Shown here: positions 1 to 46,006 of the stretch, one piece after another
Layout: every line of letters begins with the position of its first letter
How positions within the stretch are numbered: the stretch's first letter is position 1
Source of the DNA: a virus
Strand: one strand, 5' to 3'
Length of the DNA: 46,006 nt
IMG/VR virus record: IMGVR_UViG_3300037493_004786
Location: 1 to 46,006 of that record
The notes under the pieces: model-generated
What the model saw: the letters and a program-made list of their open reading frames with translations, nothing else
The model's database searches: none
What the model was told of the DNA's origin: nothing
Program-made: the position numbers and the translations under genes

Positions 1-531
1 TCCTCCTGCTGTATTATTCCATGTTCCTGTGCCACCAAAAACAATTGCAGTTGTTCCTGAGTATATACCAGCTGTTGTTTGTGTTAAGCTACCATTTATG
101 TTTAATGTGTTACTTGTAAGAGTAGTAGTTCCACTTCCTGAAAATGTTACAGTTCCAGTTGAAGTCCAATTACCAACAAATGTATATGTTTGACTTGCTC
201 CTAAAAATGTCAATAATCTTGACCAAGTAACACCTCCTGATGTTAATGTTGCAGTACCATTTAGAGTAATACCACTTGCTCCCGCTTGTGTATATAATCC
301 AGCACCGAGATTAAGAACACCACTTGTGTTTATTACATTATTGAAAGTAATTGTGCCTACATAATTAGTAAAGTTTACTCCTATTAAGACTGCTGATGCA
401 ACATTCACAGTAAGATTTCCTGATGTAGCAGTAAAGGCAATACTATCTCCCGCAATAGGCACAACGCCACCTGTCCAAGTAGCAGTAGCGTTCCAGTTAC
501 CTCCTGCATTAGATACGGTTCTTATTGCCAT
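1..531 (-). CDS. tail fibre or adhesin-like protein, 3' end cut by window edge
   Basis: This frame starts at ATG 531-529 and stays open for all 177 codons to the window edge, so the gene is partial. The protein begins MAIRTVSNAGGNWNATATW and is rich in Thr, Gly, Ser, Asn and Val, with short alternating beta-type stretches such as NLTVNVASA and TFSGSGTTTLT. This composition is typical of beta-helical or G8-like surface repeats in Bacteroidota phage fibres and adhesins. The start overlaps the stop of the upstream gene by one base (TAATG), which suggests translational coupling. A role in host binding at the tail tip is inferred from composition and from its place at the end of the tail block. 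There are no catalytic motifs in the visible part. Confidence 0.75.
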   Translation of the reverse strand, partial: MAIRTVSNAGGNWNATATWTGGVVPIAGDSIAFTATSGNLTVNVASAVLIGVNFTNYVGTITFNNVINTSGVLNLGAGLYTQAGASGITLNGTATLTSGGVTWSRLLTFLGASQTYTFVGNWTSTGTVTFSGSGTTTLTSNTLNINGSLTQTTAGIYSGTTAIVFGGTGTWNNTAGG

Positions 532-785
532 TATTCAAGTCCTAATTTTCTTATTTCACTTACTTCTCTGTTACTAATTCCAATGGCAATATCTTCATCC
601 GATTCAGGATTGAAATGAGGAATTTCTACAATGACAATATCATCGTTAATGTAAAACTCAACAGTAGTAGTTACTATTTTATTTATTATCGTAATACCCT
701 CGTCAGGTATTTCATTTCCTGACTCATCATACTTTGGAAAGTATTGGTCAGTAAACTCCTCTTTTGTATCAATTATCTTATACAT
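531..785 (-). CDS. small acidic hypothetical protein between two fibre genes
   Basis: An 84-residue acidic protein (starts MYKIIDTKEEFTDQYFPKYD). It is mostly predicted beta and loop, with no Cys cluster, signal peptide or membrane segment. It sits between two fibre-like genes. Its ATG follows the stop of the 515-residue fibre gene at 785 with a one-base overlap, and its own stop overlaps the next ATG. Small proteins placed this way are often fibre chaperones or accessory baseplate proteins, but nothing in the sequence proves that here. I do not recognise a family. Tight coupling on both sides makes it likely to be a real gene. Confidence 0.7.
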   Translation of the reverse strand: MYKIIDTKEEFTDQYFPKYDESGNEIPDEGITIINKIVTTTVEFYINDDIVIVEIPHFNPESDEDIAIGISNREVSEIRKLGLE

Positions 786-2332
786 TATGGTGCAGTTGTT
801 ACGATTACTATTGTAGCTTTTGTTATTGTAGTAGCTGAATCCACATTAAATACAATGACATCATTGGCAGCTAAAGCAGTTGTCCACGTTGACAATGATA
901 AATCTGAATTATATTGTGATGATGAAAGTGTTGGTTTTTCTGTGCCTGTAATAGTATTAGCTACCGTTGGAATAGATCCGTTTGCCTTCCAAACATCAAC
1001 CACTATTGAGCCTGATGGTGCACCAACCACATACCATCCCGTTATAGTTCTCGAATTGGGAATTACTATATAACCCTTCACGCCTGTTGTAATAGCAGAG
1101 CCTCCTCCGTCAATAGTTATTCCAATTGTTCCGGTTACACTACTGATTGGTGTATATCCTAATATTGTAGGTATAGATGCTGTTTTCCATTGTGCAGGAG
1201 AAACTGCATTATCATACCATAATGTATCTTTTAAAGTAGGGGATTGTGCTTGTACATTATGTAACTCATCTAACTCATAACCATTCTGTACTCTTACATA
1301 CCATCTACCTGCTGAACCGTTACTTGCGTTTGTTACTGTCCCTAAATAAACTAAATGATTAGGAGCATACTGTTTAATATTTGTAATACTTCCAGCTGTG
1401 CTTCCTAAATAAATAGGATCGCCATCAGACCAAGTAGACGTTGGAAGAATACTTAATCCTTCTAATAATCCTTGAATAATTATAATACCTCTTTGATTAA
1501 CAGCTATTGAAGAAGTTAAAACGACTCCAACTGTTTGAGCAGATGTAGAATCAGAAGTATTAAACGCTCTTTTTACAGTCAATCTGTCTCCTTGACCTCC
1601 AAAAGCATACACAGGTTGACCTTTAGTTATAGCTACTGAATCTGCATTTGTTACATAAGCAAATAAACTATTAGAAGTTGTACCAATACATTGAAATATA
1701 TTTGATGTAGAATTGTAAACACAAAGCATTTCTGCCCCATCCCATATATCTCCTCCAATCAAAGCACCATCATTATTTCTATAAAGATTTATAGCTCCTA
1801 GTGAATTAATATTAAGAGTAGGTCCTGTTGTGTTCCCATTGGTAAATCTAACTAAATAAGCATCACCATCTGCGTAAGAAGTAACCCCAGTAATTGTTGT
1901 AGTGTATGTATCAGTTCCAGAAGCTGTACCATGTAATATACCACCACCACTACTACTAACAGAAACTAAAGGATTGCCTGGAGTTCCATTTCCTGTGATT
2001 GTTACACCGTCAACAGAAATTGCAACTACTGGATTTAATGGATCGGTATTGTTTGTATTTAAACCTGTAACTGATTCAACAGTTCCAACTTCTAAATTAC
2101 CAGAACCTAAAATAGAATCTCCATTTATAGTTTTGATATTTGTACCAGAAATAAGTTTATCTTGTTTATTTGCTAATTGATTTGGTCCAAGACTTTTTAA
2201 AAGTAATCTTCTTTCTCTCGTTCCCACATACAAATCACCAGTTAATTCATTTATATACTGATCGTCAGGAATAGCTAATTTGTGATAATTTATCCTATCT
2301 AATGATTCTTTTGTGTGATAAGTAATTTTCAT
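785..2332 (-). CDS. tail fibre / receptor-binding-type protein
   Basis: A 515-residue protein. The first 60 residues or so look like an attachment region. Next comes a collar-type repeat seen in many phage fibres (KQDKLISGTNIKTINGDS, then GSGNLEVGTVESVTGL). A long Gly/Thr/Ser/Asn-rich beta region follows, with repeats such as TITGNGTPGNPLVSV, and a C-terminal domain ends in hydrophobic beta strands (TITKATIVIVTT). The 'KQDKLVSG..IKTING.SLLG.GN' pattern is a known fibre motif, so fibre is a confident class call; the receptor is unknown. It starts at ATG 2332 after a 90-base AT-rich gap and ends overlapping the next gene. It probably forms trimers at the tail tip or on a side appendage. Confidence 0.8.
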   Translation of the reverse strand: MKITYHTKESLDRINYHKLAIPDDQYINELTGDLYVGTRERRLLLKSLGPNQLANKQDKLISGTNIKTINGDSILGSGNLEVGTVESVTGLNTNNTDPLNPVVAISVDGVTITGNGTPGNPLVSVSSSGGGILHGTASGTDTYTTTITGVTSYADGDAYLVRFTNGNTTGPTLNINSLGAINLYRNNDGALIGGDIWDGAEMLCVYNSTSNIFQCIGTTSNSLFAYVTNADSVAITKGQPVYAFGGQGDRLTVKRAFNTSDSTSAQTVGVVLTSSIAVNQRGIIIIQGLLEGLSILPTSTWSDGDPIYLGSTAGSITNIKQYAPNHLVYLGTVTNASNGSAGRWYVRVQNGYELDELHNVQAQSPTLKDTLWYDNAVSPAQWKTASIPTILGYTPISSVTGTIGITIDGGGSAITTGVKGYIVIPNSRTITGWYVVGAPSGSIVVDVWKANGSIPTVANTITGTEKPTLSSSQYNSDLSLSTWTTALAANDVIVFNVDSATTITKATIVIVTTAP

Positions 2333-2422
2333 TCATTACAAAGTTATTGCTGAATTAAAAAAACAAAAATTACTTGTATTTAAAATAATATTAATTAAAT
2401 ATATTAACATAATTTTATTTAA

Positions 2423-2866
2423 TTAATTGTAAACTCGAATTTCTATTGATGTACTAGTGAGTAATCCATTAGTTTTTATTCCTAAATTGTCAGTAGTTCC
2501 TACATTAACTTGATTTTCATCGTCTCTTTGAAATCCTATTATTGATGTTGGAAGTATATATGCAAAAAGATAAGTTTTATCTTCTATAAAAGCATTAGTT
2601 AATGTTGCAAAATATACACCAACACTATGATAAGTCCAAACAATATCCCCAATAGTATTTTCTAAAACAATAGCTGTTGGCGCATCTGTTCCTGACTGAG
2701 TCAATAAAGCAGTATATATTTTATATGGTCTAATAGTTTCTTGAACAACATCTGTTGCTAAAAAATCTGCAACTGAAACACAAAATCTTTGTTCAGGATT
2801 ATTAGGATTTGCAATTTGAATAAATTGTGACCCATCAACATCTTTAAGTGTAAGTATTCTTCTCAT
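2423..2866 (-). CDS. small virion or appendage protein, copy 1 of a duplicated pair
   Basis: The chosen start is ATG 2866 (MRRILTLKDVDGSQ, 147 residues). An in-frame TTG at 2872 would add two residues, but the ATG matches the neighbouring paralogue. The protein shares with its neighbour an N-terminal pattern (RILxL..I/V..S..I.I.NPNNP.QRF.VSV..FL), a core (PYK.YTALLTQ, PTAI.LENTIGDIVWTY) and the last six residues (EIRVYN). The middle of the C-terminal half differs. The core is of a type found repeatedly in Flavobacteria phage and prophage proteins of unknown function near fibre genes. A surface or adhesion role is inferred only from position and the variable middle. Confidence 0.75.
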   Translation of the reverse strand: MRRILTLKDVDGSQFIQIANPNNPEQRFCVSVADFLATDVVQETIRPYKIYTALLTQSGTDAPTAIVLENTIGDIVWTYHSVGVYFATLTNAFIEDKTYLFAYILPTSIIGFQRDDENQVNVGTTDNLGIKTNGLLTSTSIEIRVYN

Positions 2867-2882
2867 GAACAAATTTATTTAA

Positions 2883-3341
2883 TTAATTATATACTCTTAT
2901 TTCTATTGGATAATTATCTAACATACTATCTTCAGGTGTATAAGCAATTGAAGGGGAATATGACACAACAGAATTGCGAACTTCAAATGAATTGGAATTT
3001 TTCCACTCTACAGCTATAAATTTTTGAGCTTCAATCATAATCTTATAATTTAGTGTGAAGAATTTAATTGCATCAGGAAATGCTCCAACTAATGTTGCTC
3101 TATATATTCCAGCACTATCATAAGTCCAAACAATATCTCCAATAGTGTTTTCTAATATTATTGCAGTTGGCGGATTAAGTTTAACTTTTTGAGTTAATAA
3201 AGCAGTATACACTTTATATGGAGTAGTAGATTCTAAAAAATTTTCAACGGAAACAGCAAATCTTTGTGTAGGATTATTAGGATTAGAAATTTCAATTAAT
3301 CTTGATTCATTAATTTCATTAAGTATAAGTATCCTATTCAT
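2883..3341 (-). CDS. small virion or appendage protein, copy 2 of a duplicated pair
   Basis: A 152-residue paralogue of the next gene downstream. The N-terminus (MNRILILNEINESRLIEIS), the core (ALLTQ, PTAIILENTIGDIVWTY) and the tail (IEIRVYN) are shared, while roughly residues 95-140 are unrelated in detail. It begins ten bases after the endolysin gene ends, within an A/T-rich leader (AATAAATTTGTT) that recurs before two other genes. No catalytic residues, signal peptide or membrane segment are seen. Its position between the endolysin and the fibre genes suggests a tail appendage part. The alternative is a small non-virion accessory protein. Confidence 0.75.
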   Translation of the reverse strand: MNRILILNEINESRLIEISNPNNPTQRFAVSVENFLESTTPYKVYTALLTQKVKLNPPTAIILENTIGDIVWTYDSAGIYRATLVGAFPDAIKFFTLNYKIMIEAQKFIAVEWKNSNSFEVRNSVVSYSPSIAYTPEDSMLDNYPIEIRVYN

Positions 3342-3350
3342 AAAACAAAT

Positions 3351-4163
3351 TTATTTAATTTTTATAATTCCGATATTTCCCTTTTTTAATGAACGTGTTC
3401 TTTCACACCATTCAAATCCTTCAGCACTTCCTTCGTCATTTGTATTACCTTCAATAGTATCAATAGTTGACATTTTATCAAAAGAAAAATCAGTAATACA
3501 TCCAACATGAGAATATTTAAACTTTCCATTTGGAGTACATACAATAAACAAATCACCCTTATCAAATGCTCTCATTTCTACTTTTATTGGATCAATCCAT
3601 CTTCCAGTACGTTTTGCTTCAATAACCATATCAGGAACACTCCAAGACCAAGGAACAATATTTCCAACAACAATACCACGCTTCTCCATTCTTTCCTTTT
3701 CTAAATGATAACAAGTAGAAACAGAACCAGCACACCATGCCGCCCAATCACCATCATGTCCATGCATAAAAGCACGAACCCAAGGACCACAATTTTGTCC
3801 TAATTCCCTAGGCGAAAAATCTAACATCAACTTCATCCTAGCTAAAGCCATAACACGAATATCATTCGACAAAGGAATCTCTGTATTAAAAGCTAACTCC
3901 ATTGGTTGAACTAAACTTTTCCAAGTTAATTCATCACATTCACCAGTAGCTTTTAATCCTGACTCTTCTTGAAAAATCATCAACGCTTTTTTAGTAATAC
4001 CACCAAAATCTTCATCTACTTCAATCTTTATCTTAATACCTTTATAATAACGATGAAGATTAATCCATTCTTGAATTCTTTTTACTGCCATTTTATTAGT
4101 CGAACCCTGAACAATAAGTCCAGGAAATTCAACCTCTATTAAATAGTGTTCATTTTTACTCAT
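3351..4163 (-). CDS. endolysin: peptidoglycan-binding domain plus CHAP/NlpC-type cysteine peptidase
   Basis: A 270-residue two-domain protein. Residues 18-88 look like a PG_binding_1 domain, with the pattern VKRIQEWIN, then FGGITKKALMIFQEESGL and DELTWKSL. Residues 120-270 look like a CHAP or NlpC/P60-type cysteine peptidase: candidate nucleophile C144 in WCAGSVS, candidate His H219 in YSHVG, then the strand TIEGNTN (E238-N240). Such enzymes cut peptide or amide bonds in peptidoglycan, so this is most likely the lysis enzyme. There is no signal peptide or membrane segment, so it would need a holin or other export route, and no holin is evident nearby. A virion-bound role is a less likely alternative. 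It is preceded by a one-base TAATG overlap with a tiny Lys-rich gene. Confidence 0.85.
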   Translation of the reverse strand: MSKNEHYLIEVEFPGLIVQGSTNKMAVKRIQEWINLHRYYKGIKIKIEVDEDFGGITKKALMIFQEESGLKATGECDELTWKSLVQPMELAFNTEIPLSNDIRVMALARMKLMLDFSPRELGQNCGPWVRAFMHGHDGDWAAWCAGSVSTCYHLEKERMEKRGIVVGNIVPWSWSVPDMVIEAKRTGRWIDPIKVEMRAFDKGDLFIVCTPNGKFKYSHVGCITDFSFDKMSTIDTIEGNTNDEGSAEGFEWCERTRSLKKGNIGIIKIK

Positions 4164-4309
4164 TATTTTTTATTTTTTTTCACTATTTTTTTTTCACGAT
4201 TTTCTTCTTTTTTACTTTCAGTTTTCTCGTGTTTTTTCATAGCAGTTTTTGTAGAATATCTTTCTTCTGCTTTTGTTCCTTTATATTCGATAATTTTTTT
4301 CTTTGCCAT
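4163..4309 (-). CDS. tiny Lys-rich basic protein (48 aa)
   Basis: An open frame from ATG 4309 to TAA 4163 that encodes 48 residues, about 40 percent of them Lys or Arg (starts MAKKKIIEYKGTKAEERY). Its stop overlaps the endolysin ATG as TAATG, the same junction used by several certain gene pairs here, and it fills an otherwise empty gap in the operon. It has no hydrophobic segment, so it is not a holin. Nucleic-acid binding or binding to a negatively charged partner is possible but unproven. The A-rich sequence makes chance openness plausible, which limits confidence. Confidence 0.55.
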   Translation of the reverse strand: MAKKKIIEYKGTKAEERYSTKTAMKKHEKTESKKEENREKKIVKKNKK

Positions 4310-4363
4310 AATTATTTAATTTTATTTAATACAATATTATTATATTCTTTAACTTTTTTAGAT

Positions 4364-4948
4364 TTATTGAACAAAGAATTTAGCAATTAAATCTAATCCT
4401 TTAAAATTTTGTGGATTAATATAAACTTTTAAATAATCCGATTTTGGAACTTTATTAATTTGAAGAAAATTTAATTGTTCTAAAGCTTCTTTTAATTCAT
4501 TTGAACAAATCTGTTCTTTACCATCAAGGTAAACAAACTTTTTTTGTTTTTGAGGAACCATTCCTTCTGGAGCATCAACAGGTAAAGAAATTTCAAATTC
4601 TTGAATAATATTGTTTCCTTTTTCGTCTTTTGCAACATACTTATTTATAATGTCATTTCTAAGTTTATCAGCTTTATTAATAAGCTCACTTAATGAACGA
4701 CCAATACCCATAAACTTAGCATGCGTTTTTGTTTCAATACTTGTAATACTTGCAAGATAATCATCAAGCAAATTAAGACAGTTATAAGCTGTGCCAAAAG
4801 ATATATTACAATCTTTAATTTCACGAGCAATTTTATCCATTGGATTTTCCACTGGAGTATTCATTTTTACAACTGGAGTTTCCTCAACAGTTTTTTTAGC
4901 TACTTCTAAAGTCGCAGCAACTTCCTCTTTTTCATTTACTTTTTCCAT
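4364..4948 (-). CDS. hypothetical protein, possible coiled-coil assembly factor
   Basis: A 194-residue protein. It has a charged, Glu/Lys/Val-rich N-terminus (residues 1-40), a helical middle with heptad-like spacing (IAREIKDCNISFGTAYNCLN, then LRNDIINKYVAKDEKGNN) and a mixed C-terminal half. No membrane segment, signal peptide or catalytic motif is visible. It lies six bases after the 220-residue Cys-rich gene and before the lysis gene. I do not recognise the family. The helical, hydrophilic character would suit an assembly chaperone or a small virion part. Confidence 0.7.
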   Translation of the reverse strand: MEKVNEKEEVAATLEVAKKTVEETPVVKMNTPVENPMDKIAREIKDCNISFGTAYNCLNLLDDYLASITSIETKTHAKFMGIGRSLSELINKADKLRNDIINKYVAKDEKGNNIIQEFEISLPVDAPEGMVPQKQKKFVYLDGKEQICSNELKEALEQLNFLQINKVPKSDYLKVYINPQNFKGLDLIAKFFVQ

Positions 4949-4954
4949 TGTTTA

Positions 4955-5617
4955 TTATAATTTAATAGCATTCATATTATATCCAAAAACAGTAACAATA
5001 TTACTAAAAGCAGATACTTTAATTACTAATGTTTCACCAGCAATTAAATCTAAAATTAACGAACCACTACCATTAGCATATTGAGAAGTTTCAGTATTAG
5101 CAGAACCATTAGAACCTCTTCCTGAACCATAATCAACAGGAGTACCAGAAGTTTTTCTAATTAATCCTCTAAATTCAGCAGTACCATCTAGTGTTACATT
5201 AATATTCCAATTAATCAAATACTTTCCATCTACAACAACAGTTAATAATCCGAAATTAGCAGTAGTACTAGCAGCAATACTACCACCTTCTTCAATATCA
5301 GCATAATCTTCAAGAAAAACATCAGCATCTAATGCTTCATTAATTTCAATTATACTGTCATTAATTTCAGTTATACTTATAGCAATACCTTCAAGTAATG
5401 AATCATTTTCACATAATGCTGTAGCATGAGCAAGAATAATATCATTTAATAAATTACCCGTTGACAAGTTTAATGCAGTATTATTTTCACAAATAAATTC
5501 TATTCCATCATATTTAATGTTTCCAGTAAAATGAGGATCACAATAATTCTCAACAATAGTTCTTGCTTTTATTTTTTTGCAGTCATTACAATTACCGCCA
5601 CACTTACAAGCTCCCAT
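4955..5617 (-). CDS. tail appendage protein with N-terminal cysteine cluster (paralogue A)
   Basis: A 220-residue protein that starts MGACKCGGNCNDCKK: four cysteines (C4, C6, C10 and C13) in the first 13 residues, suited to metal binding. It then carries the pattern F.GNIKYDGIEF.C and a helical stretch rich in ILAHATALCEND. The C-terminal half (about 105-220) is a beta-rich, Gly/Thr/Asn-rich fold resembling fibre tip domains. The next gene upstream (5619-6203) has the same layout, so the two look like duplicates. Such 'YTGDIKYDG..CD.LN' proteins are common near tail genes in Bacteroidota phages. A tail appendage role is inferred. Confidence 0.75.
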   Translation of the reverse strand: MGACKCGGNCNDCKKIKARTIVENYCDPHFTGNIKYDGIEFICENNTALNLSTGNLLNDIILAHATALCENDSLLEGIAISITEINDSIIEINEALDADVFLEDYADIEEGGSIAASTTANFGLLTVVVDGKYLINWNINVTLDGTAEFRGLIRKTSGTPVDYGSGRGSNGSANTETSQYANGSGSLILDLIAGETLVIKVSAFSNIVTVFGYNMNAIKL

Positions 5618-5618
5618 A

Positions 5619-6203
5619 TTATATAGCTTTTTTAATTATTTTTATAACTCCATTATTAAACGTAGCTCCACCAACACGATATCCATAAACAGCAATAACA
5701 TCACCATCTGCACAAATAATTTCACTTACTAATAATGACATATTTATACTTAAATCATCAGTAGCCGAAACATTTTTAGCAACTCTTTCTGTTGCAGCAG
5801 AAATAGCTGTACCATTTTTTCGAACATTAATTTTTAATTCTGCAGAAGTTCCACCTGATAATGGTAATACACCATTAACCATATACCAAACTTCAAATGT
5901 TCCAGAACCATTTATTGGAACTGTATAAGTAGTATTTGGCATAACAGCAGCTGGATTATTTCCGGCAGAAGCAGACAAAGCATCTACTGCGTAAAGAACC
6001 TCTCTACTTAATCCGCACATTGTACCAAACATTGTTGCTAAAATATCATTTAAACTATCACATTCTCTTGCATAAACATCAGTTCCGCAAGTAAATTTAG
6101 TTCCATCAAATTTTATGTCTGAAGTAAAAATATTTTCACCTTCTCCACAACAATTAGAGTCTTTTTTAACTCCACTACTTGAACCACAACTAACACAACC
6201 CAT
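5619..6203 (-). CDS. tail appendage protein with N-terminal cysteine cluster (paralogue B)
   Basis: A 194-residue protein that starts MGCVSCGSSSGVKKDSNCCG (CxxC and CC motifs). It continues with FTSDIKFDGTKFTCG and CDSLNDILATMFGTMC, then a beta-rich C-terminal domain (about 95-194) ending in YGYRVGGATFNNGVIKIIKK. The order of parts matches the neighbouring gene at 4955-5617 closely (both near YGYN/YGYR before the end). This supports an old tandem duplication. It is separated from that gene by one base. A virion appendage is the best guess; the Cys-rich head could bind metal or form disulphides after release. Confidence 0.75.
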   Translation of the reverse strand: MGCVSCGSSSGVKKDSNCCGEGENIFTSDIKFDGTKFTCGTDVYARECDSLNDILATMFGTMCGLSREVLYAVDALSASAGNNPAAVMPNTTYTVPINGSGTFEVWYMVNGVLPLSGGTSAELKINVRKNGTAISAATERVAKNVSATDDLSINMSLLVSEIICADGDVIAVYGYRVGGATFNNGVIKIIKKAI

Positions 6204-6204
6204 A

Positions 6205-6858
6205 TTAACAAGATTTAATTTTATTTAAAGCACAATTTACATTTTCTACTTCTGAACAAGATAAAGAAAAATTATTTAACAAATAAACATAATGGTCAAC
6301 CATTAACATATCATCAATTTTTTGACGAACATCACGACCAATTTCTTCCCACGCAATTACAACACAACCAATATCTGTAAGCAAATCTTTTGCTTCAGAA
6401 AGAACATTGCTTTGTAAGGAAGGGCAACAATCTAATTCTAAATAACAAGTCATATCTCCAGTAAGAGTCCATTCTAAAGAATTACCTGTAAAAGTAACTG
6501 ACATATTAAAATAAACTTTATACTCACCTGGACCAAAACTTCTTGTATCAATTACAACACGACTATCTTTTACTAAAAAAGTTGAAGCCACAACCTCTTT
6601 CCAACGGTCACAACATTTTTTATAAATAGTATAATTAATTGTATAAGAATCATTTGGAGTATCTAAAGCAATTTCACTAAGTTCAGTAAAATCAGTAATA
6701 ATAATTGAATTACAATCTTTAGATTTTAACATTACACGAGGTTTCATTCTCTGCCAAAAAAAAGGATTTTTAACTCCTGTTGTTATGGTATAACGAGAAC
6801 TTAATCCTGCCAAAGCAAAATAAGAATTAACCGGTGTATTATCTATAGTATATATCAT
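6205..6858 (-). CDS. tail or appendage structural protein
   Basis: The chosen start is ATG 6858, which overlaps the upstream stop by one base (TAATG). A TTG six bases earlier would be the only longer start. The 217-residue protein is beta-rich in its first 140 residues (IYTIDNTPVNSYFALAG, then YTINYTIYKKCCDRWKEV). Its C-terminal part is helical, with Cys pairs (CCDRW, LDCCPS, SCSEVENVNC). The spacing of Cys and the 'W..V..T.FLVKDSRVVIDT' core fit a small virion protein found next to the 304-residue gene in related phages. No enzyme motif is seen. The role is inferred from position only. Confidence 0.7.
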   Translation of the reverse strand: MIYTIDNTPVNSYFALAGLSSRYTITTGVKNPFFWQRMKPRVMLKSKDCNSIIITDFTELSEIALDTPNDSYTINYTIYKKCCDRWKEVVASTFLVKDSRVVIDTRSFGPGEYKVYFNMSVTFTGNSLEWTLTGDMTCYLELDCCPSLQSNVLSEAKDLLTDIGCVVIAWEEIGRDVRQKIDDMLMVDHYVYLLNNFSLSCSEVENVNCALNKIKSC

Positions 6859-7772
6859 TAGCAATCAATACAAAATCCAGTACATAAATCAGCAGCATCT
6901 TTTATTGTGTCATTTGCACAGGTATAATCACCCTCTAAAAACATTTCATTTGCAGTATCAATTTTGTTTCTAACATTAGCAATACGAATAGCTAAATCTT
7001 TATCTTGACAAGGACAATCTTTAGCAACTTTTAATAATAAAGCTTTGAAACAATTACGAACATTACAATCAAAAAAGAATTGCTTTGTTCTACGAGTAAT
7101 TTCACCTTCTGCTCCATAAATAATATACGTTAATGAATAAACACCATCTGGCCATTTAGGATATCCAGTAGGACAAGTATTTCCATATAAATCTTGAAGA
7201 ACCCAAGTATAACAACTAGCACAATCATCTCCAGTACCAGAAGTAACAGTAAAAATAGTTTGATCAGCAGTAACATCACCACTAACATAAATGTCAATCA
7301 TTTTGTTATTGTTAAAAGTACCACCTTTAGTTGCTTGAATACGAACTTCTAAAGTATTTTCATTTAAAAAAGCAAACCATCCAGTGTACCACGCTTTTGA
7401 ATTAATATCATCAACAAGAAATCTACTTAAATCTAATGAATTATATCCACTTGAAACATAAGCAGAACCAATGTTTAAACCATCTACTTTTACAAATATA
7501 CCACCTAAAGTTCCAGTAAGAATAGTAAATAGACCATAAGCAGGTTGCGATAAAACAAATCCTGGATCTATATTTTGAAAAATAGTACCATCAGGAAATA
7601 CCCAATGAAATTCAGTGCTTGTAACATCATATAATGTAGTATTTGTACCAACACCATAACCATCACAGCAATTCGCAAGACACGATGGATCGATTATACA
7701 AGTAGTATCACAAAACTCTACTTGGTCACAACAAGATCCAATTGCTAATTCAAAATTCAGTTCTAAAGCCAT
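6858..7772 (-). CDS. cysteine-rich tail appendage protein
   Basis: A 304-residue protein. The first 45 residues hold eight or more Cys (GSCCDQVEFCDTTCIID, CLANCCDGYG). Then come beta repeats that include a VTSTEFHWVFPDGT strand pair, and a C-terminal helical region with paired Cys (CFKALLLKVAKDCPCQDK, DLCTGFCIDC). Bacteroidota phages commonly carry similar proteins with 'CD.L...DTTG.Y' heads between their cargo and fibre genes, and I place this one in that group. It opens the appendage sub-block after a 46-base gap that holds a possible promoter (TTG, 19 bases, TAAATTTG). The Cys pairs could hold metal or disulphides. Confidence 0.75.
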   Translation of the reverse strand: MALELNFELAIGSCCDQVEFCDTTCIIDPSCLANCCDGYGVGTNTTLYDVTSTEFHWVFPDGTIFQNIDPGFVLSQPAYGLFTILTGTLGGIFVKVDGLNIGSAYVSSGYNSLDLSRFLVDDINSKAWYTGWFAFLNENTLEVRIQATKGGTFNNNKMIDIYVSGDVTADQTIFTVTSGTGDDCASCYTWVLQDLYGNTCPTGYPKWPDGVYSLTYIIYGAEGEITRRTKQFFFDCNVRNCFKALLLKVAKDCPCQDKDLAIRIANVRNKIDTANEMFLEGDYTCANDTIKDAADLCTGFCIDC

Positions 7773-7776
7773 ACAA

Positions 7777-7806
7777 CAAATTTATTATTTTCAACCTTAC
7801 ATTCAA
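7777..7806 (-). promoter_or_regulatory. possible Bacteroidota-type promoter before the appendage genes
   Basis: On the minus strand a TTG (7806-7804) is followed by 19 bases and TAAATTTG (7784-7777). This matches the Bacteroidota pattern TTG-N19-21-TAnnTTTG. It lies in the gap between the 1153-residue cargo gene and the 304-residue gene. The box ends only four bases before the ATG, so a transcript would be almost leaderless. The same AATAAATTTGTT string before two other genes may instead be a translation leader. Confidence 0.35.
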
Positions 7807-7818
7807 CAAAATTAATAT

Positions 7819-10800
7819 TTATTTTTCCTTAAAGACTGCATTATAAAAATCTTTAGTGTAATTCAATGGAGTAGCCGGTAATCCCGTTGAATTAGCTACA
7901 ACACTACCCATTTTAAAGAAAGCCTTATCAAAATCACCATCATAGATATGACCAAGAGCATCAGCCGACCTACTTACCAACGTTTGAAAAGGATGTTCCA
8001 AGTTTGCTGTCCATGGTGCATTATCAATCCTCGATTGAATCATTCTCGATAGTTCACCTAATCCCCAAAATGTACCTAAGTTATTAGTAATTAAAGTCAT
8101 TCTTGCAGAATCAAGCATTTCATCCTCATCATCAAACTTACCACGAAGCATACCTGAAAGTAAATCAATAGCCACTAAAGATAAACCAGTGTAAATAAAT
8201 ACATTAGTCATTGTTCCAAACATCCTCTTTCTATTTTCTTTTGAGGGATCCACCACAAAACGAATCATATCTTGCATCATAATGTTTGCAAGTTTACTTC
8301 TCGGTGAACCAAACATCGTAAAGATACGAGCAAGTGGATTGTTATAAGTTTCCAATTCAGAACGGCCCATCTCGTTATGAGTAGGTTGAGTCTTTTGAAA
8401 TACTTCTTCAGATCTTCCCGCTATATGTTGCCAATATTCTTGACTTCCTGGAACAAGTTCAGGATGTAAGTCTTCCGTTTCATGCTTTACAGCTTCCCAA
8501 ACAGAAGCCATCGTAACCGTATCCATGGTAATAATTCCAGCCATTAACCGCTTTTTCGAAACATAAATCTCGGTACCCGGAATTCTTATTTTATCATCAC
8601 CCGATTGTTGATCGTTAAAAGCCTCACCCGCCTCACGGTTAATAACACCTAAAGTTCTTCGGGCCAAAGTAGGGCTATATTGAAAAATCTCTTTTATAGA
8701 TGGATGATTTTCGTCATACTGCCATTCAACAGGAAGCATTGTTTTGCCATCTTTAACACCTGTATATTTCAAAGCCTTTATAACACCACCGGGTTTTATT
8801 CCAACCATTCCTCCAACTTTCCATCCAGCTTTTGCCAAATACTTTGCATCAATAGCAATCTTTGCTGCCATATATGAAAGTGGTTGCTTTAAAAGAACTG
8901 GAATGTTTGCTGACAAAGCCGACACAGCAAGGTTACTAGAAATCTTATTCATTGCATTTTCAAAATTCGATTCACCCTTTGAATTAAAAATGGTTGCCCC
9001 ATTTTCTATTCTATTAAGTGTTCCTTCAATCTGGTCAAAATAAATACTCATAGTTTTATCATGAGCATATTTCTTTTTAAAAGTTTCTAAAAGTTTACGG
9101 TTGTTACTTATTTCAAGAGCATGTGTAGCATAAAGAATAGAACTATTTTTGTATGTATTAAAAACACTAGAAGCATCACCAATAAGAACAGCCTTATCAC
9201 CACCTAAACGAGTTTTAGCAGAAGATAAACCCATTACTTTAGATTGACGTTGTTTTACATTTGAAGCTGCAGAACCAAAACTTACAGGAAAATAATTTGG
9301 CATCTTAGTCAAATCATAACCCATATCTTGAACATACGTTTTATTTACAGCATCATAAATAATATCTGTAGATTGATTTACTGATTCAATAATTTGTTTC
9401 ATTACAGGATCAGCTTCAATTGATTCTTTTATAGTAATCAAATCTTCTTTACTTATTTTATAAGCAGTGGCTAAACTAACTTCACGTCCAGGAATAGCAT
9501 CATTAAAATACATTCCATGTTTAACTAAAGCATCAGCTGGTGGTGGATTTCCATTTTTATCAGATGTTTGGCGAAGAATAAAATAAATATTTAATAATTC
9601 TTGATTAGTAAGTTTTACCATTTTTGGACCAGAACCATCATCCATCATTATTTCACGACCTACTAACTGGTCAATTTTTTTCTTACCTGAAGATATGTAA
9701 CCCCAATCATCAAAGTTTTTAGGCTTATTGGTAATTATATTTAATTTTTCATCTACAATCTGTAGTAATGCATCCATTTTTCTTTGTGCATTATTAAATG
9801 CTCTAACAAAGAAATTAGTAAAAGCGGTATGTTCACCACCAGACATAAGCATAGATAGTGTTTCCTTGTTTATTTGCAATGCAATTAATGCAGATTCAGT
9901 CCACTTAGCAAAATTTTGTAGCCATTTATACTTTAATTTTTTATATGTTTCAGCCTTCTTTGTTTCGGTAGTTGAAAATTCAGAACCAATAGAATCATCA
10001 ACATTTTTACGGTCAGTAATCTTTCCTTGATCGGTATAATACGATTGACTAATCTTAGCAGAATAAATCAATCGTTGTTGCATACGAATAAGCATATCGT
10101 AAACTTCAAGTTCTGGACCAGTAAGTTCAATTTCTTTATTGCCTTGTAATTTAAGAATGATATCATTTATTCTTTGGTTATCTAAAACATCAAAATATTT
10201 AATAACATCTTTCATTTCTTCAATAGAAAGACCATCAGCGTTACGATAAATACCATTTATTTTATCCGTTTCTAAAAGGTCAACCATTAATCTACGAGCT
10301 GTTAAACCAAGTAAATGTCTTTTATTAATATCATCAAATGCATCAGTTATTGGATCACCTAATTCTTTTGCTATTGAAAGACGAGCCATTTCAGGAGTGA
10401 TTTGATTTGCTTGTTCCTCTTGAAAGTTCCCCATTGTATTAAAAGAACCATTAAAACGGCTTTTAATTTTCTGTATCCAATTTTTAGATTTAGTATTTGG
10501 ATTTCCATTAGGAGTAACAGGAGTAGCCATAAAAGAAACTTCTCCAGTACCTACTGATTCAGGTCCTAATCTTTTTCCTTTAGCAAAAGCTTTAGCTAAA
10601 TCTTTTTTAATATTTGGATGTCCAAATAATGAACGAACCATATCCCAAAACTCACCAAGAAAATTGGTAAAATTACTACTCATCTTTTGACCTAAATAGT
10701 ACCGACCAATATAACGTACCAAATCTTCCTTGCCATAACGAGCAATAGCCTTCTGAACTAAAGGATGGTTCTGAAACATATCAATATAATGGTGAGCATA

Positions 10801-11280
10801 TTCATGAGGCGGTACCTCCAACTTAGCATCATTCGCCCAAGCAACAGCAGAAATAAAAGCATCACGATAATGTAATCCTTGAATATTTTCACCTATAGGA
10901 ACAAATAAACCATCGGGAGTAAGAATACCATTCTTCATGATTATTACCTCTGGGTACATTCTTTTAAGGTCGTCAATCATATCGTTTGCTATCTCAGGAT
11001 GTGATTCTACAGTAGCTTTTGTAAGCCTACTAGGAACAACATTCTCTCCATCGATATCCGATTCTTCATGATAGTAACCAGCATCATCAGTTTTTATACC
11101 ACGACCTTGAACTTTCATATCGCTAATCTGATCTTCTAATTGTTCAAGATTTGGAAATACATCTTCACTTCCATTTAGCTCTTGCCAAAGACCAATATGA
11201 GCAGCTACAACAACAGGATTAAGCCCAAGCTGTCTAGCCAAATCTGTTACCTCTTTACTATTATGATTTACACAACTCAT
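7819..11280 (-). CDS. large cargo/ejection protein with HEYAH zincin-like motif
   Basis: The preferred start is ATG 11280, which overlaps the giant gene's stop as ATGA and gives 1153 residues. An ATG at 11289 adds three. The N-terminus (MSCVNHNSKEVTDLARQLG, then AAHIGLWQELNG and FPNLEQLE) resembles the head of large crAss-like cargo and polymerase-associated proteins. HEYAHHYIDMF (H159, E160, H163) is a zincin-type metallopeptidase motif. The rest is mainly helical, with hydrophobic patches (LAVSALSANIPVLLKQPLSY; IYTGLSLVAIDLLSGML) that could insert in membranes. It is probably packed in the capsid or tail and ejected with DNA. Peptidase activity is untested; the fold may have a structural or maturation role. 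Confidence 0.7.
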   Translation of the reverse strand: MSCVNHNSKEVTDLARQLGLNPVVVAAHIGLWQELNGSEDVFPNLEQLEDQISDMKVQGRGIKTDDAGYYHEESDIDGENVVPSRLTKATVESHPEIANDMIDDLKRMYPEVIIMKNGILTPDGLFVPIGENIQGLHYRDAFISAVAWANDAKLEVPPHEYAHHYIDMFQNHPLVQKAIARYGKEDLVRYIGRYYLGQKMSSNFTNFLGEFWDMVRSLFGHPNIKKDLAKAFAKGKRLGPESVGTGEVSFMATPVTPNGNPNTKSKNWIQKIKSRFNGSFNTMGNFQEEQANQITPEMARLSIAKELGDPITDAFDDINKRHLLGLTARRLMVDLLETDKINGIYRNADGLSIEEMKDVIKYFDVLDNQRINDIILKLQGNKEIELTGPELEVYDMLIRMQQRLIYSAKISQSYYTDQGKITDRKNVDDSIGSEFSTTETKKAETYKKLKYKWLQNFAKWTESALIALQINKETLSMLMSGGEHTAFTNFFVRAFNNAQRKMDALLQIVDEKLNIITNKPKNFDDWGYISSGKKKIDQLVGREIMMDDGSGPKMVKLTNQELLNIYFILRQTSDKNGNPPPADALVKHGMYFNDAIPGREVSLATAYKISKEDLITIKESIEADPVMKQIIESVNQSTDIIYDAVNKTYVQDMGYDLTKMPNYFPVSFGSAASNVKQRQSKVMGLSSAKTRLGGDKAVLIGDASSVFNTYKNSSILYATHALEISNNRKLLETFKKKYAHDKTMSIYFDQIEGTLNRIENGATIFNSKGESNFENAMNKISSNLAVSALSANIPVLLKQPLSYMAAKIAIDAKYLAKAGWKVGGMVGIKPGGVIKALKYTGVKDGKTMLPVEWQYDENHPSIKEIFQYSPTLARRTLGVINREAGEAFNDQQSGDDKIRIPGTEIYVSKKRLMAGIITMDTVTMASVWEAVKHETEDLHPELVPGSQEYWQHIAGRSEEVFQKTQPTHNEMGRSELETYNNPLARIFTMFGSPRSKLANIMMQDMIRFVVDPSKENRKRMFGTMTNVFIYTGLSLVAIDLLSGMLRGKFDDEDEMLDSARMTLITNNLGTFWGLGELSRMIQSRIDNAPWTANLEHPFQTLVSRSADALGHIYDGDFDKAFFKMGSVVANSTGLPATPLNYTKDFYNAVFKEK

Positions 11281-14200
11281 ATTATACATTTAAGTTCGTT
11301 ATTTCTAACTTCTGAAGGCGAATTTACGAAATCTTGCATTGTCCAGCCACGTGCTATTAAACCTTTTGAATTTTCTGTCCACTGTTTATATGGATTTTGT
11401 TCAATCATTGCTTTAGCAAAAGTCATTTGTTCAGTAACTTCAGGTGCAGATTTAAGAACAGAATTTGTTTCAGTAGATTTAAGCGCTTCAATCAACATTG
11501 TTTTAGCTTTATCATAAATACCCGGATTAGTATGTTCTCTATTTCCAGCAACATTTAAAACCTGAATATTATTATTAACTAACCACTCAATTATTTCTTC
11601 TGCCGATTTAGGATTAACAAGTGCTTTTGGTTTACTATTTTGTGCGACATTTCCTAATGTTAATCTACCACCAGGAGAATCACTTTTACCAAACCAAATT
11701 GTTCCATCTGCTTCCTGAGAATTATCTATTGTTCTTTGATAATAAACATCATCATACGGCCCAAATTTACCTTCTCTTTTTGTAATTGAACCTTCTTTTA
11801 ATCCATATTTTTTAGCTAATTCAGGACTAAATATTTTTTTATCTCCTTTTGTAGATTGTTGAAATTTAGCAGCAGCAGTACCTCCTGTTGGAATTCCTAC
11901 TTCTAACGAAGCATCTAATCCAGCAACATCAACTCCAGTTTGTCCGCCAGAAATAATTTTTTTAACATTATGTTTCATAATTTCTTTTGGTTTAGTATCT
12001 TCCTTCATCAAATCATATTTAGTATAATTCTCTGTTTGTTCAAAACTTCCTTGGTCAATAGGTGAAATAGTAACTGGCATGGATTCAGTCAAAGAACCAT
12101 TAGCATCACGTGGAGCCGATTCTAACCATGATTTAATCGCTTCCATGTTTACTTCATAAGCAAGCTTTTTACCATCAACAGTTAGATTAAATGAAGTTGG
12201 ATTATTTGCATTGGCAAAATTAAAGAACGAACCATAGTCCATTGAAGATATTGTCTTTCCTACAAGTTCTAATAATTGCTCATTAGTATATTGACTACTT
12301 CCGAAATCTCTCATTTGAGTAGAATTCATTAATGACTTTAATCTAATGTTTCCTTTCGAATCAGCAAATTTATCGTAAACTTTCTTTTTCAATTTGAAAT
12401 TATTCAACTTACCCTGTAAAGACAACATTACATTCTTCTTTAAAATAGGCATATTCTTAGCTAGAAAATTTTTACCAAAAGCATTTTTATCTTTTACCTT
12501 ATTATGCTTAACAGTATTGTATTTCATAAATTTACTAAGGTCAATACCAATCTCAGTATTTTTTAAATCACGATAAGGAATCATATCAAACAATGTTCCT
12601 CTAGCATCTGAAGTACCATGACGTAAAACTTGATATTGTAATAATTCAAGTTGCACAGGCATTGGTAATTCAGAAAATGCCTTTTGAACCATTTCTCTAT
12701 AAGATTGTGAAGCGGAATAATAATCATTCCTTGGCTTAATCAAAGTAATCTCCTCACCAGACTTATTTGTTTTCGTTTCTACCTGTAAAGATTGAATGAA
12801 TAAATTATCCCCAATAGTTTTAATATCGGCTGGCAACGTTTCTAAAAACTCAATGTTTTTATTAAGTGCCGGAACTAATTCTTCATAAGCAATCTCACCT
12901 GAATTCTGCCATTCTAAAGCAATTCTTTTTAATTTACCAGTATCACTACTGCTTTCCTTAATAGCATTTGAAATCTCATTAAACCCAATATCTCCAGTAA
13001 CCATTGGTTCACCAGATGAATTAAGAATATCAAATTCTTTACCCTTAGCCATCTTCTGAGCAATACCAACCATTGATGATACTCGATTAATAAACTGCTT
13101 ACTATTTTCAATTGGCTTAGCTGAAATACCAAGAACTCTTTTTATTCTTTGGAATTCTTTATTCATGAACTTCTCGAAAAGAATGTTCAAAAAGACACGA
13201 TCAATTTGTTTCTTGATTTTATCCTCTGGCATTTTAAAGTTAGCCTTAATCTCATTATGAATAGAATTTACCTCATCAATATTTGTGATAAATCTATTCT
13301 TGTATAAATCATTTTCAGCTTTTAGAACATTGTAATAATGATTGAATAATGGACGTTCAAAAAATGTTCCTGTATCAATCTTGGAATTTCCTTTTTTAAT
13401 ACTCTCCATTTTTTCAAACTTCTGACGAGCCTCGAAACTACTGTTAGGCAAACTACCATCCATTTGTACAATGGAAGATAAATCAAAAACATCAGAAGCA
13501 ATAGCTTGTAATTCTACAAACTTTTTGATTATATCCAAATCCTTTTGTTCTTGACCAGAAATAAGTTCAGCTCGTTTAAATCCTTTCTTTCCATCAACAG
13601 TAACAGCATAAACATTATAACTTTTACCATTAAATTGATAAGTACCCGGAGGAAGACTATCAAATATAGGCTCAGTAAGTCCAGCCTCAAAAAGAACAGC
13701 TTTAGTTCTTTGATTACTGATATCCCTTCCTTCCATCTTTTTAACGTACTCTTCCAAAAGAGTTTTAGGAGATTTGCTATAATCAGTAGAATAAATATTA
13801 TTCGATTCATCAACCAACTTCTGATATCTTACGATAGCTGGATCAGTTAAGAATCCAGTAATACTTTTGTTATCTACACCTAACTGCAAAAGCAAAGAAG
13901 CAACACCTAAATTATTTTGATTAACACCCATACCCAAAATGTACGGATCCTTAATCATATCAACAATAGCCTGAACGAACAAAGCCATATCCTTAAACTG
14001 CTTTCTTGTAAAATCAGAAAGATATTTATCTGTACTAAACTTTCTTTCCTTACCATCAAACTCGTAATTAAAGCCAATAGGTGCTTTTAATTTAGCTCCC
14101 ACCTGAGAAAGTACATTCATCATCTTCATACCAACAGCAGCCACACCAATACCATCCTGAGCAAAGTTCATTTTAGACTGAGTGGTAGCCATATCAACAG

Positions 14201-17200
14201 GATTACTCACCGTATAAGAATTGTCATTATAAAGTTCAGCCTTTTCTAAGAACTCTTTAAATTCATTTGAATCAACAGATGTTTGTGCCTGTTCAATATA
14301 TTCAGGTTTTGACATTTGATTTAAAAAGAAATCTACAATTTTATTTGCAGCAGAATCTTTTGTTGTACCTGATTTATCAATATCTCTACGATAAACAAAA
14401 GTTTTATCACCATCGTTATCTGCACCAGCTTTATCCATAAATTCTTTTGGAAGAATACATGTATTTGAATCGCCATCAATAAGGTATTTTACACGACCTC
14501 TAAATCCTGACATTGGACCAGAAGCTGGAACACGAACAACAGCAACATCACGAAGGGATGGATTGTTTCTTAAATTTTCCTCAGCCTCTTCACGAGTTTT
14601 TCCAAACATTGACCAAGGCATTCCTACTTCTGGAAATTCTTGCTTACCATCTACAGTTCTATACCATTTTAAATCGGCACTGTAGTTAGGAATGTTATGC
14701 AAATACTGTCCAGGAATTTCTAAACGAATACCATCACGATGTAATGATGAAGCTACCATTTGCTCCATAATATGTTTCATCTTAGGATGGTCAGCCGTAT
14801 AAGCAAATTCATCATTTAATTCTGAAATCTTTTGATTAGCATCTTTGATTTGTTTTTCACTAGAATCTTTATTATTCTTTATTTCATAAGCATCATTCAA
14901 TTGTGCTTGTATTGTTTCATTCCATTTAACAATCTCACGCATCAACTTAGTTATCTGAGAATCCTTTCTATCACCAGAATCATCAAGCATCTTCTTAATG
15001 AAATTTGTTTTACTGTTAAGGTCTTTGTATGTATCAGACTTAGAAATACCTTCTCCATTTGGAACACCAAGATTAGAAAGCAATGTTTCAACAATACTAT
15101 TTTCAAAAGCAGTATTATCCTCATTGGTAGAAAAACTTTGAAGAATTTTTAATAACTGAGTAGAAGCAACAGACTTTTGTTTATCAATTTCTTTTTCAGA
15201 AATATTTTTAGTCATATTAAAAGGAATACGATAACCATTAAAATCAGTGGTCATTGATGATTTGTTTACAGCATCAAGGTTTCCATTATTTACATTGGTC
15301 ATAAAATCATTTAAGGTCATGATATTTCCTTTGGAAACTTGTTGCGTTCCCTTCACAGCCTTACTATCTACAATCTTAATCTTTTGTTTCTTTCCTGTTT
15401 TTTGTTCAATCAAATTTTCAAGTTTAATAATAGCATCACCAATATTTTTATAATTAAATTCAGAATCGGTATCTCCATTTAATTCAGCTAAAGAAGTTGT
15501 ATCTCCATTTCTGAAAGCATTCACCGAAGACATTTTTAAGAACAATGATTTACCGTCAGGCTGAACTTGAAAAACAACGTCCTTCATATTCAATCCAACT
15601 TTATCAAGTGAGCCTATTTTTTCTTTAATAAAATCAGCTAAGTAAGAACCATTGATTGACATTGAATCCGACAATCCCTGAGTATCTATTACGATAACCA
15701 TTACATCTGGAACTTGCACTAAAGTACCATTACTTGTTGCACCACCGGCACGCTTGATTACATCAAATGTATTTTTATAATCAGCCATTTGCCCAATAAG
15801 AATATCGGTAGCATAAATACGATTGATAGTATCATTCAATAGGAAGTGTCCAATAATTTTCTCAATATTGGGAACAACCTTTCCATCAACAGTTTTCTTA
15901 TAGTCAAGAGTTGAATGTTTATTCATGAACATAGCAGTAAACGTATGTTCCATGTTTGTGTTTTTCAAAATCTGTTTAATGGAATCAATAGCACTTTTTA
16001 TTAAATCATTTCTACTATAAACTCCCTTATCGTAAGGGCTTAAAACTTTACCATCAACAACATCAAAAAGAGAAGTATTTTTAATCGTTTCAATAGTCTT
16101 CGCTTTGTCTTTTGATTTATCCAATAACTCCTGAAGGTTTGATTTGATATTATTCAATTCATTTTTTAATTGTTCATCAGTAGTATATCTTGTAGCTGAA
16201 ACAGTGAACATCATATCACGATCAGCATTAATCATTGGATTTTGTTGATACTCGGTTTCAGAGCCAACAGAATAATTGATAAGTGCATTCAGCAACATAT
16301 CTGTTTCTGTAAACTTACCATACTCCCTAGACTTATTCGTTTCAATATTCTCTACACCATCTAAAATTTGGTAACTAAACTTTCCATTAATAATCTTCTT
16401 AACCATTGGATTATTTTTGTACAGTTTATTTTTAAGCATTTCTGCTTGGTGCTTTAAATTCGTTCTTATCAAACGAGAGATGTCAGACAAATAATCACCT
16501 AATGAAATAGATGGTTTGTTTGCACCTGTAACACCGATAAATCCAGCCGACAATTCACTAATATTATCTGAAGCCTCAACAATACCTTTTATGTAAGAAT
16601 GAATATCTGGTTTATCACCATTGTATCTATTTACATTCTTAACGGCACGAAGTATATCAGACATCATGTTTGTCTTTTTTTGAATAACCTGTCTTTTATA
16701 TTCTATTGGATTAGTAGCTTTTAAATTAGCTGGAATTTTTCCAAGTAAATTATTATTGATATACTCAGGAGTAATCTTAATTTGACTACTTGCAAGGATA
16801 TCATTTATTGCTTGAACAAACTCTTTAAAATTACTTTCTAAATAATCATAAACCTCTTCAGTTTGAGCATCAGTTAATCCATTCTTATCATAATATTTTA
16901 ATGGTTCTAATTGCTCATCTTTCGGTAAAAATTTATCCTTTGGACGAATTTCCATGATACCATTATCTTTGATTAAAAAATATTTTTCTACTTTACTAAT
17001 AACTTCATTAAAATATGTTTTAAAATCACTTTTGAATTCTTTTAGTTGATTCATTACATCGGTAACTGCACTTACAATCTTCTCATTCTTATTTTGAATT
17101 TTAGAAAATACACGAGGAAGCATTACAGTATCTTTAACTGTATCACCTTCTGAATATTCACCTGATTCAAGTTCAGCTTCATTAGGAGAACGAAAAATAA

Positions 17201-20200
17201 CCGTTTCTTTATTTTCAATAATGTGAGCATTACTTTTTTCCTGAGCCAAAGAATGTAGTTCCGTAACAAATGATTGTCTAACATCAGGAGTACTTTCTAA
17301 TTCTTTAAATAATTCAGATAAACGAACAGATTCAATACTTCCATTATTTCTAGCATCCTCATTAATCAATTCAACTAAATCATATCCCTGTTGGTTAATA
17401 TCAGTGATGTATTTTGTAACATTATCCTTACCGATTAAATGACCTTCATCATCAACCAATGAATTAATAACAGAAGTGATAGTATCATTTAATGCTCTTA
17501 ATCTTTTTACAGCACTAGCACTATCTTTTGCAATTATATCTTTACCATCTTCATCAAACTTAATCTCAGTATTTGAATTTGCTATATTAGTTGCAGCACG
17601 AGAAAGTCTTTCATTAACTTGTGGATTAGTTGATATGAATGCCATATTAAAAGCATTCTGGTCTTTTACCTCATCACCAGTAGGAACATAATTTATATTA
17701 TTAAAACCTTGAATTGTTCCTTTTGGATCATCCTTAAATTCTCTTTCGAAAGTTCTTCTAAGTTCAGATAAAGCAAAAAGATAATATACACTTGGATCAC
17801 GAGGATTAATATCTTGTCCTAAATAATCATTGTTATACATCATTTCAATTCTACGAAGCATCATACTATTTACACCAACATCCATTAAAGATTTTTGGTC
17901 AGTATTAATACGCATCTCTGCATTTGTTCCAGCCAATCTTCCAATAGGAACATTGATTGACTGATTAGCAAAAGTCATTGAATCAGAAAGTAACTTTACA
18001 AAATCAGGAGCAAGCGTTTTAGGAAATAAAGCTTTTACTTTAGTCCAAAATCTAGATAACCAATCCATAAACTTACCAAGTCTACCATTATTAAAATTAC
18101 GTGTTAAAGAATCAAGAGAAGTTTCAGCGATAGCTTGTACCAACGCTTCTGTTAGTTGCTCTTCACGAGTTTTATCGGGATAGGTTTCTTTTGCCCACTG
18201 GTCATAAAGAGTTCCTTCAACGGCTTTTAATCCAGCTTTAACCCATGGATGATTTTTACCTAATAATTCTACAAAAACGTGAGCATACTCATGAATAATT
18301 GTAGATTGTCTAGCGTTTTTTGGATCAATTTCAATTATTCCTTCAATTAAACGACCAAGAACTCTTGGCCCACCATTACGAAGCATTTCATTTAATGTAC
18401 GAACAGGAACACCTGGAAATATTTTTTGAAAATGTTTAACAATACGTCCGTACAATTCAGGATTTTCAGAAATAAGAGAATCAACTGTTGAGTTTGGAGT
18501 ATATGTTCGTTGCTCTTTACTCTTACGAGGTTTTCTTGATTTAACAGGAACTTTTTTATTCGGCTTGATTAACTTTTTAAGTTTTTCATCCGAAGGGAAC
18601 ATGTCTAATTGACCAGAAGGTTCTTCTACTTTTTGTTCTTCAATTGGGGGTTCTTCTGTGTATTTATTTACTAGATGTTTATCATAATCTTGATAAATAA
18701 CTTGCTGAAGATCTTTTTTTATTTCTTGAAGTTGTTCTTCGTTATATGCTATAAAACGGTAAGCTTTACTACCATAACCAAATACTCCAATTTTATTAGC
18801 AAAGTTTAATAAATCTTTTTGTAATTTTTTAGGAAATAATCTTAATTTATTTAGCCTCTTTGCATCTTTAATAGCACTATCAATAACTTCATCTAATTCT
18901 TTAAGTAATTTTTTACCTTCTTCAGTAACCGACTCTGATGTTAATTCTTCAAATTTAAGTGGTTGAAGTTCTTGTTCATCTTTTTCAACCTGTTCATTAT
19001 TTTCAGTCTGTTGATTTTTTAAATCTTTACCTTTTTTCCAATTTTCTAGTATTTTAAAAAAATCAATTTTATTATTTCTCCAAACAGCTTTTACAAGAGT
19101 AGTACCTTGTTGTTTCATGTAATCAGAAACAGACTGTTCATCTATTCCCCAATTATCAACAATATCTTTTATATCATCTAGTAATAAGTTTTCTTTACCA
19201 TCTCTATCTAAATTAGTATTTGAAAAATTATCTATAGTTTCAGATACTTCTTCAGATTGTATAATATCATTAATCTCTGATGCAAATGATTCGCCTTCAT
19301 CTTCGTCTTCTTCAATATCTTCAAGTCTTCCCTTGTCAGGACTTATTCCCATTTTTTCTTGCAAAGCAATTTCCTTTTCAAACTCTGCTATTTTAGCATC
19401 TGTTTCAGGGCTTTTTTTACCTTGCTTCATTAATTCAATTTCAGCTTTTAGTTCATTTATTGGACGAACCATTGCTTGTTTCACTCTTCGTTTCTTAGGC
19501 TTAGAAAATGATTCACGTTTTTTAGAAATCTTTTCCATTAACTCAGGAGTATATAAATTTTCCTTTGTTGACTGGTCAGTAATAGCATCAAGTTCTTTTT
19601 CAGAAACAGCTTTGTCAACTAAATCAGAATATTTATTTTTAGGAGCAACATTTTTTTTCTTATCTCTCCTTGTTTTTTCTTCTTTAGCCTGAGAAAGAAA
19701 AAAATCTTCCTCTGAAGTACGATTTTTAGTTTCAGACAATTTTTTAATTGCCATATCAAGTGATGAATCGGAAGCATCTTTATAAGAATTATTTTTTTCT
19801 TCCCACTTTTCAATCGATTCTTTACTTGCTTTTTTAAATGGAATATTTTTTATTCCAGCTTTTTTATATGCAAGATAACGATGATGTCCATCAACAATAT
19901 GTTGTTTACCATCATTGGTTTCAATTGTTTCAATTGATTCAATTTCTTTTCCCGCTTTAATTGATTCTACAATTTCATCAACAATCTTTTCATCCTTTGT
20001 TTTTAAATCTTCAGTAGGAACAAAATTTTCTATTGGAGCAGTAGTAACTTTTGGTTCAGCTTTCTTTTGTTTTGCATCATTCCATTCTTTCTCTGCCGTT
20101 GGCATATCATCATACATTTCAGCTAAAGTATCGTAAGATTCACCATATTTAGCTTCAAGTTCTTTTTTACCTTTTTCTTTTTGAGCTTCATCAGTTTGGT

Positions 20201-22079
20201 CAACAACACTTTTCTTTACATCATTCATCACATCTTCAAAGTTGTTGTCATCAACAAACTTTTTAGAAACCTTCTGTCCTTTTATAGTAACAGATTCATC
20301 AGCACTCATTGTTCCTTGGGCTTTCTGTCCTTTTGGTTGTGGAGCAATCTTCTCTGAACGTAATTTCGCAGCATCTTTATTATATGCTAAGCTTTCCAAT
20401 TCAGTAGCTAATTGTTCTGAAGTAACTTTATTCTTTGCAACTTTTTCGTACAAACGAATATAACCATTCATTTTTTTATCGAACTCTTCACGATTACCAG
20501 TAGCCTTACCTTTTTCAATAATCGTTTCCATCTCACCACTTAATTGAGCAGTGATAGCTTTTGCTTTATCTTCACGAACCTTATATGATTTTGTTAAAAC
20601 AGGATTATCAACAAGCATTCGTGCTCCCTGTAATTCCTCTGTTTTTTTAATTGTATTATCAGTTTGATATAATTGATACAATTGATAATTTGAAATACCA
20701 TCCATTAAAGGAATTCCTTTAGTAGAAACAGCAAACTTATACATATCATCAATGTATGAATTTATTTTTAAAGCCTCCTCCTGAGTATAATCCCCACTAG
20801 CTTGACTTTTTAAAACCATTCCTTTTAATGCAGCAACATTTTTAGAAGATCCTTTTTCAACATCAGTTTTTACAATGTTATATGCTGATTCTCCTTGAAT
20901 TCCACGACCTAAAAGTTTTGCATTAAAAAATGTTCCACCACCGCCCATAGAACCTCCAACAAGTCCACCAATCAAACCTCCTTCAACAGCTTTTAAAAAC
21001 GTATCCCAAGAACCAATACCTGGACCTTGAAATTTATTTTTTTCATTTGCTAAAGTAGCATTCCACATTTCTTTTGCACCTTCTTCAATATAAGTTTGTG
21101 CAAATTCTTGTGTACCTTCAACAGCCATACCTTCAAAAATTTTTGGACCATAAGCCCTCATTTTATTAGCATAACCTTTTAATGAAACAGGAATTGTATT
21201 AGTTAATGTTTCTGCAGTAAGACCTTTTTTTGAAGCTTCAAGTAAAGTTTCACGAACTGATTCTCTAGCGGCTTTTTGAGAAATAGGTTTTGAAATAGTA
21301 TTACCAATCCATTCTAAACCTACAACTTCAGTTGTAGAAATTAATCCAGCAACAGACATTGCATATCTCATTGCATCACCAGGTTCAATTCCAGCGGCTC
21401 TTGCTTCATCATAAACCATTGGGTACATTTGAGCAGTACCTGTCATAAATCCACCAACACGAGTACTCCATTTAGAAGTATTTACAGCTTTATTTACAAC
21501 ATCTAATGCTCTTACTCCTTGCCCCGCTTTTGCTATTGCAGAAGCACCACCAGCTAATTTACTAGCTGCACCACCACCAAGCATTATTGTAGCAACAGTA
21601 CCAATACCATTACCAAATCCGGCCCATAATCCAGCTAATCCTCCACCACCAAAAACACCTTTTTGACCAGCATCAGAATAATTTATTTCTAATCCATCAG
21701 CCCACTTATCTACATTGTTTACCCATTTATCAGCCCAACTACCTTCACCAGCACCAGACATTAATCCTATAGCACCCGGAAGAGCAGTAATACCTTCTAC
21801 AGCTTGTACACCAGCATTGTAAAAGCCACTCATAAAATCCATTAAACCACCTTGATTATTTAAACCACGTTCTTGAACAAAATCTTCTGAAAAACCAAAT
21901 TGCATTCCTGGCATTTCTCTTTGAATAACATCACGCATAGCCATAAGCTCTACGTCATTGCTAATCATATTTTGATTCATTTGTTGTTCAACACGAGCTT
22001 GCTCAGGACTTGTTTTTAATCCTTGATAATATGTGCCAGTATTTAATACTGGTAAATTATTTTCATTTTGTTCTATCAT
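11277..22079 (-). CDS. giant multidomain virion protein with crAss-type RNA polymerase core
   Basis: One open frame of 3600 residues. In order: Gly-rich hydrophobic segments at about 143-172 and 366-382 that could cross membranes; a ParB-like domain (about 685-755) with DGHHRYLAYKKAG at 730; long Lys/Glu-rich linkers; a zincin-like domain with HEYAHVFVELL (H1263, E1264, H1267) and a later EALVQAIAE that may supply the third ligand; a first putative double-psi barrel at about 2130-2185 (D2132-TQG, K2166, K2182); a second with RVPASGP (R2516) and ADNDGDKTFV (D2554, D2556, D2558); and a SLOG/cpYpsA-like domain from about 3374 to 3545 (GGQTG at 3378, NVAGNRE near 3510). The DxDGD aspartates bind the catalytic magnesium in multisubunit and crAss-type polymerases. 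Phage phi14:2 gp66 is the studied relative, delivered with the DNA to transcribe early genes. The neighbours are other cargo genes; its start overlaps the previous stop as ATGA. Polymerase is a strong inference; the roles of the other domains are open. Confidence 0.78.
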   Translation of the reverse strand: MIEQNENNLPVLNTGTYYQGLKTSPEQARVEQQMNQNMISNDVELMAMRDVIQREMPGMQFGFSEDFVQERGLNNQGGLMDFMSGFYNAGVQAVEGITALPGAIGLMSGAGEGSWADKWVNNVDKWADGLEINYSDAGQKGVFGGGGLAGLWAGFGNGIGTVATIMLGGGAASKLAGGASAIAKAGQGVRALDVVNKAVNTSKWSTRVGGFMTGTAQMYPMVYDEARAAGIEPGDAMRYAMSVAGLISTTEVVGLEWIGNTISKPISQKAARESVRETLLEASKKGLTAETLTNTIPVSLKGYANKMRAYGPKIFEGMAVEGTQEFAQTYIEEGAKEMWNATLANEKNKFQGPGIGSWDTFLKAVEGGLIGGLVGGSMGGGGTFFNAKLLGRGIQGESAYNIVKTDVEKGSSKNVAALKGMVLKSQASGDYTQEEALKINSYIDDMYKFAVSTKGIPLMDGISNYQLYQLYQTDNTIKKTEELQGARMLVDNPVLTKSYKVREDKAKAITAQLSGEMETIIEKGKATGNREEFDKKMNGYIRLYEKVAKNKVTSEQLATELESLAYNKDAAKLRSEKIAPQPKGQKAQGTMSADESVTIKGQKVSKKFVDDNNFEDVMNDVKKSVVDQTDEAQKEKGKKELEAKYGESYDTLAEMYDDMPTAEKEWNDAKQKKAEPKVTTAPIENFVPTEDLKTKDEKIVDEIVESIKAGKEIESIETIETNDGKQHIVDGHHRYLAYKKAGIKNIPFKKASKESIEKWEEKNNSYKDASDSSLDMAIKKLSETKNRTSEEDFFLSQAKEEKTRRDKKKNVAPKNKYSDLVDKAVSEKELDAITDQSTKENLYTPELMEKISKKRESFSKPKKRRVKQAMVRPINELKAEIELMKQGKKSPETDAKIAEFEKEIALQEKMGISPDKGRLEDIEEDEDEGESFASEINDIIQSEEVSETIDNFSNTNLDRDGKENLLLDDIKDIVDNWGIDEQSVSDYMKQQGTTLVKAVWRNNKIDFFKILENWKKGKDLKNQQTENNEQVEKDEQELQPLKFEELTSESVTEEGKKLLKELDEVIDSAIKDAKRLNKLRLFPKKLQKDLLNFANKIGVFGYGSKAYRFIAYNEEQLQEIKKDLQQVIYQDYDKHLVNKYTEEPPIEEQKVEEPSGQLDMFPSDEKLKKLIKPNKKVPVKSRKPRKSKEQRTYTPNSTVDSLISENPELYGRIVKHFQKIFPGVPVRTLNEMLRNGGPRVLGRLIEGIIEIDPKNARQSTIIHEYAHVFVELLGKNHPWVKAGLKAVEGTLYDQWAKETYPDKTREEQLTEALVQAIAETSLDSLTRNFNNGRLGKFMDWLSRFWTKVKALFPKTLAPDFVKLLSDSMTFANQSINVPIGRLAGTNAEMRINTDQKSLMDVGVNSMMLRRIEMMYNNDYLGQDINPRDPSVYYLFALSELRRTFEREFKDDPKGTIQGFNNINYVPTGDEVKDQNAFNMAFISTNPQVNERLSRAATNIANSNTEIKFDEDGKDIIAKDSASAVKRLRALNDTITSVINSLVDDEGHLIGKDNVTKYITDINQQGYDLVELINEDARNNGSIESVRLSELFKELESTPDVRQSFVTELHSLAQEKSNAHIIENKETVIFRSPNEAELESGEYSEGDTVKDTVMLPRVFSKIQNKNEKIVSAVTDVMNQLKEFKSDFKTYFNEVISKVEKYFLIKDNGIMEIRPKDKFLPKDEQLEPLKYYDKNGLTDAQTEEVYDYLESNFKEFVQAINDILASSQIKITPEYINNNLLGKIPANLKATNPIEYKRQVIQKKTNMMSDILRAVKNVNRYNGDKPDIHSYIKGIVEASDNISELSAGFIGVTGANKPSISLGDYLSDISRLIRTNLKHQAEMLKNKLYKNNPMVKKIINGKFSYQILDGVENIETNKSREYGKFTETDMLLNALINYSVGSETEYQQNPMINADRDMMFTVSATRYTTDEQLKNELNNIKSNLQELLDKSKDKAKTIETIKNTSLFDVVDGKVLSPYDKGVYSRNDLIKSAIDSIKQILKNTNMEHTFTAMFMNKHSTLDYKKTVDGKVVPNIEKIIGHFLLNDTINRIYATDILIGQMADYKNTFDVIKRAGGATSNGTLVQVPDVMVIVIDTQGLSDSMSINGSYLADFIKEKIGSLDKVGLNMKDVVFQVQPDGKSLFLKMSSVNAFRNGDTTSLAELNGDTDSEFNYKNIGDAIIKLENLIEQKTGKKQKIKIVDSKAVKGTQQVSKGNIMTLNDFMTNVNNGNLDAVNKSSMTTDFNGYRIPFNMTKNISEKEIDKQKSVASTQLLKILQSFSTNEDNTAFENSIVETLLSNLGVPNGEGISKSDTYKDLNSKTNFIKKMLDDSGDRKDSQITKLMREIVKWNETIQAQLNDAYEIKNNKDSSEKQIKDANQKISELNDEFAYTADHPKMKHIMEQMVASSLHRDGIRLEIPGQYLHNIPNYSADLKWYRTVDGKQEFPEVGMPWSMFGKTREEAEENLRNNPSLRDVAVVRVPASGPMSGFRGRVKYLIDGDSNTCILPKEFMDKAGADNDGDKTFVYRRDIDKSGTTKDSAANKIVDFFLNQMSKPEYIEQAQTSVDSNEFKEFLEKAELYNDNSYTVSNPVDMATTQSKMNFAQDGIGVAAVGMKMMNVLSQVGAKLKAPIGFNYEFDGKERKFSTDKYLSDFTRKQFKDMALFVQAIVDMIKDPYILGMGVNQNNLGVASLLLQLGVDNKSITGFLTDPAIVRYQKLVDESNNIYSTDYSKSPKTLLEEYVKKMEGRDISNQRTKAVLFEAGLTEPIFDSLPPGTYQFNGKSYNVYAVTVDGKKGFKRAELISGQEQKDLDIIKKFVELQAIASDVFDLSSIVQMDGSLPNSSFEARQKFEKMESIKKGNSKIDTGTFFERPLFNHYYNVLKAENDLYKNRFITNIDEVNSIHNEIKANFKMPEDKIKKQIDRVFLNILFEKFMNKEFQRIKRVLGISAKPIENSKQFINRVSSMVGIAQKMAKGKEFDILNSSGEPMVTGDIGFNEISNAIKESSSDTGKLKRIALEWQNSGEIAYEELVPALNKNIEFLETLPADIKTIGDNLFIQSLQVETKTNKSGEEITLIKPRNDYYSASQSYREMVQKAFSELPMPVQLELLQYQVLRHGTSDARGTLFDMIPYRDLKNTEIGIDLSKFMKYNTVKHNKVKDKNAFGKNFLAKNMPILKKNVMLSLQGKLNNFKLKKKVYDKFADSKGNIRLKSLMNSTQMRDFGSSQYTNEQLLELVGKTISSMDYGSFFNFANANNPTSFNLTVDGKKLAYEVNMEAIKSWLESAPRDANGSLTESMPVTISPIDQGSFEQTENYTKYDLMKEDTKPKEIMKHNVKKIISGGQTGVDVAGLDASLEVGIPTGGTAAAKFQQSTKGDKKIFSPELAKKYGLKEGSITKREGKFGPYDDVYYQRTIDNSQEADGTIWFGKSDSPGGRLTLGNVAQNSKPKALVNPKSAEEIIEWLVNNNIQVLNVAGNREHTNPGIYDKAKTMLIEALKSTETNSVLKSAPEVTEQMTFAKAMIEQNPYKQWTENSKGLIARGWTMQDFVNSPSEVRNNELKCII

Positions 22080-23611
22080 TGTCCTTTTCCTGTTTCAATT
22101 AAACCTTGAGTAGTATTATTTGCATTCATAGTACCATTATTATAATAATCTCCTACCATTTGTTGTTGTTGTATATTGCCTATACTTGCAGCAGTATATT
22201 CATGTTTAGAATTAATAAGATTTCTTTTCTTATTAATACCTTGAACAGAAGATGCATCATTTAAAAATTCAGTAATAGGTACATAAATTTTACCTGTATA
22301 AACACCACCACCAATATTTGTATTTGTATATGTAAATCCTCTATTTTGACCTTCTGTAGAAATATAATCTACACCTAAAGTAGAAGTTGAAATTCCTTCA
22401 TGATGTGTGTCATCATCACCAATAGTAGTTAATTCAACACAAGGTTGTCCATTTATTTTTACATAACGAGTATAATCTAAAACATAAAGAGCATTTACAG
22501 CTGAAGGATCAACTTTTTCTCCATTTTGAAAGAAATAAGTTTTATTTGGATCTGCTTTATATTTTTGTCCAGCAGGAACAGAACCATCAGAATCTTCAGT
22601 TGCAGGATTTAAACCAATCATTACATCAATTAATTTATTTGTTTTCATATCGGGTTCAATAGGCCGTACTTCTCCATCAGACATTTGAAGTAATGAAGTA
22701 GCCCATTGATTGCCCATTTGATTTTCCTGACTTGCAGCCATATCAGCTCTCATTTTTTGCTCAACAGTCATTCTACTTGTAGTAGCATTCATACGACCTG
22801 TTTGAGCATTATAAACATTTAAATTATAATCACCCATATCTTTTGCTCCCCATCTCCAAACTTCACCACCTTGATCAATAACATTTGTATAATTTTTTGA
22901 TAATTGTGTAGCTTGTTCTTTACTTGCTCCTTTACCAATAGCTACTTCATAAATTTGTGAAGCAGTTACAATATTGTCTTTAGAGTAAGGATTAGTATGG
23001 TCTTTCATTGTTGCTTTAAAATCCATCATGCTTACATCAACAGGTTTTTCTGCACCACTAAATTGTAACTGGTCAATCTTACCTTCTTTAAACATTTTAT
23101 ATTGGTCTTCAAAACTTACTTGTTTAGGAACAACTTTTTTTTCTCCAGTAATAGGATCGACAACTTCCGATTCCATCATTAAAGGTTTTACATACATTCC
23201 TTTACTAGATGCATCCAAAAATAAACCAAGGTTCATTTTGTTATTAATTGCATTTTTAACTTCTTTTGATTGTAATACAGAATTACGATAATCAGATAAA
23301 TCTGAAATACCACCTACATTAACATATCTTTTTAAATCACCATTGTATTTAGCAACACCGGCATAAATCTTTTTGCGAGCATCAGCTTCAATAGTTTTAA
23401 CTCTATCTTGGTCTTCAGCAAGAACATCCATGTTCGCAAGAGTATCGAACATTTCAGTCATACGAGCTTCAGTTTCTTGACGTTGCTTTAAATCATTATC
23501 TAAAGCGGCACGATGTCTTTCTAAAGCCTGAGTATTAACTTGTTGGTCAGCACGTTTTGATTGCCAATCATCTTTATATCTAAGTGCGGAATAAAGTCCA
23601 AAATCTGCCAT
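22076..23611 (-). CDS. cargo/ejection-type protein, helical N-terminus
   Basis: A 511-residue protein. It begins MADFGLYSALRYKDDWQ, and residues about 20-110 form a long charged helix (RHRAALDNDLKQRQETEARM) suited to a coiled coil. Next comes a region with NNKMNLGLFLDASSKG and a beta-rich second half. A pattern of 'L.A.D..RI..I...AR..I..GIA..NGD..RY...GG...L..YR..VL.SKEV..A' is typical of the conserved protein next to the virion polymerase in crAss-like phages. I infer a capsid- or tail-internal protein ejected with DNA. Its stop overlaps the polymerase start as ATGA, so the two should be made together. It has no membrane segment or enzyme motif. Confidence 0.7.
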   Translation of the reverse strand: MADFGLYSALRYKDDWQSKRADQQVNTQALERHRAALDNDLKQRQETEARMTEMFDTLANMDVLAEDQDRVKTIEADARKKIYAGVAKYNGDLKRYVNVGGISDLSDYRNSVLQSKEVKNAINNKMNLGLFLDASSKGMYVKPLMMESEVVDPITGEKKVVPKQVSFEDQYKMFKEGKIDQLQFSGAEKPVDVSMMDFKATMKDHTNPYSKDNIVTASQIYEVAIGKGASKEQATQLSKNYTNVIDQGGEVWRWGAKDMGDYNLNVYNAQTGRMNATTSRMTVEQKMRADMAASQENQMGNQWATSLLQMSDGEVRPIEPDMKTNKLIDVMIGLNPATEDSDGSVPAGQKYKADPNKTYFFQNGEKVDPSAVNALYVLDYTRYVKINGQPCVELTTIGDDDTHHEGISTSTLGVDYISTEGQNRGFTYTNTNIGGGVYTGKIYVPITEFLNDASSVQGINKKRNLINSKHEYTAASIGNIQQQQMVGDYYNNGTMNANNTTQGLIETGKGQ

Positions 23612-23651
23612 AATTAATTTTATTAACTTCTTGTTTTTTTATTCGATTGAT

Positions 23652-26600
23652 TTAATTTTTTTCCCATCCTTTTTCGTATTGTTCACTTACTCGTTTTTTT
23701 ACTTCATTATCTAAAGCCTTTAATAACCTTTCTTCTTTACGTTTAGGATATTTTTTAGCAATAATATCAGCTATATCTTTTTTGTGATAATCTGTCTTTA
23801 TTATTCCCTGATAAACTTTTTCTTTAATATAATTATCCGTCTTGTCAGTCCTTTTACCTAAATCAAGTTCTACATCTCTTTCTTTTTTTAAATCTTTTAC
23901 TGATTTTTTAATATCAGCATCAGTTTTATCATTAACAACAGGGATTTCAGAATCTTTAATTACTTCTGAATTATCATCAGTTCCTATATCAGTTCCTAAT
24001 TCTTTATTTAACCAATCATATGTAGGTGAATTTTCACCAGAACCAATAAATTCATCATTTTCATTAAATTGTGTGTCAGCCCACGTTTCTTGTTCGGCCA
24101 CTAATTTATCTAATAATTCCTTACGCTTTTCTTTTACTGAATTAATCTTTGCTTTTGTTATTAAATTTGCTTCTTCATTGTCTGAATTTGCCATTTGAGA
24201 ATTAAGGTCAGCAATTTGCGTATCTAATTTTTGAGTAATCATTTCTTTTGATTTCGTAAACTGTGAAGTATTTACAACTGAACTATAAATAGGTTCACCT
24301 TTTTGAGCCATTGCTTTTATTTGGTCAACATTCATACCATTAGCAAATGGTCCTGTTTCAGATTGTGAAGCAATTTGTTCAGGAGTCATTGCAGTCATTG
24401 AACTTTGACCAACAATTTTTGTTCCATCAGGACTTAATTCTTGACTTGTTATATTATTAATAATTCCAGAATTATATTCATTCATTGATTCGGGAGAATA
24501 TAATTGCTCGTTAGCTTTTTCAGGTAATGGTTTATAATTTGAACCTTCTGCAGTAATTACAGAAGCAGAATTTGCTCTATCTAATTCTTGTTGGTTTTTT
24601 GTGATTTCATCTTCTATAAATCTAGCTGAACGATCACGCATATTTGCTGAAGCATCTTTTAATGCTTGATTATCTAAAGCAACATTTTCAGTTAAATACT
24701 TTTGATATTCATACATTTGAGAACCTTTACCATAAGCATTTTCAAATTGATTTCTATCACCAATATTTGTTAAAGCATCAGCAACAAGTCCAGCACCCGC
24801 TGTCTTGTCCATCATTGCTTGATTATAAGTATTTTGAAATTGATTTACATTTATTTCTTCATTAGCACTAGCAGCAGTTGCAAATTGACTCCAATTTTGA
24901 TTACGCATTAAAGCATCTTGTGCTGCAATTTTCATATTTCCTTCTTGGAAAGTATTAGCAGCACGACCAAGATTAGCCATAGCATTACCAGCTGAACCAC
25001 CCGCAAGACGATGAATATTTTTTACATCGTAAGCATATCCAAGTTCGTTTTGTGATTGATAATAATCTTTTACTTGTGGAAGCATACCCATATCTTTACG
25101 AGCAGTAGCATCATTAATATATTTTTGAAACTCATCTGTTTGTTTATATGTAGGAAGTTCTTTATTTGCCCCTTTCATACCAATAACTACACGAGCTAAA
25201 TCCATACCATAACCAAGAGCATCACGCTTTGGTTGTGCATCTGGAGCATATTCAAATTCTTTTTCTTTATAATTTTTTAAAGTGTCAAGAGTAGCTTTAT
25301 CTTCATCAATCTTTTTTTGAAGTGCTTCTTTATCGGTAGGTTTATTTTTAAATATTACTTCACCACCTTCAGTATAAGTCATGTCATTAGCAATACCTTT
25401 TTCATCAACAACAACAGAAGTATTTGGTCCACCAACAGGTTCAGCAGTTCCAGGAGTAGTAGTAGAAACCCTAACAGAAGCACTTCCACTACTACTTGTG
25501 CCATCAGGATTTTGTCCATTAGCATAATTTGAATTACCATCTACTCCTTTTATTTCTTTAGACCAATTATCAAATTGTTTTTTTAAATCTTGATATCCAA
25601 TAGGACCTTCCCAATCAAAATTAGTTTTATTTGTTTCATTAATAAAAGTTTGATGTTCATTAATAGTAGATTCAATTTTTTGTCGTTCAGGATCATCAGG
25701 CTTTAAAGTAGCCATTTTAACTTTTAATTTTTTAATTTCTTTTTCACTATTGTTTTTTTGATTTTCTTCAAACTTTGTTTTTATAGGAATAAAAAAATCA
25801 TTATTAAGATCATTAAAAATAGCTTCTTTTTCTTCGCCTGAAGCTAAATCTAAATTCATAATAGATTGCATAGCTTCAATATCCGCATCAGTTACTTTTT
25901 CAGTATTAATTTTTTCATTTACATATTTAGCTTCTTCTTTATAAATTTTATTAAATCTTGCATTTTCACCTGAATGATAACTTAATGATCCATCTTTATC
26001 TCTAGGAATTTTATAATGATGGTCGGTATCATCACTAAAAATATATCCACCATAACCAATAGGAACAAATTGACTGTCTTTGTCAATTTTATATTGCTTA
26101 ATTGTTCCATCAATTAATTTAACCTTTATATTTTTTGTTTTACCATCATCATTTATTTTTTCAGATAATAATTCTGTTTTATTTGTATTACTCATAGTTT
26201 TATTATTTTCTAATCCTCTTGAATGAACAATTGGTTTATTTTCTACAACAGTTACAAGTTTATTTTTTTCAGCAGAAGGAATATCAGTAAGTTTTTTTGA
26301 TTCTGGTTCAGGTTTTGACTCAGTAACTATTTTATCAGCAGTTTTAGTTTCTATTTCTTTATTAGCATTAGTTACTTCTTTATTAGCAGTAGTCTTTGAA
26401 TTATTTACAATGTCAGAATTAACTTTTAAATCTCCCGCAAATTTACCATACTTTTCAGCATTTGATTGAAAAGCTTCATTACCAGTTGAATTGACACTTT
26501 TAACTGTGCCATCAACAGTTTTCATTATTTCATTTACAGTATTAACACCACTATTTTCACCTTTTTGTTGATAAAGAGCATCCTTATCAATATCATTTGT

Positions 26601-27011
26601 GATAGACCAAACATATTTAGCTTTGCTTACATAATTAGGGTCAGTAGCATAACCACCCGCATGTATTAATGTTATTTGTTCTTCAGCGTTTTTTGCTTTT
26701 AATGATTTAGCATAATTAGGACTTGTAGTAATTAAATTAACATAACTATCTAATGAATCTTCAAATGAATTATTAGTTATAAAACTAGCATTTTCAGTGC
26801 CCATTTTACCATTTTTAAATTCTTTTGTAGATTGAATTTGGCCTTTACCTTTAATACCAAAAAAATTATTTCCAGGAGCGTATTGACCCCAGCCAGTTTC
26901 AATAGCCATTTGTGCCATTACTGTTTCAGGATAAATACCTGTTCCATTTACCCTTTTTGCTACAATTGGGTAATACTTTTTATAAAACTCTTTAGGGCTT
27001 AACTTAGGCAT
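23652..27011 (-). CDS. virion-associated muramidase: N-terminal glucosaminidase domain on a long cargo protein
   Basis: The chosen start is ATG 27011, two bases after the upstream stop; an in-frame ATG at 27038 lies inside that gene. The protein has 1119 residues. Residues 1-140 match the FlgJ-like N-acetylglucosaminidase family (PF01832, GH73). They include VMAQMAIETGWGQYAPGNNF with candidate catalytic E38, NNFFGIKG, and GGYATDPNYVSKAKYVW near 119-135. This domain cuts glycan strands, probably to open the cell wall for DNA entry. Residues 160-560 are low-complexity and charged, 600-870 are helical and Ala/Gln/Asn-rich, and the C-terminus is Lys/Asp-rich. That layout, plus its place beside the polymerase gene, suits an ejected protein. 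It could be a lysis enzyme, but the long non-catalytic part argues against that. Confidence 0.82.
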   Translation of the reverse strand: MPKLSPKEFYKKYYPIVAKRVNGTGIYPETVMAQMAIETGWGQYAPGNNFFGIKGKGQIQSTKEFKNGKMGTENASFITNNSFEDSLDSYVNLITTSPNYAKSLKAKNAEEQITLIHAGGYATDPNYVSKAKYVWSITNDIDKDALYQQKGENSGVNTVNEIMKTVDGTVKSVNSTGNEAFQSNAEKYGKFAGDLKVNSDIVNNSKTTANKEVTNANKEIETKTADKIVTESKPEPESKKLTDIPSAEKNKLVTVVENKPIVHSRGLENNKTMSNTNKTELLSEKINDDGKTKNIKVKLIDGTIKQYKIDKDSQFVPIGYGGYIFSDDTDHHYKIPRDKDGSLSYHSGENARFNKIYKEEAKYVNEKINTEKVTDADIEAMQSIMNLDLASGEEKEAIFNDLNNDFFIPIKTKFEENQKNNSEKEIKKLKVKMATLKPDDPERQKIESTINEHQTFINETNKTNFDWEGPIGYQDLKKQFDNWSKEIKGVDGNSNYANGQNPDGTSSSGSASVRVSTTTPGTAEPVGGPNTSVVVDEKGIANDMTYTEGGEVIFKNKPTDKEALQKKIDEDKATLDTLKNYKEKEFEYAPDAQPKRDALGYGMDLARVVIGMKGANKELPTYKQTDEFQKYINDATARKDMGMLPQVKDYYQSQNELGYAYDVKNIHRLAGGSAGNAMANLGRAANTFQEGNMKIAAQDALMRNQNWSQFATAASANEEINVNQFQNTYNQAMMDKTAGAGLVADALTNIGDRNQFENAYGKGSQMYEYQKYLTENVALDNQALKDASANMRDRSARFIEDEITKNQQELDRANSASVITAEGSNYKPLPEKANEQLYSPESMNEYNSGIINNITSQELSPDGTKIVGQSSMTAMTPEQIASQSETGPFANGMNVDQIKAMAQKGEPIYSSVVNTSQFTKSKEMITQKLDTQIADLNSQMANSDNEEANLITKAKINSVKEKRKELLDKLVAEQETWADTQFNENDEFIGSGENSPTYDWLNKELGTDIGTDDNSEVIKDSEIPVVNDKTDADIKKSVKDLKKERDVELDLGKRTDKTDNYIKEKVYQGIIKTDYHKKDIADIIAKKYPKRKEERLLKALDNEVKKRVSEQYEKGWEKN

Positions 27012-27012
27012 A

Positions 27013-27705
27013 TTATAAATAATTATCTGTTTGTGCAATCGTATTATTTGCAGTGAGATTTTTTAACTCTCTGTCATCTTCTTTCAAAAAACTGTCACTA
27101 GCAACAATACTATTTCCAATCGCACCAAAAATATTTCCAGACATCATATTTCCAATAGCATCTTTTGCTCCTGTATTTCCAGTAACTTTTTCATTCAATT
27201 TATTTAACTCACCTTTTAATCCAGCTTCATCACCAAGCAAACGAGAAATAAAACTTGTCTTCGGATCAACACCTAAATCTCCTGTTAATTTTTCAGCACC
27301 TCCAAGAATAGCATTAAATCCAGATTTTGCTTCTGCACCACCACCAAGCAATTTAGTAATTGCAGAACTACCTTTACTAAGTAAATTTGCTCCTGGAACA
27401 GTAGCTTTAGCAACTTGAAAAGCAAGTGCAGCTTTTGACCATCCCATAGCTGAAGCTTCATCTTGTGTTGCTTTCAAAATATCTTTAGATGTTCCATCAG
27501 CTACACCAGTAGCAATACGATGACGCATACCAGCACCCGCACCAATAGGATTCATGGCAAGTAATTTTCCCCAACCATTTTGTTCTCCTAAAGCATTGTA
27601 ACCAAGTAAAGCCATCATACCCTTACCTTGACCCATTTTGGTTTGAGTAAGATTATCATATCTCTGTTGCTTACTTAATTGTTGATTATCTTCAAATAAA
27701 GCCAT
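27013..27705 (-). CDS. small Gly/Ala-rich virion protein, possible ejection protein
   Basis: A 230-residue protein. It starts MALFEDNQQLSKQQRYDNLT and has a Gly/Ala-rich, mildly hydrophobic stretch at about residues 28-70 (GKGMMALLGYNALGEQNGWG) and another near 100-135 (VPGANLLSKGSSAITKLLGG). These could be amphipathic helices that touch membranes, as in ejection proteins of podoviruses. It lies between the 1422-residue tail gene (six-base gap) and the muramidase gene. I do not recognise a named family. The position and composition fit a minor cargo protein. Confidence 0.65.
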   Translation of the reverse strand: MALFEDNQQLSKQQRYDNLTQTKMGQGKGMMALLGYNALGEQNGWGKLLAMNPIGAGAGMRHRIATGVADGTSKDILKATQDEASAMGWSKAALAFQVAKATVPGANLLSKGSSAITKLLGGGAEAKSGFNAILGGAEKLTGDLGVDPKTSFISRLLGDEAGLKGELNKLNEKVTGNTGAKDAIGNMMSGNIFGAIGNSIVASDSFLKEDDRELKNLTANNTIAQTDNYL

Positions 27706-27711
27706 AAAAAT

Positions 27712-30700
27712 TTATTTTTTGTTTGAAATTCTAAACTCACTTGTTAATGAACTGATTGTTGCTTTAATGTTTTGCAAGTTACTAATACTTAATGAAACCT
27801 CCATACTTTTACCAACCATACGATCAGTTTGTGTTTTTGTACGGTAAGGCATCCAAGCAATTCCTTCACGATATTGTTTTCTAGTGTCACCAAAATATGT
27901 AATATAATAACCCTGATTTTCAGTATACATTTCTACTTTACCCATTATTATATCAGTATTTTTATTGCAATTTAATCGCATTACATCAAAAACTTTTGAA
28001 ACATCACCTGCTTCATTAATAACGGGATTAACAAAAGCACGATAAAGTTCACCATTCCAAAAATTACCAACATCACCGTGATTCATATAAAACATATCGT
28101 TATTGGTTACATCATAAAATGAAGTAGCATATAAAGCATTTTTATGCCAAAAGAAAAATGATGGTCTTACTGGTTGAATAGAAGATACAAAATTTCCTTC
28201 TTCGTTATAAGTTATACCCATAAAAATAGAATGACCTTCTAAACGAATAACCGAAGCCATTTGCCAAGGTTCATCTATTTTATTTCTAAAAAAACGATAG
28301 TAACCAGTAGAAGTTAATGTTCCAATTAATGTAACTACACCTAATGAATTCATTGTATAAACTTCTAAATCTTTATCAGCAATAAATTTTATATAAAACT
28401 GAAACAAATCTAAATAACCATAAATAGTATTTCCTTCTGGTAAATACATTCCATTACCAGGAGTAATAAAAGTATCTACAGTAAGCATAATACATTGACC
28501 ATTCCAAAGAATATGATGCCTATAAAGACTATTTGAATCAGAAAGATTATTTGTAAGAGTAAATGCTTGATTTTCTATAAAAGTAAGGTCAGCAGAAAAT
28601 GACCATCCAACTTCACCATTATCATAATCAATATATCCTAATATTCCGTTGCCTTCATATGGACTATCAATACCTTGAAATTGAGGTAAAATATATTGAG
28701 AAAAATCATTTAATTTTTTTTCTTTACTAATATCTAAAATCCCATCCTGAGCAAATCTAAAAAATGATTTAAGATTTACATCAATCCAATAAAAAGCTTT
28801 TGAACTAGAAATAATACTCCACTGATGCTGACAACCATAATCAGTAGTAATATAATCAATACCATCTAATCTATCTCCAACACCTGTACTTAACGTTCCG
28901 GCTACTGCACCTTCAATCATTGCTCTATCAGAAGCACGAAGTCTTCCAACAGCACTTTCTTGAAGTGAATAAATTTGATTAAACAAAGAAGCCGAACCCA
29001 TAATATGTCCATACACACCTTCAGCATCTCTAAAATCATTTACTTGAAATCTTCTAAAAACATCGGTTGTATCTCCATAAATTTTTGGTAATGTATATCT
29101 CCATCGTGCAGGATATTTATCTGATAAAACATAAGATGGATCTAAAACTCCTAAAAGCCAAACAACATCTTTATAAAGTAATACAGAATTTAAATTAAAT
29201 TCTTCAATGAGTTCTGAATTACCTGAATAATGAAATAAACCATCAGGCCAATTAGGAACACTTGATCCGTTCCATTCACGTTTAGGTCTTGCTCCAGCAT
29301 GTGTATAAATTGGATCACCAGATGTTGCAGCCTGTCGCATTGAATGAATAAATTCAGATTCTAAAGGAAAAACAACACCATAAGAAACGTCATTATTATC
29401 AATCTCATCTTCTTTTGAATACTCAGGATAAATTCGCATAAACCCAATATAATCTAAATAGCAATCACCACCCCAAAACTCACAATTATCATAAACATAT
29501 CCAGCCGGATCGGAAAAAGATGGATTATTAACAGGAATAAAATGACCTACATTATAAAAAATAGAATTTACTAATGCTGTAATATTTTGTCCACCATAAG
29601 GATTTGAATTATCTCTAACATAGTTTACAATTTGATAAGCACATGCAGAAGTATTTCCAGCACCATCATCAGCAAAATTAAACATATGTCCATTTGGACT
29701 TGCTCCCCAATTTCCTGTTTGAATAAACAATGTATTCCATTTACCGGCACCATAAAGATTATCTGTTCCAGCAGCATATTTATAATGATCAAAAATCTCA
29801 ATACTATTTTTAATATTTAATCCTGGAGAATAATTAGAAACTTCTCCATTTATTCCTACAACAAAAATATTTGACATGTCTGTTTGGTCACCATAAGCTG
29901 GATATCCATTTGCATAATCAGCAACATCAAGATATGTATTTTTTGTACGATAAAGTTTTTGTAAAGATTGTTGACCAACTCCAGGATCTGTATCAGTAAA
30001 ATAAACAGAATAATCTGGACTATCACCTTGCCAAGCACTACCAACAATTCTTAATCTATCTGATGTTTGAAGTTTAGGAATACGACTTGAATCAAAATCA
30101 CAGTCTGGAGCGTATAGATTAAATAAATTAGGTCGAGAATAAAATCTATCACCATGCGCACCAGCTCTTCCAATAAAACAGTTTACATCATAAAAATCAG
30201 AACCTGATATTTGCCAACGTTGATGATAAGAAGCAAATGGACGTGAATCAGAACCATCACGATGAGTAGGATAAACTAATCCTTGAACTAAAATAGTTTT
30301 ATCTCTTTCACAAACAGCAAACATAAATCCACTTATTTTTGATTGATAAGCAGAAAGGTCAATTCCTGATACTTTTAATCCTAATAAACGAATAAATGAT
30401 GCTTCATTATCTAATTCATCATCGCCATCTAATACTGTATCTTCACCAGTATAATCAACATCACCATAACTATTTGTTGGCCACGCTCTATTAGAAGCGG
30501 TTCCCGAAAAAGAAACTGTACTATTATCTTCACGTATTCTAATCCAAGAATAATCATCTTGATATTGTTCTGGAAAAGAAAAATCACAAAGATGATAAGC
30601 AGAAGTAGGAAATCCTTTTAAATCAAATGCAATAATACATAATCGATATGTTTCTCCACGAAAATTTCCACCATAAAGGTTTACTACTTGTGTACCTTTA

Positions 30701-31980
30701 TAATTTACATAATCATCATTTATGATATACGTTTCCGTTTGTCCATCATAAAGATTTTTAGTGGTTGTTCCTGTTCTTGTTGATTGATTTGTTACTGGTG
30801 GAGAAGTAATACTTCCTTCCTGTGTATGTAAAGGATAATCTGTAGGAACTCTGTCATCTGAACGCATTTGTTTAAAATAAGGTTCAATAACAAGATTTTG
30901 AAAAATTAATTCAGGATCAAGAAATAAATTTGTTTCAGCAACATTTCCAGCATATAATACTTGGTCTTTAATTTCTATTGTTTTTGCTTTTAAAGTAATA
31001 AATAATTCTTTAAACTCTTGATAAGAAAAAGGAGTTCCAACATTACCTGAATGGTCAAATTCCATATTATCACTAGTAATTTGTGTTTTTAAAAAAACCT
31101 TTGCTTCAGTAGGAGTAGAGTTTGTTTCTAAAAACAAATAAGCAACTTCTATATAATCATATCTTTGATCTATTCCTTTTACTTGAATTCTATTACCTTT
31201 ATTTGTAGCTAAACCAGAACCTTCCATTTCATAAAGATTCCAATCACTATTATTTTGTTGGTCAGAAGTAATAAAAATAAATTTTGTTAAAGGAACAAAT
31301 GGAGTTACATATCCTACATTTAAACCAAGTCTATAAGAATACTGATAAACACCAGAAAGTAAACCACCATTTATTGTTTGAACATACTTAACTAATCCCA
31401 TTCGAAAATTAGCATTTACGTTCATACTATGTACAGAAGCACTTTCTAAAGTATAAGCATTTACATCTGTTCTTGGACCAATAGATGAATCATAAGAAAG
31501 TGTAATTGATCGCAATTCATTACTATCAGTAGCAACACCATCACACCAATAACAACGGATAGCATTTTCTGTTTCCCAAACTATTTTTGCTTTAATACCA
31601 TTAGTAGTATCAAATTCTAATAATTCATTATTTACATCATTTACATCATTAAATAATGTACGATAAATACCATAACCAAACTTATCTAATGAAACCATTC
31701 CTATTTCGGAATTGGTACCTACATTTGATTTTAAAAATAAAATAACAAAATTGGCTTCAGCAACCCAACCAATAGGAAGATAACGGTCAGTATCATTTCC
31801 ATTATCAGGATTAATAGTAAAACCTACAACATTACCATATTGATTTTCCCAAGAATAGGTTTTATCAACATTTGTAATTATACGTCCGTTATAAGAAATA
31901 CGTGCAGAATCTTTAGATTGGAACATTTTATCCAAGTCCATCTGCATACCGCCAGTAAATAAGTTTTTTGTTTCAGCCAT
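27712..31980 (-). CDS. large tail nozzle/hub ('stabilization')-type protein
   Basis: A 1422-residue, mostly beta-rich protein with many Tyr, Trp, Asn and Asp. The N-terminus (FTGGMQMDLDKMFQSKDSAR, then YNGRIITN) resembles the opening 'GG.N.D.D.RL.P.GEY..A.N..' of the large crAss-like tail proteins that many annotations call 'stabilization protein'. Known virion structures of that group place such proteins in the tail hub or nozzle. It contains no enzyme motif that I can see. It starts one base inside the stop of the 390-residue connector gene (TAATG), consistent with tail assembly genes made together. The family assignment rests on the N-terminal pattern, size and position, so hub versus nozzle is undecided. 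Confidence 0.65.
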   Translation of the reverse strand: MAETKNLFTGGMQMDLDKMFQSKDSARISYNGRIITNVDKTYSWENQYGNVVGFTINPDNGNDTDRYLPIGWVAEANFVILFLKSNVGTNSEIGMVSLDKFGYGIYRTLFNDVNDVNNELLEFDTTNGIKAKIVWETENAIRCYWCDGVATDSNELRSITLSYDSSIGPRTDVNAYTLESASVHSMNVNANFRMGLVKYVQTINGGLLSGVYQYSYRLGLNVGYVTPFVPLTKFIFITSDQQNNSDWNLYEMEGSGLATNKGNRIQVKGIDQRYDYIEVAYLFLETNSTPTEAKVFLKTQITSDNMEFDHSGNVGTPFSYQEFKELFITLKAKTIEIKDQVLYAGNVAETNLFLDPELIFQNLVIEPYFKQMRSDDRVPTDYPLHTQEGSITSPPVTNQSTRTGTTTKNLYDGQTETYIINDDYVNYKGTQVVNLYGGNFRGETYRLCIIAFDLKGFPTSAYHLCDFSFPEQYQDDYSWIRIREDNSTVSFSGTASNRAWPTNSYGDVDYTGEDTVLDGDDELDNEASFIRLLGLKVSGIDLSAYQSKISGFMFAVCERDKTILVQGLVYPTHRDGSDSRPFASYHQRWQISGSDFYDVNCFIGRAGAHGDRFYSRPNLFNLYAPDCDFDSSRIPKLQTSDRLRIVGSAWQGDSPDYSVYFTDTDPGVGQQSLQKLYRTKNTYLDVADYANGYPAYGDQTDMSNIFVVGINGEVSNYSPGLNIKNSIEIFDHYKYAAGTDNLYGAGKWNTLFIQTGNWGASPNGHMFNFADDGAGNTSACAYQIVNYVRDNSNPYGGQNITALVNSIFYNVGHFIPVNNPSFSDPAGYVYDNCEFWGGDCYLDYIGFMRIYPEYSKEDEIDNNDVSYGVVFPLESEFIHSMRQAATSGDPIYTHAGARPKREWNGSSVPNWPDGLFHYSGNSELIEEFNLNSVLLYKDVVWLLGVLDPSYVLSDKYPARWRYTLPKIYGDTTDVFRRFQVNDFRDAEGVYGHIMGSASLFNQIYSLQESAVGRLRASDRAMIEGAVAGTLSTGVGDRLDGIDYITTDYGCQHQWSIISSSKAFYWIDVNLKSFFRFAQDGILDISKEKKLNDFSQYILPQFQGIDSPYEGNGILGYIDYDNGEVGWSFSADLTFIENQAFTLTNNLSDSNSLYRHHILWNGQCIMLTVDTFITPGNGMYLPEGNTIYGYLDLFQFYIKFIADKDLEVYTMNSLGVVTLIGTLTSTGYYRFFRNKIDEPWQMASVIRLEGHSIFMGITYNEEGNFVSSIQPVRPSFFFWHKNALYATSFYDVTNNDMFYMNHGDVGNFWNGELYRAFVNPVINEAGDVSKVFDVMRLNCNKNTDIIMGKVEMYTENQGYYITYFGDTRKQYREGIAWMPYRTKTQTDRMVGKSMEVSLSISNLQNIKATISSLTSEFRISNKK

Positions 31981-33152
31981 TAGAAATTATTTTTATTTGG
32001 TAATGGAAGTAATTGCATGTGTTGATTAGCAAGATATTTATATTCATTAGCATCTGGCATTTCATCATTACCACGAGCCTGTCCACATTCCCAAGTCCAA
32101 TCACGGTCAAGTTGAACAATGACATACTGTGGAATTTTTCCTGAAATAAAATCTCTATACTTATACATATAAATTAAATATGTTGAAACAGCTTTAATAT
32201 GATTATTTTTAACCATTGGCCATCCATCTTCATCTAAATAAATTCCCATATAAGAAATACCTACTTTACCATTTTCAATAGTATTAAAAAAAATTTTATT
32301 ATTTATTATTGAATAAACAGCATTACTACCACCAAAAACATTTAGTTTTCCTGTAGCTTGATTATTTAAATTAACGGCAGAACGATTAGCAAGATTATTT
32401 GAACCTTTAGCTGGAACAATAGATGGTGTATCATCACACGTATCACAATCATCACCTTCTCTTGGAGCAACTCTTCTTTGAATAACTAAATTAGAAATCG
32501 TTCCAGTAATAGAAGTTGTTGAACTAAGCAAATTAAAATTAACTGTAGCATCACGACCTGTAATTATTAATCGTGAAACCATTGTATCAGCAATAGCTGA
32601 ATACGGAAGTAATATTGCATTTACTTGTGCTGCAAAATCTGTTAAAATATCAGGAGTTGTTTCACCACCAACAACTAAATGCTGAAAGCTATTTGTAACT
32701 AAATTACCACAATCATTATTTGTAATAGTTAGAATAATTAAATCTCCAACTAAAAACACTCCTGAAAAAACGTAGGCAATAGAGCCAACCTGTCCAGGAT
32801 TACATACAATCTTATTACCGGAAAGATATCTTTCAGGAGTGGTAACAACTGGAGAACTTTTAGCTTTATTAAACATTCTAAAATCACGTTTGGTTACATC
32901 CAAATATGTTTCGCCAATCTTTAATGCATTTAAATAAATAAAGTTATCAGGAACACAAGCTTGATAATCTTCAACTTCTAATTCACATTCAAATCTTTTA
33001 TATGTATCACTAGATCCAATTTTTGTTTCAGCTTCATAAGCCCAACGAGCAAAATCTTCCAATACCTCATTTGGATTTTCTAATTGAAGTAAAGTCATTG
33101 CAGCATCAATAGCCGAATAAATACTTACATGTTGTTGTGAATTTAAACTCAT
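31980..33152 (-). CDS. head-tail connector/ring-type protein with an inserted beta domain
   Basis: A 390-residue protein. Residues 1-110 are a helical-plus-beta head (YSAIDAAMTLLQLENPNEVL, WAYEAETKIGSSDTYKRFEC, FIYLNALKIGETYLDV). The same type of opening is seen in connector or tail-tube proteins of crAss-like phages. Residues about 120-235 look like an inserted domain (YVFSGVFLVGDLIILTITNN, then a later VNAILLPYSA and RLIITGRDATVNF) that resembles part of the 229-residue protein at 34345-35034. The family-type sequence resumes after a Cys-rich link (GDDCDTCDD) and ends with YMYKYRDFISGKIPQYV, then RDWTWECGQARGNDEMPD. It probably forms a ring between the portal and the tail. The exact ring position is unknown. 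Confidence 0.65.
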   Translation of the reverse strand: MSLNSQQHVSIYSAIDAAMTLLQLENPNEVLEDFARWAYEAETKIGSSDTYKRFECELEVEDYQACVPDNFIYLNALKIGETYLDVTKRDFRMFNKAKSSPVVTTPERYLSGNKIVCNPGQVGSIAYVFSGVFLVGDLIILTITNNDCGNLVTNSFQHLVVGGETTPDILTDFAAQVNAILLPYSAIADTMVSRLIITGRDATVNFNLLSSTTSITGTISNLVIQRRVAPREGDDCDTCDDTPSIVPAKGSNNLANRSAVNLNNQATGKLNVFGGSNAVYSIINNKIFFNTIENGKVGISYMGIYLDEDGWPMVKNNHIKAVSTYLIYMYKYRDFISGKIPQYVIVQLDRDWTWECGQARGNDEMPDANEYKYLANQHMQLLPLPNKNNF

Positions 33153-33155
33153 AAA

Positions 33156-33587
33156 TTATTTTTGTTGAGGTGCGTATTGTTGATTTCCATCCATTGTAAT
33201 ATCTAAATATTCTTTACCTAATTCAACTTGCTTCATAATTAATTTTTTAATTCTTGGAGCAGTTTTAAATTTAAAGTTTCGAAACTTTTTAGAGCATGAA
33301 AGGAATAAAAAAGTAAATCTGTAATCGTACTTACTCATATCAATACCAATAGGTAAATAATGAGTACACAATGTCTTTACGGGTAAGCAAAAGTTTTTTG
33401 CAAATAACCGAACTGGTTCATTATTCTCAATAGAATATTTCATTCCATTTAAATAGTAATAATGAATAATCTTTGAAAATTCATCTTGACTTAAAACATA
33501 ACCATCTTGTGTCGTAAGCATTTTATTTGCTCGACAATAATCATAGATGTCTTTCATCTTAAATTGTCTAGGTATCTTCCCGGCCAT
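33156..33587 (-). CDS. connector/tail-region hypothetical protein
   Basis: A 143-residue basic protein (starts MAGKIPRQFKMKDIYDYCRA). The middle is rich in Tyr and Phe (KIIHYYYLNGMKYSIEN; YDYRFTFLFLSCSKKFRNFK) and the C-terminus is polar (QYAPQQK). Its start overlaps the end of the 229-residue upstream gene by 20 bases, and it is followed three bases later by the connector gene. I see no enzyme motif or membrane segment. By position it should be a ring, adaptor or tail-completion protein, but I do not recognise its family well enough to say which. Confidence 0.65.
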   Translation of the reverse strand: MAGKIPRQFKMKDIYDYCRANKMLTTQDGYVLSQDEFSKIIHYYYLNGMKYSIENNEPVRLFAKNFCLPVKTLCTHYLPIGIDMSKYDYRFTFLFLSCSKKFRNFKFKTAPRIKKLIMKQVELGKEYLDITMDGNQQYAPQQK

Positions 33588-34257
33588 CGTTTATTTCGTC
33601 AGTTTTTGAAGATTGAACAATAGTTAATTCTCTTGGGAAAATTTTATCTACAATTTTTTGATAAACATCAAGTGACAATGGATAAGCGTCAGTCATTGGA
33701 TTAAAACATGTAGGGGTACATCCTTCAGTTGAATAATTATAAGCATCTTTTGGTTGCTCTGCAATTAAACGAATATTAATATATTTTGTTTTTTTAAATT
33801 CATTTTTAAACATTACATACAATGTATTACCAATAAGAAATGAACGATTAACGTTTTTACCAAAATGTGTTTTTTCACGAAAAAAAACATGATTAGCTTT
33901 ACTTACAATAATTGGATTTTGTTTATTTATAAAACCAACCCAAAGAGCAGGACTATTTCCACTATCCATAACAGGAACAGGAATTTTTACTTTTTTAATA
34001 TTGCATCCCCATTTTAATAATTCGCTACAATTTTGATCAGTCATATCCACTTCAGTAAGTGGAACAACTCCTAAGTCTTGTTGAAAAATTGCATCAATTG
34101 ATAAATTCTTCAACATCATTTCTTTTAGAATAGAAGCACGATAATACCGAATCCAAAATTCAATCTGTCGAGGATTTAATTTGTTATCATCCGAATTACC
34201 TTGCCCCGCCTTTGGACTATTACGGATATTATAAATAAAACTATTAAGACTTTCCAT
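33568..34257 (-). CDS. connector/ring-type structural protein
   Basis: A 229-residue protein. It contains LNPRQIEFWIRYYRASILKE near residues 27-46 and continues with DLGVVPLTEVDMTDQ and NIKKVKIPVPV. This 'R.QIEFWI.YYRA..I..' opening, followed by a short basic/proline strand, is characteristic of a conserved virion gene in the capsid-to-tail region of crAss-like phages, so I place it in the connector set. The gene starts after a strong terminator and a TATATTTG box 22 bases upstream, so it may head its own transcript. Its end overlaps the next start by 20 bases. Confidence 0.7.
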   Translation of the reverse strand: MESLNSFIYNIRNSPKAGQGNSDDNKLNPRQIEFWIRYYRASILKEMMLKNLSIDAIFQQDLGVVPLTEVDMTDQNCSELLKWGCNIKKVKIPVPVMDSGNSPALWVGFINKQNPIIVSKANHVFFREKTHFGKNVNRSFLIGNTLYVMFKNEFKKTKYINIRLIAEQPKDAYNYSTEGCTPTCFNPMTDAYPLSLDVYQKIVDKIFPRELTIVQSSKTDEINDGREDT

Positions 34258-34279
34258 AAATTAAAAATTAGCAAGTAAG

Positions 34280-34287
34280 CAAATATA
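34280..34287 (-). promoter_or_regulatory. candidate late promoter -7 box TATATTTG
   Basis: The minus strand reads TATATTTG, an exact TAnnTTTG box, 22 bases before ATG 34257 and just after the terminator that closes the upstream gene. The same eight bases lie 20 and 21 bases before two other late genes (44536 and 39250). No clear TTG box is seen 19-21 bases upstream, so host-factor use is uncertain. Confidence 0.5.
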
Positions 34288-34315
34288 AAAATAAAGGTCG
34301 GGATTTCTCCCGACC
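34286..34315 (-). terminator. Rho-independent terminator after the 229-aa structural gene
   Basis: On the minus strand GGTCGGGA (34315-34308) pairs perfectly with TCCCGACC (34303-34296) around a GAAA loop. TTTATTTTTATA follows at once. The eight-base GC-rich stem plus T-rich tail is unusual in this AT-rich window and lies 29 bases after the stop of the gene ending at 34345. It should end or reduce transcription between the head genes and the connector genes. Confidence 0.85.
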
Positions 34316-34344
34316 AGTTACATATTTTAAATAAAAAGTTTTAA

Positions 34345-35034
34345 TTAAAGTGCGTTAATTAATGCAGCTAAAGCATTACCTTCTCCAGCATCACCATACC
34401 AAACAAGTTCCATACTTTTACCATCAACCGTTCCATCGGTAAAGTTTTGGTCAGCACTTGGGTTGTATTGAATTACTACAACATCGAATGTTGAGTTAGT
34501 AATTAAGTCAGCACTAATACCATCTACAATAGCTTGAGCTGGAGTTCCTGAAGAAACTGTTCCAGCATTAGTTACTGCATAAGCAATAGTTCCTGCAGTA
34601 GAATCAGCATATACATAACCAACCATACTATTTTTTAACGTCTGGTTTGCAGTGATTGTAAGAACACCCGCAGCATTTACAGCAGTATAAGGAGCTAATG
34701 TATCAGCATTAATTAATCCTTCAACAGCATTAGCAATTGCAGTTACATTATTACCTGCAATAACAGTATACTGATATTGTTTTCTCCAAATTTGACGGCT
34801 TTCACTATTATCAACAATAGTTACTTTTACAACATCGCCAGCAGCGTATGTTCCCGCAAAAGTTACTTCAATTTCACGAGCAGTACCCGCATCATAAACA
34901 TGTGAAACAGCACCCAAAAGAGAATCTGAAGAAACTACAAATGAAGGTGATAAATCAACTTTTCCACTAGCTAAAGCTGGTGTGTGCCCTTGGGCAAGAA
35001 TCGCTCTGCGATTTGGTCCAATATTAATTCCCAT
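34345..35034 (-). CDS. abundant structural protein candidate (head decoration or tail protein)
   Basis: A 229-residue, Ala/Val/Thr/Gly-rich beta protein (starts MGINIGPNRRAILAQGHTPA). The core (REIEVTFAGTYAAGDVVKVT, then QYTVIAGNNVTAIANAV, and a later AVNAAGVLTITAN) matches a widespread phage beta domain of the form 'D..tVT..G...YTV.AG...T...A..L...IN....y.A...g.vLTITA', found in tail and fibre proteins. A strong terminator follows directly, and the composition suits a protein made in quantity. It may be a head decoration, head fibre or tail-tube protein. The sequence does not decide between these. Confidence 0.65.
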   Translation of the reverse strand: MGINIGPNRRAILAQGHTPALASGKVDLSPSFVVSSDSLLGAVSHVYDAGTAREIEVTFAGTYAAGDVVKVTIVDNSESRQIWRKQYQYTVIAGNNVTAIANAVEGLINADTLAPYTAVNAAGVLTITANQTLKNSMVGYVYADSTAGTIAYAVTNAGTVSSGTPAQAIVDGISADLITNSTFDVVVIQYNPSADQNFTDGTVDGKSMELVWYGDAGEGNALAALINAL

Positions 35035-35064
35035 AAGAATTTTTTATTTTTTTGATTTTGAAAA

Positions 35065-35706
35065 TTATGTGTTAGCAGTTTTAATTTCGTTCATTTGAAC
35101 TTGATAATTTGGATCTTTAATAGTACCTAACATTTTACGAACAGCGATATTTACAATCTCATTATGAGTAGCTAAAGGTAAATCACAATTTACATTATTA
35201 GTTGGATTTGTTTCATCATTTAAAACCGTTACCGGTAATTTAAGATAAACTAAATCAGCACTAACAAAATTTGTTATTCCTTTTATATCTATAATATCAA
35301 CTGTTCCATTATTATTTGTTAAATAAATAGGATTTTCATTATCCGGAACATTAAATGGATCCCGTTGGCTTTCGTTATAATCATCCCATTTCATGGGTTT
35401 TACAGGTGCCGACCTTTGGTTATCGCATATATCAGTATAACTTGCAGACAAAGCAAGAATGTACATAAAACTAGGAACATTGATATTATTCAATGTAATT
35501 ATAGGAACAGTAAAAGACTTTTTACGAACCAATGAAACAAGGTCTTCACGTCTTTTTTCATTAAGTTCAAATTGAGCATACCTTTCTTTAGTGAATTCGA
35601 CAATAGCCTCATTCAAATAAAAATCTTTTTGAGTTGAATTAAACCAAGGATTACCTGGTTTATCCATTAACTCATCACAAGCGGTATGCATTTGAATTAT
35701 AGTCAT
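35065..35706 (-). CDS. head-tail connector-type protein
   Basis: A 213-residue protein. The helical N-terminus (MTIIQMHTACDELMDKPGNP, WFNSTQKDFYLNEAIVEFTK, ERYAQFELNEKRREDLVSLV) has the 'm...D..l.k.gnpwf....kd.fLNeAi.efv..R...fe.n...r..l..Lv' pattern common to connector or adaptor proteins near the portal in Bacteroidota phages. The second half is beta-rich, with YLTNNNGTVDIIDIKG. It begins one base inside the stop of the 329-residue gene. A place in the ring below the portal is likely but not proven. Confidence 0.65.
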   Translation of the reverse strand: MTIIQMHTACDELMDKPGNPWFNSTQKDFYLNEAIVEFTKERYAQFELNEKRREDLVSLVRKKSFTVPIITLNNINVPSFMYILALSASYTDICDNQRSAPVKPMKWDDYNESQRDPFNVPDNENPIYLTNNNGTVDIIDIKGITNFVSADLVYLKLPVTVLNDETNPTNNVNCDLPLATHNEIVNIAVRKMLGTIKDPNYQVQMNEIKTANT

Positions 35707-36695
35707 TACTCTTCAGTTTTAGCAAGTTCTTTTTTATTAGCCTCTAGTTTTAACTTCATATCCTTAACCTTTTTATGGAATGCCGGAACTGATTTAATTT
35801 TCAATGAATGACCATACATTTCGATAGCCATTTCAAGGTTCCCCTCGACAACAGCCTCTTCTGCAAGTTTAACATATTCCAATCTTTCAGCTTCTTCATC
35901 AGAATTTACAACTAATGAAGATACAGGTTGCGGAGCTAACGCTACTGCTACTGGCACAATTGCTTGAGTATTTTTAATACCGAGTTGCGTATTGATTGAT
36001 GGTATTAAATCTGAATTTATTTTAAGCCAATTAATAGCTTGTTCTTGGTTAATACCAATTCGTTCATTATTAAAAAACCATAATCCTTGTGCTTCACGAA
36101 TAATCTTACTTTCCTTTGCCATAAAGAAAACTTCTTTATAAACTTTATCAGGAGATTCATACTCTTCCAATACTTTAGCTGGATTCTTACGAACAGCATC
36201 ATATACCAATTTCTTGATAATGGCTTCGCTAGAAGCAACGTTTACTGGAATAGCAAGTAATCGAGCAAACATAAAAAGCTTTTGACCTTTTAGTTCACTA
36301 ATAATCCCTCTAACTTTTCCTTCTAAGTCCATTTTCTCAACATCTTCAATTGCTTGAGCATGAATATTTACAGGAAGAAAAACAGGAGTGTTAGATTTAC
36401 AATAAACTATATGATCTTTTACATGAAGATATTCTAAGCAGTCATTGATTTTTGAAAAACTCAATATCTTTTTCTTATTATATCTTGTTGTTTTTGGATT
36501 ACCATGTTCATCATAAAATTGACGAAAAATACCATCATGATCGGTATAATCTCTAACTACAATTGTTCCCACACGCTTCGGATTGACCAGGCGGATTTCC
36601 GCCTGACCAGTTTCCGGAAGCATTATTAATTCCTGATAAACTTTAGTCGGCAATAAATCTTTTAATGCCTGACTAATTACTCTTTCTTTCTCCAT
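35706..36695 (-). CDS. hypothetical virion-region protein, 329 aa
   Basis: It starts at ATG 36695 after an A-rich leader (AAGAAAAAGAAAAGTTATGG) identical to the one before the scaffold gene. Residues 1-110 are beta-rich (AEIRLVNPKRVGTIVVRDYT, HDGIFRQFYDEHGNP), the middle is helical, and the last 75 residues form a charged helix (EEAERLEYVKLAEEAVVEGN, then KKVKDMKLKLEANKKELAKT) with a TPR-like feel (EGNLEMAIEMYGHSLKI). There is no catalytic motif. It sits between the major capsid gene and the connector genes, so a head-associated or assembly role is likely. A GC-rich hairpin (36588-36605) lies inside its 5' part. Confidence 0.65.
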   Translation of the reverse strand: MEKERVISQALKDLLPTKVYQELIMLPETGQAEIRLVNPKRVGTIVVRDYTDHDGIFRQFYDEHGNPKTTRYNKKKILSFSKINDCLEYLHVKDHIVYCKSNTPVFLPVNIHAQAIEDVEKMDLEGKVRGIISELKGQKLFMFARLLAIPVNVASSEAIIKKLVYDAVRKNPAKVLEEYESPDKVYKEVFFMAKESKIIREAQGLWFFNNERIGINQEQAINWLKINSDLIPSINTQLGIKNTQAIVPVAVALAPQPVSSLVVNSDEEAERLEYVKLAEEAVVEGNLEMAIEMYGHSLKIKSVPAFHKKVKDMKLKLEANKKELAKTEE

Positions 36696-36735
36696 AACTT
36701 TTCTTTTTCTTTTTTAGTTTATATTCAATTTACTT

Positions 36736-38115
36736 TTAAGCCATTACAAGCATACCGCAAGACAATGGGTTTCTGATGATGTAACCACCTTCAGTCAAAT
36801 ACTCACATTTAAATGAGTCACTTGAATTGGCAGACATCATTGTTTTTTGGTCAAATGGATTTACCATACCTGCAATATACTTACAGATATATCCTCTTGA
36901 CATTCCTTCAGCACCTTTAACAAGACGCTCGATGTTTGATTCACCACCAACCATATCAAAGTTCATGAATACCATACGGAAAGATTCCTTTGGTAAACCT
37001 GAATTTGCATCGATATTGTTTCCGTGAATGTTTGGATCATCAAAGATTGGAGCATCAACCAATGTCATACTAACACCAAAAGCATTGTATGAACTAAAGT
37101 TTACACCAATATTCATTTCCTTACCAACAGCAGCATTGTAAATCATATTTCCGTTAGTCATAACAAATGCTTTCATAGCATTAGCAAAAGCTACACGTCC
37201 ACCAGATCCAGTGTATACTAACCAATGTTGACCTTTTTTACCAGTATTTAAAAACAATTGCATCAAGAAATCTTGAATACGTTGTTCAGTTAATATACCA
37301 TTATATGTATCAATATTTGCAGAGTCAATCTGACGAAGTAAACCATCACCTTTAATGATTGGACGACCATTAGTATCGAACATTGTTGGATTACCATTAG
37401 AATCCATTGTAGAAATTGAATACCAAGCATCTAATTCTTTTTCGTAACGGAAATCATCTTCAGCAATCATTTGATCAGTGAAATACCATAAACGGCTTCC
37501 AGCATTTTCAATCCAAGTTACATCAGTCAATGCAGAACCAGAAATACTTCTAGCCTTACGATTGATACCAATGTAATTTGTATACCAGTCTGGATAAACG
37601 TGGTTTTCGTATCCTTTTTCAGAAGACTCAGTAAATGCAGTACCAATTTTACCAACAGTAATACCAGCTAAAAGAGCTGCAGCTGCAACAGCTGAAGTTC
37701 CAATAATTGATGAATCTTGAAGTTTGTAAGTATAGGTATATCCTCCCGCAGAAGCTACAGGTAATCCGATAATAACACCTTGGTTACCATCAGCAAATCT
37801 AATTACGTCATTTGGATTAAAATAATTCTCTTCAAATTCAACAGTTGCTGAAGCATGTGCTGAACCATCACCAGAAGAAGTTCCAGTACAAGTCGATGGA
37901 CGATTTGTACGACCTAATATTGGCCAAGAGAATTTTACATCACCGATTAATTTTTCTTTTGCAAAACGACCTGTTCCTTCGGTAAAATAGGCAACAGAGT
38001 ATTGTGGAAATTGACGAGTTAATTTACGCTCGATCTCAGGAAATTTCAAGAGATTCGTCACTAGAGCATTACTTTCCATGGTTTCATTACCATAAGAACC
38101 TTTGTATGTACGCAT
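36736..38115 (-). CDS. major capsid protein
   Basis: A 459-residue protein directly after the scaffold-like gene and three genes after the terminase large subunit, the usual place of the capsid gene. The sequence is beta-rich and even in composition: an N-terminal arm (MRTYKGSYGNETMESNALVT), a central domain with TWIENAGSRLWYFTDQMIAE, and a C-terminal part with GEMNIG-like GKEMNIGVNFSSYNAFGVSM, then FRMVFMNFDMVGGESNIERL. The short Gly/Ala-rich segments and lack of low complexity suit an HK97-fold shell protein. I base the call on position, size and character rather than on a recognised signature. It is probably the most abundant virion protein. Confidence 0.8.
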   Translation of the reverse strand: MRTYKGSYGNETMESNALVTNLLKFPEIERKLTRQFPQYSVAYFTEGTGRFAKEKLIGDVKFSWPILGRTNRPSTCTGTSSGDGSAHASATVEFEENYFNPNDVIRFADGNQGVIIGLPVASAGGYTYTYKLQDSSIIGTSAVAAAALLAGITVGKIGTAFTESSEKGYENHVYPDWYTNYIGINRKARSISGSALTDVTWIENAGSRLWYFTDQMIAEDDFRYEKELDAWYSISTMDSNGNPTMFDTNGRPIIKGDGLLRQIDSANIDTYNGILTEQRIQDFLMQLFLNTGKKGQHWLVYTGSGGRVAFANAMKAFVMTNGNMIYNAAVGKEMNIGVNFSSYNAFGVSMTLVDAPIFDDPNIHGNNIDANSGLPKESFRMVFMNFDMVGGESNIERLVKGAEGMSRGYICKYIAGMVNPFDQKTMMSANSSDSFKCEYLTEGGYIIRNPLSCGMLVMA

Positions 38116-38173
38116 TTTAATTTGGTTTTTGATTAAACATTTTAATTTAATCGGCTACCTAAAATACAATCTT

Positions 38174-39250
38174 TTAATCTTCTCCTACAAACCTTCTTGG
38201 ATCAAAAGCACCTTTGCTTGTTGAAACATTTAATTTGTTTACTCCTGGCATTTCTACATTTTTTAGAGTATTCAAAAGTTTGGCAGTAGCAGAGTTTTCT
38301 CCACGACTTTTTAATATTTGCTTTATCACATTTTTATTACGATAGATGAAAGCTATTTCAGCTAACTCTGATTCGTTTGCAGTAATCTCTCTCAGGAATT
38401 TACCACTTGTGATGTATTCATAATGTGAACCTTGAAATTTTTTAAGGTCAGAATCATTTTTAGCCACTTTAATATCAAACATCGTTTGAGTATTTTCTAA
38501 ATGACTTTTTAGTTTCTCTTTAGAATACATTAAATCTTTATCGTTCATTGAACTCGATTCTTTGTACTCTTCCTTTTTTTTATTTTCTAGTTCACCAACG
38601 TATCCGTTGATTCCATTACGCAATTTTCTAGCTTCGATAACAAGAACACCACTGTTTTCCATTTTTTCAACAGCAATTTCAGCATCTTCTTCATTCATAC
38701 CATTAAGGACTAAATCCTTAATCATCAAAGCGTCATCTTTCAATTTAAGAACTTCATTTAATTTTAAAATCTGTTCGTCAAATTTAGAAGGAGTAGTCTT
38801 CATACGAAGTTCCTCATTCTCTTGTTTTAACTTTTTAATAGCCTCAACAGTTTTTTCGATTGGTTCATTTTCTTCAACTCCAAGTTCAGTATAAATTTCT
38901 TTTGAAATAACTGGCTTTTGGTTATTTGAATTTTTATTTTCAGAATTACCGTTTTGTTCAACTTCTAATCGAACAGTTTTTTGTTCATCAGTTTCATCAT
39001 TATTATTGGATCTTTTATTTTCATCAAACCCTTTTTCATCTTCATCGGCTGAATCACTAAAATCACTCCATGTCAAAGAACCATCATTATCGGTATTTTC
39101 AGTTTCTCTATTATCGGTTTTAGAATTATCTTCTTCACCTTTATTATTAACTTCACTACCATTATTTGCATCGATATTATTTTCAATATCTACATCTTCT
39201 TCAGCAAACTTTTTTGCTAATTCAATGTTCATTTCATTTTCATTTGCCAT
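38174..39250 (-). CDS. capsid scaffolding-type protein
   Basis: A 358-residue protein. Residues 1-115 are very acidic and Asn/Ser/Asp/Glu-rich low complexity. Residues 130-265 are predicted coiled coil (KKLKQENEELRMK; KLNEVLKLKDDALMIKDLVL). The C-terminus ends with a short basic motif before the stop (FDPRRFVGED). An acidic head, coiled-coil middle and small basic tail, directly upstream of the capsid gene, is the classic layout of a scaffold that guides procapsid assembly. No protease triad is seen. A TATATTTG box lies 21 bases before its ATG, so scaffold and capsid may have their own promoter. Confidence 0.75.
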   Translation of the reverse strand: MANENEMNIELAKKFAEEDVDIENNIDANNGSEVNNKGEEDNSKTDNRETENTDNDGSLTWSDFSDSADEDEKGFDENKRSNNNDETDEQKTVRLEVEQNGNSENKNSNNQKPVISKEIYTELGVEENEPIEKTVEAIKKLKQENEELRMKTTPSKFDEQILKLNEVLKLKDDALMIKDLVLNGMNEEDAEIAVEKMENSGVLVIEARKLRNGINGYVGELENKKKEEYKESSSMNDKDLMYSKEKLKSHLENTQTMFDIKVAKNDSDLKKFQGSHYEYITSGKFLREITANESELAEIAFIYRNKNVIKQILKSRGENSATAKLLNTLKNVEMPGVNKLNVSTSKGAFDPRRFVGED

Positions 39251-39271
39251 AACTTTTCTTTTTCTTTAATA

Positions 39272-39279
39272 CAAATATA
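39272..39279 (-). promoter_or_regulatory. candidate late promoter -7 box TATATTTG before scaffold/capsid genes
   Basis: The minus strand reads TATATTTG here, within TATATATATTTG, 21 bases before the scaffold ATG at 39250. It matches TAnnTTTG and equals the boxes at 44564-44557 and 34287-34280 in sequence and in distance to the start codon. The upstream TTG box is weak or missing. Confidence 0.5.
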
Positions 39280-39284
39280 TATAA

Positions 39285-41531
39285 TTATTTCTTTGCAGTA
39301 CTTTTTGTAGGGGTTTTTTTATCGGGTGCTGGTTTGTTTTTACTATCCATCATCTTCTCACGCTCAGACTGAATCTTTAAATTTGTTTCTTCAATCTTTG
39401 TACGATTTTTCATATCCGTAGTTTCTTTTGCTCCACGCATTAACTGGTCATTACTAATAGCCCTACCTTCACTCATAATATGAGCAACTTCAATTTTGGT
39501 TTTAGAATCCATATCTATATCGTACTTTTTCAACTCATTAGCCTGACCAGTAAGTTCATTTGATTGTTTAATCAATTCATTCTTTTGTTGCTCAATTTGA
39601 GTTTGTTGTGCTTGAACTTGTTTGAATCCATTTGTAATAATATTTTCAATTTCAGTAGCAGAACTGGCACGAACAGAACGAATAGCACTTGAAGGATCAA
39701 TAGCACCTGAATTAGCATATTGCATAATTAAAGCAGCCATAGTTTTTCTATCTGAAAGTTCCTTTGCATTGTTTTTTACAAAAATACCGTACTCATCTTT
39801 AGCAATTGATTTATCAATATGAAATGTTTCCATGCCGGTATCTCCAAAAACATTAACCATACGACCTTCATTACCCCAACAAAAAGGCATAATATTAGCA
39901 CACGCTTGTAAAACATCACCAACAACCTTATAATGTATTTCATATAAAGGAGCAGTAATTAATGTAGATTGCATTACATTTCTTTCATTTACACCAACCA
40001 AATCTCCAGACTTATTTATTCCTGATCGTGCAGCACTAATACCTGTCATTCTATCTGCTGTATCATTTAATAATGCAAGAAGGTTCATTAACTGTTGAAC
40101 ACTATTTGACAAAGTAAAATCTACAGATTGAAATTGGTTAAAACCATTTCCTCCATACTTATTACCTTCTTGTTTACTATTAATAAGGATAAGTCCTGAG
40201 TTCTTGGCATGATAAAAAACATCTTCTAAAGGAATCTTCTCAGGCTTTTGACTTACATCATAAACAACCGACTTACCACCCGAAGCAGCTAAAGCCTTTT
40301 CAATATGATACCAAACAATGTTTGTCATCAATTGAACATTTTTTAATGCATCAACTGGCGATAATGTAACACTTGTAAAATTATTTTTAATACATCCGTA
40401 ATAATCTAAAGTTGTATGTTGATAGTTTTCTTCTGGACGAAATTGATTTGGTTTTCTACCCCAATTAAGTAATAATTCATGACCAATAAGAATACCTTGT
40501 CGAACATCTGAACAACCATACTCACGAATATCTTCACCTTTCTTACCGTCATAATCATCTTCCATCATTTTATAAAATGGAGTTTCTTCGTCATAAGGAT
40601 TTTTAGAAACCTTATATTTCATCATCTTAATTGAACGCCATTGAAGTTCAGTAACGCAAACAGATAATACACCACCATCATCAAAACGATAAAAATCAAA
40701 ACCAAATCCTAAATCGTCAAAATATGAACGGTCACGTGTTGATAAATCTTCAAGCCATTCAACCTGTTTCTTGTCTAATTTAAATCTATCAAGAATTTCA
40801 TTAATTGCATAGTATCTTCTATGTCCAGCAAGTGAAGCATTTTGAATAAATTCTGATTCAGAATCTTTATCCCAAATCATATTTCTAGGGTCAATCCTTT
40901 CAACATAAGGATCACCATTTTTTATATAAACTTTATAAAATTCTTTTGAGCAAATAGAAAGGTCATAAAAACCTCTTTTAAAAATATGGTCAAGACTATA
41001 TTTTTGAACTAAAAATTTTAATCCTACATTAACATTTACCTCAACAGCATCTCTAAATTTCATATTGGAAAATTCTTCAATATCTTTTGGAATTTCTTCA
41101 CCAACATCTTCATCTTCCATTGGCACACCAAGTAGTTCTTCCATCTCTCTTCGTATAGGACGAAGCAATGTTTCTACAGCGACACCAATCTTTTTTTCAT
41201 TTTTTCTTGCAATAGCATTTCTATTAGTAACATTTACTGTCCACTCTAAACCTTGTGAAAGTAATTCTCCAGCAAGTAATTCTAATCTTGGAGCAATTAC
41301 CGGCCAATTAACTAATCGTGCAGGAGCAGTAATTCCATAAGTGTCGGTCATGTATTGAAATTGCTTATGGTCAAAAATACCATCTACTAATTGGTAATTT
41401 TCATGGTCTTTAATATTTTCATTTCTAAAAACACCATAATCATGATGATAATTTATAGTTGCAAGAATACAATCACGATGAAATTGTTCATCTTTTTTAT
41501 TCTCTGGTATTGACTGTCTAGGAAAAATCAT
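39285..41531 (-). CDS. portal protein
   Basis: A 748-residue protein directly after the terminase large subunit (ATGA overlap). The N-terminal third has the pattern of crAss-like and related Bacteroidota portals: N-Y-L-G 'DHENYQLVDGIFDHKQF', 'YGITAPARLVNWPVIAPRLE' and 'LLAGELLSQGLEWTVNVTNR'. A middle region has IDPRNMIWDKDSESEF. The C-terminal 100 residues form a Gln/Glu/Lys-rich coiled coil (QQTQIEQQKNELIKQSNELT). Twelve copies would form the ring at the capsid vertex through which the terminase pumps DNA and from which it later leaves. The long Lys-rich C-terminus could contact DNA or scaffold. Confidence 0.85.
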   Translation of the reverse strand: MIFPRQSIPENKKDEQFHRDCILATINYHHDYGVFRNENIKDHENYQLVDGIFDHKQFQYMTDTYGITAPARLVNWPVIAPRLELLAGELLSQGLEWTVNVTNRNAIARKNEKKIGVAVETLLRPIRREMEELLGVPMEDEDVGEEIPKDIEEFSNMKFRDAVEVNVNVGLKFLVQKYSLDHIFKRGFYDLSICSKEFYKVYIKNGDPYVERIDPRNMIWDKDSESEFIQNASLAGHRRYYAINEILDRFKLDKKQVEWLEDLSTRDRSYFDDLGFGFDFYRFDDGGVLSVCVTELQWRSIKMMKYKVSKNPYDEETPFYKMMEDDYDGKKGEDIREYGCSDVRQGILIGHELLLNWGRKPNQFRPEENYQHTTLDYYGCIKNNFTSVTLSPVDALKNVQLMTNIVWYHIEKALAASGGKSVVYDVSQKPEKIPLEDVFYHAKNSGLILINSKQEGNKYGGNGFNQFQSVDFTLSNSVQQLMNLLALLNDTADRMTGISAARSGINKSGDLVGVNERNVMQSTLITAPLYEIHYKVVGDVLQACANIMPFCWGNEGRMVNVFGDTGMETFHIDKSIAKDEYGIFVKNNAKELSDRKTMAALIMQYANSGAIDPSSAIRSVRASSATEIENIITNGFKQVQAQQTQIEQQKNELIKQSNELTGQANELKKYDIDMDSKTKIEVAHIMSEGRAISNDQLMRGAKETTDMKNRTKIEETNLKIQSEREKMMDSKNKPAPDKKTPTKSTAKK

Positions 41532-43336
41532 AAGTTATAATTTAATGTTGGTGGCTTAGAGCCAGATTTATTCATTCCCACATAAGTAATTTTACCTGAA
41601 TCTTTATCCCTATGGAAACCAAATAATGATTCTTCTTTTTCTTCTTTTACAGGCTTAGCAATAAGCTTAATCATGTCCATATCGTGCATCAAACATAATC
41701 CAAAAGCCATTGCTTCATCCGTATTCTTTGTCCCAAATTTAGCTAATTCATGCAAAAGTGACACAAAAAAAATATTATCGCAATAATCTCGCACATATTC
41801 TGCAATTAAATCTACTAAAAGACTTTTTTGGTATTCCGACATATTAACTCCATATCGATTTGTTGGCTTTGCATAGGGAGCATCTGAAGATAATGGTCGT
41901 TCTTTTAAGTATCTTAACGCTTCTTTTTTATTAAACCATCCTAAAAAATAATCATCTGTATTTTCTACAAGTATTTGAGTATCAAAGTAAACAGCTAGTT
42001 TATAACAATTTTCACAAAACGTATCTTTTGAAGCAGGTCGGTCCAAATACTTTGCTACAGGAATATTTCCAACTGTATTTACACCTAAGAACCTACGGTA
42101 CACATACATACAACCTTTTGAACGGTATTTATTATCATTTGAACCTTTTTCTTCAAACTCATCATTTATATTGTAACTATCAACACCTGCTACGTGAGCA
42201 AATTGATAACCATCCAACGGAAGTGGTGGATCTAAAAGTTCAAAACAACCATTATCATCAAAAATAAATTCAGGTTTAGCACCAACAACACTTTTACCTT
42301 CTTTTGTTCTGGGCCATTCTAACCTACCACGAACAACCTTTCGGGAAGAAGTATCGGTAAGTATATAAGCTTTTTGATTATTAATTTTATCAAGGTCAAA
42401 AGGAGTATTACCAAGTGATACAAAAGCATCTTCCATGCTAAGTGGCATCTCTTGTTTAAAAGTATAGTACGCAAGTTTATCACCTTTTTTTTCAGCCAAA
42501 CGTTTTTCAATATCTTTTGTTGCACCAGCAACATCTGACTTTCCTGTACTCATATCAAAGAACCCGACATAAGCTTTTGAAGCTGGAATAAATATTGGTT
42601 TTAAATTATACTTTTTGGCATCATAAAGCATATCTTGAAAATCCCTATGTTCATGGGAAATCTGATTTGAAGTACCACCAATAATTGGAATACCAAACTG
42701 TTTAGAACCTTCACGAAAACATTCTTCAGAGTTGAGGTAAATTTTTTTAAGCTTTGAAACCTCACCACCCTCTTCAATAAACATCCATTTTAATGAAAGT
42801 CCACGAAAACAGTTTTCATCTTTTGCTATACGAAAGTGCATTTCTGATTGTAATCCTTTTGGAACCCATTCACCTTCAATTTTTTCTTTATAACCAGATA
42901 TTAAAGAACCATCTTCTGCTTTTGAATAAGATTTTAATTTAAAGTATGGATCTATTTTATTGTAAGCTTTCATGACCTTGGCACGAAAGTCCATTACATA
43001 ATCTTCTTTTTCGGAAGCTACTGCAGAAACACTATTTGGAAAAAATGACCATTCATGAAGTAATAGTCCAGCATTATTAAAAGAAAAACCTTTACGTCTT
43101 GCTTTTAAAACAATAAGACCGTAAGCTCCTTTTTCAGCTTCTTCAATTTCACAATAATATTCGTGATCTTGGTCACGATAAAAAGGATGACCTACTTTTT
43201 TACGATTTGTTTTTGGATCAAAAGTATCAATACTGCAAAAATTTAAATAAAAATAGTAAGCTCCCGACATTCTAGTACCTCCATTTGGAGTATATCCATT
43301 TATACATCGGTCATACTGTTCACTCCACCAATTCAT
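41528..43336 (-). CDS. terminase large subunit (start uncertain; frame extends upstream)
   Basis: From ATG 43336 the protein has 602 residues. The ATPase part holds a Walker A variant LKARRKGFSF (K78-S85) and a Walker B FIEEGGE (about 187-192). The nuclease part begins near FAHVAGVDSYN (D386), with a second acidic cluster at DTQILVENTDD (D452-D462). The N-terminal string RCINGYTPNGGTRMSGAYYF resembles crAss-like terminases. It cuts concatemeric DNA and pumps it into the procapsid through the portal. Oddly, the frame stays open 34 codons upstream to a TAG at 43439-43441. That stretch is protein-like (LAEKYSPAVHDPLRYSLRKG) but has no ATG, GTG or TTG. The real N-terminus is therefore probably longer, through a CTG start, a frameshift or a one-base sequence error. 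Confidence 0.88.
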   Translation of the reverse strand: MNWWSEQYDRCINGYTPNGGTRMSGAYYFYLNFCSIDTFDPKTNRKKVGHPFYRDQDHEYYCEIEEAEKGAYGLIVLKARRKGFSFNNAGLLLHEWSFFPNSVSAVASEKEDYVMDFRAKVMKAYNKIDPYFKLKSYSKAEDGSLISGYKEKIEGEWVPKGLQSEMHFRIAKDENCFRGLSLKWMFIEEGGEVSKLKKIYLNSEECFREGSKQFGIPIIGGTSNQISHEHRDFQDMLYDAKKYNLKPIFIPASKAYVGFFDMSTGKSDVAGATKDIEKRLAEKKGDKLAYYTFKQEMPLSMEDAFVSLGNTPFDLDKINNQKAYILTDTSSRKVVRGRLEWPRTKEGKSVVGAKPEFIFDDNGCFELLDPPLPLDGYQFAHVAGVDSYNINDEFEEKGSNDNKYRSKGCMYVYRRFLGVNTVGNIPVAKYLDRPASKDTFCENCYKLAVYFDTQILVENTDDYFLGWFNKKEALRYLKERPLSSDAPYAKPTNRYGVNMSEYQKSLLVDLIAEYVRDYCDNIFFVSLLHELAKFGTKNTDEAMAFGLCLMHDMDMIKLIAKPVKEEKEESLFGFHRDKDSGKITYVGMNKSGSKPPTLNYNL

Positions 43337-43410
43337 ATAATCAGCAGAACCCTTACGTAAAGAATAACGAAGAGGATCATGAACAGCTGGGCTATATTTT
43401 TCTGCTAGTA

Positions 43411-43965
43411 TCAGACTTTCATTGTTTTTTCTTTCTTTCTAAGTTTTTCCTCTTGATATGATAATGCTTCCTCTTCTTTACCATGTATCTGTACACCTTT
43501 TTCTAAACTGGCAATAATTCGTTTTTCTAATTTCTCTCTTGATTCAGCAGCTTTTTCCATTTTAATTGCCATATCGTTTACTTCGTCTAGATTTTTTGCA
43601 TCAACTTTAATCCCTCGAAATATTTTTGTAATCTCATTCATCTTATCAGTCATTGCCCAATACTGGTCAAGCAATGGATCGTATTGTAACTTACGATATT
43701 CTTCACGTGCAAGATTAACTTTTGGATTACGCATATATCCTGTTTCACCATCTAATAAATTTTCACAGGCTTGTTTTTCACGTTCCTCTGTTGGTAATTT
43801 TCGATATATAGATTTATAATCTTCAACGGCTACTATCCAACGAACCATTCGTGAACCCATATTCTTGTCTTTATAAACAGCAAAAAGTTTTGGAGCAAGT
43901 GCAATTGACTTATCCAATAAGAATACATTTCCATCATTCTCAATATCTACTAAAGTCCCAAACAT
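43411..43965 (-). CDS. terminase-small-subunit-like or packaging accessory protein
   Basis: A 184-residue protein just before the terminase large subunit. Residues 1-60 are mixed (MFGTLVDIENDGNVFLLDKS). Residues 60-184 are helical and charged, with YRKLPTEEREKQACENLLDG, KIFRGIKVDAKNLDEVNDMA and a coiled-coil C-terminus (KAAESREKLEKRIIASLEKG). The stop (TGA 43413-43411) lies inside the upstream extension of the terminase frame. Position and helical character suggest the DNA-recognition partner of the terminase, but I see no clear helix-turn-helix. Related Bacteroidota phages carry a similar gene beside the terminase. A fusion with the terminase by frameshift is possible. Confidence 0.65.
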   Translation of the reverse strand: MFGTLVDIENDGNVFLLDKSIALAPKLFAVYKDKNMGSRMVRWIVAVEDYKSIYRKLPTEEREKQACENLLDGETGYMRNPKVNLAREEYRKLQYDPLLDQYWAMTDKMNEITKIFRGIKVDAKNLDEVNDMAIKMEKAAESREKLEKRIIASLEKGVQIHGKEEEALSYQEEKLRKKEKTMKV

Positions 43966-44156
43966 GGTTCTTGTTCATCAGTTATTAAACCAGTTTTATT
44001 TTTTGGTGTTGCACCAAAATCAAAAAAAACCATTCTCATACGTGTTCCCAAATAAAAAAAATAATGAGGCTTACGTCTTTTAATACGAGAAAATCTTCTA
44101 TGTTTTTCAATAGAAGATTCACCGTTTGCTTTTGCACTAATACGATAAGAAATCAT
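43950..44156 (-). CDS. small basic hypothetical protein (68 aa)
   Basis: The chosen start is ATG 44156; a TTG three bases earlier adds one residue. The 68-residue protein is basic and rich in Arg, Lys and Phe (EKHRRFSRIKRRKPHYFFYL) and ends EQEPCLGL. Its start overlaps the stop of the 37-residue gene (TGATG), and its end overlaps the next gene by 16 bases. Such overlaps support real translation. The basic patch could bind nucleic acid. I do not recognise a family. Confidence 0.55.
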   Translation of the reverse strand: MISYRISAKANGESSIEKHRRFSRIKRRKPHYFFYLGTRMRMVFFDFGATPKNKTGLITDEQEPCLGL

Positions 44157-44269
44157 CAATAAGGAGATTTCATTTTACGAGGACCTTTAACTGGTGTAAG
44201 TTTTTTCACCGATTTTGTTTTCTTTATTCCCTTAACTTCTTTTACGGGCTTTATTTTCTTTTGTGGCAT
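44156..44269 (-). CDS. tiny Lys/Pro/Val-rich basic protein (37 aa)
   Basis: Open from ATG 44269 to TGA 44156, it encodes 37 residues with many Lys and repeated K-P-V and K-K-T units (PQKKIKPVKEVKGIKKTKSV). The stop and the next ATG overlap as TGATG. It has no acidic or hydrophobic core, so it is probably unfolded alone and could bind DNA or an acidic protein. It fills the gap between two small genes at the head of the late operon. It may be a true micro-gene, or chance in A-rich DNA. Confidence 0.5.
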   Translation of the reverse strand: MPQKKIKPVKEVKGIKKTKSVKKLTPVKGPRKMKSPY

Positions 44270-44284
44270 AATATTAATTTTAAA

Positions 44285-44536
44285 TTAAACGTGATTATAC
44301 ATACGAGGAATTCTTAACTCCCTCAATAAATTTACGACTAACACTTCTGCATCCATTTCATGGCGAAATCTATTCTCCATAATCTTTTTGCATATAGCGG
44401 TAATCTCTTCAGGAATGGAATAACCTACAACGGCTTTCCAATGACCTGTCTTTTGACAATGATAATATAAACGATCATTGCATCTAGCGCCTTTATTCTC
44501 GCTAAAAATTTCTACGGTGTAATTGTTTTGTGACAT
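44285..44536 (-). CDS. first gene of the late operon, small hypothetical protein
   Basis: An 83-residue protein (starts MSQNNYTVEIFSENKGARCN) with YHCQKTGHWKAVVGYSIPEE in the middle and a helical C-terminus (VLVVNLLRELRIPRM). Two Cys and two His (C19, C28, H27, H32) could suggest metal binding, but the spacing does not match a standard finger. It begins 20 bases after a TATATTTG box, so it should head the leftward transcript. Its function is unknown; its position before the packaging genes suits a small regulator or packaging factor. Confidence 0.65.
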   Translation of the reverse strand: MSQNNYTVEIFSENKGARCNDRLYYHCQKTGHWKAVVGYSIPEEITAICKKIMENRFRHEMDAEVLVVNLLRELRIPRMYNHV

Positions 44537-44553
44537 AATTTATTTTACTCTCA

Positions 44554-44585
44554 TTGCAAATATATATAAAAAAATAATACCTTTG
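44554..44585 (+). promoter_or_regulatory. rightward early promoter of Bacteroidota type
   Basis: TTG (44554-44556), 21 bases, then TACCTTTG (44578-44585) matches the Bacteroidota pattern TTG-N19-21-TAnnTTTG. Transcription should start near 44590, giving a leader of about 100 bases before ATG 44694. It is the best promoter match in the window and faces away from the late genes. Confidence 0.6.
44557..44564 (-). promoter_or_regulatory. candidate late promoter -7 box TATATTTG at the head of the leftward block
   Basis: The minus strand reads TATATTTG, 20 bases before ATG 44536. It matches TAnnTTTG and two further copies at 39279-39272 and 34287-34280. It lies between the TTG and TAccTTTG boxes of the rightward promoter, so the two promoters share DNA and could exclude each other. 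Confidence 0.55.
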
Positions 44586-44653
44586 ACACTTCGGCAAATC
44601 CTTCAGCTTTCTTTTAAGCTACCCACGACGGATTAACGCTTCTCTCGCATCTA

Positions 44654-44671
44654 ACCCTCGGTAACGGGGGT
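44654..44671 (+). promoter_or_regulatory. hairpin in the 5' leader of the rightward genes
   Basis: ACCCTCG (44654-44660) pairs with CGGGGGT (44665-44671), one G-U pair included, around a GTAA loop of the GNRA type. It ends 22 bases before ATG 44694. The surrounding leader (44590-44693) is richer in G and C than its neighbourhood and holds no gene. It could stabilise the mRNA or control translation. There is no T-run after it, so it is unlikely to be a terminator. Confidence 0.45.
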
Positions 44672-44693
44672 TCGGTGTTTAATAACATATCCT

Positions 44694-44981
44694 ATGCAGA
44701 AACCAATAGTTATTATTTGTGATCTCCAAGTTTCATACTACAAGGAGAACAAAACGAACAAAAAGCCCGAAATACTAAAAGAGGTTTTTAAAAAAGAATC
44801 GATAACGGTCTGGGATGATATCCAAACAATACCCGGAACATTAATCGAAGCATATAAAAAAAGATTTGGGAAAGAGATTTCAGATAAAACTATTGTTACC
44901 GAAATACAAATTATAAACTTCCACCAATCATTCGGTCCAGTTAATTATATTCCAAAAGAAGGTTGGCAAACATATAAATAA
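44694..44981 (+). CDS. rightward early-region hypothetical protein (95 aa)
   Basis: A 95-residue protein (starts MQKPIVIICDLQVSYYKENK) with a Lys/Glu-rich helical middle and a C-terminal part ending VNYIPKEGWQTYK. It is the first gene after the rightward promoter and leader hairpin, and it lies opposite in direction to the structural block. Early genes of this size in phages often act on host machinery, but no motif points to a function here. The start is the only ATG near the leader and suits the promoter position. Confidence 0.6.
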   Translation: MQKPIVIICDLQVSYYKENKTNKKPEILKEVFKKESITVWDDIQTIPGTLIEAYKKRFGKEISDKTIVTEIQIINFHQSFGPVNYIPKEGWQTYK

Positions 44982-44987
44982 ATAATT

Positions 44988-45092
44988 ATGAAAATAAATC
45001 TAATAATCTTTATCGCTATTTCATCAACAGCAGTATTTGCCTTAACAGGTTATTTCTGCATCTATCCACTAATTCTTAAAAACCAAAACTAA
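44988..45092 (+). CDS. tiny single-span membrane protein (34 aa)
   Basis: ATG 44988 to TAA 45092 encodes MKINLIIFIAISSTAVFALT followed by a short hydrophobic and polar end (34 residues in all). Residues 4-30 are hydrophobic enough for one membrane span, with a Lys at position 2 and a Lys-Asn-Gln tail that suits an inside-positive end. It follows the 95-residue gene by six bases, so the two are probably cotranscribed. A small membrane protein in an early region could act in superinfection exclusion or, less likely, lysis. Function unknown. Confidence 0.5.
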   Translation: MKINLIIFIAISSTAVFALTGYFCIYPLILKNQN

Positions 45093-45203
45093 TTTTCTAT
45101 AAAACAAAAAATCCAGAAGATATTTCTACCCCCCGGACTTCTTGCAAAACATAAAACATTGTTCGATTTTAAGACAAAGAAAGAACTATTCCAAAGATAA
45201 TAA

Positions 45204-45734
45204 TTAATCCTTACCTACAACACCCCTCTTCCAACCAATCGCATTATCTTCCGTATCTACATCGTCAATCCTTACCATAATCCTCGTATTACTTACCCAA
45301 CTCAAAAACCATCCATAATACTTCGTATCTCCTTCATAACGGTAAATCCTTTCTCCACCTTCCATATCCTTCAATTCACTATTCAATAACGCATGGGCTG
45401 TCTCCTCATCCATATTCTCGTACATCAAATACCCCTGATCTATAAACTCCCTACCCCTATCACTAATCTGAAACCTTACCTTATAATATCCCCCCTCCAC
45501 ATTCATCTCCCTTTCTACCACCCCCACCATAACATCAGATTCACCTAATCGTACAACTAATCCATAACTCATACTACCAAACGTAAAAACCTTCCTTACA
45601 TTCATCTTCTCAATATCATCCCTCATTACCCCCCTCCTCAATAATCCACTAAATACCTTATCAAGCAACCTGGACTCAACATCCAAATACTCCTTTACAA
45701 TTTGCTCAAACATTTCTATCCTCTCCATATTCAA
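45204..45734 (-). CDS. hypothetical protein with atypical, G-richer codon use
   Basis: A 176-residue leftward gene, lone among rightward signals. The protein (starts MNMERIEMFEQIVKEYLDVE) is helical at first, then beta-rich (KVFTFGSMSYGLVVRLGESD, YYKVRFQISDRGREFIDQG). It ends with a beta domain (IYRYEGDTKYYGWFLSWVSN, RIMVRIDDVD). Its codons favour GGG, AGG, GAG and GTA more than the A-rich late genes do, and Met is frequent. The second ATG at 45728 is an alternative start. I do not recognise a family; the part around QISDRGREFI looks faintly like the end of a winged-helix domain. Different codon use suggests later acquisition or a different expression class. Confidence 0.65.
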   Translation of the reverse strand: MNMERIEMFEQIVKEYLDVESRLLDKVFSGLLRRGVMRDDIEKMNVRKVFTFGSMSYGLVVRLGESDVMVGVVEREMNVEGGYYKVRFQISDRGREFIDQGYLMYENMDEETAHALLNSELKDMEGGERIYRYEGDTKYYGWFLSWVSNTRIMVRIDDVDTEDNAIGWKRGVVGKD

Positions 45735-45771
45735 AAAATTATATAACTAACCCCCTATTGCGTAAGCTTTA

Positions 45772-45800
45772 CAGTACAAACACCCCCCACTATAGTACTG
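45772..45800. repeat. inverted repeat CAGTAC / GTACTG upstream of the rightward box
   Basis: CAGTAC (45772-45777) and GTACTG (45795-45800) are perfect inverted copies with centres 23 bases apart, about two helical turns. They lie between the leftward gene at 45734 and the TATATTTG box at 45806. The spacing suits a protein dimer bound on one face of the DNA, so an operator is possible. Confidence 0.35.
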
Positions 45801-45805
45801 AAAAT

Positions 45806-45839
45806 TATATTTGTGATACCCCGGTACGGAGGTTATCAC
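45806..45839 (+). promoter_or_regulatory. TATATTTG box overlapping a GTGATA/TATCAC palindrome
   Basis: TATATTTG (45806-45813) matches the -7 box of Bacteroidota promoters, facing right. Its last G begins GTGATA (45813-45818), inverted as TATCAC at 45834-45839 around a GC-rich centre. A repressor bound to this palindrome would cover the transcription start. No TTG box is seen at the right distance upstream. Any gene it drives lies beyond the window. Confidence 0.45.
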
Positions 45840-45920
45840 TAAAAAACCCCGATAATAAAATCAAAATGGAAACAGGGTGGCATCAATTCATCAAAAATTT
45901 TTTCATTTTGGAAAAAATAT

Positions 45921-45955
45921 CGTCTAATAATGATAAATTCTAATCATTTTTGACG
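45921..45955. repeat. long imperfect palindrome near the right edge
   Basis: CGTC at 45921-45924 pairs with GACG at 45952-45955, and inner ATGAT pairs with ATCAT, with two mismatches and one bulge. The string AATTCTAAT occurs in its loop (45936-45944) and again at 45969-45977. The rest of 45840-46006 shows no convincing gene. It may be an operator, a transcription pause site or part of a replication region; the sequence does not decide. Confidence 0.4.
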
Positions 45956-46006
45956 ATTATGTAGAACTAATTCTAATTATATCAATCAATCTATTACTTG
46001 TGAGGT

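Follow-up and report, generated by a model that had tools for sequence, protein, structure and literature searches.

The window analysed here, the 46,006-nucleotide stretch of IMG/VR virus record IMGVR_UViG_3300037493_004786, encodes a 3600-aa protein whose middle part, judged from its sequence, is a deep-branching member of the known family of crAss-type injected polymerases, and not a new kind of polymerase. Very probably a deep-branching crassvirus packages this protein in its virion as an RNA polymerase, joined to accessory domains in one chain. Both its packaging and its activity as a polymerase are inferred from homology.

An earlier note on this DNA had proposed such a polymerase within a frame of 3600 residues. 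The frame is real and unbroken and lies on the minus strand: the ORF runs from 22079 down to 11277, and its ends share 4 and 13 bases with the adjoining genes, an operon-like arrangement. The main inference of the note holds because a profile match, an invariant aspartate triad, a structural match to PDB 6VR4, the deep crassvirus genome and the gene slot of the phi14:2 polymerase all bear it out. The protein was also described as a larger relative of phi14:2 gp66. This is true of its length (3600 versus 2180 aa), but the size is not exceptional, since other proteins of the family in crassviruses and near-crassviruses reach 4287–4946 aa. Lysine makes up 10.5% of the residues, and simple hydropathy indicated no membrane helices. 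The features of the window are collected in Table 1.

Table 1. Features of the 3600-aa protein and its gene neighbourhood (positions in the window)
Feature	Positions	Strand	Support
crAss-type RNA polymerase fusion protein, 3600 aa	11277..22079	-	ORF; held-out profile E 3.3e-35
ParB-like N-terminal domain, residues 693-754 (DGHHRYLAYKKAG)	19818..20003	-	phrog_1033 E 8.8e-8; Pfam ParB_N sub-threshold
Zincin-like metallopeptidase domain, residues ~1186-1398, HEYAH at 1263	17886..18524	-	HExxH; homologous stretches in relatives
RNA polymerase core, residues 1932-2931 (matched 1932-2119, 2227-2931)	13287..16286	-	Profile; AlphaFold2 model matches 6VR4
Expected DPBB-B location, residues 2120-2245, unrecognisable	15345..15722	-	Profile gap; B profile scores as for shuffles; pLDDT mostly <50
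Catalytic DPBB-A segment, residues 2516-2570 (RVPASGP ... ADNDGDK)	14370..14534	-	Invariant columns, 48 sequences; pLDDT mostly 70-90
Putative metal-binding triad DNDGD, D2554/D2556/D2558	14406..14420	-	Aligned to DFDID of gp66 1361-1365 and crassvirus homologues
KDPYI motif, residues 2710-2714, downstream core	13938..13952	-	Family-conserved VDxAKDPYI
cpYpsA SLOG domain, residues 3375-3531	11487..11957	-	PF12694 E 7.2e-22
1156-aa protein, second HExxH (HEYAHH, 162), phi14:2 gp76 slot	7819..11289	-	Weakly similar to zincin part of 3600-aa protein
511-aa upstream protein, cargo-gene position	22076..23611	-	Overlaps RNAP gene by 4 bases
1128-aa protein, N-terminal glucosaminidase	23652..27038	-	PF01832 E 4.4e-20
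Crassvirus muzzle protein	27712..31980	-	PF25731 E 5e-91
Crassvirus tail ring protein 1	31980..33152	-	PF24228 E 1.6e-26
Crassvirus tail ring protein 2	33568..34257	-	PF25702 E 2.5e-31
Major capsid protein	36736..38115	-	phrog_11589 E 1.5e-49; 27% to cr56_1
Portal protein	39285..41531	-	phrog_6547; 27% to crassviruses
Terminase large subunit	41528..43336	-	phrog_6681; ~26% to crassviruses

Homology and predicted fold of the core

Pfam and PHROG scans of the 3600-aa protein gave no polymerase match, phmmer against PDB sequences returned nothing useful and a DNA-level search of phages found no match. We identified 80 IMG/VR loci encoding relatives of the polymerase core and built a profile from 47 of these crAss-type polymerases, leaving the window protein out. 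As the HMM comparison proposed in the earlier note, this held-out profile matched residues 1932–2119 and 2227–2931 with an E value of 3.3e-35. None of 30 shuffled copies of the protein matched, and phi14:2 gp66, itself absent from the profile, scored 772 bits. The parts of the core recovered are the DPBB-A half, the bridge-helix region and the upstream helices. In blastp searches against giant proteins of crassviruses, residues 2479–2782 aligned with cr118_1 (E 6e-12 to ~1e-11), pairing RVPASGP with RIPTQG and ADNDGDK with SDFDIDK, and the short stretch 2071–2119 matched phi14:2 gp66 directly (E 9e-4).

When we looked for closer relatives, using as queries the 1156-aa protein, the last 2151 residues of the 3600-aa protein and the pattern VD-M-[IV]-KDPYI, we obtained only one 95%-identical contig or nothing. 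In that only close relative (L001, IMGVR 3300017747_003994) the core is ~95% identical and the triad, the flanking R and P and the KDPYI motif are kept; residues 863–1269 of its ORF, an unrelated segment of ~405 aa, stand in place of window residues 859–1114. The phage is probably marine, a guess made from the sample of this one close relative.

In order to compare folds, we modelled residues 1945–2945 with AlphaFold2 from a 48-row alignment of the window protein and 47 other sequences. The model is of modest confidence (mean pLDDT 57.7, pTM 0.59), with values mostly between 70 and 90 in the DPBB-A segment. Its top Foldseek match in the PDB was 6VR4, the phi14:2 virion polymerase (E 6.4e-12, probability 1.00), followed by E. 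coli beta' and yeast Rpb1 with E values near 0.01. VIA alignment to 6VR4 gave a Z score of 21.2 over 652 residues (rmsd 4.7), compared with 11.1 for P74 gp62, 9.5 for QDE-1 and ~9 for cellular beta' and Rpb1. The model thus supports a core fold like that of 6VR4, the DPBB-B part aside, although it does not stand apart from the sequence evidence, since the input alignment included crAss-type rows. In this model, a structure prediction of the kind suggested in the earlier note, the core best matches 6VR4 and no second barrel is recognisable.

The catalytic motif and the second barrel

Since DxDGD arises by chance in 6.3% of shuffles of the 3600-aa protein, the motif needed testing. RVPASGP at 2516 and ADNDGDKTFV at 2553 (D2554/N/D2556/G/D2558) lie where they had been placed, and D2554, D2556, D2558, R2516 and P2518 are invariant in all 48 aligned sequences. 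The previous description, that the Phe of the usual DFDGD is replaced by Asn, was correct as to the Asn at position 2, but crAss polymerases usually have DFDID or DFDVD. Position 2 is Phe in 47 of 48 sequences, with Asn in the window protein only, and at position 4 we find I or V in 46 sequences and G in the other two. The form typical of the family is therefore DFDID (as at 1361 of phi14:2 gp66) and not DFDGD, which occurs in a single row.

In a DNA pattern scan DNDGD also turned up in a small number of further phage giants, and two of these, L099 and L103, score against the crAss profile. Six others (L100, L102, L104, L108, L110 and L111) are phage giants that carry GADNDGDK, most with R[VI]P upstream, and gave no score with the crAss profile; they possibly represent another branch of single-chain two-barrel polymerases.

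The claim of a whole core in the middle of the protein stands as far as a mid-protein crAss-type core homologous to gp66 is concerned, but not as to its wholeness, because DPBB-B is unrecognisable both to profiles and to AlphaFold2. Nothing between residues 2120 and 2226 was matched by the held-out profile, and a dedicated DPBB-B profile gave −0.6 bits on the window stretch, a score equalled or bettered by 329 of 1000 shuffles; the same profile gave 67.6 bits with gp66 and 43.5 with L099. In AlphaFold2 models of residues 1945–2945 and 2064–2345 (pLDDT 43.5 for the latter) the barrel was again unrecognisable, with pLDDT mostly below 50. DPBB-B of the family carries three near-invariant lysines (in PLK, DKM and SAVK), and aligners disagree on which lysines of the window protein fill these columns. 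We considered three registers, namely K2166/K2182, D2167 with K2182 only, and D2167/K2182/K2211/K2243; no lysine register is supported, because the B profile gives no signal above shuffles and the aligners disagree. DTQG at 2132, K2166 and K2182 had been located correctly, but their proposed role in the second barrel is not supported: DTQG aligns before the barrel and the lysines fare no better than chance.

We presume that a second barrel would fold from residues 2120–2245 in a strongly altered form. It is rather unlikely, in our estimate, that this barrel has been rebuilt or trimmed with the family lysines moved or lost, in which case catalysis would rest on a changed active site combining DNDGD with a non-canonical DPBB-B. 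The same stretch raises the question of a degenerate polymerase, which would have kept DPBB-A and the aspartates, lost the DPBB-B lysines and come to serve in ejection, with a structural or DNA-binding role and no RNA synthesis. The DPBB-B stretch, ~40 residues shorter than its gp66 counterpart and undetectable, would fit such a decay, as would the change of the motif Phe to Asn and the result that the B profile matches no other ORF of the window. However, the triad, the flanking R and P and KDPYI, whose loss would be expected in a dead enzyme, are kept, also in the 95%-identical relative, and plausible though unstable registers place lysines in the family order; we regard degeneration as improbable.

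It is highly improbable that the core belongs to another two-barrel branch, either that of the GGADNDGDK giants or the P23-45 type, and reached a crassvirus genome by exchange. RVP...GADNDGDK is indeed common to the phage giants L100, L102, L104 and L111, and in some alignments their FLKF...GKLGAF resembles window residues 2164–2189. Against this, blast E values reach 1e-11 with crassviruses as opposed to 0.004–0.014, the Z score with 6VR4 is 21.2 compared with 11.1 for P74 gp62, and the gene order is crassviral. That some large structural protein of other descent merely carries the motif by chance, conceivable from the 6% of shuffled copies with DxDGD, is refuted by the ordered profile matches over ~900 residues (E 3.3e-35) and the structural match to 6VR4.

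Accessory domains and gene neighbourhood

The virion-packaged polymerase that we favour is unusual in uniting ParB-like, zincin-like and SLOG domains with the polymerase core in one chain, in having DNDGD for DFDID, and in its very divergent or shortened DPBB-B. The set of relatives contains 23 ORFs with stretches homologous to the zincin-like domain. Among the IMG/VR relatives, whose loci are fragments, a polymerase core shares one ORF with SLOG in L060 and L064 and with a zincin in L050 and L057; none combines ParB, zincin, polymerase and SLOG in one chain. In the polymerase–SLOG protein of L064, an RNase H domain follows SLOG (residues 2777–2973).

Judging by its genes, the genome is that of a deep-branching crassvirus related to the gut crAss phages. 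Where measured, the identity of virion-module proteins to those of named phages does not exceed ~27%, and Fipvunavirus (Flavobacterium phages) is about equally near in the capsid protein. The gene for the 3600-aa protein belongs to a cargo and transcription block beside the muzzle gene and takes the place that the virion polymerase gene has in phi14:2. From the muzzle gene through the cargo genes and the RNAP gene to that of the 1156-aa protein, the order is as in phi14:2 and Suoliviridae; written in protein lengths, the gene order [511][3600][1156] parallels [628][4946][1667] of cr118_1 and also gp78/gp77/gp76 of phi14:2. The latter three proteins were detected in virions by mass spectrometry, and crAss001 packages RNAP cargo proteins from equivalent genes (PMC10172136).

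By analogy with phi14:2 and crAss001, the 3600-aa protein would be stored in the particle, pass through the tail with the DNA in an at least partly unfolded form and refold in the host, where the polymerase would transcribe early phage genes with Mg held by D2554, D2556 and D2558. The chain may be processed into its functional parts by the zincin domain, and DNA or nucleotides may be the targets of the ParB-like and SLOG domains during entry.

Comparison with known systems

With this protein the known range of the injected crAss-type polymerase comes to include a lineage distant from the gut families, and the extent of possible drift in the two-barrel core is illustrated; if active, the protein would show how much change DPBB-B and the DFDID motif can tolerate. 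The solved polymerase of phi14:2 (gp077 in GenBank, gp66 in the literature; PDB 6VR4) resembles it in having a homologous core, DxDxD followed by K and the same gene slot, but has 2180 aa, no HExxH in the chain, DFDID where the window protein has DNDGD, and a recognisable DPBB-B with the three conserved lysine positions.

The closest annotated relatives of the core are single-chain giants of Suoliviridae, cr118_1 (4946 aa), cr50_1 (4774 aa) and cr109_1 (4328 aa), with blastp E values of 1e-11 to 1e-6 and ~24% identity; they differ in having DFDID and a normal DPBB-B. The giant multidomain form was already known in crassviruses (PMC7886860). In their records, the crAss-type polymerases of these three phages and of cr130_1 bear the labels 'DNA helicase', 'exonuclease V' or 'DprA-like' and are therefore hidden from annotation-based searches. 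A complete crAss-type core (profile E 6.5e-212) also occurs in a 5491-aa ORF of a Chitinophaga sp. YR573 scaffold (L116, 3726716–3747204). As this is a bacterial chromosome scaffold of 4.83 Mb, the find suggests an integrated crAss-like element. The uncultured IMG/VR relatives compared were L017, L060, L064, L050 and L057, the last four with the SLOG or zincin joins given above.

Polyvalent proteins, as Iyer et al. termed them in 2017, reportedly unite several enzyme or DNA-binding domains and a zincin in one packaged protein. The window protein has ParB-like, HExxH and SLOG domains and, if packaged, may fit this description.

Pairing of a virion polymerase with a metallopeptidase has been described in N4 (PMC5512222) and for the tape-measure vRNAP gp96 of P23-45 (PMC10770324). 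The ParB–zincin–RNAP–SLOG chain is a further case of this pairing in unrelated phages, and its recurrence hints that such polymerases have processing or delivery as a common requirement. P23-45 gp96 and N4 vRNAP resemble the window protein as virion polymerases inside giant proteins with a metallopeptidase, but among two-barrel enzymes gp96 falls into a separate group, and the N4 enzyme is a T7-type polymerase that is not homologous.
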